Shown piece by piece: positions 1 to 64,000 of a DNA stretch of 64,000 bases. Under the pieces are notes generated by a model. The model was given only the letters and a program-made list of their open reading frames with translations. It made no database searches and was not told the DNA's origin. Each line of letters begins with the position of its first letter. The first letter of the stretch is position 1. Where the stretch lies: the NCBI GenBank assembly GCA_961205875.1, contig OY540811.1, positions 16,733,248-16,797,247 of the forward strand, in the 5' to 3' direction. Source of the DNA: Sialis fuliginosa. Lineage: Eukaryota > Arthropoda > Insecta > Megaloptera > Sialidae. Made by a program: the position numbers and the translations under genes.

Positions 1-122
1 AACATGAACCCGAACCCAAACCTGAACACTAAAAAAATAACGGTTTTGGAACCCAAAGAGTTTGAACCAAAATTTATATTTGAACCCGAACCAAAATAAA
101 TTTCAGTTCAACTTCCTGATTG
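1..122 (+). repeat. Dispersed repeat, copy 1 (partial at window edge)
   Basis: Contains runs such as AACCCGAACCCAAACC, then ATAACGGTTTT, TTGAACCAAAATTTATATTT and AACCCGAACC with a TTTCAGTTCAA end. The same order of blocks recurs at about 23560-23705. It does not code for protein and looks like an interspersed repeat with a simple-sequence (GAACCC)-like core. Confidence 0.6.
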
Positions 123-1792
123 TAGCAAACAATAAAGTAGCATACTGAGAGATTTTTTATATGAATTTAGACCTTAAAAAAATCCCAGGATTTATAAAAA
201 ATAACAGTAAAACATTTTATTTTTATCTGAGAAAAAATAATTATTTTATAACTTTTTTCTTTACACAAAAAAATAACAATAATGTGAAATATTTTTTGTT
301 TCTTTATTTTTTTTATTTTTGTTTCTTGAAAAGAAGACAGAATTATTAATTCGACAATACACTGTCTTTATCGCCTAGCATCTCATATTTTAACATTTCT
401 AGAATTATAAAGGCAAGTGTACAAAAAACATGTATGTATGTCTTTCAAGCAATATCTTCCTAATATGTTATATATTTTATTTATATTTGGTTTCTGAAGT
501 AATTATTTGCTAAAATGCATAGAGAAAATAACAGTTCAGCTGTTAGTCGCATTAGAATATTTCATAAAAAAAATTTTGACTGGGTATTAGTGAAGTACTG
601 ATACAGTATCTCAACAATTAACAAAAACCATTTGTATAAAGAACATCCTTCACTAAAATTACAGCTTACATAAAAATCTTTGCTGAATACATATTGCTTT
701 TTTTGATTTACCAGTTACGATTATTAAATATTATAATAATTTTTGCTGCACATTCTCGTACTTACGTTTGTTCCTGATTCCTAACTGTAGTCTCCCGTTT
801 TAATTTCCCTTGGGCCCAACTGAGTCCTGCAAACTTTTGATGTTATCATCTAAGAGCACAGTTCAATGTCTGGAACATTCAGATATATTATTCTTTGTAT
901 ACAGGCGAACCAAAGTAAAAGATTAAAGACAAAATACCCTTTCGTAATTTCTTTTTCGATGCATACATCCTTTTTATCCAGTCATGCATATATACCGAGT
1001 ATAATTTCCTTTTTTTTCTTTTTAGATGTTTTTGAGAGGCACAAATGTTCACATATTTAATAATAATTTGATTTTTTAAATAATTATGTATATGGGTACA
1101 AAAAATGACAATAATTTAATTTAGGTACTATGTATGTCGATTATGAATTATAAAAAGAAGAATCCGTATTGTGTAGCTTTGATATTTAAAAATTTCTGTA
1201 AAAGTTTAAGTTAAGTGTGTATAAAATTTTATTTAGGTATTTATTCAGTTTATTAACTGTAATGGATCCGAAAATCGAAATCAAAAATTTCAACATATTT
1301 TTATGTTTCAAGATCACTAAAGTATATTTACACAATTTTCGAAAGATGTATGTATGTGTACTTACGTGCGAGTCATTTTTTTCTTGCACGAAATCTCGCA
1401 AACGAAAAATGATATTGACTTTGTTGGGGTACCAATCGAAGTGTCTTGACGTTAGTATGATCTGAAAGAAGTTTCATCAAATATGGCCTAGCTGGTTTTT
1501 GTTAGAACAAAAGACTGAAAAAAGTAGATTTCAGAATTTCTTGATAAGTTTGTTTTGGTAGCAATCGATACTTTGAAATACTTTGAAACCTTGGATATAA
1601 TAATAATTTAATTAAATAACATAAATAACATACTCATATAAACCTTAAACAAGGAAAGATGAAAGACAAATAACACATTACCTAGCGTTGTTACCATATC
1701 GCTCCACGAGTCATTGGCGTATAATTTAGATTTTAAAATAAATATCAATTGTTTTGAATTATAAATACAAAAAAGTACAAGATAACAAGCTG
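123..1792. other. AT-rich stretch without recognisable gene
   Basis: Only short, low-complexity reading frames occur, none with a recognisable motif or codon bias. Nothing else is supported. Confidence 0.5.
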
Positions 1793-1795
1793 TTA

Positions 1796-1995
1796 AGACC
1801 TCTATACACCACCCAATCTGCAGGGCCGTTTTGTCGGGTGGTAGAGGCGGGATACTGCAGATTGAGTAGTGTATAGTTAAATCTACTATTCGCGGAATAA
1901 TCGGCCCGATTTGCCTATACAAGACCCAATCTGCAGTACTCCGTCTCTACCTCCCGACAAATCGGCCCTGCAGATTGAGTGGTGTATAGAGGCCT
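1796..1995. mobile_element. Foldback MITE with TTA target duplication (Harbinger-like)
   Basis: The two halves are inverted copies of each other over about 77 bp (roughly 90% identical by eye). The left end begins AGACCTCTATACACCAC and the right end, read in reverse, AGGCCTCTATACACCAC. TTA flanks both sides (1793-1795 and 1996-1998), the 3-bp target duplication typical of PIF/Harbinger elements. There is no coding capacity. The transcript of either strand would form a long hairpin. Confidence 0.8.
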
Positions 1996-1998
1996 TTA

Positions 1999-3044
1999 TA
2001 TTGCTGACGTCATAATCGCATATGGTTGCTAGGCAATGGTATTACATTTATTCGTAGCAACTATGATTCAAAAATGTTTTTTAGACTCATTTTGAAACTA
2101 CGAAGTAAAATACGTGATTTTCGTAATTTTATTTCCTGGAGTAGCACTTTTTACTCTAATATTATTAAAGCTTTATAAAACAAAGTTTATACAACAATTG
2201 TTGTGTAACAACGATATTTTATAAACATGACTAACAAGCTGTCAAGTTTCATTTTGCGGCTGTAAATTCAACATTTAATTAATGGATCCATTCCAAGTCA
2301 TGTTAATGCATTATGTGACAAACTTACTTTGAATGAATTACCTTCCAGTATAAGCCTACAACTTATTATCTCTAAATTGTCGTGCTTGATTTAGAATTCT
2401 TAATGCAAAAACGTTATAAAGTTTTGTCATTTTCTTAACCGCTTCTACCTTAAATTTAATCAAATATAATATAATTTACTCTGTTTATTATATTTATTAT
2501 TTTATTAAAAATATAATGTAATGAATAGTAGTGAAATATTAAACTAAAAAGTATATATTTTTTCTTCAGGTGTTAATATCTCCATAAAAAAGGTCTTGTA
2601 CTCATAACCAAATTTTGTTTATCTTACGTGTTTTTGAGAGCTGAAAACATATTTGAGAATAAAAAAGCTCGCTGACAGAAATTTATTTTACCATCGTCAA
2701 AAAATAGCTAAACAAATAGTTTTATATTAATTTCGAGGGGCTCCTCGGACCGTGATAAACTTTTTTGGCAAAATCTAATAAATTACTTTTGTAGATCAAT
2801 AAGATTATTTTTGATGGAGTTATGAAGGAAAGACTCATTTTTCCAAAGCTGTCCTTGAATTTTTTTGCAATCATTTGTTCCAAAGTTACAAGCGTTCAAA
2901 GTTAAATGTGTGGTTTGTACTTTGCTCGCAAATAACTCGGTAAATAATAGTCAAACAGTAGTACAAAAAAAAAGAAAATAACAAATTGAAGAGAAAGGTA
3001 TGATATATATAAGAACCATTCATAGATTCATAATACAACGGTGA
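1999..3044. other. AT-rich stretch, possible old repeat at 2560-2960
   Basis: No gene seen. Positions about 2560-2960 (TAATATCTCCATAAAAAAGG, GAGGGGCTCCTCGGACCG, CAAATAACTCGG) have the feel of a decayed transposon, but I found no second copy in the window. Confidence 0.3.
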
Positions 3045-3099
3045 CAAATTCTAATGTCCATGAAGTTAGCAGAGCAAAGTCAGCAAAACAAAATTTCAC

Positions 3100-3905
3100 T
3101 TGACTAATAATTAAATGCTAATTAAATGCTAATTAAATGCGCAAAAAGAAAATTTAATGCTCTTTTAGAAAAAAAAATATTGCATGTTTTGCTGGTTTCA
3201 GATGAACTCAGCAGAACAAAGTGTCGAATAACAGTTAAAATCGTATGTAACTACACGAAATGCATCAGAAAATTAAATGCTAATTAAATGCGCAAAAAGT
3301 AAATTTAATGCTCTTTTAGAAAAAAAAAATATTGCATGTTTTGCTAGCTTCAGATGAACTAAACAGAACAAAGTGTCGAATAACAGTAAAAGTCGTATGT
3401 AACTACACGAAATGCTTCAGAAAATTAAATGCTAATTAAATGCGCAAAAAGTAAATTTAATGCTCTTTTAGAAAAAAAAAATATTGCATGTTTTGCTAGC
3501 TTCAGATGAACTAAGCAGAACAAAGTGTCGAATAACAGTAAAAGTCGTATGTAACTACAAGAAATGCTTCAGAAAATTGAATGCTAATTAAATGCGCAAA
3601 AAGAAAATTTTATGCTCTTTTAAAAAAAAAATATTGCATGTTTTGCTGGTTTCAGATGAACTCAGCAGAACAAAGTATCGAAAAACAGTTAAAATCGTAT
3701 GTAACTACACGAGATGCTTCAGAAAATTAAATGCTAATTAAATGCGCAAAAAGAAAATTTAATGCTCTTTTAGAAAAAAAAATATTGCATGTTTTGCTAG
3801 TTTCAGATGAACTCAGCAGAACAAAGTGTCGAATAACAGTTAAAGTCGTATGTAACTATACGAAATTCTTCAAAAAATTAAATGCTAATTAAATGTGTGA
3901 TACAC
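3100..3905 (+). repeat. Left arm: 151-bp tandem repeats (5 copies)
   Basis: TGCATGTTTTGCT recurs at 3181, 3333, 3485, 3635 and 3786, a period of 150-152 bp. Each unit contains TTAAATGCTAATTAAATGCG, an A-run, CAGATGAACT.AGCAGAACAAAGTGTCGAATAACAGT and GTCGTATGTAACTACACGA.ATGC. Units differ by few substitutions. Confidence 0.9.
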
Positions 3906-3961
3906 ACATTAAATAGTGATACAGTTTAAATATATGAAATTTGATAACCGGTTTATTATTA

Positions 3962-4334
3962 GGTTGAACTGCAGTTTACGGTAACTATTTCTAACGAATC
4001 TGAGAAAATAACAGTGTAATCATAGATAACATAAATACATAAAGTGGGCGGGGCGAATTTCATTTGGAGAATGGCGCGATTTTTAAAATTCATATTATTA
4101 AACATTTCTTAATTTACGTTTTTTAAAATTTTATTTCTATTTTATATACTATATATTTTGTAAGTACGTTATGTATTTTATTATGCAAACATTTCACATT
4201 TTTATGTTTAATTATAATAAATTAATGTATTTTTATTATTTGATGCATATAGACTTGTACTGGGTGAATTATGAAGGTACTTGTTAATTATTTCCCAATT
4301 TAAATTTAGTTTAAGTTAGAGTAGTCCAGGTAAG
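3962..4334 (+). repeat. 372-bp block, left direct copy
   Basis: Runs from TTGAACTGCAGTTTACGG to GTAGTCCAGGTAAGGCT and is nearly identical to 5918-6293. Contains GTGGGCGGGGCGAATTTC. The two copies bracket the 184-bp array. Confidence 0.9.
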
Positions 4335-5914
4335 GCTCAAATTTTTTTTTTAAATGTAGCTTACACTCTTATCTTTAAGAGGATCACGCACTTAAAGACC
4401 TTCGCGTACTCCTTCTCCTTTAAAAACAAATTAAAACTCATAAGCTAACAAATAAACTCATAAGCTAACAAAGAAGTAAATTGAATAGTTAATATTTCAG
4501 CTTGGAGCGATCGAGGAGACTCAAATTTTTTTTTTAAATGTAGCTTACACTCTTATCTTTAAGAGGATCACGCACTTAAAGACCTTCGCGTACTCCTTCT
4601 CCTTTAAAAACAAATTAAAACTCATAAGCTAACAAATAAACTCATAAGCTAACATAGAAGTAAATTGAATAGTTAATATCTCAGCTTGGCGCGATCGAAG
4701 AGACTCAAATTTTTTTTTAAAATGTAGCTTACACTCTTATCTTTAAGAGGATCATGCACTTAAAGAGCTTCGCGTACTCCTTCTCCTTTAAAAACAAATT
4801 AAAACTCATAAGCTAACAAATAAACTCATAAGCTAACAAAGAAGTAAATTGAATAGTTAATATTTCAGCTTGGCGCGATCGAGGAGACTCAAATTTTTTT
4901 TTAAAATGTAGCTTACACTCTTATCTTTAAGAGGATCACGCACTTAAAGACCTTCGCGTACTCCTTCTCCTTTAAAAACAAATTAAAACTCATAAGCTAA
5001 CAAATAAACTCATAAGCTAACAAAGAAGTAAATTGAATAGTTAATATCTCAGCTTGGCGCGATCGAAGAGACTCAAATTTTTTTTTAAAATGTAGCTTAC
5101 ACTCTTATCTTTAAGAGAATCACGCACTTAAAGACCTTCGCGTACTCCTTCTCCTTTAAAAACAAATTAAAACTCATAAGCTAACAAATAAACTCATAAG
5201 CTAACAAAGAAGTAAATTGAATAGTTAATATTTCAGCTTGGCGCGATCGAGGAGACTCAAATTTTTTTTTAAAATGTAGCTTACACTCTTATCTTTAAGA
5301 GGATCACGCACTTAAAGACCTTCGCGTACTCCTTCTCCTTTAAAAACAAATTAAAACTCATAAGCTAACAAATAAACTCATAAGCTAACAAAGAAGTAAA
5401 TTGAATAGTTAATATTTCAGCTTGGCGCGATCGAGGAGACTCAAATTTTTTTTTAAAATGTAGCTTACACTCTTATCTTTAAGAGGATCACGCACTTAAA
5501 GACCTTCGCGTACTCCTTCTCCTTTAAAAACAAATTAAAACTCATAAGCTAACAAATAAACTCATAAGCTAACATAGAAGTAAATTGAATAGTTAATATC
5601 TCAGCTTGGCGCGATCGAAGAGACTCAATTTTTTTTTTTAAATGTAGCTTACACTCTTATCTTTAAGAGGATCATGCACTTAAAGAGCTTCGCGTACTCC
5701 TTCTCCTTTAAAAACAAATTAAAACTCATAAGCTAACAAATAAACTCATAAGCTAACAAAGAAGTAAATTGAATAGTTAATATCTTAGCTTGGAGCGATC
5801 GAGGAGACTCAATTTTTTTTTTTAATGTAGCTTACACTCTTATCTTTAAGAGGATCACGCACTTAAAGACCTTCGCGTACTCCTTCTCTTTTAAAAACAA
5901 ATTAAAACTCATAA
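4332..5914 (+). repeat. 184-bp tandem array, about 8.6 copies
   Basis: GAGACTCAA recurs at 4516, 4700, 4884, 5068, 5252, 5436, 5620 and 5804, exactly 184 bp apart, with a first unit from about 4332 and a truncated last one. Each unit carries two copies of a 20-bp motif (AAACTCATAAGCTAACAAA), CTTTAAGAGGATCACGCACT and GCGCGATCGA. Variants (ATCATGCAC with GAGCTTCG; CATAGAAG; GATCGAAGAG versus GATCGAGGAG) repeat with a 920-bp offset, so five-unit blocks were duplicated together. It does not code for protein. Confidence 0.95.
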
Positions 5915-5917
5915 GCG

Positions 5918-6293
5918 GTTGAACTGCAGTTTACGGTAACTATTTCTAACGAATCTGAGAAAATATCAGTGTAATCATAGATAACATAAATACATAAAGT
6001 GGGCGGGGCGAATTTCATTTGGAGAATGGCGCGATTTTTAAAATTCATATTATTAAACATTTCTTAATTTACGTGTTTTTTAAATTTTATTTCTATTTTA
6101 TATACTATACATTTTGTAAGTACGTTATGTATTTTATTATGCAAACATTTCACATTTTTATGTTTAATTATAATATATTAATGTATTTTTATTATTTGAT
6201 GCATATAGACTTGTACTGGGTGAATTATGAAGGTACTTGTTCATTATTTCCCAATTTAAATTTAGTTTAAGTTAGAGTAGTCCAGGTAAGGCT
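5918..6293 (+). repeat. 372-bp block, right direct copy
   Basis: Near-identical to 3962-4334; it joins the truncated last 184-bp unit at CTCATAAGC/GGTTGAACTG. After GGTAAGGCT the flanks differ, marking the end of the duplication. Confidence 0.9.
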
Positions 6294-6305
6294 GGTTAGT
6301 TTCCA

Positions 6306-6327
6306 TAGGTTAGGTTAGGTTAGGTTA
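6306..6327 (+). repeat. Short (TTAGG)n telomere-like run
   Basis: TAGGTTAGGTTAGGTTAGGTTA is four units of TTAGG, the canonical insect telomere repeat, lying directly after the right 372-bp block. Short runs can be chance or the product of element or break repair. Confidence 0.7.
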
Positions 6328-6561
6328 TGAATTTCTGTTAATACATCGAAATACTACAGCACTAAAATTTTAAACTATAGTTGTAGTGGGACGTGAAATA
6401 TTATTATAATAATAATTAATATATATATATATATATAGTAATATATAGTAATTATTATAAGTTTATAATTTATTGTAATAATATAAAAGTTTAAAATCCC
6501 GCCAATTTATATTAATTGCCAGCTGTTGGGAGAGGTCGATACAAAACAGAAATAAAATTTA

Positions 6562-6728
6562 AAAAACACGTAAATTAAGAAATGTTTAATAATATGAATT
6601 TTAAAAATCGCGCCATTTTCCAAATGAAGTTCGCTCCGCCCACTTTATGTATTTATGTTATCTATGACTACACTGTTATTTTCTCAGATTCGTTAGAATT
6701 AGTTACCGTATACTGCAGTTCAACCTTA
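6562..6728 (-). repeat. Inverted partial copy of the 372-bp block
   Basis: AACACGTAAATTAAGAAATG through TACTGCAGTTCAACC is the reverse complement of the first 165 bp of the 372-bp block, completing the inner inverted repeat of the composite element. Confidence 0.85.
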
Positions 6729-7439
6729 TTATTAATAAGTATTATCTATTTCCAGTATCAAACAATAATAAAGTGTATAGGGCCAGTGGGCCCGTCGATT
6801 TTTTTCAAATATTTTTTTGTTCTTTAATTATTTCCCGAGTAGGGTTCTTGTAGAAGATTATTTGTCAAAAAATACACAGAAACATACTTTCTTCAATTTG
6901 GTGTTTTGAAAAAAATTAAGTTCAGAGATTTGATACGCCCTGTACAAAGAATACAATTTTGTTAATGTTTGATGTAATATCGCAATAATAGATGCCAAAA
7001 TTATTTTTAGCAGAAAACAAAATTTTTTTTGTTGTAATTACAAGATGTTGAAAATAACACAATTTTCTTACAAAAATGGTCATAATTTATTATTTACCAC
7101 TCAGTATAATCCCACACATGCTATATCAAAGTATCCAAAAAAATAAATACCTTTAGATTATAAATTAAAAAAATATACTTTGTATTTAAAAAAATATTAC
7201 TTTGATCTGTAACACACTCATGGGACACCCTATATAAATGTAACTATTTAAAAAATGTGCTGCTTGTCTATCCTGACAACTTTTGTATTTAAAGTTTTCT
7301 TCCACTTATTATAATAAATGAAATATTGAACTTTGACAAAATAAGGCAAATAGCGTCCTATTAAAACATTACATACATATAAAGACCTTGATAAACAACC
7401 ATAGATGCATGTTAACTGTCAAATCTGAGTTCAACAATT

Positions 7440-8019
7440 ACAGTTTTTTAGAAGAGCATTAAATTTTCTTTTTGCGCATTTAATTAGCATTTAATTTTCT
7501 GTAGCATTTCGTGTAGTTACATACGACTTTAACTGTTTTTCGACACTTTGTTCTGCTTAGTTCATCTGAAGCTAGCAAAACATGCAATATTTTTTTTTCT
7601 AAAAGAGCATTAAATTTTCTTTTTGCGCATTTAATAAGCATTTAATTTTCTGAAGCGTCTCGTGTAGTTACATACGATTTTAACTGTTATTCGACACTTT
7701 GTTCTGCTAAGTTCATCTGAAACTAGCAAAACATGTAATACTTTTTTTTTTAAAAAAAGCATTAAATTTTCTTTTTGAGCATTTAATTAGCATTTAATTT
7801 TCTGAGGCATCTCGTGTAGTTACATACGATTTTAACTGTTTTTCTATACTTTGTTCTGCTGAGTTCATCTGAAGCTAGCAAAACATGCAATATTTTTTTT
7901 TCTAAAAGAGCATTAAATTTTCTTTTTGCGCATTTAATTAGCATTTAATTAGCACTTAATTATTAGTCAAGTGAACTTTTGTTTTGCTGACTTTGCTCTG
8001 CTAACTTCATGGACATCAA
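7440..8019 (-). repeat. Right arm: inverted 151-bp tandem repeats (3 copies)
   Basis: Reverse-complement copies of the left-arm unit: CATG of the ATGCAAAACATGC-type motif recurs at 7581, 7732 and 7884 (151-152 bp apart). The arm ends with the reverse complement of the left boundary. Confidence 0.9.
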
Positions 8020-10719
8020 ATTCTAACAAATTCCATTAAAATTGGTTATATACAAAATATACATATTAAAAAAAAATTCACATAAACTATATGGAAACAA
8101 TAAATAATCAGTATTCAATTATTTATAATCATACCATGTTGGGAAATTGATTGTGTGGACCTCAAGGATCTAACTCCAACCCAAGGCTTGTTTTATTTTG
8201 TCCTCCCCCCCCCCTCTAACTCGGTAACTACTGGCTCAAAAAATCTGAAAAAAATTTGGTAACGAAGTTTTGGTGGGACTACTAATGACAAATACTAAAG
8301 TCAACAATATCATTTCAAATGTTGGAGAAATAGAGCGGGGCGTCATATAATTTTTTTTTAATCTAGGCATGTGGGGTGTCAAAATGTGTAGATCTCAATT
8401 AGTAAAAGATGACTCTATTTTTAATATTATTTTCTCACTCAAAAATGCACCTGAGGCTCAAAACATTTCACATAGTACGTACTTCGGAACCCTTATGACA
8501 TACACATCATACACCCGTGTATATCGTGGCCGAATTTTTATTTATTATTAATCTGACCTCTGATTCAAAAGTTATTTATAATCAAATATCTAAATAAACA
8601 TTATATTCATAAATATAATGTGTAAAAGGGACAATATACAAATAATATAATCTTAGTAATTTTCCATAAAGTGTTTTATACGTTAATTTACATTTAATTT
8701 CAATATTTAAGGTGTTCATAAGTTTGTAAAACTTCAAAAATAAATATCTAAAACAGAAAGCAATTTTACATCCCTAAAATAAAATATACATTTTCCGATA
8801 AACTCTAATTTTCTTAAGTTTCTCAAACTAGGAACAATTTACTTTCAGAATTTTCACAAAGTTTTCAAACGCATTTGAGGGGGAGATAACTTTATATTTT
8901 AAGTATTTACCTTAGAGCGAAATTTTGAGTCGAAAGTCAGCTGAGAACATCACCAGTGAAAGCATTTTCTCGTTATACAACTTGTTTAGTTGGGGATGTC
9001 GAAACTAAATATATTCTGACAAAAAATTAACTACCCGGAACTTTGCCGTTACTTTAATATGTTTTTATGTTTACTTTATAAAGTTTTTATTTCTGTCATG
9101 TTATTTTTTCCGAATCATTCTTTTTGATTAACCTTTTATGTTAAGATGTTTAGAGATTATTGTCTTAAATAAAACAAAAATTAAGTTACCTTTTCTTTTT
9201 CTTACTGATATTAGTATTTTGATATTTTGCAAATTATAAAGTGTTGTATAGATTTATTTACATGTACAATTCCTAATAATAATATAAGTAAAAACATCAT
9301 GAAAATACTTTAAAGACGCCCATTGCAATTTGTATCGAAACAACTTAAAGTCTAGGAATCACTTCAAGATAAACGCAGTCTCTTAAGATGTAGATATTTT
9401 ATAATAACATACACAAAATCAATAAGTAATTTGTTATTATTTCCTATTTAAATTTTTCAGTACAAGAATATCATTCCTAAATGTTGCTATGTTGTGGTTC
9501 AAATATATAAAAACGTTTGTTAATTTTCGGGAATGGAGACAATTTCAGAAAACTGTTCTTATAATTAAACTTCCTCTGCTTTGATTCTTAGAAATGTTCA
9601 TTTAAATTTATAGCTAATAAAATGAATTCCGCCTATAACGATTTTATGTTTAATTTATATTTTTCCTCGTCGTCACTTAAATTAAAATTATAGCATTTTC
9701 AAGTAATTTTATTTTACATTAAACGAGATAATTGGTCAAAGGGCATGTTTAGTTATAATAAAAATATTAAATATCGTACATAATTATGTAAATGTTTTAA
9801 CTTAAATATTAAAAATCTCATAAAGTATTAAATTGGCGGATAAAATTAAACTTCTATCTAATTTTGATACTTAATTAATTTGTTATGTGTAAAGTTCGCT
9901 TTTGAATGAAGCATATATCACACTGGGTTTCTTAAACCTACGCGAATCACTTCGTATTCTGTGATATATCTAATTTGATGCAACAATAAATAAGCTTCCG
10001 AGCCAATTACAATACTTTTTTTTATACGTTTATAAAGATCATTAAAATTTGGTCTATTCATAAATATTAATTAAACAATTAATATGACAATTTTTAACAA
10101 AACTGTGTTGCATTGAAAAAGTGTCCCACTAATTGTGACAGATATACAATAATAATAATGTATATCTATAATATTTGCAGATATAGAAAAAATAAATATA
10201 AAATCAAGAGTGAGTTCAAATTTTGTAATTAACTAAAAAATATTGTAAAAAGCTTCATTCAAAATTCTGGAATAATCTGGGAGCAAAAATAAATATAGTC
10301 AAAATAAAATCAATACATTTTTATATTATGAGTATAATTCCTATACTCGCAATATTAAAATTTATTTTATTTTGACAACATCTTTGCTCACAGGTGGTTT
10401 CAGGATTTTAAACGGAGCTTCATATAATTATTTTTTAGTTATTTACAAAATTTTCCAAGAAATTTCACGAATTGCGCAATATTTCTCTTTTTCTATCATA
10501 TAGCGAACCTTGTTGCTCAACGCGATATACCTTAAGGTTGTTTATTTCAATGTTAACTTTTTTTCAATTTTTAGATTAGATTCTCCCTCAAAAATTATCA
10601 AAATTGAATAAGATCTTCAAAAAGTTTGTATGATTCCACAATGAAAATAGTCAAACTAAATATCTCCGTTGAAACTTCGATTTCGAAAATGACAATACTT
10701 CCGTATCCTATTGACGTAT

Positions 10720-10980
10720 ATGAGAGAGAAAAAACTCCACCACATCACCCAAACTTCCCAACCTACTTTCTTATCAATACTGCGTACATCTAGCTAGCTA
10801 GATAAGACCATCCTGTATCGGCACCGTTCCGGTATGTTTGCGTACGTCGAGAGTTTGAATAATGGCGGTACGGGAAAGATCTCGCTACGCGTGCACAGTT
10901 TGTAAATTACACATCTTAGCGAGATTATAGTTGGTGGAGGAGGAAGAGGGCCTGCAACGCTCCAAGAAGATACTGCCCTT
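10720..10980. other. G+C-rich island in AT-rich DNA, possible non-coding exon or promoter
   Basis: CpG-containing sequence (TGCGTACGTCGAGAG, AATGGCGGTACGGG, TCGCTACGCGTGCACAG, GGAGGAGGAAGAGGGCC) contrasts with its flanks. The longest frame from its ATG is about 19 codons, so it is unlikely to be coding. It lies about 4 kb before the first visible Fas1 exon and could be a regulatory island, a 5' untranslated exon or a promoter of an unseen transcript. Confidence 0.3.
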
Positions 10981-13154
10981 CTAGTGAATTATTGGGTCGA
11001 GTTATTTGTTTGTGGCACGCGAAAAATTTTGTATATTAAAATTTGAAGATGGATTGTCAAGTGTTTGAGTATTGTACGAAAAATTAGGTTCTAGAGTTCG
11101 AGGAAAAAAATCATGTTAATTATGGAAGTAAAAATCATTAAAAAAAACTTTTCTATTCTTTGCATAACAAAAGCTTAGATTAAATTGTATTTAAAACCAA
11201 AAAATAGGCAAACAAATAATTAATTTAGATAAAAAATCGATGTAATATAGCATAAGCAGTAGAGGCTGTTTTTTGTATCAGAAAATAAAATCTTTAAATT
11301 TGAAGTATACATAAATATTATTAATTTCTATAGGGATATATAAATCTCTATATACTATATAAAAATGAATGTTCATGAGGCTTATTGATCTGATTTCAAT
11401 GCGGTTTTCACTAATAGTTAGATAATTTTTCTGTACAGTATCGTGGCTATTCATCTTTTATGAAAACCTAAGATCTAACATCGAAAGGCATGTTGGGTGG
11501 GCAAGTTGTAGATATTAACCCAGGTAACACCGGGTACAATGCGCTAATATATAAAAATGGCATTTAGGAAAAATAGCCGCCATCTAGTTTTGTTTAAAGT
11601 TTCCTATAATGTACAAGGTGGCTTATTATTTATACTACGCTTGGTTATACTTCGATGAACTACGATTGGATTGGCAATTTTCTCGGGCATTCAAAAGTAG
11701 TATCTTCAAAACCTAATTTTTAGTTAGCGGTTAAAATTCTTAAAATTTTAATTATTCCAAGGTTTGGTTCAAATCACGTCCAGAAGATAACGATTCGGGA
11801 TAATGTGCTTCAAACAAATAAATTACAATCATTATTATATTCATGTAATATTGTAAATTTAGTAAATGAGTATTAAAAAATGTAAAGAGCTATAAATGTA
11901 CCCATAAAAATTCTTGTGTGTTTAATTAAATTTAATAATAAATTCATATAAGTTTTATAGCACTCATAACCCTTTTGTAATGTAGATAATACCTATGTTT
12001 AGAATGGGGTTTGAGTATAAAAATAAAAATATGTAAATAATATTTTTACGTTCCCGAATTTTCTTACATTAATTTATTAGAGTTATGACAAAATCTCAAT
12101 CTTTAAAAAAGGGACAAATTCATTAAGTCAAAATATATTAATATTGAAATAGTATGAGCCCATTCTAAAACGTTTATTGCGTGGGAGAAATGTTTGGTAA
12201 ATATAATATTTATACATTAATACGAAAATTAGAACAGATACTTAAAAGTTATAAAATGCATTATCAAAGATTATTTAATCAGTGTGGGAGTGCAACAAGT
12301 GTGCTGAGAATTTTGGAATTTTTAGATTTTTTTATGGAATAAACACTGATTTGCATCCTGAAAAAGCGAAAAATAATTAATTAAATTTTTTTAGGATACT
12401 AAGGTACCGCGAATTTCATCGAAAAAAAAAATAAAAAAAATAACAATTTGGTTCTTCCATAGTCAATTATTTTGAATTAAATGTTCCCTGCCCTTTTGAC
12501 CAAAAAATAACCTTTACAGTAATATATTTTAGAAAGAAATTCTCCTTATGTAGAATAATATAAACTACTAGTAAATAATTTTTCCACGGTACACAAAAAA
12601 TCGTGTTGTGGAGATGTATTTCATTTTTTTATGTTTCCTCAGAGAGACATTCGAATGTATTACAACTTAACATTCACGGTTCGCATAAAAAGTTGAACAC
12701 ACTGTTAAATATAATAACGCACGACGATTGCCCTTAATAATACATGCTACTGTATAAAATATCCCCTACAAAAACATATAAAATAACATGAGGGTGAACA
12801 TCGGATACCCTATAAAAGAAAAAGAAGAAAACAAGTTAATGATATTTTATATATTTCGAGATGATCTGCTTCTATCTGTATAAACCATAATGTTTAAGAT
12901 TTTTACTGTTGATTTTTATTATATGTGTTACCGGTAATGTATGAAATCCGCTAATGTATAGAATTCATAAACATTAATAGGGTCTAGCTCTCACTTAATA
13001 CTAATCCGGATAAATATTTGACTGAATTGATTAGGTACATATTATTTAAAGTTCCAATATTGTTTCTGTGAATTTGTTATTTTAATAATAGGGGTCTTAA
13101 ATCATACTTAATACACGTCTGGGCTAATATGTTAATAAAAGATTAATTAAATAA

Positions 13155-13320
13155 TATTAACGTGTTTTATTCATTATTGAATAAAGATCACAGATGCCAC
13201 GAAAAACTGAAATATGCCGTAGCTTAACAATCACTCCAGTGCAATCAATATTAAATTCAACTCAAGTAAGCTTTGGAAAAAAGAATGGCTGATCTTTAAC
13301 AATTTTAAATTTATTAAAAT
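13155..13320 (+). mobile_element. Fragment of the hAT-type element family
   Basis: TTTATTCATTATTGAATAAA.ATCACA..TGCCA.G.AAAACT, then ACAATCACTC.AGTGCAAT and AAGTAAGCTTTGGAAAAAAGAAT follow in the same order as at 45815-45950 within the complete element. The terminal inverted repeats are absent here. Confidence 0.7.
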
Positions 13321-15014
13321 CAGTTGCATATTTTAATTACTATACATAATATTATTATAATTATTTTATATTAAATTTAAAGTATTATATTAAAGATTAA
13401 CCGTAATTAATGTTTAATCTTTGGTTTATTAAGATATTCTTTAACATCAATAATATAACACCAAAAATAATAATCAATAATATTTATTATATTTTACGGA
13501 TTAAAAATACTATGTTTTTAAAACTAGAAAGAAAGAAAATTATTTGATTTTTGAAAATAGATAACAATGTATTATTTTATTTTAACAATTTTAAATCATA
13601 CTTAATATGCATCGGAGCTAATACATATTTTGTTTAATTTATTATAATAAATATCAAATGTTCCAATATCGTGTATGTGATTTTGTTATTTTAGCAATAA
13701 AGGCCCTAAATCTTACTTTTAATATGAATCTGGACTTTCAAAAATTAATTAAATAATATGTATGTATCTGTTTTATTAATATCGTTTTGTCTTTATTTAA
13801 TACATTTCCTAATATTTTCATGACATTTTATAGAATGCTTAAGCCAAGTATATAATTAATTTCTTATCAACAAATATTTCATACATTGCCTGAAATCGTA
13901 CGGCATTATATAGAATTCCTAGGTAATATATGAAATACCTGAATTACATACTTTGTCGGTAACATATGCATTAAATTGCAAAGAAATGGGCCTAAAAATT
14001 TAAAGTTCATAGAAATAAATTTTATTGATTTTGAAACCGAAAAAACACAGTTAACAGTGGATATTTTCGTAATTTTTAATAATATACTGATTACATTTGG
14101 TGATTATGTAAATATAATAGCTAGGGATAATAAACTGAAATAATAAACCTTTTTTTACAATACGTACCGAAACATATATTCTGTAAACTTTATAGCAATT
14201 GCTATAATTAGTACTTTGTATTAATAATGCTTGTTGTACCTATATACTGGAAATTTCGACAAGTATTAATTGAATTGTTTTATTAAATTATTTATTATCT
14301 GTTAAGCCATTTGATTAATTACAATATTCAGCCATTTATAAATAAATAATTTGTATCACTAAATTATACAAAACCAGCAGCTCGTACATGACTTTTCCCA
14401 CGTTGTATTCGCTTTTATGAACATTATTATAATTTATAAAAACTAATACTATTTGTGTTGTTAATTAACCCCAATTAAGGTTGAATTTTGAAAATTCAAT
14501 TCTATAATATCAGCAATACTGAAAATTTTTAAAAGTTTAGATGCACCCCCCCCCCCCCCCACACCTGAAAGGTTAAATTTCACAACATTTCTTCTTACTA
14601 ATGTCATAAAAGAAACACATTTATAAATATTCACAAAACAGGGCAACAAATATACTAGCTCAGAAAACTTTTAAAATAAACATTGGAATTTCAGTAAGAT
14701 TTATGTAATGAGATCATTAGAACTCCTTAAAAACTCCTGGATAACAAGATTATTTTAATTGGAAACAAAAAACAATACACCTATCCAAATTACATTTATT
14801 TTATAAATCTGCTTCTACTGTTTAATATATACTCGTTTTAAACATCTTGGAAAAATCAAAATGGCAACATGTGCTTATAGGCACCTCGCAGTATAAAGAC
14901 ATATAAAAATGATATCTTTCCAAATCGGTTATAAATCGAAACCCATCTATCACGAGTCAACAGATGAATTTTATGTGTTATGTTTAGAGTTTTGATTTAT
15001 ACTTTTTGTTGCAG

Positions 15015-18000
15015 CAAACTTGGCGCAAACGTTGGAGCAACTGCAACAATCCATTACGACTGAAATGGAAGGCAATCCACCCTTATGGGTTACCAAAGTT
15101 CATGGAAAATACAGCGACGATATTTATATCAACAATGCCAAAATTATAAAAAGTCGGTCAGATTATCAAGCTCCAAATAATCAAACTAAGAACCAGGTAA
15201 GTCTTTTAAGTTTTAGATATATTTTTCTACAAATATAGATGAAAATATAATAATAGATATGAACGATTCTCAGTATAAACAAAATGTCGAACTCATAAAC
15301 TTATTAACTTACCAAAAAACACGGAATCGTACATACTTTTGAAAAGGAATTATAAGCGAAAAAAATGTTTTTTACTTTAAACAGAAATATCCATTTTTTA
15401 ATATAAAATCAACTCCCTGACAGTTAGGTAAACGTATTTGAATATCAATTTATAAATACCGGAACAAAAATTCGCGGGATCTCAGTACTGTAATCAAAAA
15501 GCCGCACACATACATATATGGAGATATTTAAATAGTAATTTAAGTTTGTGATTCAATTGCTTTATTTAGACCAAAAGACAAAACAACAACACAGTGTTTT
15601 TAAAACAATTCATATTTTAAAATGTATAGGTTTGGTTGCTATTTTGTTGTTTTTTTTGGTTTTAACACAGCATTTAGGTATTATAAATAAGTATAAGAAA
15701 GTTTATTTTTTATTTTTTTAAAACAAAAATTTTGAAACAGTTTTTTACATACCATTTTATTTACCTACTATGTTAAATACATAATATGCAAAAGTAAACA
15801 ACCACAAAGTAAAATAGAATTTTAATAGATAAATTAAGATGGTGTATCAGACATAATACTTACTATTACTATATATACCGTTTATCTTGTAATGAATTTT
15901 AATATTTATTGTTTATATTATAATAACATATGTTTTCTTGTTAAAGGTACTTCATGTAATAGATGAAGTATTAGTGCCTGTTCTAACCAACCAAGGAACA
16001 GGAACTACTGCAGTGTATAATCCTGATGCGTACACTTTCTTAAACCAAGCAGAAAGTCTGGAATTAGGACCTCATCGAGTCAGGTAAATTCACTTTTAAT
16101 TATGTTTAACAAGGGGACTACCAGACCCTTGTCGCACCAATTTGCTTTAAAAAAATTAGGGTTGTAGTAGTGGCATAGACAAACCTATACAGCGAGCCGT
16201 TTGACGGAAAATTCATAAACAAACGAACCCGGCCATTCACGGTTGTCAGCGGCTAGTATTGCGTTTGACTTTAACTGGATAGGTACATATATTGTAGGTA
16301 CATATGTTTAAGCGAATTAACATAGGAATTTCATAATTGGTGGTCCCCTTGTAAGTAAACTCTCTTTCAATCATCTTAACCATAAAAAATATATGTTGTA
16401 TAAAAAATCAATTAAAAAAATTTTAAATCTCATATACAATATATGTACATATTTTCGAGAATAATTATTCGAACATTGGTTTATTTGCATAAAATAAGTT
16501 AATTTAGTATCACTGGCCAAAAGTTTATGAAATCTTCAAAAGTCGGATTTTATTTATTTTTGAACTCAATCTTTTTCGTTTTTTTACTATCCAAAGAAAC
16601 TAGAACCGACCTCAAGCAAAGACTATTTTCTGTAGCAGGTCACTGATATAGAATTTTCTCGTTAACAATTCAAATACTTACTTACAATAAGTAATTTCTT
16701 TACAGAGTTGTGATTTCAATCATTATTTCTGTCGTTTCTGTTTTCTCCTCCGTCCAGAATGCCTACGATTTTATAAATTTTTTTTTCCTATTCTACATAT
16801 AATAAATACTCTTCAAATACTTTGGTAATTATTATATTATACCCTCCTGATTATATATAATATCAGATAACAACAGGATTAGTCGTAAACCATTTACCTG
16901 TCTTTTTTTAATTTGATGTACAATTCAAATATTCTATCGTTCGGATATTTTTCCCATGCATCTTTGTTGGTCTTTACTCTTTACATAAATAGTTTAGTAT
17001 CCACTATAACTAATACCATTTTATTCAGTAGTGTAATGATACTAAACTAACTATATTCCTAAAATATATCCAAAAATTGCAGAACTTTGTTATGCCCCCC
17101 CTAATAACTTCCGACAAGTATATTTATTTAAGAAACATCAACTGTTGTTTATTCTGCTGAAAATTTAATAGTTTTAGCTTTTAAATGACTACACATACAT
17201 TACATTTTAATTTTTAGTGTACAGTACAAAGTACAATAAACATGTTATGTTTCAGTATATTTATGACGGTATTAATTTTCGTGTAATATTCTCAGATCCT
17301 TCCGGCAAAGAGTGGCACATACAAAGAAGGAAGAAGTTTTCAAAGCTGAAGGACGTCATACATTCTTCATTCCTGTTGAAGAAGGTTTCAAAGTAAGTTT
17401 TGTTTTATATTGATTTTATAAACTTTATTTGTTGGCAATACTTTTTTCGCTCGTAACTTTGTTAAAATGTTTTCTGAATACCAAAAAAATCATATTAATA
17501 TAATTCATTATTATCATTTTTAAAGCTATAGGTACAAAAATTTAGATATAAGATTATATAATCTTATATACCTATATGTAGATACATTCGTATTTGTAAA
17601 TATATATTTTTTCAAGAAAATAAATAAAGTATGTTTTGTATTGAAACAATGTAAAATTTTTAATGAGGGAAAACAATGTAAATAGAGCGTTTTCATATTA
17701 TTGATTGTAATTTGTACTGACGACTGTACATATGAACTTGGTTTTCGGAATTTTGTCAACGTTGTAGTATTTTTTTTCCTTTACATTTCGACTCTCGCCA
17801 GAAGAGTTTCTGAGACGGATTATTGTATTTACATAAATCTAGGTATATACTATTCTTCTAGTTAAGTGAGACATACTACATATGTAGTTATATAAGTAAC
17901 ATACATATGTAGTTTTGTCAGATTTTCATTAACATTGCATCAGTTACTGCTCCTCCTTTCCTAAAGCTGGTACTGATTATTTGTGATATACATTTTGAAA

Positions 18001-21000
18001 AACTTTTCATGAAATTTTATTATTTTTTATTAGTAGTTGTCCAAATAGTTTTTTAGAAGAAACAGACAAAATTCATTTATTATAAATAATTTTTACATAT
18101 TCGTTTGTGAAACTGAACATTTAGTATCCACAAAGTGTAAGAACTTTATAAAAAATATTTTCTCTACATTTTTTATTTTGTGGATTTCATTGGTCACATT
18201 AACTTCTAGATATAAATCGACAGCCATTTCACAAGCCGGTTTCAACGTACTCTATATTTCTTGTTCGTTTTCTTACAGCCGGCACCAAGACCAGAAAAGA
18301 TCGACGGACGAGTGATCGACGGTCACGTGATTCCGAACCAGGTCCTCTTCACCCACCCCACACCGCACGACGTACAGTACGAAACGCTCGCTTTTGGCGA
18401 CAACGTAAAGGTCACTGTTTCATTCGGATTACAGAATGATGGAAAGAATTCTTACCGTGAGTATTTTCTTATCAATATCTTTATCAGAATGGATTGCGGA
18501 AGTGATGAGATCCTGTTTGATACATATATATGTGTTTGCCTTTGTAATATTTCTCCAAGAGAAATATTCATTTGATTTTATTTTAAAATTTTTTGTTTGC
18601 TCAATTTTGCAATTTTCTAATTTATTTGAGTGATATTGTTGTAAAATAAAGGTGTTCAAATTAAAATGTTATTCATTTTTATTTCAAAAATCAAGATACT
18701 TGCAGAAAAAAAATTAAAAGTTACTAAGTTCAGAGAGGATAATAAAAAAAATTCCTACTTTAAAAATTCTTAAGAATCTGAAAATGTTTGCGAAAGCTCC
18801 ATATAGATAATTTTTGTTAGACTAAAGTTAAAAAAAGCACACTCATAAAAAGATTTAGGATCATACATACGACTGCCCCCACAGGTATATTTTACAGGGC
18901 TGTTAATGGATTTAAGAATTTCAATTTTGGGGTGTAGGGTGAAAAGGAACAAACCGAAAATTTTCTTTTTTATGAAATTTTCTCAACGCTTGTCTCAATT
19001 CTGAGACAAATGTTAAGAAAACTAGATGTGCCAGCGAATTCACTCGCTTAAACATATAAGTTAGGTATATGGTATCGCAGAGTTTCTTTACTACATTATA
19101 TTGTTCAATATTTAACATATTGACAGCGTATTGCAAAATAGCTCGGTGACGGAAACCTTTTTACTATTATCGTCACTGCTTATTCCTTATGTTACCTAAA
19201 GTAGCAAAATATATACTAAAACCTGACTAAAGAACATATTTATGAATTAAAAAAAAAAACACGAAAACCGGATAAGTGGTTCTCGAGTGATAAGCGCAAT
19301 AACGGACAGACAGACATTGCATTTTATAATATACAGTACCCGATTTAAGTCAGTTAACCGAACAAAAAGAAAATAAGAGCATACAGAAACATGGTTTATT
19401 GATTGGTAATTTAGATATAAAAGTAATGACGGCAGCGATAACTGACTTATGCCAGGCCCTGTATATAGAAAATACATAATATATGTCCATTTTTCTTACA
19501 GCATTCGTAAGAAGTAACACCCTGATTGGCGATTCCAATCTTGCCCAAGGAGTAGTTCTTGCCCAAATTGTGAAAGCTAACATCCCGGTGAGAAACGGTG
19601 TGGTCCATTTGATCCACAGGCCGTTGATGATCGTCGATACCAATGTCACTGCGTTCTTACAGGTGGGTTCAGATTTCTCAAAGTGTGTCCACTAATATTC
19701 GTGTCTCACTCGAGCTCTGCCCGACACCTTTTTAGTTTTTATTTTGATATTTAACCACGAGCTTCCAGAAGTAGTTATTGCACAAACTGGGGATATAAAT
19801 TGCTTATAAATGTTGTCGGGCGTAGAAAAAGTAACAATAAACGCCTATTGTTTAAAGTTAAAATTTAAAAAACAACGAATATTTGTTTAACGTTGAGTGT
19901 AATAAATGAAAATAGGCTTTTATTGATTAATAGCTAGAAATAGAGATATCAAAATTATATTTTCAAAATCATTTTTTATTATTGAAAGCACTATCAGGTA
20001 ATCTTTATACTAATTTTTTATTTAAGTACGGTTATTTTTAAAACAGTCCTAAATACTTTCCTGAACAGATAAATTTGTTGGTATGTTTTTGATATCTTTA
20101 TTTTTGTAATTTATTCTAAATCCGACTTTGTTAGATTATTAAAATAACTATTTTTCTAAAATTTCAGTCAAAATTATGTGGGTCGTTTGAAACAAATCTA
20201 TACACAGACAAAATAACAATATAATTAAAATGGATATTAAAAACCCGAACACATTATGCAATATTCCTTATTCTAGTTTATTTTAAAACCACACAGTTAC
20301 ATTTTCAATACTAACAATTTTCCTAACTCAATATTAAATTATTCTTTACAGGGAAAGGTAGTTTAATTTTTTAAATATTAAGTAAAGGAACATCAATTAA
20401 TTACGTAAAGATAATTTTCGACCCCCCCCTCCCCTCCATTTTTGTAAGGGTTCGAAAGTGTTGGATAATCTCCACCTTACCTTATGTAATGTTTTTTTTT
20501 CTTTTTATATAGCAAAGAAGTAGGTTTATTGATACAAAATTTTTGATTTTCTTAATATGTATGTATATTATATGAAAAAGCAATTTCAACAGCCGATATT
20601 AGTTTAACTTAACATATTTTAATTAATTATTTCGAAAAAATCGCTTTGCCCCCATCCTACCCCACGTCAAGATTCGTTAGATTTGTCGGAGCCCTTTCAC
20701 TTCAAACCTTACGTAATTAATGGATGCTTCCTTAACATCTGCTAATTTAATGAAATTATATTATTGTAAAATAATTTTTAAAATATAATATTTTAAAAGT
20801 AACTTTACCCTTCACGGCATGTAGATATACATTTCTCCCTAAATAAAATGTAATATAATCCTAAACATTGTACATAAAATGACATATGTAATGTCCATAC
20901 TGTATAGGGCAATGAGATTTATTAATAAATGACACATGAATAGTGATGTAAAATTTCTTAAAAATATATTTTTTTGAAAACATCATGAAAAGTTTCAAGT

Positions 21001-24000
21001 CATTGAAAAGTTCAGATTGTAATACACAGTTTATTTATTTTTTTACAATTTTATTAACTTGGTTTGTTTGTCCGTTTCGATCAAAATTTGTAACCAAAAT
21101 TTTTCACCCACTTTCCCGATGTCCGATTATCTTGAAATTTTGTATATGTTTGTATTCTCGATGACAATAATATAAGAATCAATCATTTCCAAAACTAATT
21201 TAAAAATATAATGTTACTTTTTAAAATTTGCGTGTTTTTTTGTATTACTTTAGCTTAAGTAAGTGATACCAACTAAAAAACACAAATGAACAAAACTTTT
21301 CAAAAAATTGAAAATTTTCACAGCCGAGTGAAAACTTTCAATGAAATTGAAAAATTATGAAACTTTTCACCTTTTCATCACTATACATGAATATTATAAA
21401 TGTTATCTATATACATATAAGTTCCAATTAATTCAATAAAAATCATTTAATTCTTTTTATAAGTACATAAGTGTGGTTGAGTCAATATAAATTAAATAGG
21501 CATATACTATTATATTTATATGTAGAAAATAAAATTTTCATTCATAAATAAATAGTATGTGTATTTATTCATTTTCCACACGCGCTCTATGTTACGTATG
21601 AAGAAGTAGTTGTTTGTTGATATGTCTTATACAGTATGACTTTTAAGAAATCCGTGTACTAATGGTATAGATATTGTTGTATTCGAATGGAATATTTAAT
21701 AATTTTGTTAATATTGAAAAATACTTTCATCATGAACACATCTACTATATATTTTAATACTTACTGATGTAAAATATATCTTACATGTCGACTGTTTCTG
21801 TCTGTCTGGTGATGCAGTCATTCAAGGTAAAGAACATCTGTCTCTTTCTCTAACTATATCTATTTATATACTACATGATATTTTTATTTAAAAAAGTATA
21901 CACATTAAATCGATTTTTTACAAAAATTATTTTACTGTAGTTCAATATTTTTTGTTTAAATTGATTTTGTAGAATTTTTTTTTGCTTGTTGGAATGCTTT
22001 TTTAAATACTCCTTAACTGTTTTTATATATGCATATATTCGTAATTTGTGTAACGTGTTCAAAATTTTATTTTATTTGTTTTTTCATATATTTGTCACAT
22101 ATTGTACATTTTTATTGAATTTTTTGAGGGAATATTAAAATAATAAATAAACCCATTTTTCAAATATATTGTATATAATATGTATAAAAAATGTATATAT
22201 ACCTGAATGCAATAGAAACTATTAGAGTTAAATAATTTGAAATGCTAATTACTTATTTTTAATTATAAATAAAAATGTATAATATAAAATAATACATTGA
22301 GAGTATAATCATAAATATATGAAATGCAAATTCATAATTAAACCTACAATAGTGGCTTGGTTGTAAAATTATATTATAAAAGTAAAATTAGTTATGGAGT
22401 AAAGTTAAAATTACTACACTTTGTATCTAATGTGGATATTTATTATATAATGAATATGTTATTAATTAGAGCAAATTTTATTCGCGATCTCGAAATTTAA
22501 ACTTAAGTGCATGGATTTACACAGTTGTAAAATTTCGGTCAACGTATGATTCTGCCCCTTATAATATTCTCCTGTAAAGAATTAATAGATAAATATCCAT
22601 AGATACAGTCACATACAACATATATAATTGGCTCATTAATTTATTTGCATTTACTGGTGCACCAGCATATTTTTAACAAAATACAAGAGCACATTTTTAT
22701 TTTATAAATACATATTTCTCTGTAACAGTTTTGTGCTGCAAACACATGACGATTTGCCAACATAAAGACGCACACGCATTTTTTGTACAATGTTGACACA
22801 AAATAGATATGAATTTACATTATATTATATATATTTTATTTTATTATTTAACCCTAAAATTATGGCGCCCTATCTTATGGTATTAGCAGTGGGGTAAAGT
22901 CTGCCAGACCCATATATATTTATAACATTTTGAAGGGGTAGTTTGAAATTTTATGGGCTAATTTAATAGTAACATTAGTTGTTAATGAAACGAATCAATA
23001 GTAATGGTTAATTGATTTTATATTTATTAATTTAAAATTCTGCAAATGATTTTTTTGTCAATATAATTGTAAAGCAGATATTATGTAAGATATAAATCTG
23101 TAATCAAATCATTATAATTACCAGAGACCTGAACCTGAATCCGAACCAATGTCAACGAACCTGAATTTGAATCCAAACCTTTTCATGGATAACCGGTAAC
23201 CATATATTTTTAAAGGGTTCAATAAATTATTTTTAATATTTGTGTCCAATAATTTTTAAAAGAGATTGTAAAATGTAGCTACTAATACTGGAATTCTGTT
23301 TGAATTTTATGGTCAAGTCAACTACTAAAGATTACATATTTTTTATTTTCTTTTTTAATTCTATAACTGAATTACACTTTAATTTGCAAAAAAACTGAAA
23401 AATAGAGATTTCAATCTTTTAAATGTAATTTAATTTTTTGCCTCCTTTTTCTAGCAGTATTTCAGTGGCTATTAATGTTTTTTTCCTCTTCAGAAATTGT
23501 TTTATTTGTTACTTATAATTTCTTTTTCGAACAAAATAGTTTTCTTTCAAATACAAACTTGAATCCGAACCCGAATCTAAACCCTAAGAAATAACGGTTT
23601 TTGAATCCAAATAGTTTGCAACATATTGAACCCAAACCCGAATCCAAACCAAAATTTATATTTGAACCCGAACCATAAATAAATTTCGGTTCAAGTCCCT
23701 GATAATTACATATATAAAAAAATAGTAAACAAATTTAAAAACATTTTATGATACCAGGTAGCAGTGGCGTCAAATCTGATACACATTTTTAACAATATTT
23801 TCATAAATACTATATAGAAGTGACACATAAAACAAATTAACGAAACTAACCATGCCAACAAATAACTACTGAGAATAACATGTACATATACGTCCACTAC
23901 ATAACTATTTAAAAAAGAAAATCTATTATAACTTCAAGATTTGGCGCTACTGCTGCAGAGTTAATATATCTGCTGCTACATTTTCCAAGTATATTTATTA

Positions 24001-27000
24001 AATCTATGCAGACCACATACCACTTGATTGCTATTTCAATTTATTATAGGCATACTCATTGAAAGGCATATTATATGTACAAATACCAAAAATAAATCTT
24101 CCATATATCTCTATGTATATTTTGTATATATTATTCTCCTTAAACAAATAAAATATATAATATAAGTAGGTACAACCAACTTTTGAATGTCAAATATATA
24201 TGAATATCTGTTAATGTACTTGTACGTAATTTAATATGTACATTATGCTTTATGTAAATATGTTTCTATAATCTATTTTATTTCTTGGAATTAATTTGCA
24301 AATATATAACGATATTAATTATTCAGCCTACTTATTCCATTTTGTGTTGTACATTGTTAATTAATTTCTGTAAACTTGTGTGTGTTTGAACATAATACTA
24401 TATGCACATATAAATCGTCAATAATGTGAATATTTTAATATATAACACAATATACCGTTCACGTTTTGATATTTCATCTTTGTACTTTATATTATACTTA
24501 ATTAATTTCTTTCAGTACTTTTACTGTTTTGGATTGTAAAGACATTGATTTTTAATATAATTTTTGATAATATTTTTTTAAGTCGATAAAAATGTTCAAA
24601 ACATTTACATTTAAAATTATATGTTAGAAATTCTTAATCGGCAGGAAATGTAGGGGTTTATTAATAATTTTTAAACTGCAGTTTTGCTGATTTGTATTTT
24701 TATTATACTTTATCAAAATTATCACCTTAACCATATTACACGGGTTACACAAATCTGTCGTAGACACATCCGGTCCGCGTGAGTTATTAATCTGGCCCGC
24801 GACGTTATTTTGATTATCATGATTTTTCCATGAGAAATATATTTAAAAGTCGCAAAATCTTGTTATGTATTAACTTATTACATTTGAGAAATATTGAGAG
24901 CTTATTACTCAGAAAGTATTTGACATAAAAAAATAACACCTATTTACCTAAAAAAAATTCCTAAATTTCATAAATTGGGGCAGTTTTTTGGTCGTGATAA
25001 GAATGAAAAATCAACGTTAAATGTGCTATAAGACTATTAGCCCGCGATAAAATAATATTTACTCTGTCCCTCCGTCAAAAGAATTAACATAATAAAATAT
25101 GATATATTATAAATAAACTTACAACTTGGTTTTTTTTTGGCCATCTACATGTTTATTAACGTTTTAACGTGTTATTTTTTAAATGCATACATATGTATGA
25201 TATATCTTAAAAAATAATACGGTACTGGCACCAGTTATGGCCGCTATAAGAGCAAGGTTTAATGTTTTGGTGATTGACGGACTTCTTTTTGTAATTCTCA
25301 TGAACTCATATTTCTAATAAAACAAGTAACTCTTTATTTAATCAATTTAATTACCAAAGTCCGCAAATATAGTTTGTTTTTTTAATTTATAGCCTTTTAT
25401 TCAGCTTATGTCTTTTCTCCAGTAATGGATAAAGTAAAACCATTAATGAGCACGCAGTGATAGACACTTGATAATGATTACAAAATGATAGTATACGACA
25501 CAAACAATATAAAAGAAAGAATCGTCAAATTTGAAACAATGCAGTTGCTATGATAATATAATAATTAATAAATAAATTATACTAATAATTAGTTTAAATG
25601 TCCACCATTTTGATACTTAATGGCCGATTGTCATGAAATCACACTGTAAGACAGTTAAATGTATATAGATTAATATTCAGAAATGGTAGTAATCAAATAT
25701 TAATAAATATTATAATTCAGTAAATTTAATTAAAAAAATAGCCATTACTAGGGTTATATCCAAGACTGGTGCCATTATATTAGAAGTTACAGTATTTACG
25801 TCAAAACAGGTATAATGTGACGATTCCCACGATTACATTCTTTATGTTTATCTGAAATGCAAAAATCTAATATTTTTACAACCAGGAAAATTGTCGCTAT
25901 AATCTCTAGAATCTCTACTGAAATCATTTTTAAAAACATATAATAGTTCACATTTAAAGATCTTAAAAATAGTACAGAAATAAAGAACTTGTATATGAAT
26001 TGAATAAACTGTTTAAATTTATTTATTTTCAAGTGAAGGTCCATCAATAGTAGTCTCCATGTCAATTCAGTATTTTTGATTGAAAATATTAATTGCAAAT
26101 TTTCCTAGATACGGACCTACCCTAATTCAATTATATAGCCTAAACTCATTCTGAGATCGAAGGTTTTTGAACAGTGAAATACCCATCAAAATCGATTCAG
26201 ACAAATTGATAAAAAAAATGTTTTAATTATACAGACAATTAGCATAATTTGCTGTTGTAGTATAAATATTAACTAATACATTGTAGAATGCGTTAAAAAC
26301 AAATTACGTATATAAACTTTTATATTAAATCGTTTACTGCATTAAATTTTAAACAAATTATAAAATGTATATCAATGTCTTTACAAATCTATCACAAACA
26401 ATTAACTCAGACCGAAAAAACTACATCGTTTACATAAAATGGGTCTTTGTCGTTAACTGTTTCGCTTAAAACGAGCAACATATTTCTTAAATATGTTACG
26501 CCCTTTCCAACTACTTTTTTCATACTTGTGTGCCAAACGTAAATATTAATAAATTTTTGTTTAGCGTGTTTTTGTGTGTAATGTCCATCTTACTGCTTAT
26601 TTGCATGTCTTATTGATGGAAAATGGTCCTTCTACTGCATGGTCATTGGTGTCTTTCCACAGGGAATTGTAAGTACCCCCCATTATACATCGGATCGATA
26701 TGCCAATGTCCAACAATAAATACTTTGTATTTAGTTTTAGAAAAAGAAGAAAATCAATAACGATTTTTAATTTTTCTACGCATATAAGTTGCGTCCTTTC
26801 GATCGTATCTTCTTGATTCATTTTGACTACATGGTATCTCGAAATATCTACTGTAATATATAATATGACAAAACATTTACCAAAGAAATAGCGTAGAAAA
26901 TCTACTTTGCGTCAATGTAAATAGTTTATTTCCAATATATTGATTCTTCGGTATATATTTTTTATGTTTGTATTAATATTTAAGTAATACTCGTACCTAC

Positions 27001-30000
27001 AAATACAAAGTATTTATTCTTTTTTCTCTAATCAATTTACTAACATTTTAAAATGCACGTACAATAATCCTATAGGTATTTCAGTATTTCCCAAAGTGTG
27101 GTACATGTAACAGATTTTCAAGGGGTAACACATGTATAATAGCTCTTTCAAATTATGAATAAATTGTTTTATTATAAAAATATAAATGAAATGAAATATA
27201 GTGAAACTTCGATATAACGCTCCCGTTTATAATGCTATCCCGTATATTTCTTAAATTTCTTCAAATTAAATTCACAACATTTATTATGCAAGTATTAACC
27301 ATTCCAAACTCTCTTTAGTGGAAAAAATGGTGATTTTACAAAAATGTGACGTAAGCAAAATATTTTAACAAAAAGATTTAGTGAAGACTATTAAAATTCA
27401 TTTAACTCTTCGTTCTATTTTTAAAAATCGACAAGAAATCGAAAAAAATGCTTGAAGTACATAATCTAATTTCTTCTATCGTAATACATTTTATAAATAT
27501 TTATTTTCTTATTTATTTACCTATTGAGCTATCCCATTTATAACGTGTTTTTGTCCCGATCCGCTTAACAGCGTTATGACAAAGTTTTACTGTAATAACA
27601 CTGTAATGGTACGACATATTGTTGATATTTGTGAGTCATACTATAGTAGATAATATCTAACGAGCCCTTCTATCACTAAACAATTGCAATTTTATCCAGA
27701 ATGTTATAATACCCCCCCCCCCCCCCCCCGCCCCACAATACTTTAATTATTTCTGTCAAACGTGGGGCATGCTTGCTAAATCAATGCCAAAAAGGAGTAC
27801 ACTGGTAAAATCTATGTCTTGTTATAAATTTGGGAAACACTGCTATACCTACTTTTTTTACTTTAAATGACGTTTTTTAATTCAGATTTTCATTGCATTT
27901 ATTTTAAATTAATCCAGATTAATTAAAGTAGGTATTCCGTAGTTCACATAAAGATTATTGTATACATTTAATCCTTGTAATAAAAATATTGTAGTTAGTT
28001 ATTTTTATCATAACCAATAATTTCCATTTCATAATAATCCTAAAAAAAATATTTTAATAGCTCTTTCAGTAAATTTAGACGCACAACGTTTTAACTCTAT
28101 GCATTTTACTTTTGAAAAATATCCACATCTTTTTGTAGTTTGTTGTTTAATTCGTCTTTGACATGGAACCTGTACTTTTTCATCGAATACACGTAAATAT
28201 TTTTTTAATACTACTTTTTTAATTATTTGATGTATTTTTTTTAAATAAATTTATATATGTTGTGTTCGTTTATTTATTTTCAGAATGATTTACATTGAAT
28301 AGACATGAACTTTTCAAAAGTCAAAGCAGTAAACTCTACAATGAAACAAACAAAAAATGCTATTTTTCATAGAAGTTATTCGCTTTTGCTTTTATACGGG
28401 ATTATTAATTAATATTCAGTTGAAATTCCCATCTTTTTGTTTCTTTGCAAATTTTATGTTATTGATGTAAATCAGTCTTACGTATAAATATTTTTACATG
28501 GCAATTTTGTATTTTTTTTTGTCAGTATTTTTTATTTAAAAAAACGTATTATTTTCTCAGCTATTTACAACGTCAAATACATTTTAATTTTTTATGTTCA
28601 CGAGAAGAGACGTATTTTTTTAAATAATCGACAGAATTAAAATATTTCAGTGTGCAAAATGTAAAATAAATTATCGGTTTGGGTTTCAGCTTCATCTACA
28701 TATTTGTACTATTAATATTATATCTATATAGCCTTATGTGTGTCTATTATTGTTTGTAATATTCAACATATTGTAGTAGCGTTAGTTATTTGTTGTTTGT
28801 CTATATACAAGTAACCGTGCTCTTATATTACAACTTACAATAATATTATCTTGATATTTTTTATAACATGATTCTGCTTACGATTGTTTTAAATAATCTA
28901 TTGTTTACATAGATGGAATGAAATTAACGGTATTCTATTGTTCTTTGTCTATGGAAACAGTTAGTAATTAAATATCTATGCATATATGTTTTACAGAAAG
29001 AAGTAATACAAACATTAGTTTATTGATTTTCTCACCTTGTTTTGTTTTCTGTTATTGTATTAATAATAATAATAATAATGAAAAAATATAATTATCAAAT
29101 ACGCTTTCTATACTCGCTTTGTAAAGATACTAATTACTTATTAAACTCATCTTCGTTCTTTATGATTATGTTAATATTTTGTACACTGAAATATTAAAAA
29201 ATTAAAAGTTGAACACACGTCTAAATAAACTGTCAAGCTATTATTTTAATTAAAAACATACTAATGTACACGACATCCTATTTGAAAATATATTATATAA
29301 ATCATTTGTAAATAAAATCAAAGGAAAGAATTGTAATCATTCTTATTATTAATTAATAATGTTTTATTGCTGTCAATGTTATTTTTGGCATTGCTTCTGC
29401 TAACAAAAATTGGCGCTGTTTAAATGTAATTAAATTGTACAATGACAGGATCGTATACAATAAAAAAATTGTAAACAAAATTTAAAAACTCAAAGTATTG
29501 ATATCCAAAAAAATCAATGATCCCAATAGCCTAACCAATCGTCCCGTATTTGTGGGACAATTCACGATTTTTAACATTTTGTCTCATTGTCGGGACGCTG
29601 AAATGTTCCATACTTAATTAATTTTTCTATTAACGAATTTTTTGTAAATTGTCAAAATTACGCTTCTTTATTATTTAAAAGTTAACCTTTTAGATCGCAA
29701 TTTAGTGCATTTAATCAAAATTAAATTAAATTTAAAATATTGTGTGACTATTTAATAAATAATAATATATATATCTATCCTGTTTTTGATGTAAGAAAAT
29801 ATGGTCACCCAATTGTCAAACTCATTCCTAATTTTAAAATTTGAGATAAAAATATTTAATTTTAATTGCCATAAAAAACATTCTATACGATCCTGTAAAT
29901 GTAAAGAATCATATATTTTGTATATTAAAATGAAACTAATGTGCTTTTATAACTACTAAAAGTCGATATTACTAGCCTGGTATTTTTTCTGATAAAATAT

Positions 30001-33000
30001 TTTTCAAAAAATGAAAATATTTAAATATTATTTATGATAATAATTCCTTTAATATTTCGAGATAATCTCTATCTGTTTTGTTAATAGTCAATATTACTTC
30101 ATTCTGAGTAAATTTAATTGTATGGGTTTCATTAAAATTTTGTATTAGTTCCTAACTATTTTTGATTATACAGTAGATCAAAATTCATCTGATCGTCAAT
30201 TTATACGCTGGACATCACTATACAACCATATTCTTTAAAAAAAAACGTTAAACAATTGCAAAAAATGACTTATACCAGGTTAACTAAATCGACCATAAGT
30301 TCTCCTCCACATTATTAATCAATTCTTACCATCTAGGATCGTGAAGACAGTCCATTGTACAAGTTTTACTCAATTTTACTGGACGTTGGAGCGGATTTCA
30401 TCGACACAATCAACCACAAGAGAGATCTGACTTTATTCGCACCAAGCAACGCCGCCTGGGAGGACCCATCATTGCAGTCAATTATCCAAGATAAGAACCG
30501 ACTAAGAGACATACTTAACCTTCATCTTGTTGTCAATCAACGGCTTCCATTGGACAAGATAAAGAGGGAGAACAAGATCACGGTAAGAGTCGATTCTGCT
30601 TTATTACGATAATGTTTTTATGTTGCGTATCACTGTTTATATTTTAGCACTTTCATCTACTTTTAGATGCTTTTTAAGGGAGAGGGGTGTTTCAACTATC
30701 TCTTGTTAAGTCTATTATTTTTTATAAGATTTGAGGGTATTTTATATTTAATAATTGTATTATTAATATTAGGTAAATTATATTGTAGATACAAATTTGT
30801 AATTACAAAATCTTATAGGATTTAATAGACATTAAAATAAAAAAATAAGACTCTTCTAATCTATTTTCAAAAACTCATAAACTTATAAATCAAATAGATA
30901 AACAAACATATATGTATATAGATATATTTAGATACTCTTTCTTTAGTTTTTAGTTAAATAAATAAAGTATATTTTTTGTAATAGTGTAATTAAACTATTT
31001 TTATAATACTTTTTACTAAACTTTTTCAAATTATAGGAGCTGGTAAGTATGCAAAATATTTTTCTATTAGCAAAATTCAAAATTACTAACCTTACAAAAA
31101 TTATATATACTACATAACTATTACATTATTACATACATACATACATATGTACATAAAATACATATACATAACACTAGATATTTTTATATTCAATTTAAAA
31201 TAAAATTCTTTTCAAACTCTTTCTTGTCTAATGTTTAATAATTTCTAAATTGAATATAAAAGTACGAAATTCCTTCTTTTAATATTTAAGCAGACCACAC
31301 ACTAAAATTAGTGATTCGTGCAACTTTTCTTTTAACTAAATTACTTTTTATGGGAAAAATTTATATCTTTGTACCAAATGTAAAGAGAAGAAACGATTTT
31401 ATAGAATCGTATGTTTTCTCGTTGCACAAAACTATTTTTAGTACTTATTTTAGTGTGCGTTCTATTTCAATGTAATAAAACTTATCTACAAACTTACAAT
31501 AAATAAATATGGTACTGACACCAAACTTGGACAATACCCCAGTGTTGAACACTTGTTTAATTAAATGTATTAAATTAGAAACATTTGTTAATATTTGATA
31601 ACTGCCATTACTGAATCATGATTTGTAGACACTTACAATTAGCTGTAAAACAGTGGTGGACATTTAAACTAATTATTAGTGTAATCTATTATTATTATTA
31701 ATTATTATATTATCATAGCATCTGCTTTACATTGTTTCAAATACGATTCTTTATTTTATAACTTTTGTGTCGTAATATTAATCATTTTGTAATCATTAGT
31801 AAATGTCCATCACTGGGTGTCCATTACTGGTTTTACTTTTTCGATTATTAGAGAGAGAAAAAAATAAAAATAAAAGGCTATAATTTAAAAAATAAACTAT
31901 ATTTCCGGGCTTTGGTAATTATAAAGATTTAATAAAGAAGTATTTCTTTTATTAGTGACATGAATTCATAGGAATTACAAAAAAGAAGCACATCAATTCC
32001 AAAAAATAGTATGCCTTGCTCTTAAAGCGTGCAAGACTGGTACCAGTTCCTTATTTTAGTATAACTACCTGTAAAAAAATATACGCATTCGTATAGAAAA
32101 ATGATATCAAACAAGTTATATTACATTTGAAATATACAAATAAACAGTATACATTTTGATTGAACCTTACGTAGCTGTCAATTACGCGTCAAACAATAAT
32201 TTACCAAATTGTTGATCAAAAATTAATCTCAAATTCACCTATATAGAGACTTTGTAAAGAACAATCTATCTAAAATAGAAATATGTTCCTCATTTGAACA
32301 TCTCTAACAATAAGTATATAGAATAGTAACGGTTAGCGACCTAATTTTATAACCTTTAACCGTTACTGATGTAGATCCTTCGCAAGCCAAAACGATTAAG
32401 TGTATTTAAAATTTTAAACTCAATCAATGTTTAATAAACGTGTGGTCAAGATACAATACAATACAAAAATCCTAACTCAATTGTTTTGGCAACTGACCCC
32501 TTTAGTATAGTATTCCCTTATACATAGCGCCCCAGTTTCAAAGGATGAAGTATTTTTTTAAGAGAAGGCAGAAACACAGACCATTTTCAAAGATTTCATG
32601 CCATGCATTTTATAACATACGATTTTACATATAATTTCATGAATTGAAGATAAATTGGCATTATGCCAAATATATTTAGTATTATAATAAGGAAACCGAT
32701 GTGTAAAAAATACTAGAGTACAATTTCGAAAAATACCGTTCTTTCTAAACTCCACCATAGTAATTATATAAGTACGTCTTAAAAAGCACGCTAAATAACC
32801 TTTGAAACTGAGACACATGTTTATTTAATATTAAATTCCAAATCTATAACTTAAAGATTTACAAAAACAATTGGCACACGCATGATAAACAAAACACATG
32901 CTTTTTAAAATTTCGTTCGTAGATGTATGAATGGATGTTTACATGAGAGTGTGAGTGTAAGTCGTTCGTTTTGCTTATCCCAGTTATTCCAGGTACAAAC

Positions 33001-36000
33001 CGCATCCCCTGGAAAGTCCCTATACTTTAATATCATCACATCCGGCACGAACGAGACCCTCACGGTTGAAGGAGGTGGGGTCAACGCCACCGTCATCGAG
33101 CCTAACATTGCGGCGACAAACGGAATCGTCCACATCATTGACCGGGTCCTAGGAGTACCGTACACAACTGTCTATGAAAAACTGAAGACTGATCCAATGC
33201 TCAAGTGAGTAAACAAATATAATCCTTATTAACCGAAAGACCATTTTTATTAGAATTCGTGGATCTTACGATCAAATCTTAAAATGAAACCTGACTTACA
33301 TATCTCAATTTTATATTTTTCACTCGCGTGAACTACTGAATTATTGTTTAGGATTTAAAAAATATATAGTTGAATTAAGTACAAACACGATTAGTTATTA
33401 TTATATTAAAAACCCAAACAACACTTAAATTACCTACCTAACAAAAGCGAATCAGAACAAAAAGTTAAAATAATTTTTGTTCTATATAAATTTAAAAGTT
33501 AATTATTGAAAACAAAATAAACAATTGCCAATCAAAAGAATACCGGACTGTGATCATTCCCTCTGCTCTGCATCTACACGGTACGCTCCCTCCTTACCGC
33601 ACGCCGCGACACGGGTTCCAATCGCGCGAATAATATGTTCCCGTATGTATATTTCAAGATATTTTCTAAATTATACGACCAAATTGGATGCTGTAAAGGG
33701 AAAATTATATCTACATTAAGTACTTATGACGATGAAATAATTTATTTCAATAATGATTAATGTTTTGCAGGTCATAAGTCCACGTAAACAAAACCCAAAT
33801 ATTTTTAATTTTCTTTGTAACATAAAAGCAGTCATTGTGGCTTAAATATAAATGTTAGACATATGGTATCGTTGACATTATTGTAGATCTTTTGATTCTA
33901 CACTATTCTTTAATACATTATTTTGTTTAATATTGAACGGTTTAGGCAGCGTATTGCAAAATAGCACGCCGACGGCAAATTTTTTTCCGACTTGATTTAC
34001 TATTATCATCACTGCTTAGTTGTTATGTTACCTAACAACAAAATATAGCCTATAACCTGGCCAGAGAATGTACCTATGAATTAAAAAAGAAACCACGTGG
34101 TTCTCGAGTGATAAGCGCACTAACGGACAGACAGACAATATGACAAACAAACAAACAATGGATATTATTTATATTTAATAATCACAAACCCGTACATTAT
34201 TCTTCATGCGAATTGTATATTACGCTTGGCGTATATGTTATATATGTATGTATTTATAATGTTTTTAAAAAAAAGGTCTTTGCATCATGTGGTGGTGGTA
34301 ACACAACTCAGATTTCAAGTGTCTAACTCGACTAAATAGGCTATTGAAGAATGTTATAAATATTAATTTTAATTTCAGTGATACCTTCATTCTTGGAGAA
34401 GCAGGAGGATTTAACAAGAGACTCGCCGACAAGACAAAGAAGTATACTTATTTCGTACCGAGAGATAAGGCCTGGCAGGAAGCTGAAATTGAATTCCCAT
34501 CAACATATAAAAAACTCTTTATGAAAGAATATACATACCATGTAAGTATTCCAAGTATTTTTAACATATATTTCAAAGTAGTTGCTATAAAGTTAAAGTG
34601 ACCAGAATTCTAAAACCATGATGCGGGACACCTCCCCCCCCCCCCACATACACATACGAAAAAAATTTTTTAACAAAAATGTAATAAAAATAATTATTTT
34701 TTTTAATTTAAATAACACAGTTTTTTTATTTTAGATAAATAAAGTTAACATTTTACAGCAGTTTGAATAAAATCTAAAGACCTTTTTTTTTTAGTCATCA
34801 AATTGAAATTCAATTCTTAATTGTTTTGTAAATAAACAATATACTAATAATGTTATAAATGTCTAATCCGGGACGATTTCCGGGACAATTTGTGATGCGG
34901 GACAGGCCACTCAAATTCGGGACTGTCCCGCACAATCCGGGACGTCTGGTCACTTTATATAAAGTTAAACTTCGTTTTTAATTATCTCTAGCCTAGAATA
35001 TATTTGATGAGAGATATAATTTTTAGAAAACAAAGTGGTTAATTTGATAATTTATGTATTTACGAATATTTTGCAGACATTTGCGCACATACTTAATTAA
35101 CTATTAAACTTTTTTAAAGTGCAAGTCGGTATTTATAAAATGTTCATTTTGTAAAATTTTGTTGCCCCCGAAAATTGGCAACCGCTCTAGCAATTTATAC
35201 CTTATTCCAATTCTTACTAAATACAATTTTAATATTTGTATGTTATTAGAATGTTATTTATCTATTATAAGTAATGAACATTTTTCGAAATAATTGATTG
35301 TGTACTGGTTTCAAAGTAGGTAAAATTTTCATTAAAAAATTTTAAGATTAGGCACGAAATTTTTTGTGTAGAATTACTCAATAAAGGAAACGTAAAATAT
35401 ACTTGAACAATTTATACTTGCTATATTCCAAAAGATTATCTACACATGAACTTGTTCCCTCTCAACTTAAACTCGTTGTTTCAGGCTCAGAGCATCCTCG
35501 AGAGACACTTGATGGTGTCTGACACACCTTTTACAATGGCAAAGATCAAACTAATGGCCAACGACAGTCATGAAGTTGTTCTCCCCACACTTCGGGATAC
35601 TTTGAAAATCCGTGTGAAGGAAACGGATAAAAGTAAGTAGTGTCTTTTGTATTTTGTTTCGCCATTTGTCCAATTCTGCATATAAGTACTTATCGGATGT
35701 TTTTTGTATAAATAATTTTAGTCGATTTAGGAACCTAAGCAAATGGATGTTGGATTATCGTTTTTTGTTTTTTTTTTTTTAATGTATGCACAGAATACAT
35801 TTATATCCGGTATTATAAAGGATTTCGCAAAATTTACTAGTTTCAAGCACTGTCAAATGATTAAACGATGCCAAAATTTAAATATGCTAAGTTTGACATA
35901 ATTCAATCTTTAATCAATTTTATTTATTTTTATTAATGAAGTAACGATATCACATTCAACTTTTAGTGTATACTTCTGGATTTCAAAACAGTCTATACAG

Positions 36001-39000
36001 ACGTCAAATGTGGATTGAATAAACTCGACTGATTTTTTTTAAATTTTGAATCGACTATTAAAATACATATTCAGTATTTTTGCTTCGTCTATTTATTAAT
36101 ATTAAAATTTAATTCCAAATTCAATGAATATTTATTTATTTGTAATATTTTTTAGTAGGTGTTCTTTGTACAGATAATTCTGTAAGTAAATATTAGTGTA
36201 TCATTTATTTTTATTGTAAGAAAATAAAAATAAATAATAACATTAAGTAGTGTCTCTAATTATTTCTTAAAATTAGAACACATAAGAAATAAGTAATTTT
36301 TTATTGGGTGGTTTTTTGTGTAAATAGTTCTAATCGATGTGGTATACATTTTGTTTTTATGGTGAAAAAATATGAAGATCTATTAATATATTTGCTTTAA
36401 TTATTTTTTTGTATTTATCCAGCTATTGAATAACTTTTTTGGAACTAAAAGTAATATAAATATATTTTTAATCCGATAACATACACTCAACAGTTTTATG
36501 TTCTATCTAAAAATATGTAACATATGTATAATATGTGTATTATAAAAGACATTTATAGATCTTCAAGAAGTAACTTTAATAAATGTTTATTTAATTATAG
36601 CAACTTATCTATCACAACTTCTATTGCCTTTACTGTTGCAATATTAATTATTCTAATATCGTATTTAAAATTGTTTTGTGTGCGTGTGTGTATTAAAATG
36701 TATTATTTGGTTGATTTAACAGCTGCAGAAAATAATCGTACTGGTGAGTTTTGTTATAGAGTTAGAAACAGATGAAGTTCTTGCTGAAGAAATAATCAAA
36801 ATTACATCCTACTTATTACCTGATATTTTACACTAAATTCATCTATTTAAAATAAAGCATGCAAAAAAATTAATCAATTTAAAATTGGTACATTTCCGGA
36901 ACTAAACATAATTAATCACGTATTTACCAAAATTGAGCGTTTAGTTCAGCCAGGACTTCCTCCCTCGCAAAACATCAGTCGTTTTTGTTCGAACGGATTG
37001 GAACAATCAGTTACTTGTTGCTGCTTGTTCGATAGAAGTGAAACAGCTACATGTGTAATCACAGTTAGCGTACATTGTTACTACCAATCAGAACACGGGA
37101 AACATTCATTAGATCAATGTTAAAGCTTTTACGATTGGTAATGTGCAGTTACAGTGAAACTTCTTCAAACAGTCCAGCTATTATTACCTAAATACCTAAC
37201 GTAACGTAATCTTTCTGTGGGAAAATTATCTTTCGTTAATGTTGGACATTAAACCAGCAGTAGAAACGTGAAAAATCCTGACATCAGTGGGAACATTGGG
37301 TCAATTATTTTATTATTAATTAAAACATGGCATTAGATCCCCAGTCTAATATACATATATCACATAATATACCATAATTTTTTTCCTAAGATTAGTGAAT
37401 GTACATAACATAAAAACGTAACATTAACTTTATCACAGCAATATTGACAAAATATGTCTGCATAATTTAAACAAACGTAGCGGAAGGGATGAATATTGAA
37501 TTAATTCTATATCTTTCGAATCTGATAAAAAATTGAACCGGCCATGCTGTCAAAAAAGCCATATTAACGGGAACGTTGGGTTAGATTGACCCATCAACAA
37601 CTTTAAAGAGAAATAACATAACATGTCACGTTTCTGTGATAAACTCAAACTAATGAACGTTCAACATGGTTCAGTTTGGAGGTAGACTGGCGGTTAAGTA
37701 AAGAACTAATATTGTTAAGTTTATAGAACTCTTCATGGATGTCGTTAGGTCAGATCGACCAAACGTTTCAACTGCCGGGCTAAGGATATGATCATTTCGA
37801 AAAGTGCCACTGCATTTGTACCAGTTTTATCATTTATTTGAAAATATTGAAAACGTAAAACACTAATTCGATTAATAATATTTTATTTGAACAACTACAT
37901 AGTTAGTGTGATTACAAAACCCCTATTTTCTCTATAAACCTATGTCAATTACTGTTATTTTATACTTTCCATTAATTTATAATTAAGACCCTATACCACA
38001 CGTCCAAAACTCCCCTTTCAAAACATGGTTAGAATATTAAAAACCTTATTCATATTAAGTTTCGGTCGTATTTTATTCTAGAAACATCATTAAAGAAAGA
38101 GAGATGCAGAAGAATATAATTTTTCCCATTTGTTCTTTGCGTGTTTCTTACGAAGTTTTTATCGATAAATAACAAATAATTAATTATTTTTTAAATTAAT
38201 ATTATAGTCGTTACGAAAAAACTTCTTTTTTTTGTCCAGTGTTTCTACTTTAAGTAGTTTCACAATTTTCTTTTATATACTTTATTTATTCAGACATAAA
38301 TAAACCTGAAAGGTAATAGATTTGATTACGGTACACATAATCTTGTTCGATCATGTAAGATTAAATGGAAATGGCAAAAAAATATTCCGTTCGAACAAGA
38401 ACATTTGTTTATTTAGTTTTCACATCACTTATTTATTATACTAAAACAATAACATTTTATGTTATACACCAGTCAGATTTGATCGATTTTTGATATGAAA
38501 CAAGAAAAATGAATGAAAATTGATAATTAGAATGGTCTTCTGTTGTGTTGGTCTAATAATGGGCATGTAATTGTTGTAAGCATTGTTGATTTTTTATTTT
38601 TTCTTAAATATCTTGAAAGTTATTCAAGTTACGTCATAAATGGACATAATTGGTTTTATACAAAATTATGTTCTTTATTATGTCCTTCATAATAATTGGC
38701 TGTTTCGGCGCTACGCGACTTCCTCTAATTTGATACAGACATATATCAGTATGTTCTTATCGCATTATCAAATTTAAAACATACATAAATGTGTTATTCA
38801 TGTAAGACATATCAAAAAATTGTAAAAAATTAATTAAGAAAATTTTTATCATTTTAATTTATAATTTTAAATGTGTGAGAAAATAACATCGAAAAATTCG
38901 CCAATTTTTAATTCTTTTATAGAATTTTTATTACATTTTTTCAATAAAATAAAATATTTATATTTACCTATATTATAAAAAAATATACACAAATTAATAA

Positions 39001-41400
39001 TCACTAATGCTTACATTTATGTATATTCACATTATTAAACTTACATAACAGATATAACAGAAACTGTTATGTTATAGAGAACCACTCTATCTATCAATTT
39101 TGGTGGGTTACCCATTCTAAAAAAATTCTTTTTTTTTCAAAATCTAATATGATTTGACTATTTAGTTTTTAGTTTTTGTAATTAATATTGTAATTAAAAC
39201 ACAATAAATTACACGCACTGTAGTTGATCGTGTGAAATTACACTAAAATTATTTATATTTATATTCCACAAAATTTATACTATTTTAGTAAATATTAATA
39301 AAAAAAAAATCACCCTCGAATGTTTTTGATAAAATTTAAAATAATATTTTGCAAGTATATTACGTCCGATTCGATAAAAAAATCGGGTATTTTATATTTA
39401 TCTGGTAATTAGGATCAAAATGCACGTAAAATATTGAATTGCTGACAATGAGTACAAAAAACTCATATCCGGTAACTATCGGCAATGTTGTACAAAAGCC
39501 TGTATTGTACATATATTAACGATAAATAGTGACCTACTTTAAATTTTCTAGTCCTATTGAAAATAGTGCATGTTGAAAATAAATTAAAACAAAATGTTTC
39601 CAATGTGAAACGGCTCTAAATCTATTACGCCACCTGATAATATTTACATGTGATTTAATCGTCTACCATCAACATTAAATGTTTGAAATCGGCACGACCT
39701 GCACACAATGTTATAACGTGTGTATGTGTTAGCAAGCACAGTAAAATGTGAAAGGATTATTAAATGTTTGTATTTTTATAGAGATTCACCAGCACAATTA
39801 TTTTTAATGATTTGTTTAGATAGGTTTATTTTCTCGTACTATACCTATCGTTTTAATGATTACTGTTTTTTCTTTTTATACTTACAATTAGATAATGAAG
39901 GTAAAATGTTATTTTCAAAAGTTTAAAATATTTAATTTTCTATTTAATATAAATTGATTTGGTCTGAATTTAACCTCTCTTATAGATATGAAAATATTTT
40001 AATACATATGAAATATGAATCAAAGAAGTACTTTTAATAAAATACAGTTTTTAAAGTAAAATACATACATAAAAATATTGAACATCGATGATATTTTATA
40101 TGTAATTTAATTTTGTAGACAAAATGTTTTTACGGAACAGGCGCATCGTAGTTGAAATTTTCTTGTACATTAAAATTTGTAGATTTCTTAGATATGACTG
40201 TGACCGTTTTTAAACTAAAATATTTAACTCCAAAAAGCAAATTATCAGCTTAAAAGATTGGAAAGCATCATTGTTTATTTTCTGAAAAGTAGGAGAATAA
40301 AAACATGTACAAAAATGTATTGGTTTTGATTTTTAAGTAAAAACAGAGGGTTTCTAACTAATCTTAAGGGGTTACATCTAATCGTCACTTCGTAAAATGA
40401 CTTTTTTAGAATTTTTTTTTAATAATAAAAAAAGCAATAAAATGAAATTTTGTGGGTTTATTGTAATTGTACATGTCTCAAAACATACAAAAATTGTTTT
40501 TAATGAAATATAAAACAAATGGTGACTTTAACGTTGCTACACTGAATGTATCTTTTTATTATGTGCTCCACTGCGGAAAACAAAACTTCCAGAACAAAAG
40601 AAATTTTTTCTCGTTATTAACATTAGTTTTTTCATTACACACGATTATTAAAATGTATCGATTTTTGCAAATTTTGTATCACTGAACAAAAAATCGCGTT
40701 TTTGACAAAAAAAACGACCTTAAATTGTTTATAAAAATCGTAATTATTCACCAATCGTAAAAATCGTGTGTACTTCGATGTAAAATCTATCTAAGAAATA
40801 ACAGTTAAAATTTCAAGTGGATCGGGTGGAAAATGGACATGATACGTTTTCCGCAGTTTTTAAAAATCGAATTACGGTGCTCCTTTACTATAATATATTC
40901 AATATTACTCATTTTTCACCACTTTCATCATCTAGATTGTTTCGTTTGTCAGAGACAATTTGGAAAGTGAGTTCTAAAAATAAAAAATACAATTTTTTGC
41001 TTATAATTCTATTTGAATATCATTTTTAAGATGTTTATACATCATTTAAGCCAATAAAAAAAATTGTCAAAAATTAATTAATACATTAGATGTAACCTCT
41101 TGTGTATATTTGACCAAAACTATGTATTATATTATGTATAGTCAGTAAGACTCAACATTCTGCATAGAAATTTAAAACAACACTTCTTCTGTTTCAGATT
41201 TCTACGTGGAATGGCAGAACGAGTGGATCCAAGTATTCCGTCCAGATGTCGAATGTATTAACGGAATCATCCACGTGATAGATAAACCTTTCCTTACCGA
41301 CAGCGATGTGCAAGTGACCGGCACCGCCGCCAACTTGTTCCCGTTTTCTATTCTCTCACAACTCACCTTTATCACGGTACTCAAATGGTTGATGCTTTAA
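15015..41400 (+). CDS. Fas1: Fasciclin 1 (GPI-anchored FAS1-domain cell adhesion protein), 5'-partial
   Basis: Fasciclin 1 is a GPI-linked homophilic adhesion molecule on axons and other insect cells, built of four FAS1 domains. Constitutive exons by splice sites and phase: 15015-15196, 15947-16083, 17296-17392, 18279-18456, 19502-19662, 30337-30582, 32993-33204, 34379-34541, 35485-35632, 41198-41400. Joined they read 574 residues without a stop. Visible FAS1 hallmarks are VLHVIDEVL closing domain 1; FFIPVEEGFK and NGVVHLIHRPL in domain 2; LTLFAPSNAAW, LNLHLVV and NGIVHIIDRVLGVP in domain 3; YFVPRDKAW, LERHLMVSD and NGIIHVIDKP in domain 4. The C-terminus is a small-residue patch followed by a hydrophobic tail, as expected for a GPI signal. 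The first exon starts in phase 1, so the signal peptide and first half of domain 1 are encoded upstream; I found no such exon in positions 1-15014. The coding exons are clearly richer in G+C than the introns, which reach 10.7 kb. Confidence 0.95.
16110..16351. mobile_element. MITE with TAA target duplication
   Basis: The left end reads CAAGGGGACTACCA and the right end, reversed, CAAGGGGACCACCA. TAA flanks both ends (16107-16109, 16352-16354), a 3-bp duplication as in PIF/Harbinger elements. It sits in a Fas1 intron just after exon 15947-16083 and has no coding capacity. Confidence 0.75.
19040..19320 (+). mobile_element. Retroposon-tail-like dispersed repeat, copy 1
   Basis: Shares TATGGTATCG, TTGTTCAATATT, CAGCGTATTGCAAAATAGC, TTATGTTACCTAA and GTGGTTCTCGAGTGATAAGCGCA.TAACGGACAGACAGACA in order with 33860-34135. 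The ending (gttctcgagtgataagcgc...cggacagacagac) resembles 3' ends of RTE-type LINEs and derived SINEs common in insects; the class is inferred. Confidence 0.65.
20383..20734. mobile_element. MITE with about 27-bp imperfect terminal inverted repeats
   Basis: The left end reads TAAAGGAACATCAATTAATTACGTAAAG; the right end, reversed, reads TAAGGAAGCATCCATTAATTACGTAAGG. The interior is C-rich (GACCCCCCCCTCCCC) and non-coding. A target duplication could not be fixed. Confidence 0.7.
21818..21826 (+). CDS. Fas1: Fas1 candidate 9-nt micro-exon (Ser-Phe-Lys)
   Basis: Nine bases, TCATTCAAG, lie between a pyrimidine-rich acceptor (TTTCTGTCTGTCTGGTGATGCAG) and a donor GTAAAG. The upstream constitutive exon ends in phase 0 with Phe-Leu-Gln and the next begins in phase 0, so this micro-exon inserts Ser-Phe-Lys in frame between FAS1 domains 2 and 3. 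From memory, the Drosophila protein also reads FLQSFK at this point, which supports the call. Alternative micro-exons have been described for insect fasciclin I. Whether it is constitutive or alternative here cannot be told from DNA. Confidence 0.75.
23120..23705 (+). repeat. Dispersed repeat, copy 2
   Basis: The right part (about 23560-23705) repeats the blocks of positions 1-122: AATCCGAACCCGAATCTAAACC, ATAACGGTTTTTGAA, AAAATTTATATTTGAACCCGAACC and TTCGGTTCAAGTCCCTGAT. The left part (23126-23180: ACCTGAACCTGAATCCGAACC) carries the same GAACC-rich sequence, suggesting a longer element with similar ends. Confidence 0.6.
25223..25777 (+). mobile_element. Non-autonomous inverted-repeat element, copy 1
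   Basis: Ends read TACTGGCACCAGT and, reversed, TATAATGGCACCAGT. The interior (AATTACCAAAGTCCGCAAATATAG, TATAGCCTTTTA, CCAGTAATGGATAAAGTAAAACC, AATAATTAGTTTAAATGTCCACCA) recurs in the opposite orientation at 31513-32047. No transposase frame. Confidence 0.75.
27712..27729 (+). repeat. Poly-C tract
   Basis: An 18-base C run in AT-rich intron sequence. Similar runs occur at 8205-8214, 14546-14560 and 34634-34645. They are likely to vary in length between alleles and to be error-prone in assembly. Confidence 0.9.
28997..29002 (+). CDS. Fas1: Fas1 candidate 6-nt micro-exon (Lys-Glu)
   Basis: Six bases, AAAGAA, follow the acceptor TATGTTTTACAG and precede GTAATA. It sits in the same 10.7-kb intron as the 9-nt micro-exon and also keeps phase 0, giving an optional Lys-Glu just before Asp-Arg-Glu-Asp of the next exon. 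The donor is weaker than consensus (GTAATA rather than GTAAGT), so a chance match is possible. Confidence 0.4.
29520..29830 (+). mobile_element. Diverged GGTCAC/GTCCCG repeat
   Basis: Contains CGTCCCGTATTTGTGGGACAATT, TTGTCGGGACG and, at the far end, ATATGGTCACCC, which resemble the inverted-repeat element at 34595-34958. Probably an older member of the same family. Confidence 0.4.
31037..31042 (+). CDS. Fas1: Fas1 candidate 6-nt micro-exon (Glu-Leu)
   Basis: Six bases, GAGCTG, are bracketed by acceptor ACTTTTTCAAATTATAG and a perfect consensus donor GTAAGTAT. The flanking exons end (30582) and begin (32993) in phase 0, so Glu-Leu would be inserted in frame inside FAS1 domain 3, after Lys-Ile-Thr. 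The strong donor makes this more convincing than the Lys-Glu candidate. I have no family evidence for it. Confidence 0.5.
31513..32047 (-). mobile_element. Non-autonomous inverted-repeat element, copy 2 (inverted)
   Basis: Reverse-complement counterpart of 25223-25777; shared blocks include TGGACATTTAAACTAATTATTAGT, CCATTACTGGTTTTACTTTTTC, TAAAAGGCTATAATT and CTATATTTCCGGGCTTTGGTAATTA. Ends are TACTGACACCA and ACTGGTACCAGT. It lies between Fas1 exons 30337-30582 and 32993-33204. Confidence 0.7.
33860..34135 (+). mobile_element. Retroposon-tail-like dispersed repeat, copy 2
   Basis: Second copy of the 19040-19320 repeat, ending GTGGTTCTCGAGTGATAAGCGCACTAACGGACAGACAGACA. Same orientation as the gene, within a Fas1 intron. 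Confidence 0.65.
34595..34958. mobile_element. Small DNA transposon with AGTGACCAGA inverted repeats
   Basis: The left end reads AAGTGACCAGA and the right end TCTGGTCACTT, with inner GTCCCG/CGGGAC-rich subterminal repeats (ATGCGGGACA at the left; CGGGACTGTCCCGCACAATCC at the right). ATAAAGTTAA occurs just before the left end and four bases after the right end, a possible target duplication. A poly-C tract lies at 34634-34645. Located in the intron after Fas1 exon 34379-34541. Confidence 0.6.
36723..36743 (+). CDS. Fas1: Fas1 candidate 21-nt cassette exon (adds N-glycosylation sequon)
   Basis: A 21-base segment follows TTGATTTAACAG and precedes a consensus donor GTGAGT. The upstream exon ends in phase 1 and the terminal exon starts in the matching phase; 21 nt preserves it. 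Inclusion would add seven residues, reading Thr-Ala-Glu-Asn-Asn-Arg-Thr, within FAS1 domain 4 just before the FYVEWQ segment. The Asn-Arg-Thr is a potential N-glycosylation site. The polypyrimidine tract is only moderate. Confidence 0.55.
39892..39900 (+). CDS. Fas1: Fas1 candidate 9-nt micro-exon in the last intron
   Basis: Nine bases, ATAATGAAG, follow an unusually strong pyrimidine tract (TACTGTTTTTTCTTTTTATACTTACAATTAG, acceptor ending at 39891) and precede GTAAAA. Length and phase fit: alone it would add Asn-Asn-Glu and change the junction residue to Asp, and with the 21-nt cassette it would add Asp-Asn-Glu. It lies in the same 5.6-kb intron of domain 4 as the cassette, so four splice forms are possible there. 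Confidence 0.5.
40369..41102. mobile_element. Non-coding inverted-repeat element, about 730 bp
   Basis: Left end AAGGGGTTACATCTAATCG and right end, reversed, AAGAGGTTACATCTAAT: a 17-bp terminal inverted repeat with two mismatches at most. The two short open frames inside (40467-40685, 40817-41029) have no recognisable motif and are not called as genes. It ends about 100 bases before the last Fas1 exon. Confidence 0.65.
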
Positions 41401-44400
41401 TACTCAACTGACTAAATCAAATAATGTCATCTACACTCTAAGTGTCCTCCTCTAAAGAGAAAGTATGTGAACAATTTTATGAAAAAAATATAGTCAATTT
41501 GTTAGAGTACAACAAAACAAAAAAATAATGTTTATTTATTATCATTTTCAGTATAAAATTTGAATGCGTTGATTAAAATAAAAATTCAACAAGAATTTTC
41601 AATGTAATCAAATTGAAATAATGTGTTTTAAAATAACATAATCTCACAATTTAAGTAATTAATTACATTATTGTATTACAGTGCAATGCTTGTCACAAAA
41701 ATAGTTGCGCAGTTATTGATATTAATGGCTATTAAATACATTTCATATGAAGCATTAATTTTAATTTATATTGATGTATATTAATTTTGTTTCCATATGG
41801 AAATTATCATTATATATTTTCCAAAGTAATAAAAATAAAATGTAAAAGAGCGTGGTAAAAAAAATTTGCGTGTTTCAGTCGTATAGTTAGTTAAAAATGA
41901 CCGATTATTATTAATTAGTATATGTATATTGAATATAATTATATGTGTGTATGTATGCGAGAGTGTGAGAGAGAGAATGTGTTTGTATTTTTTAAGTTCA
42001 CAAAAAGAATTAATTAAACCTCTTTTTCTACATTATTGACAGTAAAACTAATTTTTGTAAATATAGTTTTTTTTTAATAAACATTTATGTATTATCTAGG
42101 TTTTGTTTCTTTGTAATTTGTTTCAGTTTCTATGATTTTTGGGAGGCTGTTTTTCCAACCATAATATATTAATATATATTTTTATTTATAAAAGAATGTT
42201 ATACGAATTATAAGAACAAATTGTTGGAAAAATATGCCTTGGGAATTAATATATTTTATATAAGTATACACAGATAAATATTTTCACTATTTATTATCAA
42301 TGTGTATATAAACTTTATTTGAATCTATTAGATCCCAAATAAATTGAAATAGTATTTATTATTTTTACAAAATTGTTCATAGATATTATAATAATATATT
42401 AAGTATTTATTTATTTGTAATTTCTTATGATATTATCTTTGAATAACTTGATGTATAATGAATATAATAAATAAATATATGAAATTCTAATATCATCTAT
42501 GATAAAAAATAAATTTAACGAATTTTATTTTGAAAAAATGTCCTAACAAATGTTTAGTAATATTTTATAAATTCAATTTAAGGACTTTATTTTTATCAAG
42601 ATTTCTTAATTTTCATATAACACTTAGTTCTATATAAAATCTACATCTATAATATTTATATGCAGTTTATATATTCTATTAATTTTAGGAGTTATAAAAA
42701 TATTTAAATCAGAGTATGAAGCATTTTCAATTTAATAAAAATATATAATAAATAAACAAATATTTAAAAATATGTTACATTAATTATACAAATATTTTTG
42801 TAAAATATTTGCCTTCATATAACTGTTGATAAGCTGTTAAATGTGTAAAAAAGCGTATTTATTTTTTTGTATAAATAAAGTAAATATGCAATTTTCAAAT
42901 ATTGTTATAATAATATATAACACAGAAAAACTAAAGAACAGTATTTTTCAAACTATATCTTGGCATTTTCTGTTAATCATATTTTATTTAAATATTGCAT
43001 CCAACCTAATAATATCATAAACAAGTACAAAATCAATCATTTATACATTTTATATTTTCAAGACAAAATTATTTAAAATATCATACATGTTTCATATATT
43101 GCTTATAACAATCATTAAAAAATATTTTACCTCACTATGCATATTATATTTAAAGTCACAAATGCTTAAGAAAATGAATATTACTGTTATTAAATCACTA
43201 TTAAAACTTACCAAAATATTTTGTATATAATAATCTATAAAATAAGCATATGTTCTTATATAATTCAACTTGCTAGTAAAAATGTTGAAATTGATGTTAT
43301 ATAATATTTAAAATTGAACCATTTCTTATTCATTTTAATTGGAAAATATACCTACAGAAAACAATAAAATTAAAAATATGTATTTTTTTTGGAGGATTGA
43401 TTCGAGTGTTAAGGGGAAAGCGCTCAAATTAGATTGTGTATTTTAAATACTCTTCTCAATGTTAAATCTTAAATGTATTCAATTCAGGAGTTTTGATGTA
43501 GCCCCCTCAATTTAGTCTTAAATATTATATAGTCAAAATAAATTTATTAAAATGTATGTATTGTATGTTGTCTTGTGTAACACTTCGAAGCTTTACTATA
43601 TAATTATATTAGAATCAAATATTTCATGTAAATACCTTTTTATTGAATATACTATGTATATTTCATATCTTTTTATTTAACTTTAAATTATTTAAGAGAG
43701 CACACAAAAATGCTTCACATTCTGATACAAAAAAAACGTTTTTAATTATTAAAAAAATATTGTGAAGAACAAAAAGAAGACAATGGAATTATTTATAACA
43801 GTAGCATGTTTCATTTATTAACAATGGACTAAAAATTGGTATGCTCATTTTGAAATTATATTTTACCCTTTTATTGATAGACCCTTGCTAATAAGATATC
43901 AAATTGTTATTATCTTAATAACATATTTTTAATTTAGTATACTTTAAAAATTTTTGAAGGAATATTATATTTTATATCAAAAACTGCATCACCAGTAATA
44001 TATATTTACATTTATATAAATTCTGACATTCCAATGAAAATGCTATAGTGTTATAAAATGAAAGTGAAGTGATCCCAAACAAAATGGCGGTTTAATTGAT
44101 ACAACTATTGATATCTTATCACGTAGAATGCTACAAATAAAAGTGTTATAGAAAAAAATTATAGGCCAAATGCTACATATTTTAGATTTATATGACTAGC
44201 ATAATTTTTGCTATTCTAAATTTATTCCTAGTAAAATTATAATAATATCAAAAAGTATGAATATTTAATAAGATCATTAGATTATATGTGTATATAAAAT
44301 TATTTGATTGATTTAAGTAGCAATGTAAAAAAATAATTAACTGTCGATTTGACTGCCATTTTTGTATACGTATATTTAAAATGTTTTGATTTTTTATAAA

Positions 44401-45753
44401 TTAATGCGGGGGCATTACAAATAGATATTTATCTAATTGCTAAACTGAACCAAATATGGACAGTGTTTATGTTGCTTTTTGAACGATTTCCATGATTAAA
44501 CAGAAAGACTGGACTGAGGTGATATAAATTAAAATAAAATCCATCAAAAGTAAATTTCTGGAATGAAAAGCTCTCTAACCCATATGAAAAATTTAATCAC
44601 GATCGACAAAAAAAGTACCTATTCGGCATTTATAGTCAGCTGCGATTCAGTTAACTTATACAATAATAATATTGAAAGCCGAACATATACGATTTTTGAC
44701 GTAACCAAAATTTTTATCGAAACGTTATCTCAGTTTGGTCATTCCTTTTAGTAATGGAACAGATGTATTGCTAAGCTTTTCCAAATAAAAGTACATTTGT
44801 AGTATGTGAAATGTTGGATAGGATTCTACCTATAATTATTATACTGCACTGCCGAATTATTTTGTTTACAATAAATATTGTAAAAATAATAATAATAATG
44901 ATTGTTATTTTAATAAAAGCTGAGTTAAACCATTGTAAACAGGATTGCAACTGTTGCTGATTTTTGGGGAATTATTTTATTAAAAATCAGTTTGATTTTT
45001 CCCTATATCAGTACAGTTTAATAACAATATGGTACATAAAAATATCAAACCTTTCCGAAATATTTCGCCTCTTTTAATTTTACATTATCAGTCAAAATAA
45101 TACTTGCATTCCATTTTACAATACGTACATAATTATATTTTATTAAATGTTTCTGAAATCAAAATATGTAGCAACTTACAGAAAAAATAAAATATAATTT
45201 TATTAACCATTTCTTATATTTGTTAACTGAAATATGTATTTGCTAACAGAGGCGAAAAAATTATTGTTTTCTCTGGCCATAGGTGTACAAAAAATACTTA
45301 AATAACTGTGTTTACATTTTGAAAACTAAATCATTTATAGAATAATGATTATTCGTCTATAAAGCTAAGATTAATGTAAAATAGAATAAATAGTAATTAA
45401 AGATAAAAATATAGATGTTCCGCCATTAAAAAATCAACGTATGTTTCCGCGTATTAAGAAAATAATTGTTTTGTTTTAAACAAAATGTCAAAATATATTG
45501 TACACTTTTTGGTTGCAAAATATTTAATATAAATAAAGCATACAGTGCTCCTTAAACGATTGTGTTTTATTTTCCTTCCATAATATTAATAATCGAAATA
45601 CTTTATTAATGAATCTAACGACTCATATGATTAATGTAGTCATTGTATACCTCATTGGTGGATTTCTAGTGGAATGACCCTAACAAACTATTTAGGGCCG
45701 AGTGTAAAGTTTGAAAATATAAACTTTGACCGATTCACCGATATAATTCAAAT
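41401..45753 (+). other. Fas1 3' region, AT-rich
   Basis: No gene recognised. Several AATAAA hexamers occur, so a long Fas1 3' untranslated region could lie here, but I cannot choose the poly(A) site. Positions 43380-43520 (GTGTTAAGGGGAAAGCGCTC, TGTAGCCCCCTC) stand out slightly in composition. Confidence 0.4.
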
Positions 45754-46922
45754 TAAGGGTGTACCGGAATTCCGGTCCGGCCGGAATTCGCGATTTTATT
45801 CCAGTTCAACGCATTTTATTCATTATTGAATAAAAATCACAATTGCCATGGAAAACTAAAATATTTTTGTTAGTCGAGGCGTCAGCCAAAACTACAACAA
45901 TCACTCAAGTGCAATATTAAAAAGTCAAGTAAGCTTTGGAAAAAAGAATACTTGATGTTTACAATTTTTATATTTATTAAAATTCGTTGATTATTTTGTT
46001 AATGTATAACAGCAATGCTGACTTTAGGGAGGGAGGCTGGGCGACTGCTCGGAGTGCCAGTTCAGAAGGGGCGGCGGACGGCCACATGGAGAAAAACTAT
46101 TTTTTTTAGGAAAAAAATTAAGAACAAAAAAAAGTAGATATAACTCAATGGGTCCACTGGTCGGACTGGTCCCATATATCCCTGGTCTAAATAATCATTG
46201 GTTGATACTGGAAATCGGTAACACGTATAATATTAAACCGAGTGTCAAATTTAATTTGAAACTAAATTTTTGAGAGTCTGTAGCTCCCTCGCGAAGAGTT
46301 TCCGGATACATGTTTATATGAATTTTTTTCTTAATAAACTGTTCAAGTTTGTTTCACCTGATATGATTCTCTTTTTATATCAATGATTTTTAAAATTTCC
46401 AATTGTTATGGTGTAAAAATAAGACTTGTTCTAAATTTTTTTATAATACTGTAGCCATAAATATGTTTTCTTCAAAAACTGTCTGAACTTAGCTAATAGT
46501 ATTAAGTTAATGCAGTATTGTTCATGATACATGCACTATAATAGTAATGTATTGGTGCTTTTATTTCGAGTAGTAGGCATTCTTTTATCTGTAAAAATGT
46601 ATACAATCTTGTCTATTGTGATTATTTCTAGATGCTGTTTGTGATTTATCACATTAATAACACTAGAAATTTAATTATATTCGATCAAGAAGAACGTATG
46701 ATGATGATACAATATTTGTAAAAAATAATATTTTTTATAATATACCTACCTAATGTAGAACTCTACGCCATATAAAATATTAATTTAAGATAATAATTGT
46801 TTTAATTATTATTATTAATTTAAATAAAATTTTTAAAAAAAATCGGTTCCGGATTTTTTTTGTGAATTCCGGCGATTTCGGTTTCGGCCGGAATTGAAAA
46901 TTCCAGTTCCGGTACACTCCTA
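45754..46922. mobile_element. Complete non-autonomous hAT-type element with 8-bp target duplication
   Basis: The left end is TAAGGGTGTACCGGAA and the right end, reversed, TAGGAGTGTACCGGAA; both continue into GGCCGGAATT-rich subterminal sequence. ATTCAAAT flanks the element exactly on both sides (45746-45753 and 46923-46930). An 8-bp duplication with A/GGG.GTGTACC ends is characteristic of hAT. No transposase frame is visible over its 1169 bp. Interior sequence recurs at 13155-13320. Confidence 0.85.
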
Positions 46923-46930
46923 ATTCAAAT

Positions 46931-47378
46931 ACAAAAGGTTTCATTAAAATCGGTTCTTAGAGGCCCGATTTATAGGTATATTGCAATATAATTATATTTA
47001 AAATTTGAAAGAAGGGGAGATCTGGCATTAATAGATACACTATAATTAAACGAATAATGTCAGACAATGGGTAGATTTTCGATTTTTCTCATAAACAGTA
47101 TATTTTTACTTTTTTATTCATAAAGGTATCATATAAGTACAATAAACTATAATAGGTACTTAATCATTAAAAATATCGAACTCAAGAATTTAACGAAATT
47201 ACACATTTTGAAGGTCCATAACCATACGTTATTATATCTCATTGACATCGATGTGTCTATTTGTCTGTCTATTTGTGAACGATCTACAGCCAAAATAGTG
47301 AATCTTTTACAAATATGAAATTATAAAAATTTATTTTAAAAAGTATACAATAACAAAATTATAAATACAATACAAATT
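46931..47378. other. Short intergenic stretch after the CFAP92-like gene
   Basis: AT-rich, no gene seen. Would contain the 3' untranslated region of the minus-strand CFAP92-like gene. Confidence 0.4.
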
Positions 47379-50300
47379 TTACAACTCTAAAGAAATATAT
47401 GTTCTATCAACTACATCAGATTCATTTTCTTTACGCAACATTTGCATTTCGTATTCTGAAGGAATAAGGTCGTATTTTACAATTTGTGAAATTGCTGTGC
47501 TTTTTCGTATTAAATCCAATTTCAGCATCACCTTAAATATAAATATAGATATAAAAAATCAAACATCGATATTATAATTTTACGAATAACAAACAAATTT
47601 GAAAATTTAAAGTTACAGACCCACCGATAGTAGAAAGAGAAACCTATCAAACTGATGATATATATATATTTATATGAACTTTTTTCTTAAAATATTTTTC
47701 TCGATCAACTTCTCAAATTTGTTCCACCTGATATGACTCATCATGTATATACATTATTGTTTTTAACAATAATGATAGATAAAAAATGAAAATTATATAA
47801 AATTGCAAAATAAAATTACCCCCCACCCGGGTGTGCCGCTGGTCCCATGAGCGGATCTGCAACTTAAAATTACCTTTTGGCTGATAGAATACCCTTCTCT
47901 ATAAAGATACGTATCCTTACTAAACAAAATCTTATCTAAAGTTTCCTTCAATTTAACTGTATAAATATCATTCATATCTTCAAACTGATTCTGGTAATAC
48001 CGATATTGATAGATCAAATCCGAATTAAAAAACACCTTCTTAATATGTTCTTGTTCATTCATTATCTGGTTCCAAATAGCTTGAATTGGCCCATAAACCA
48101 GACCCTCCAAAAAGATAATACTCTCTTCACCAATATCCACCGCAAACCCAGTTAAGTTAATCCAGTTTTCTTTTTCCGAAAGAATGGAAGTCGACGTAGA
48201 AGTTTTCGAATCTGATTTTCGATCTTCGCTATATTTCTCCCCGTTATAAGTCATAATAGACTTCAAAACACTCAATGAAAGTTGTGGATCAGCTATCAAA
48301 ACTAATATATTATAAACTGTATTCGTGTTCAAAATTTTTATCAATCCCATAATTGGATTAAAGGCTAATTTTGCTTTGATCAAAACAGCAGTTCCGTGTT
48401 CTAACAAGTTATTTGCTTTCAGAGCACGCTTAATTCTAAACTGTTTCATTTTATTATTCAAGTAATCAGTCTTCTTCGATTCTAGTAAAGATATATTTAA
48501 TCTGTCATTGTAAAAAGGGACGTAACAACTGTGTAGAGATTCCATAGGGCCCCTACATTTTAACAAGTTGTAAAAATTAAATATTGCAACTGCTAGAAGC
48601 ACGTCATCAGATTTTGCATCAGCTAAAATAGTACAGACAGTTTTGAAATCCATTTTCTTTGATATGTTAAAGTCTGTTACATTTGTTCCAAAAACAGCAG
48701 CTGGAACCTTTTTTCGAAAACCACGTACCTATAATAAATATAATGTAAACGATAACATTTTTTTTAAATATTGATTATAGGTACCTCAACAATAAATTGT
48801 TTTGATTGAAGAAATTCGAATAAGTCTAGTTTTGAAATATCTTTTGTAAAAAATGTTCTTGTATCATTTACAGCAATATCTCTTTGTAACTTAAATGGCT
48901 TTTGAGAAATCGTTTTATTGTTCCATATATTGTAACTTGTATATATTTCTTCTATACTGTAGATAGATATAGGTACATTGTTATAATTTTGCCCATTTTA
49001 AATAAACTTTTTCTTACCCTTGTTGTTTCAATATATCATACGGCAAATTCATCACAGAATGAATTGTTATTGATAAAGGATTTAAATCTTTACTTTGTTC
49101 AAAAGTCATCAGTTCTTCTACTGCTATTAATATTTTAATGTACGTAAAGGTTTTACTCTTTTCAGCAGAAATTTCAAACGAATCTATTATTTCAAAAATT
49201 ATATAATGAAAAATATTTTACTGGGTTACTGTTTATATGGAAGTTAAAATGAATAGTTATCTATTTTACAGAAATTTCACGTATCGTACATTACAAAGAC
49301 TTTATTATTACCTTCTTAGATAAATTTAAGTAACTGTCCAATACCTCCTATCTAAATACGTCCTTGATTTACCAGGCCTTACCTGCAAAAAATAATTCTC
49401 CCAAAATTGGTATAGTACACGTTTCATCTTCTCTTTTTGTTTTAATTTTTTTTTTCTGGGTTTTTTTCACATCAACAATTGTTTCCAATGAAGGTGTTTC
49501 TTCAAATAAATCTTCTTTCGCGTTTTTGATTGTTTGATTCATTAAAAGTTGATGATAATATTCTTCAAAAAAAAAAAAAAAATTTAATAATGATATTATA
49601 AATAGTAGGTAAAAAAAATATTAAACTAATTAAAATATTGATACCTATCTGATTTTGTAAACAATAGTTATTTTAGTTTACCTCTAACTGTTTGGTAACT
49701 ATTAATTTGATCAATCAAAATCCTTAACTAAAGTGGATATTTCAAGTTATTGTTGATGACATTATTTTTTTATTACCTGCATGATTAACATTTTCTTCAG
49801 TTTCCAAATTTAATGATTCCTCGTCATCGGTAATATTTATAATTGTTTCAAACGGCATTAATCTATCGAAATTTTTTGTTCTGAATCTCTCATCTTTCAT
49901 ATATATTTTTGTACTATCTTTTCCACCCCTAAATATTTATTCAACAATTAAAATATTAATGATTTCAAATTTTCGTATTTACTTTTTTATCGCTCCGTTT
50001 TTATCAAAAATAAAATCAAAAGTTACATATTTTTCGTGAAGAATTAGTAATTCTTCAGTAGTAACTGTAAATTCTTGGTTCAAAGTAAATGCTACCCATT
50101 TCTTATTTGTGGCTGTTATTGATTGTTGAACAGTAACTCCATCTGGTGTGAAAACCTTCAAATTAATTCAAATTTGAAAAAACGCTATTTTAATCTATGT
50201 AGGTACGTAGTTCAAAAATATTTTTCATGTATTTTCTGTGCATGTATTTACCTTAACAGCAAACTCGTAAACTACTACATCAGCAGAAAACTTTACTTTT

Positions 50301-50494
50301 TCCGGTATTAAATCATATGTAATATTAAAATAATCAATTACATTACCAATATCAATTCTTTTATTATCTACGAAGCTTGTTTGTTTTTCACTAACTGCTG
50401 ATTTGTCAGTTATAGTTTTAATATTTTTACTTTCTATTACTTCAAATCGTTTTAGTGGAAACGACAATAAGAATGAAATAATAAATTTTGGCAT
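47379..50494 (-). CDS. CFAP92/KIAA1257-like cilia-associated protein
   Basis: Eight exons join in phase from ATG 50494 to TAA 47379: 50252-50494, 49983-50155, 49777-49928, 49562-49383, 49183-49018, 48956-48785, 48728-47874, 47531-47379 (697 residues). The N-terminal part (about residues 70-140: VVVYEFAVKVF, then WVAFTLNQEF, then VTTEELLILH) has the layout I know from the DUF4550 domain of CFAP92: a beta strand, a W-x-x-x-T-x-N core and a T-x-E-L-L-x-L helix. A second conserved block (about 285-385) carries LNPLSITIHSV, FEFLQSKQFIVEVR and AVFGT, resembling the C2-like part of the same family. The C-terminal 300 residues are helical and charged and I recognise no motif there. Vertebrate CFAP92 is linked to cilia/flagella, so a role in sensory cilia or sperm is inferred. 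It is divergent from PA2G4, with 323 bp between start codons. Exon 5 start and exon 3 end are the least certain boundaries. Confidence 0.7.
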
Positions 50495-50790
50495 TTTTGA
50501 AATAATTTAAGCAATAAATTTAAATGTTTTAAATTTATAACAGTTGAATACTTGACGGTAAACAAACAAAAATCATATTTGTGTTGGCTACCCTGTAGCA
50601 TTGATGTGCTGGCCGTGCTGGTTTTTTGTTTTTAATATACAATTTATTATTCTATACCACTTATTTACCATTCTATTTATTAAATAATGCAAATATTTGT
50701 TTATGACATCTGCAGGATTAATAAAAAATAAATTCTTTCGAATTAAAAAAATAAAATCTCCATATTTCCCTTCCTATAACTCCAGTAAAC

Positions 50791-50800
50791 GTCACGTGAC
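50791..50800. promoter_or_regulatory. Palindromic E-box in a divergent promoter
   Basis: GTCACGTGAC is a perfect 10-bp palindrome containing CACGTG, 17 bases before the PA2G4 start codon and within the 323-bp gap shared with the divergent CFAP92-like gene. This is the class of site bound by bHLH-zip factors (USF, MITF/TFE, Myc/Max). A pyrimidine-rich stretch, TTTCCCTTCCTATAAC, lies just upstream and could be a TOP-like initiator, which would suit a gene tied to translation. Function is inferred from sequence and position only. Confidence 0.5.
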
Positions 50801-50817
50801 ATAAGTTCAAAGAAGAA

Positions 50818-52909
50818 ATGGCGGACGATAAGGATGTCGAAAAAACCATCGCCGAAGACTTGGTTGTCACCAAGTATAAAATGGCTGGTGATATTGTAAA
50901 TCGTAAGTTAAAGTGCAGTTTTTATATAAAGTTCATAATAAATAAATCACCGCCGAACAAAATCATTACACAGTCTCCAGAACTGCTCCTGACCATATGG
51001 GGCTATCTGCATGTGTTAGTCCGCACCATGTGCATTTATAACTAAATGAGATTATTAATGAAATATACGATTATTTATTCATTAAAACCCATCCCGTTGT
51101 TTATATAACCACTATACAAACTTAAACTAATTACACATAACCTCACATTTAATTTTTTTACAATAGGATTGAATGCAATTGTTAAAAGAAAATTTACTTT
51201 TGTCTTATTATAACATAAGTTATTCTCAGAGTTCTATTTTATATCTAATAAATAAAATGTATAAACAAATAAAAACTGTTATATAACATTTAAAGTTATT
51301 TAAAAACATTTGTCAGGTGTTTTGAAACAAGTTACCGATAAATGTGTTGCTGGTGCAAAAGTCAGAGAATTATGTGAATTTGGTGATAATCTACTGTTTG
51401 AAGAAACCGGTAAAGTTTTCAAGAAAGAGAAAGAACTCAAAAAAGGAGTTGCCTTTCCCACATGCATTTCCGTTAATAATTGCATTTGTCATTTCTCCCC
51501 TGCACCTAATGAACCAGATTATGAGTTCAAAGATGGTGATCTGGTTAAAGTGTGAGTATATTTATTATTTATACTGTTCAAGACACATTGATGCCTAATG
51601 GTTTTATTTTTTTAGTGACTTAGGTGCTCATGTTGATGGTTTCATTGCCGTCGTAGCTCATACAGTCGTCATAGGTGCATCTGTAGATAAAAAAGTTACT
51701 GGACGGAAAGCAGATGTTGTCTTAGCTGCTCATTTAGCATCACAAGCTGCTTTACGACTTATAAAACCTGGTAACGAGGTAAATATACTAATATATATTT
51801 CAATTCGTGCATTGGTAAAACTAATATTTTTATTTTGTTTAGACGTATGTTATAACAGACACTGTTCAAAAAGTTTGTGAAGCATATAAATGTAAGCCAA
51901 TTGAAGGAATGTTGAGCCATCAGTTGAAACAATTTAAAATTGACGGAGAAAAAACTATCATTCAGAATCCAAATGATGCTCAGAAAAAGGATCACGAAAA
52001 ATTTGAATTCGAAACTCATGAAGTTTATGCAATGGATGTACTTGTCAGTTCTGGAGAAGGAGTGGTACGAAAAAAATAAATCTAACTTACTAACTTCACA
52101 AAGTTGAGAAATTCAATGTTTTTATAACAGACTTGTAAGAAGTTAAATAACAAATAATAGAATTGAGTAACAGTACAGTAGTTAGATGCTTTATTGGATC
52201 GCTCAAAAGATCTATAACTATCTATGCTTTATGTTCATAAATTGTTATTTAATTTTACAGGGAAAAGAAATGGACACCCGTGTAACTGTTTACAAAAAAA
52301 CAGATGAAACATACCAACTTAAGTTAAAAGCGTCCCGTATGTTCTATAGCGAAGTGCGCACGAAGCACGGTCCCATGCCTTTCAACTTACGCTGGTTCGA
52401 AGATGAGAAGAAAGCAAAAATGGGAGTTGTAGAATGCATTAATCATAAACTTATCGAGCCTTTCCAGGTTTTATATGAAAAACCAGGTACTAATACACTA
52501 TAATAAAACTTTATATAATATAATTGAGTTATGGTTTTATTTTACAGGTGAATACGTAGCACATTTCAAGTTCACAGTACTACTTATGCCCAATGGACCA
52601 CACAAAATCACTGGAATGCCTTTTGAGACAAATTTGTATAAATCTGAATGCGTTGTGAACGACCCAGAACTCAAGGTTTGTGCAGATTCAGTTTTATGTT
52701 TGATTTTAGTATAAAAAGTATCTTTTAGTCAAGTAACTTTTGAGGGGTGTCAAATGCTTATTATAATTATTATTTTACAGTCATTGCTTAACCAATCGGC
52801 CAATCCCAAGGCTGCAAAGAAAAAGAAAAAGAAGATAGAATCAGAAGCAGCAGCGGCTGTTCCAAATGCAGCTCCGGTGGCCCCAATCGAAGTAGATACA
52901 GCTGCTTAA
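50818..52909 (+). CDS. PA2G4: Proliferation-associated protein 2G4 / EBP1
   Basis: EBP1/PA2G4 is a methionine-aminopeptidase-fold (M24) protein without peptidase activity that binds ribosomes and RNA and affects growth control. Seven exons: 50818-50902, 51317-51551, 51616-51778, 51843-52064, 52261-52486, 52548-52675, 52781-52909; phases agree throughout and give 395 residues, against 394 in human. Landmarks: the start context [28 protein letters not shown], the [17 protein letters not shown] core, [43 protein letters not shown], and a lysine-rich C-terminal run (AAKKKKKK) used for RNA or nucleolar binding. The chosen ATG is the first in frame and matches the family start. The fourth exon ends at GTG before GTACGA, an unusual but acceptable donor. 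I am very sure of identity. Confidence 0.97.
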
Positions 52910-55182
52910 CCCTAGTATTGGCATTGACTTAACCTTTAAACAGTTCATTACATAATCGGCAAAACACGATATACCATTTTCCATCCTTCACGAAATAATT
53001 AACTATGTTTTAAAAATTTAAATCAAAATGATGTAATTTGACGATTTATAAGTTGTTTTTAATTGATAACAAACATCCTTTTATTGTTTAGTAAAATATT
53101 TTTGATTGTATGTATTTAATTGTAATTTATATTTTTCAAAAATATTAATGTATTGAAAAGTATTAACATTGTGATATGTATATATTTGTAGGCAATATTT
53201 TTATTTAAAAACTGCAATGATTTATAAATCATTTCAATATAGAAAACAAATGCAGAATTATTCAATCAAAATGGAGACTCAAATCTACATGTATGTAGAA
53301 ATTAAATTTATGAACTTTTTCTTGTGCCATTTAAAATAATTTGCAATATATAATTACATAATGTTTTTTTTTTCTGTGAATATATTATAATAATTACAAT
53401 TATTTAATTTAAAGTCTTATTTTAAATTGAAAAACATAGTTAATTGATGTATATTTTATAAAATGCGAGTCTGTTTTTTTATTAATTGCACATTTATGAA
53501 AAATACTGTTGATTAAATATTTAACTAATCATAATATAGGAATATTATGAAAAAATATATATATATTTAACTTTTCGTACACAAGTTGAATCGAACATTT
53601 TCCGTAGATGAATTTTAAAAAGTACTTTTTAAATATTGTGATGTTTTAAATATGTCTGTATTATGGCAATATTTACACTTTTCAAAAAAAACTGAAAAAA
53701 ATTAACTCAGGGTAATTTCTTATTTGTCAAAAAAAGATATTAAAACTAAATGTGTTATAGACATTCTCTTAAAAACAATTTCTAAACGTGATTGGTGTAA
53801 AATTTGCTGTTCGTGTTAGTCTAATTAAAGAAAACGTAAAAAATATGAACTCTAAACTTTATGCAAGTGAACTGATGAGTGTTAGAGAATATTAGAAATC
53901 GAATTCTGTAAATGGCTGCCTGAAGTTTATACTTTTTTATTTTCTATTTTAAAACAAATGAATGTTTATTGGTATTATGTTATGACAAGAATAAATTGTT
54001 TTTTTTGCCTCAATTTTTTGTTTTTGTACTTTATTGTTAACCTTTTAACTGCTTTTATGTGTTTTTATCAACCTGGTGTTTTAATATGAATTCAGTATGG
54101 CCCAAATTTTCAGAAAAATTGAATATTTTTAGTAGTAACCTAGCAGTAAAAGGGTTAACATATATCTTCTCACATGTTTTAAAAATATCCAGATATGCAT
54201 TTATCTTAAAGGCTCCCCTAAATTTCCGGTTTAAATCAAAATAAAATTTTAACTAAATTGTGAGTACAAAGAACAACCAAAAACTGAAAGACAATTGGAT
54301 TACACTGTGAATAAATTCCACTTGTTTCAGTTTTTTGTTCAGTTTTACTTGCTAAAATGATTAAAACCGGGGTTTGTGGGGACCTTAACAATTTTTTTAC
54401 TGCATAATGTTGCTCTGTTTCAAGTAAAATTAGATTCATAAGGTCATTTTTTTAATTGTTTTAACAGATGATCATATTATGGATAATATAAATCTGCAAT
54501 TCCTGTTACCATATTAAATTTTCTTTTAAATATTTTAGTTCATTTTCACTGCTATACATGTAGGTTTATTATATTTATTTTCATGTGAGATTTTTAAGGT
54601 CAATTTTAAATGTAATTCTATCAAGATAAATTATAAACTAACAGCTTCTTATAATTAAATCTACTTATTAAATTTTATTTAAATGTTTTGAATAATCGTA
54701 TATTTTAATCTGTCAATTTAAACTAAATTTCTATAAACTTAAATGAAATATATTATATTTCAAAAGTTTGTTAAATGTTATTTGTATGTATAATACAAAA
54801 TAATTATAAATAATCGATATTCATAAAAAAATACTTCATTTCAATAAAAAAAAAATTTTGTACTTTAATTATTTTCCATGCCGTACTTTAGAAGCAGAAC
54901 GTTTGTACATGTAGTTAAAAATTTTGGCACAATACATCATACCTGCATTGAATTATTAGTTGAAATAATATAATGTGTATGTGTGTATACTGACAAATTC
55001 AAAACTAATAAATTAGTTTTTTTACTGATCTCTTTATTATTTTTCTTTATCAATTAATACAGCAACAATTTTATCTAGGAATGGTAAATAAGGTATGTAC
55101 TTAAAACTTATATAAAATCCATATTTATTTTAATATAATATTACAACAATAATTTACAGAACTACAATTCACTAAATAACCA
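52910..55182. other. PA2G4 3' untranslated region and intergenic DNA
   Basis: The first 1.08 kb probably belongs to the PA2G4 transcript (poly(A) signal at 53990). The rest is AT-rich with short frames only, none recognisable. The MIC13 3' end approaches from the right. Confidence 0.45.
53990..53995 (+). terminator. Probable PA2G4 polyadenylation signal
   Basis: AATAAA occurs 1.08 kb after the PA2G4 stop codon and is followed at once by a T-rich downstream element (GTTTTTTTTGCC, then CAATTTTTTGTTTTTG). It is the clearest canonical signal I noticed in the 2.3 kb after the gene, although variant hexamers closer to the stop could also be used. Confidence 0.4.
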
Positions 55183-55646
55183 TTATTTCTCTTTTGCTGG
55201 TGTTGATAATTGCAAATTTTCAGATATAAATGCTATTCCTTTATTTGTATATTCTTTTGTGTAATCTGGTAAATATGACAGAAAGACACAACTGTTATGT
55301 ACTCCTGCATTCCAGTAGTGTCGTGAAAGAGTAGAGATATTTTCCTTATTTGGTATTTCTGGTAACTGTATATAAAAGACATTATGTATTACTAATATTG
55401 TTTTAAGTAAGGTTATACATACATCAACTGGAATCTGCGATGTTACTTCTTTTATATATGGGGATACTGCTTGACATGCATTTTCACATAATTTTGTTGT
55501 ATATTCACTATCATTCCACAAACCTTCCTCAACTGAATAATATACAGCTCCAGCAACTAGGCCCAATTTTATACCAAATCTACAAATAAATAATTATTTT
55601 TATTCAATAGAAAATTATTAAATAACATTAGAAAATACCTGATCAT
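55183..55646 (-). CDS. MIC13: MICOS complex subunit MIC13 (QIL1)
   Basis: MIC13/QIL1 is a small inner-mitochondrial-membrane protein that bridges the MIC60 and MIC10 parts of MICOS and keeps cristae junctions. Exons: 55639-55646 (only 8 coding bases), 55423-55579 and 55183-55365, giving 115 residues (human 118). The start MIRFGIKLGLVAGAVYYSVEEGLW matches the family's N-terminal hydrophobic segment with GAVYY and the acidic EEGLW after it; the C-terminal half keeps HYWNAGV and a helical tail. The second intron (55366-55422) is only 57 bp and has no in-frame stop, so retained transcripts would encode 19 extra residues; the family length argues that it is spliced. The gene is head-to-head with mRpS34, with 482 bp between start codons. 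Confidence 0.85.
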
Positions 55647-56128
55647 TGTACAAAATTATAGAAATATCATTTATCACAGTTTTCACGTATTTTTATTATA
55701 AAAATATGTACTGTCAAATAAAAATATAGAAATGATGATCCAAAATTCTATGTTATGTAATTTAATCTATGACGTGAACTGCATTCAAAGTGTAGTAGGT
55801 ACATATTTTATTAATGTGATATTATTTAACTGTTATAATAATATATTAAAAATATATTCATACTATTTTTAATTTTAATTTTAATTTTGAAATTACTTAT
55901 TATCAATTAAAAAAAAAAACAAACAAAAAATAGTGAATGTAATTTAAATTTCGCGCTCAATTTTTATTTCGTTTACATTTTCATGATGAATTCATGAAGT
56001 ACCAAAGTTGTGGTACCACAATCTTATATTATCTCTATGACCAAATGACGATAAAGGTTATCTTTTTACAATTTATTTGATTCTATTTACTATTATCACT
56101 TTATTAAATCAAAATATACTAATAAATA
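55647..56128. promoter_or_regulatory. Divergent promoter region MIC13 / mRpS34
   Basis: A 482-bp AT-rich gap separates the start codons of two nuclear genes for mitochondrial proteins pointing away from each other, suggesting a shared bidirectional promoter. I see no TATA box placed convincingly for either side. Confidence 0.45.
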
Positions 56129-56761
56129 ATGCCTATAAAATTTGTTGGAAGAACGACGGATTTTTGTGGAAAGACATTATGGGAAATATTAGGAAATCTA
56201 AAAAATTTCGGCGTCGGACGAATTGTCGTTCGAAGTAGATTTGAGAGATATCCTGAACCTTGTTATTATAAGATTATGAAAGTAGAACCATTAGCTAATG
56301 AAGTAAGTTATCTTATTTCCTATTTATTGTAATTTATATACAATTCTTATTTACCATTATTTTTTAAGGAAACAAGAAAAGTTAAAGTTATGGTAGAGAA
56401 AACGTTCAGGGGCCGTATCAATCCTAAATTAGTTGAAATTTGCTCAGCTTCATATAAAGCTGATTACAAATTAATTCCAAAAGATAAAGAAGCTGAATAT
56501 TGTAAACCTGTTGAAGTAAAAAATGAAAAAATATTTCCCAAATCAATACCGTTTCCACCTTTAATGAAAGAACTTGTTATTCGAGATTTACGTGCAAAAG
56601 GTGAAGTGCTTGACAAGGAACCAGAACTTCCAATACATTATCGTAAAGGAAGAGAAAATCATATACGAGTAGCTGCCGAAGGAGAAAAACCAAATGTTGA
56701 AATTATTATTGGTCTAGGAAAACCTGTACATCCAGAATTATACAAAGGAATACCTGTCTAG
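56129..56761 (+). CDS. mRpS34: Mitochondrial ribosomal protein S34
   Basis: mRpS34 is a metazoan-specific protein of the small mitoribosomal subunit. Two exons, 56129-56302 and 56369-56761, join in phase 0 across a 66-bp intron to give 188 residues. Landmarks: MPIKFVGRTTDFCGKTLWEIL, FGVGRIVVRSRFERYPEP, YYKIMKVEP and the basic stretch around VMVEKTFRGRI. The N-terminus is basic, but I see no strong classical presequence. It is divergent from MIC13 and convergent with IQCK, whose stop codon lies 160 bp beyond. Family identity is clear from the FGxGRxVxRSxFERYPEP pattern. Confidence 0.92.
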
Positions 56762-56921
56762 CGATTTTGTCGTATATAAAGTTAGTTTTATGTGTTTTGT
56801 ATATATATGTAGATTACTATTAAATACTTAAAACAATCATTACCAAATATTTTTATTTAATTTAATCAAAAATTACAATATGTGTTAAATAATTAATTCA
56901 TTTTCAATTAAATATATTTTA

Positions 56922-57900
56922 TCATTTCATATCATAAGTATTTTTGAAACATGTACAATCAGTTTTATCATTTTCATCTGGTTTATGAATTTCTAGATAT
57001 TTTTCTTTTTTCCATGCCTAAAATGAAAATAATTTTTTAAACTTTGGCCTAAACGATTTATAATTAGTTAATTTTACCTTCCAAAATTGTCTCATTTCTT
57101 GAACTTCTTCTAATTTTCGTACTAAGTATCCACGATAGAATTTTTGTATTCTCAATACTGCTTCGTCTTCTGTCCATATCCAAGAATAAGGATAATATGG
57201 ACGTGGACTTAATAATAAAAATATTATAATAATATAATAATAAAATTTTTATTTTTATTTTTGTTTTCGATATATAATACCTACATATTAAAAAATTAAG
57301 TACGTGCATTTTTTGTACTTACTGAATTTTTAAATAGTCTTTTACCCACGGAATATAAAATATATTAAGGTATTTTTTGTTTCTCATAGGATGATTTTGG
57401 TTTTTGTTCCATAAATATTCGCTAATATGGTCAATTCCATTAAATATTGTTTTTGCATTCTAAAAATGAAGTATATTAATACTTTTAAGTTATTGTATTA
57501 ATTGATTTTAAAAATTTTACTCTCAGCGAGTTGTTTTCTTTAGCTTTAAATAATGCCGATTCTAAAGCTTGTAGTAGAAGAGGAAATATTTCTTTCTCCA
57601 CATAATTGATTGTTGTTTTTTCGTAAACTAAATGTAATTTAATATTAGTAATTTAAAATTACATTATTATTGCATTAACATACTTTCTTTTGGTAATTCA
57701 TTTGGTGTATTTCTTATTTTTAATAATTCGTTATACTCAATACATTTTCTTTTATTTTCTTCTACTATATCATTCCAAATTATTTTATGATTTTTTTCAT
57801 CTGTGTATGAAGAATTGCTTTTGATTATAGTTTTAACAATTGTATTGTTTGATATATTAAAATTATTTTTTTCTTTTGATGTCGAGTTTGTTGATTGCAT
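56922..57900 (-). CDS. IQCK: IQ motif-containing protein K
   Basis: IQCK is a calmodulin-binding IQ protein linked to cilia and sperm in vertebrates. Exons: 57684-57900, 57521-57627, 57323-57459, 57078-57207, 56922-57017; phases agree and give 228 residues (human about 287). The N-terminal 75 residues are Ser/Asn-rich and not conserved. The family core follows: VEKEIFPLLLQALESAL, FNGIDHISEYLWNKNQ, FYIPWVKDYLKIHPRPYYP, WTEDEAVLRIQKFYRGYLVR (the IQ motif, about residues 171-190) and EVQEMRQFWKAWKKE. Each block matches the vertebrate family in order. It lies between mRpS34 (convergent) and the stop codon of the protease homolog (same strand, 476 bp upstream of IQCK's start). Confidence 0.85.
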
Positions 57901-58376
57901 ATTTTTAATATCGTGTATGATTCTGATCTGACATAATTTTTAGTTAATCATTTGTTTTTTAAAGGTTATTAAGAATACAAAAATTAATGATAAATAATAA
58001 TTCTTTACTTGATCATTTTATACATTTTGTTATTTAATGACAAAATAATAAACAAATAAGTTAATAATAAAAATATTCTCCATGCAATTAGTGCATTACT
58101 TTTATCTCCAGACTTCTTAAGCAGGGTATTTTATTCAAATAGCTTGTTCAAGAAATCCAAAGTCTCACAAATTTAAGAAAGTGTCTATACAATTTTTCAA
58201 TCGATATAGACATACTTTGATATTTATTTACAACCTGTCAATGCACAGTTCTTTTTAGTAATGATAAACTAAATAAATGAATGATAAATAGATAAATGCG
58301 ATGAAATGGGTGATGATGAAATAATCTAATTCTTTTATAAATAATTACGTAAAAAATAAACATTGACTGTAAATGT

Positions 58377-61300
58377 TTAGTATGTTCTAGTAACTTGTCT
58401 AATCCAGTCTAAGTAGTGTGCTACCCTAACGTAAACTCCAGGTATTCCAGGTTGTCCACATCCAATACCCCAACTGACAACTCCCACAAGTTGCCATGTT
58501 CCACCATGTTCACAAACCATTGGACCACCTCCGTCTCCTTTGCAAGCATCTTTGCCTTCTTCTCCACCAGCGCAAATGAAACCTGGATGCAGTTTAAAGT
58601 CGAATCCTAACCTTGTGTTTTGTAGCTGACGTTGGCATAAATGTTGGTTCATAACTGGCACATCTACTTCTTTCAAAATGTTCTGGTATTTTCCAAAATC
58701 ACCAAAAGCATCTTTTCCCCAACCAGTTGTCCAGCATCGTTGACCTGAAAAAAACGATTTTTGTGTTAAATATAATTTAAAAAAGATATTTTATAATTAT
58801 TTACCTGTATAATCGACATGAGGATCTGGCATACACGCTGGGCTGATATGAGGTGATCGGGTCCAATCTACTGGTTTATCCAATTTAAGAATGGCAAGAT
58901 CGTTGTATAGAGTTCCTGCATAAAATTCTGGATGAACATGTACTGAAAGAACATCACGTTCAATGTATGGATAGAATTCAACATCATGATTTACATCCCA
59001 TTCTCCTAAACGGGCTCGAAGATCAAATCCAGAAAATCTAAAAACAAAATATTCAATGCTAAACAGAGCAATTTTTGTTTATTGATATAACTTACGTTTT
59101 TACACAATGGGCAGCTGTCAAGATATGCAATGAGTCGATGAGGGTTCCACCACAAACGTAGACACTCTCTTTAGAATCTTTCTTCAGAATTGCAACTTGC
59201 CATGGATATTCACCAAACTCACTATCTCCATCAACATAAACTGGATTCTTTATTCTTCCATTGATTCCTTTAGAGTGTCGTGCACCACATTGTCCGTTGA
59301 TTTGTTGCACTGGTGCAGGTACAGGGACATAGGGACGATTTGGTCTACGACAACAGACATGTCGTGGGCCACATTGGTTTCCTGGACGGTTTCCATAGAA
59401 AGCTTGACGCTGTAAAATATAATTTATTTTATAGATAGGTACATGATAATGTAATTGTAGTCTAAAATTAGGATTTTTGTGTGTGCAAGTTTAGTGAAAT
59501 GAATAATAGGTATAAAAATATTAATTTGTCGCCCTCTATATTAAGAAAAATATTGTATTGTCGATTGTATATAGGATAAATCTATATTTTTTTCTGTGGG
59601 AGTCTTACCTTTTCACCGTGAACCGGTTTGATTTCACTTTTATTTTCATTTTCATTTTTCAATTTATTGACAGTCGGGTCAATGTTGCGTCGTCGTCTAC
59701 TATTTGGGAATGTCACTTTGTTACCCCCCCGGGACTCAGGTTGAGGGTTTTGATAATTAGGGGTATTGGAGAATAAACTTTTACCGCCCCTTCCGGGAGA
59801 TTGGGATCGATCCGAAAACAATATATTATGATTTTGACCTATTTTATTTAGAACGTTGTTGTACTGATCATTAATGAATTGGTTATTTGTTTGCTCCGAA
59901 TTTTGTAATGTGTTTTGTTGGGTATTGGCATAATATTGAGAAGGATCGGTATATAGTTTACCATAAACAGCATTATTATCGGCGTATTGTTGGGGTACAA
60001 ACAAACCTTCTACTGATTTGTTTACTACCTGTCTCTCAGTAAAGGCGTCTGGAAAGCCTGAAGCATAATTTCGGAAGAAACCATCATCAGAAAATAGATC
60101 GTCAGATGGTGGGAAAAATGGTTTTTCATCGTGAATAAATGGGGGTTTATCTGCGTAGATGTCAGGCCCTTCATAAAATGGACCAGATGGTTTTGGAAAA
60201 TGTGGCTCATGAGAAATATAAGGAGGAGGATGAGGGAAATGTGGCTCATGAGGAATATAAGGAGGGGGGTGAGGAAAATGAGGTGGTGGATGATGAAATG
60301 GAGGTCGTGGACGTCCGTGGTAATGATGGTAATGATGGAATTTATTAGTAAGAGCCTGTTTCTTGTAATACAGTAACCCTTCCAGCTTATGAACTAAGAA
60401 ATCGTTCGGTGTCACGTGTAAATTTACAAACGGTTTTATAACTTTCTTTCCATGATCATCTTTAGTCAATTGTATTGAAACTAGAGGATTTACAGATACT
60501 AAACCTAAATTAATGCCACCCCCTCCAATTGCGCCATTGTACGGATTCACTATATTAGGACCATAAGGGTTAATGGGATATGCACCGCCCCCTTGGTGGG
60601 GTAAACCAAATGACACCCCAAATGTGGGCCTGATTTTTCTGTCGTAATCATCTTCGTAAAAGGTCGCCCTCTGGAAAACCCCATATTTTAAATTTTCATT
60701 TATTTTGAATTGATCATCTGACACCAATTTACAGTTAAAATATTTTTTAAATTTAACGTTTGTTATATTTTTAATTTTTTTATACACAAGTATTTGTTAA
60801 AATTTTGATTTTTTTTGAAATTGTAGTTAAATATTAATTTGGGAAAGATAATAAATAATAAGTGGGTTTGGGTTGTAGTTATTGTGGAAAATAAATAATA
60901 CGTATTAGTTCATGGAAAATTAAAATTAGTCAACCTGTATTTACCCCAGAGGCGGCGCATTTAAATGGACATCGACTATTTTCTAAATCTTGTTTAGATG
61001 AAATCATGAGACAGTATGTAGGTCAAATTGTCTATAGTAAAAATGAATAAACGCAAGCAATTGTTAGGCTAGTTAATATATTAATTCGAATTTCATACCT
61101 ACGCTTGTTTTCACGTTAATAAATTTCCACCTACGAGTTAACCTTATGCGAAAATGTTTTCGTTAGAAAGTATAAAACATGCAAAATAACTTACCGCTTT
61201 TACATCAGATTTGTTGTCATTTGGATTCGTCGGTGCTTCTCTCTTGGTGACTTTTTTCTCTTTTTCTTCTTCTTTTTGTATTTCGACAGTAGTATTTTTG

Positions 61301-63028
61301 TTTGTTTCTTTTGGAACCCTTACGATAGACATTGTACCATTACCGTCGGTGACAACAACTTCATCAACAATAGCTTGAATATCACTCTTCAAATTTCTAG
61401 GATCAATAGCTAAATATAAATCATCTTTGCGTCCGATTACATCTTGTGATGGGCATTGGTCATGAGGAACACAAACACAGTCAAAGTTTTCTCTTGAGTA
61501 GTCGTATTGGTATTGGTCCGCAGATGTCTGGATGCTATTACCATTCAACTGTCCGTTATTGATATTCAATTCTTTCTTATAAAATGGTGCTGTGTTTCCG
61601 TACTGTCCATATTGTCCAACAGTTGCACCGAAGGTGTTTGATGCTTGACCGTAATACCCTTGTTGATTCTGGGCATAAACTGAAGATGCAGATTGCTGAC
61701 CGAATGTTTGAGGACCATGATGTTCAATGACAGGTTTTGTTACTGCTGATGTGTACAAATTAGAATGTCCACTGTTGACTCCACTATTAACACCGCTATA
61801 TGATCCACTAGCAAGACCTCCATAGCTTCCTCCGAAGTTTGATCCGTATGTAGTTCCTGAATTTACAGCAGTTGATCCTCCATAAGTATTGCCTGTACCG
61901 AATGCACCAAGGCCGGAAGAACTGTGTTGGCTTGAACTGCCGCTTCCACCAGTTAAGAATGGAGCAGCGACTTCAACGAAACCTCCATTTTGAGATGCAG
62001 AACCAAATGTGTGGGTCTGAGTTTTGACTGGGACAGGAACGGGATTGTTGACGACTACAGTCGGAACTTTAACTTCATCAGATGAATGGTGGAAATGATG
62101 GTGTACATGTTGTTGAACTCCCGTACTGGTTGTCGCTGATCCAACTTGGCCACTAGCTTGCGCTAACTCCGAATGGAAAGATTCTTTGTGATGATGAACT
62201 TTTGGTGGTTCGAATTTATATGAACCTTCAGCTTCAATTGGTCCATAAAAAATTTCACCAGGTTTGGACAATGGTGGGTATGGGCTGTCGTAAATAATTC
62301 CAGAACTTGAACCGCCATATTGAGGTTTATTTATATTTGGTACCGGTCCGTATCCTCTACGGGGTGGAATTCCTCCAGGTCGTGGGGTAACGAAGTTTGG
62401 TGGGCGTTTTGGAAATGGCATTGGTTTGGCTGGACCATATCCCTTTACTGGATGTCGGATTGGAATAGAAGCAATTGGGCGACCTACTGGTTTGATAGCA
62501 ACGGGTTGAGCGTAAAAAAGTTCGCCAGGAGATACGTATGGACGATTATCACACTAAAATACAAAACGAATAAAAGTGAATACATACACACGGAAACACA
62601 TTAAATTAACTTACATTCATAAGCCCTAAACTGCACAATCTCTCCTTGATTAAATTTCTTGCTTCTACATCGTCGCCTTTTTGCAGAGCATCCTGAATCT
62701 CAGGGTCTGTATAAACTTCGTCGTATTCTTTCAAGTTACGCCCCTGTCTTCCAGAATTGAGGATAGTTTCGACTATTTCATCAATATCTGTATCGTTAAG
62801 AGCCTGCTGACCGTATAACTGTGGATCATAGGCTTCTTGTTCGTATGCTTGAGATTCCATAGCTAGATTGTCAACTGGTTGGAAACCCTGCAAGATTTCG
62901 CCTTGTTGGAAATCTCCATGCGATGAGGGTGCCTCGTCTGCTCCCCAAGTCCATGATTTTTTCGTTTCACAAAATACAGTCTGGATGAGCAGACATGCTG
63001 CGATCGTAGTTACAAGATGAAGTCGCAT
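58377..63028 (-). CDS. scaf: Secreted CLIP-type serine protease homolog, Scarface-like (catalytic Ser to Gly)
   Basis: Six coding exons: 62615-63028, 61195-62553, 59609-60670, 59096-59409, 58805-59037, 58377-58744; 1249 residues. [20 protein letters not shown] is a signal peptide. I start at this Met because an acceptor (TTAATTACAG) ends at 63033, making the in-frame upstream Met intronic. Then come a long Gly/Ser/Pro-rich region, [15 protein letters not shown] (about 495-509), basic sites KR and RRRR, a His/Pro-rich repeat, CGPRHVCC (958-965) and an S1 domain (about 998-1245). His1046 (TAAHC) and Asp1096 (YNDLAIL) of the triad are present, but the Ser motif reads GDGGGP, with Gly1199, so it should be inactive. 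In flies, Scarface is an inactive JNK-target protein acting on the basement membrane and epithelial morphogenesis. Orthology to scaf is likely, not proven; the protein is longer than I recall for Drosophila. The start of exon 3 (60670) rests on phase and a TTTTCCAG acceptor. Confidence 0.8.
60190..60300 (-). repeat. Coding 39-bp repeat, His/Pro-rich
   Basis: Within exon 3 of the protease homolog, a 39-base unit recurs (TGTGGCTCAT on the plus strand at 60201 and 60240) and encodes [17 protein letters not shown] 13-residue repeats, preceded by [19 protein letters not shown]. Such His/Pro-rich spacers are fast-evolving and may bind metal or act as flexible linkers; no function is shown. Confidence 0.8.
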
Positions 63029-64000
63029 TTTTCTGTAATTAATGTATTTTTGCAATATTTACGTATTATTTAATAATAAAGGTAAGTTGTATAGGTGCAA
63101 TATTTTTTTATTACAGCTAATACCAAATTAAAAATATCAGTTAAAAAGATTAATAAATAATAACGAAATCTTAAAAATACCTTAATTAATTAAGTAGTTA
63201 CGATATGTATTTTCTAAAAGTAAAGATCAAAGAAATTTCTCTCGTAGGACGAAAAGAAAGTTATTCGAATTGAAATTGATTCGAAGTGATTCACACGATA
63301 ATATTATATCAAAATACTTTCAGTTAATGAAATAAATCATACAATTGGTAATAAACAACAAACTCTACTTAAAACGTATTTAACAAAAGGTGCTATTTTC
63401 CTTATCTTTTAAAGCCGACATACAAATTTAACCAGCCATGACGAGAATTTAAACAGACGAAGAATATAACTATTAAAAAGACATGCGTATTCACCGGTAA
63501 GCAGTCTGTATGATAATTATATATATAATTGTAATACATATTATATATGTAATTTATTTAGTTCCTCTTGAACGAACAATATAACTTTTTTTTAAATTAA
63601 TTTTAAATATCAAACCCCGTACATTTTGTATTTTTCAATTATTTTATTTAATTTCGATAAAATAATACCTATAAAATCAAAGTATACGTAGTTACTTAGT
63701 AAATTAATATAAAGTTTAAAAATATTGTAATTATAATTTATGGAAAACTGCTCAGCTGAAATAAAATATAAAATTCTAGAAATTTGTATTTTCTTAATTA
63801 GATTTATTATTTGGGTTGAATGTAATTTAATTTTAAAATCAAGAATAATATTAATTATCGCAGGACTGTTTCTTCATCTTTCACGATGTATAGGTATAAA
63901 CATTAATTGCCTGAAAACTATAAATGTACGAATATATCGTGGATGCATTTTTGCACTTTCGATTTGTTTCAAAATGTTAAGCAAAGAAAGTTTTCGTGTG
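63029..64000 (-). promoter_or_regulatory. Upstream region of the protease homolog
   Basis: A splice acceptor ends at 63033, four bases before the start codon, so the first exon is non-coding and lies further upstream, perhaps beyond the window. The remaining 970 bases are AT-rich. I see no other coding exon and no convincing TATA/initiator pair. Confidence 0.35.

Follow-up and report, generated by a model that had tools for sequence, protein, structure and literature searches.

A probable nine-nucleotide micro-exon in the fasciclin I gene of Sialis fuliginosa, with candidates for a second

Described micro-exons and the Fas1 gene in the window

Micro-exons in fasciclin I (Fas1) have been known since 1992 (McAllister et al. 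1992, as referred to in excerpts of PMC8042270, PMC7392893, and PMC8831610), so the kind of exon that we discuss is already known, and the one that we argue for here, which encodes Ser-Phe-Lys (SFK), is a further member. According to a passage of PMC7392893, Drosophila Fas1 has two 9-bp exons, not one of 9 and one of 6. From these literature passages, we infer that the fly, too, has SFK as an exon of its own. Another system that is close enough to compare is the eMIC code of neural micro-exons, which in excerpts of PMC8797185 comprises a long AG exclusion zone, UGC near the 3' splice site, and a weak 5' splice site together with a strong upstream 5' splice site. The same excerpts state that eMIC expression in Drosophila depends on Elav/Fne. 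In the main text of that paper, “Fas1” does not occur and “fasciclin” occurs once, as Fas2. An excerpt of PMC9631114 lists a coding exon of Fasciclin 1 among ELAV-dependent signatures, and it does not specify the exon.

We analyzed a window of 64,000 nucleotides from Sialis fuliginosa (contig OY540811.1). Judged from its sequence, the locus is the insect Fas1 gene, which encodes a nerve-cell adhesion protein. The exons in Table 1 encode FAS1 domains in tandem, and the similarity to Drosophila fasciclin I is extended: when the exons are joined, residues 242-555 of the protein match the solved Drosophila chain 1o70 (domains 3-4) with E = 3.8e-102, and PF02469 scored above its cut-off in four of the five pieces scanned (19504-19662 was the piece below it). 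The last exon, which we looked at for a GPI-type C-terminus, has a hydrophobic stretch and then the stop. A simple motif look upstream of 15015 did not find the first coding exons (signal peptide and start of domain 1). As for relatives of Fas1 elsewhere, viral contigs gave 37 pattern matches, none of them confirmed; phage records gave no match; and a search of prokaryote genomes gave 97 relatives, with an insect named in no title among the best 80 of the 97.

Table 1. Coordinates of Fas1 exons, micro-exon candidates, and flanking motifs in the window
Feature	Position	Strand	Remarks
Fas1 coding exon, second half of FAS1 domain 1	15015..15196	+	splice sites, phase, PF02469 match
Fas1 coding exon, domain 1 end and domain 2 start	15947..16083	+	
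Fas1 coding exon, domain 2	17296..17392	+	
Fas1 coding exon, domain 2	18279..18456	+	
Fas1 coding exon, upstream neighbor of the 10.7-kb intron	19502..19662	+	ends ...NVTAFLQ; donor score 9.5, strong
6-nt candidate GGAAAG (Gly-Lys, GK), phase 0, uncertain	20352..20357	+	rank 2 of 88; two CTAAC branch-point-like sites upstream
AG-free stretch of 145 nt before the SFK acceptor AG	21671..21815	+	UCUGUCU at 21797 and 21801; UGC at -5
Micro-exon TCATTCAAG (Ser-Phe-Lys, SFK), phase 0, well supported	21818..21826	+	same tripeptide and place in 1o70; chance 0.005
CU-rich tract downstream of SFK, TCTGTCTCTTTCTCT	21837..21851	+	last of the three UCUGUCU copies in the intron
Two UGCAUG (RBFOX-type) motifs, starts 26602 and 26636	26602..26641	+	-61 and -27 from GI
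6-nt candidate GGAATT (Gly-Ile, GI), phase 0	26663..26668	+	rank 1 of 88; score 9.0; GTAAGT after exon; 96-nt AG-free zone
6-nt candidate AAAGAA (Lys-Glu, KE), phase 0, the second candidate of the initial annotation	28997..29002	+	present; chance level
Fas1 coding exon, domain 3, downstream neighbor of the 10.7-kb intron	30337..30582	+	DREDSPLYKFY...; PF02469 E 1.3e-9; 1o70 E 7e-18
Fas1 coding exon, domain 3 end and domain 4 start	32993..33204	+	PF02469 scan
Fas1 coding exon, domain 4	34379..34541	+	PF02469 scan
Fas1 coding exon, domain 4	35485..35632	+	
21-nt phase-preserving candidate CTGCAGAAAATAATCGTACTG, last Fas1 intron	36723..36743	+	score 11.3; AG-free run 120 nt
Final Fas1 coding exon, up to the stop codon	41198..41400	+	hydrophobic C-terminus

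Micro-exon candidates in the 10.7-kb intron

The intron between exons 19502-19662 and 30337-30582 is 10,674 nt long and lies before FAS1 domain 3. These two exons join in phase 0, and the frame is kept if SFK, KE, or both are inserted. The initial annotation had placed the SFK and KE motifs in this one intron, each with an acceptor and a donor and each in phase 0, and their positions, borders, and frame are as it described. It seems reasonable that standard predictors would miss exons of 6-9 nt.

There are 88 in-phase micro-exon candidates of 3-30 nt in the intron, which we ranked by splice score with matrices taken from general knowledge. For a chance model, we used 300 dinucleotide shuffles of the intron. 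We also scored six natural control stretches, together about 61 kb (the antisense of the intron, both strands of 1-14000 and of 41500-50000, and the antisense of 35700-41100). A seventh stretch, the sense strand of 35700-41100, is another Fas1 intron with three candidates scoring at least 1.0, and it was left out of the controls. At this threshold, the intron has 8 candidates, as compared to a mean of 2.46 per shuffle and to 29 in the six control stretches (about 5 per intron length). At a threshold of 5.1 or above, we saw 3, as compared to 0.26 per shuffle and to 5 in the roughly 61 kb of natural control sequence (0.9 per intron length). High scorers are commoner in natural control sequence than in shuffles.

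Of the 88, SFK and GI alone reach a score of 5 or more together with an AG-free run of 90 nt or longer. The 70,188 control bases contain no candidate that passes this joint criterion, which was picked after looking at the data; of the 300 shuffles, 6 contain one or more such candidates and none contains two. KE is also outranked by four others: at 24764, THPVR (rank 4) and THP (rank 7), with an AG-free run of 80 nt; INLL at 20069 (rank 5); and HYQ at 19989 (rank 6).

SFK and its flanks

SFK is a 9-nt, phase-preserving stretch between domains 2 and 3, bordered by ...TGATGCAG upstream and GTAAAG... downstream, and it is very probably a real micro-exon. We judge it to be above chance because none of 300 dinucleotide shuffles contains an in-phase AG, 9 nt, GT string that codes for SFK, because the number of AG|SFK|GT strings expected in the intron under the dinucleotide model is 0.0049, and because residues 14-16 of 1o70 are the same tripeptide at the same place. 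The alignment to 1o70 scores 100.8 bits with SFK and 90.8 without it. The conservation of SFK is judged from one other sequence, 1o70, at the protein level. Like the micro-exons of Drosophila Fas1, SFK belongs to the same gene family, is 9 nt long, and encodes Ser-Phe-Lys at the place where 1o70 has it. Unlike in Drosophila, the setting is another species with an intron of 10.7 kb, and no fly match can be assigned to KE, GI, or GK. The alignment to 1o70 also raised the idea that the SFK junction is a paralogue of the intron where domain 4 begins, which we dropped because phase and place differ.

The flanks of SFK are unusual, and they partly resemble those of published neural eMIC-dependent exons. 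SFK shares with eMIC/Srrm234 insect neural micro-exons a long AG exclusion zone (just 7 of the 334 gaps between AGs in the intron reach 145 nt, SFK's own included), a TGC at -5 from the 3' splice site, a weak donor (2.6, whereas the neighboring exons have donors of 9.5 and 6.0), and a strong upstream donor. Exons under the eMIC code have weak 3' splice sites as well; the SFK acceptor, at 2.6, lies between the two constitutive acceptors tested (5.9 and 1.6), the lower of which is that of exon 30337. The intron has three copies of UCUGUCU, and none is farther than about 40 nt from SFK; three within 45 nt occur in none of the 300 shuffles, a count that was chosen after looking at the data. In other respects SFK is unlike the eMIC exons in the excerpts of PMC8797185. 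Its flanking introns are large (about 2.2 and 8.5 kb) rather than short, and it has 9 nt as compared to a fly median of 31 nt. TTTCTGTCTGTCT lies upstream of SFK, but UCUC and CUCU are absent within 100 nt upstream and present downstream. The 100 nt before SFK hold no CUAAY branch point, just a CUGAU at -54.

We consider it highly probable that SFK is a 9-nt cassette micro-exon of Fas1, orthologous to that of Drosophila and with putative neural inclusion of the eMIC type, that KE is more likely a decoy, and that GI is the best candidate for a second micro-exon, if there is one. SFK is probably spliced alternatively. In non-neuronal cells, it would be skipped because it is tiny and its donor is weak, while the preceding exon has a strong one. 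In neurons, the UGC next to the AG and the long acceptor region, rich in pyrimidines and free of AG, would recruit an activator of the Srrm234/eMIC type that promotes inclusion. Inclusion would put three more residues between the NVTAFLQ segment and the main part of domain 3, and this would change the geometry or the adhesive specificity between domains 2 and 3.

The question of how tiny exons are recognized and preserved would have a well-defined test case in a nine-base exon that encodes the same three residues here as in the Fas1 of Drosophila and that has a splice setting recognizable without more than the DNA. It also illustrates that a good-looking pair of AG and GT is not enough: it is the protein comparison and the flanks that tell SFK from KE.

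Is there a second micro-exon?

Should the intron contain another micro-exon, then GI is the best candidate. Scores at its level (9.0) arise 0.023 times per shuffle and not at all in the six control stretches (about 61 kb). The GC peak at GI is surpassed by only one other in the intron, which holds a poly-C run, and two of the three UGCAUG copies in the intron are just upstream of it; a pair within 40 nt appears in 5 of 300 shuffles, and this count too was picked with the data in view. RBFOX regulation of micro-exons in the human brain is reported in an excerpt of PMC4317164, and the UGCAUG pair beside GI, like the pyrimidine-rich flanks of SFK, recalls the vertebrate RBFOX/PTBP1 micro-exons described there. 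However, in that excerpt UGCAUG is overrepresented downstream of human alternative micro-exons, not upstream as at GI. Binding at GI is putative, and the phylum is different. Also, GI is absent from 1o70 at this site (96.0 bits with SFK and GI vs 100.8 with SFK alone), and its GC peak could be an old repeat. We regard a second micro-exon at GI under RBFOX-type control as a tentative reading, with a chance slightly short of even. Both GI and GK outscore KE, and neither was in the initial annotation.

The last Fas1 intron holds the 21-nt candidate; a score of 11.2 is reached in 1 of 300 shuffles of that intron. Its inclusion would turn KETDK-N-FYVEW into KETDK-TAENNRTD-FYVEW and would add an N-R-T sequon. 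GI and this 21-nt stretch are stronger micro-exon candidates than KE. A gene with three separately regulated micro-exons, SFK (eMIC/CU-rich) and GI (paired UGCAUG/RBFOX) sharing one inter-domain position and a 21-nt exon adding an N-glycosylation sequon to domain 4, could make up to eight forms of the adhesion protein, but we think that such a set is unlikely.

We are more doubtful still that SFK (9 nt) and KE (6 nt) are both real micro-exons, which would yield insertions of 0, 2, 3, or 5 residues. KE is bordered by ...GTTTTACAG upstream and GTAATA... downstream; it is an open, in-phase 6 nt, and its acceptor core, TTTTACAG, is good. The chance expectation for the exact peptide is only 0.011, and the 300 shuffles contain one KE that scores at least 1.0. 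No prior reason singled out Lys-Glu, whatever its rarity. Against KE, it ranks 8 of 88, with 2.46 equal or better candidates per shuffle; its donor scores -1.8; its AG-free run of 30 nt is similar to those of two ordinary exons that we tested; and its GC context (0.25) is average. The comparison with 1o70 is neutral, at 99.4 bits for SFK and KE vs 100.8 for SFK alone overall, and 79.8 vs 78.9 in the best stretch. In view of its rank, its short AG-free run, and its average GC context, we rejected the idea that KE stands on a par with SFK. Because its splice context is at chance level and the Drosophila comparison is neutral, KE is unsupported as the 6-nt member; a decoy is the likelier reading of it, and GI is more probable than KE as an exon. 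The initial annotation had also proposed deep conservation of a 9-nt and 6-nt pair; this holds up for SFK, as far as one other sequence (1o70) can tell, and it does not for KE.

Finally, it is very improbable that no micro-exon is used at all, with SFK a chance string and the two exons always joined directly: the insert-free junction is in frame, and periostin aligns better without SFK (75.4 vs 65.4 bits), but SFK is identical to the Drosophila insert, as against a chance expectation of 0.005, and its flanks are special. Because the periostin score rises without SFK, we view SFK as an insert relative to this vertebrate relative.

Fasciclin I and a very probable Ser-Phe-Lys micro-exon

Ten coding exons of fasciclin I (Fas1), from 15015 to 41400, can be joined with a 9-nt micro-exon encoding Ser-Phe-Lys (SFK) to give a single open protein that has a hydrophobic tail and a stop at its end. 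The joined protein matches PDB entry 1o70 (fasciclin I) with E = 3.8e-102; we take this entry to be the Drosophila fasciclin I structure. In a Pfam scan, four of the five Fas1 pieces pass the PF02469 cut-off, and the piece at 19504-19662 falls below it. A simple motif look found no Fas1 coding exons 5' of 15015. A figure legend in PMC6032426 labels 1o70 as "DsFas1 FAS1-3 (1O70_A)".

The initial annotation paired SFK with a 6-nt exon encoding Lys-Glu (KE), both within the 10,674-nt intron between exons 19502-19662 and 30337-30582. Both strings lie where it placed them, and because the first exon ends and the second begins in phase 0, inserting SFK, KE, or both does not shift the frame. The sequence across this junction is ...DTTVTQFLQ-SFK-ENAENGALRKFY... 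in 1o70 and, once the 9 nt are inserted, ...DTNVTAFLQ-SFK-DREDSPLYKFY... in the window. The match to 1o70 is 100.8 bits with SFK and 90.8 bits without it, and a gap is needed in its place when it is omitted. For periostin, a vertebrate relative, the match goes from 65.4 bits with SFK to 75.4 bits without it. Since omitting SFK weakens the one match and strengthens the other, SFK is, judging from these alignments, an insert common to this insect and Drosophila. Its suggested conservation is supported by this one other sequence: the same tripeptide is found in the same place, while a dinucleotide model expects just 0.0049 SFK-encoding strings between AG and GT in the intron, and none turned up in 300 dinucleotide shuffles. 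We are confident that SFK, taken on its own, is a conserved Fas1 micro-exon, very probably an alternative one. Its inclusion would make a small change at the junction of domains 2 and 3.

Similar exons have been described: PMC8042270 presents a 9-nt exon of Drosophila fasciclin I as the first alternatively spliced micro-exon reported, PMC7392893 mentions two 9-bp exons in this gene, and PMC8831610 states that binding specificity may change through inserted residues, with all three citing McAllister et al. 1992. Also, PMC9631114 lists Fasciclin 1 among the genes with ELAV-dependent coding exons, with the exon unspecified.

Flanks of SFK and the eMIC code

According to PMC8797185, fly exons that depend on eMIC (a Srrm234-type domain that activates neural micro-exon splicing) have long AG exclusion zones and alternating UCUC tracts, with a UGC near the 3' splice site; they also have strong CUAAY branch points, short introns, weak 3' and 5' splice sites, and strong upstream 5' splice sites. 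SFK resembles them in its AG-free zone (145 nt upstream of the acceptor AG; among the intron's 334 AG-AG gaps, 7 match or exceed this length, its own being one of them), in the UGC at -5, in its weak donor (2.6 vs. 9.5 and 6.0), and in the strong donor upstream (9.5). On the other hand, neither UCUC nor CUAAY was found within 100 nt upstream, the acceptor is not especially weak (2.6, vs. 5.9 and 1.6 in two constitutive exons), and the introns on either side are long (~2.2 and 8.5 kb). Because SFK fits the code only in part and the main text of PMC8797185 does not name Fas1, we offer eMIC dependence as a proposal, not a result. All three copies of UCUGUCU in the intron (21797, 21801, and 21837) adjoin SFK; the whole window has four on the + strand and three on the - strand. 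Three copies within 45 nt occurred in 0 of 300 shuffles.

Other micro-exon candidates in Fas1

Using approximate insect splice matrices from general knowledge, we scored all 88 in-phase, stop-free strings of 3-30 nt between AG and GT in the intron. The background came from 300 shuffles and from six control stretches (~61 kb): the intron antisense; 1-14000 and 41500-50000, both strands; and 35700-41100 antisense. SFK ranks third. Its splice score would not convince by itself, given that a shuffle yields 0.26 candidates of 5.1 or more on average and the controls hold 5; what convinces is its peptide.

The top-ranked candidate, GI (named, like GK, for its residues), is tentative as a second micro-exon, and we would bet slightly against it. 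Scores at its level arise 0.023 times per shuffle and 0 times in the controls. Its AG-free zone is 96 nt, and UGCAUG, which the intron has three times, stands at -61 and -27 (5 of 300 shuffles have a pair within 40 nt). Cut-offs chosen after the data were seen, 5 for the score and 90 nt for the AG-free run, are reached jointly by SFK and GI alone in the intron and by nothing in 70,188 control bases; 6 of 300 shuffles had one or more and 0 of 300 had two. SFK plus GI matches 1o70 at 96.0 bits, lower than SFK alone. A GC peak with two UGCAUG motifs (26595-26714), the second highest in an otherwise AT-rich intron, surrounds GI. GK is a weak candidate because scores of at least 7.1, although arising 0.1 times per shuffle, arise 3 times in the controls.

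KE fared worse. It ranks eighth; its score is equaled or exceeded 2.46 times per intron in shuffles and 29 times in the controls (~5 per intron length, vs. 8 in the intron). Its AG-free run is 30 nt (31 and 35 nt in two ordinary exons tested), and its GC content is average. The exact peptide is rare by chance (0.011 expected; 1 of 300 shuffles at its score), a figure for a peptide that no prior evidence had singled out. The match to 1o70 is 99.4 bits for SFK plus KE and 95.2 bits for KE by itself; on these alignments, the comparison does not decide for or against KE. Given chance-level scores, ordinary flanks, and a neutral protein comparison, KE is possible as a micro-exon but unsupported, and we think it unlikely.

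The control sum does not count the sense strand of 35700-41100, which belongs to another Fas1 intron and holds three candidates at KE's level. Two of these score 9 or more: a 21-nt candidate and a shorter string nested within it. When that intron was shuffled 300 times, one shuffle reached 11.2. If included, the 21 nt would change N in domain 4 to TAENNRTD and add an N-R-T sequon; in the protein alignment, 1o70 has no counterpart at the same place. We view a Glu-Leu candidate in another intron as a reminder of the background rate.

Features of the window
Feature	Position	Strand	Details
SFK	21818-21826	+	TCATTCAAG
KE	28997-29002	+	AAAGAA
GI	26663-26668	+	score 9.0, first of 88
GK	20352-20357	+	score 7.2, second of 88; two CTAAC sites upstream
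Glu-Leu candidate	31037-31042		GAGCTG, 6 nt, in-phase; intron 30583-32992; score 7.6; AG-free run 50 nt
21-nt candidate	36723-36743	+	phase-keeping; last intron, 35633-41197; score 11.3; AG-free run 120 nt
Composite repeat	3054-8016
311-aa open frame	47796-48728	-	no Pfam match
PA2G4-like exon (presumed)	51599-51877	+	by eye
MIC13-like exon (presumed)	55186-55593	-	by eye
Mitochondrial ribosomal protein S34 exon	56333-56758	+	PF16053
Serine-protease gene	58380-63058	-	Trypsin match within 59095-59490
Pro/Gly-rich long frame	61147-62553		no Pfam match

Elsewhere in the window

The appearance of the composite repeat suggests an element that is mobile or carries satellite sequence. Its arms (3054-3480 and 7590-8016) are 94% complementary, with a 184-bp array of 8.6 copies between them (4336-5916), and it includes a 152-bp minisatellite (3120-3895) with an inverted copy (7444-7950). 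The Pro/Gly-rich frame may be the N-terminal part of the nearby serine-protease gene, which presumably resembles scarface.
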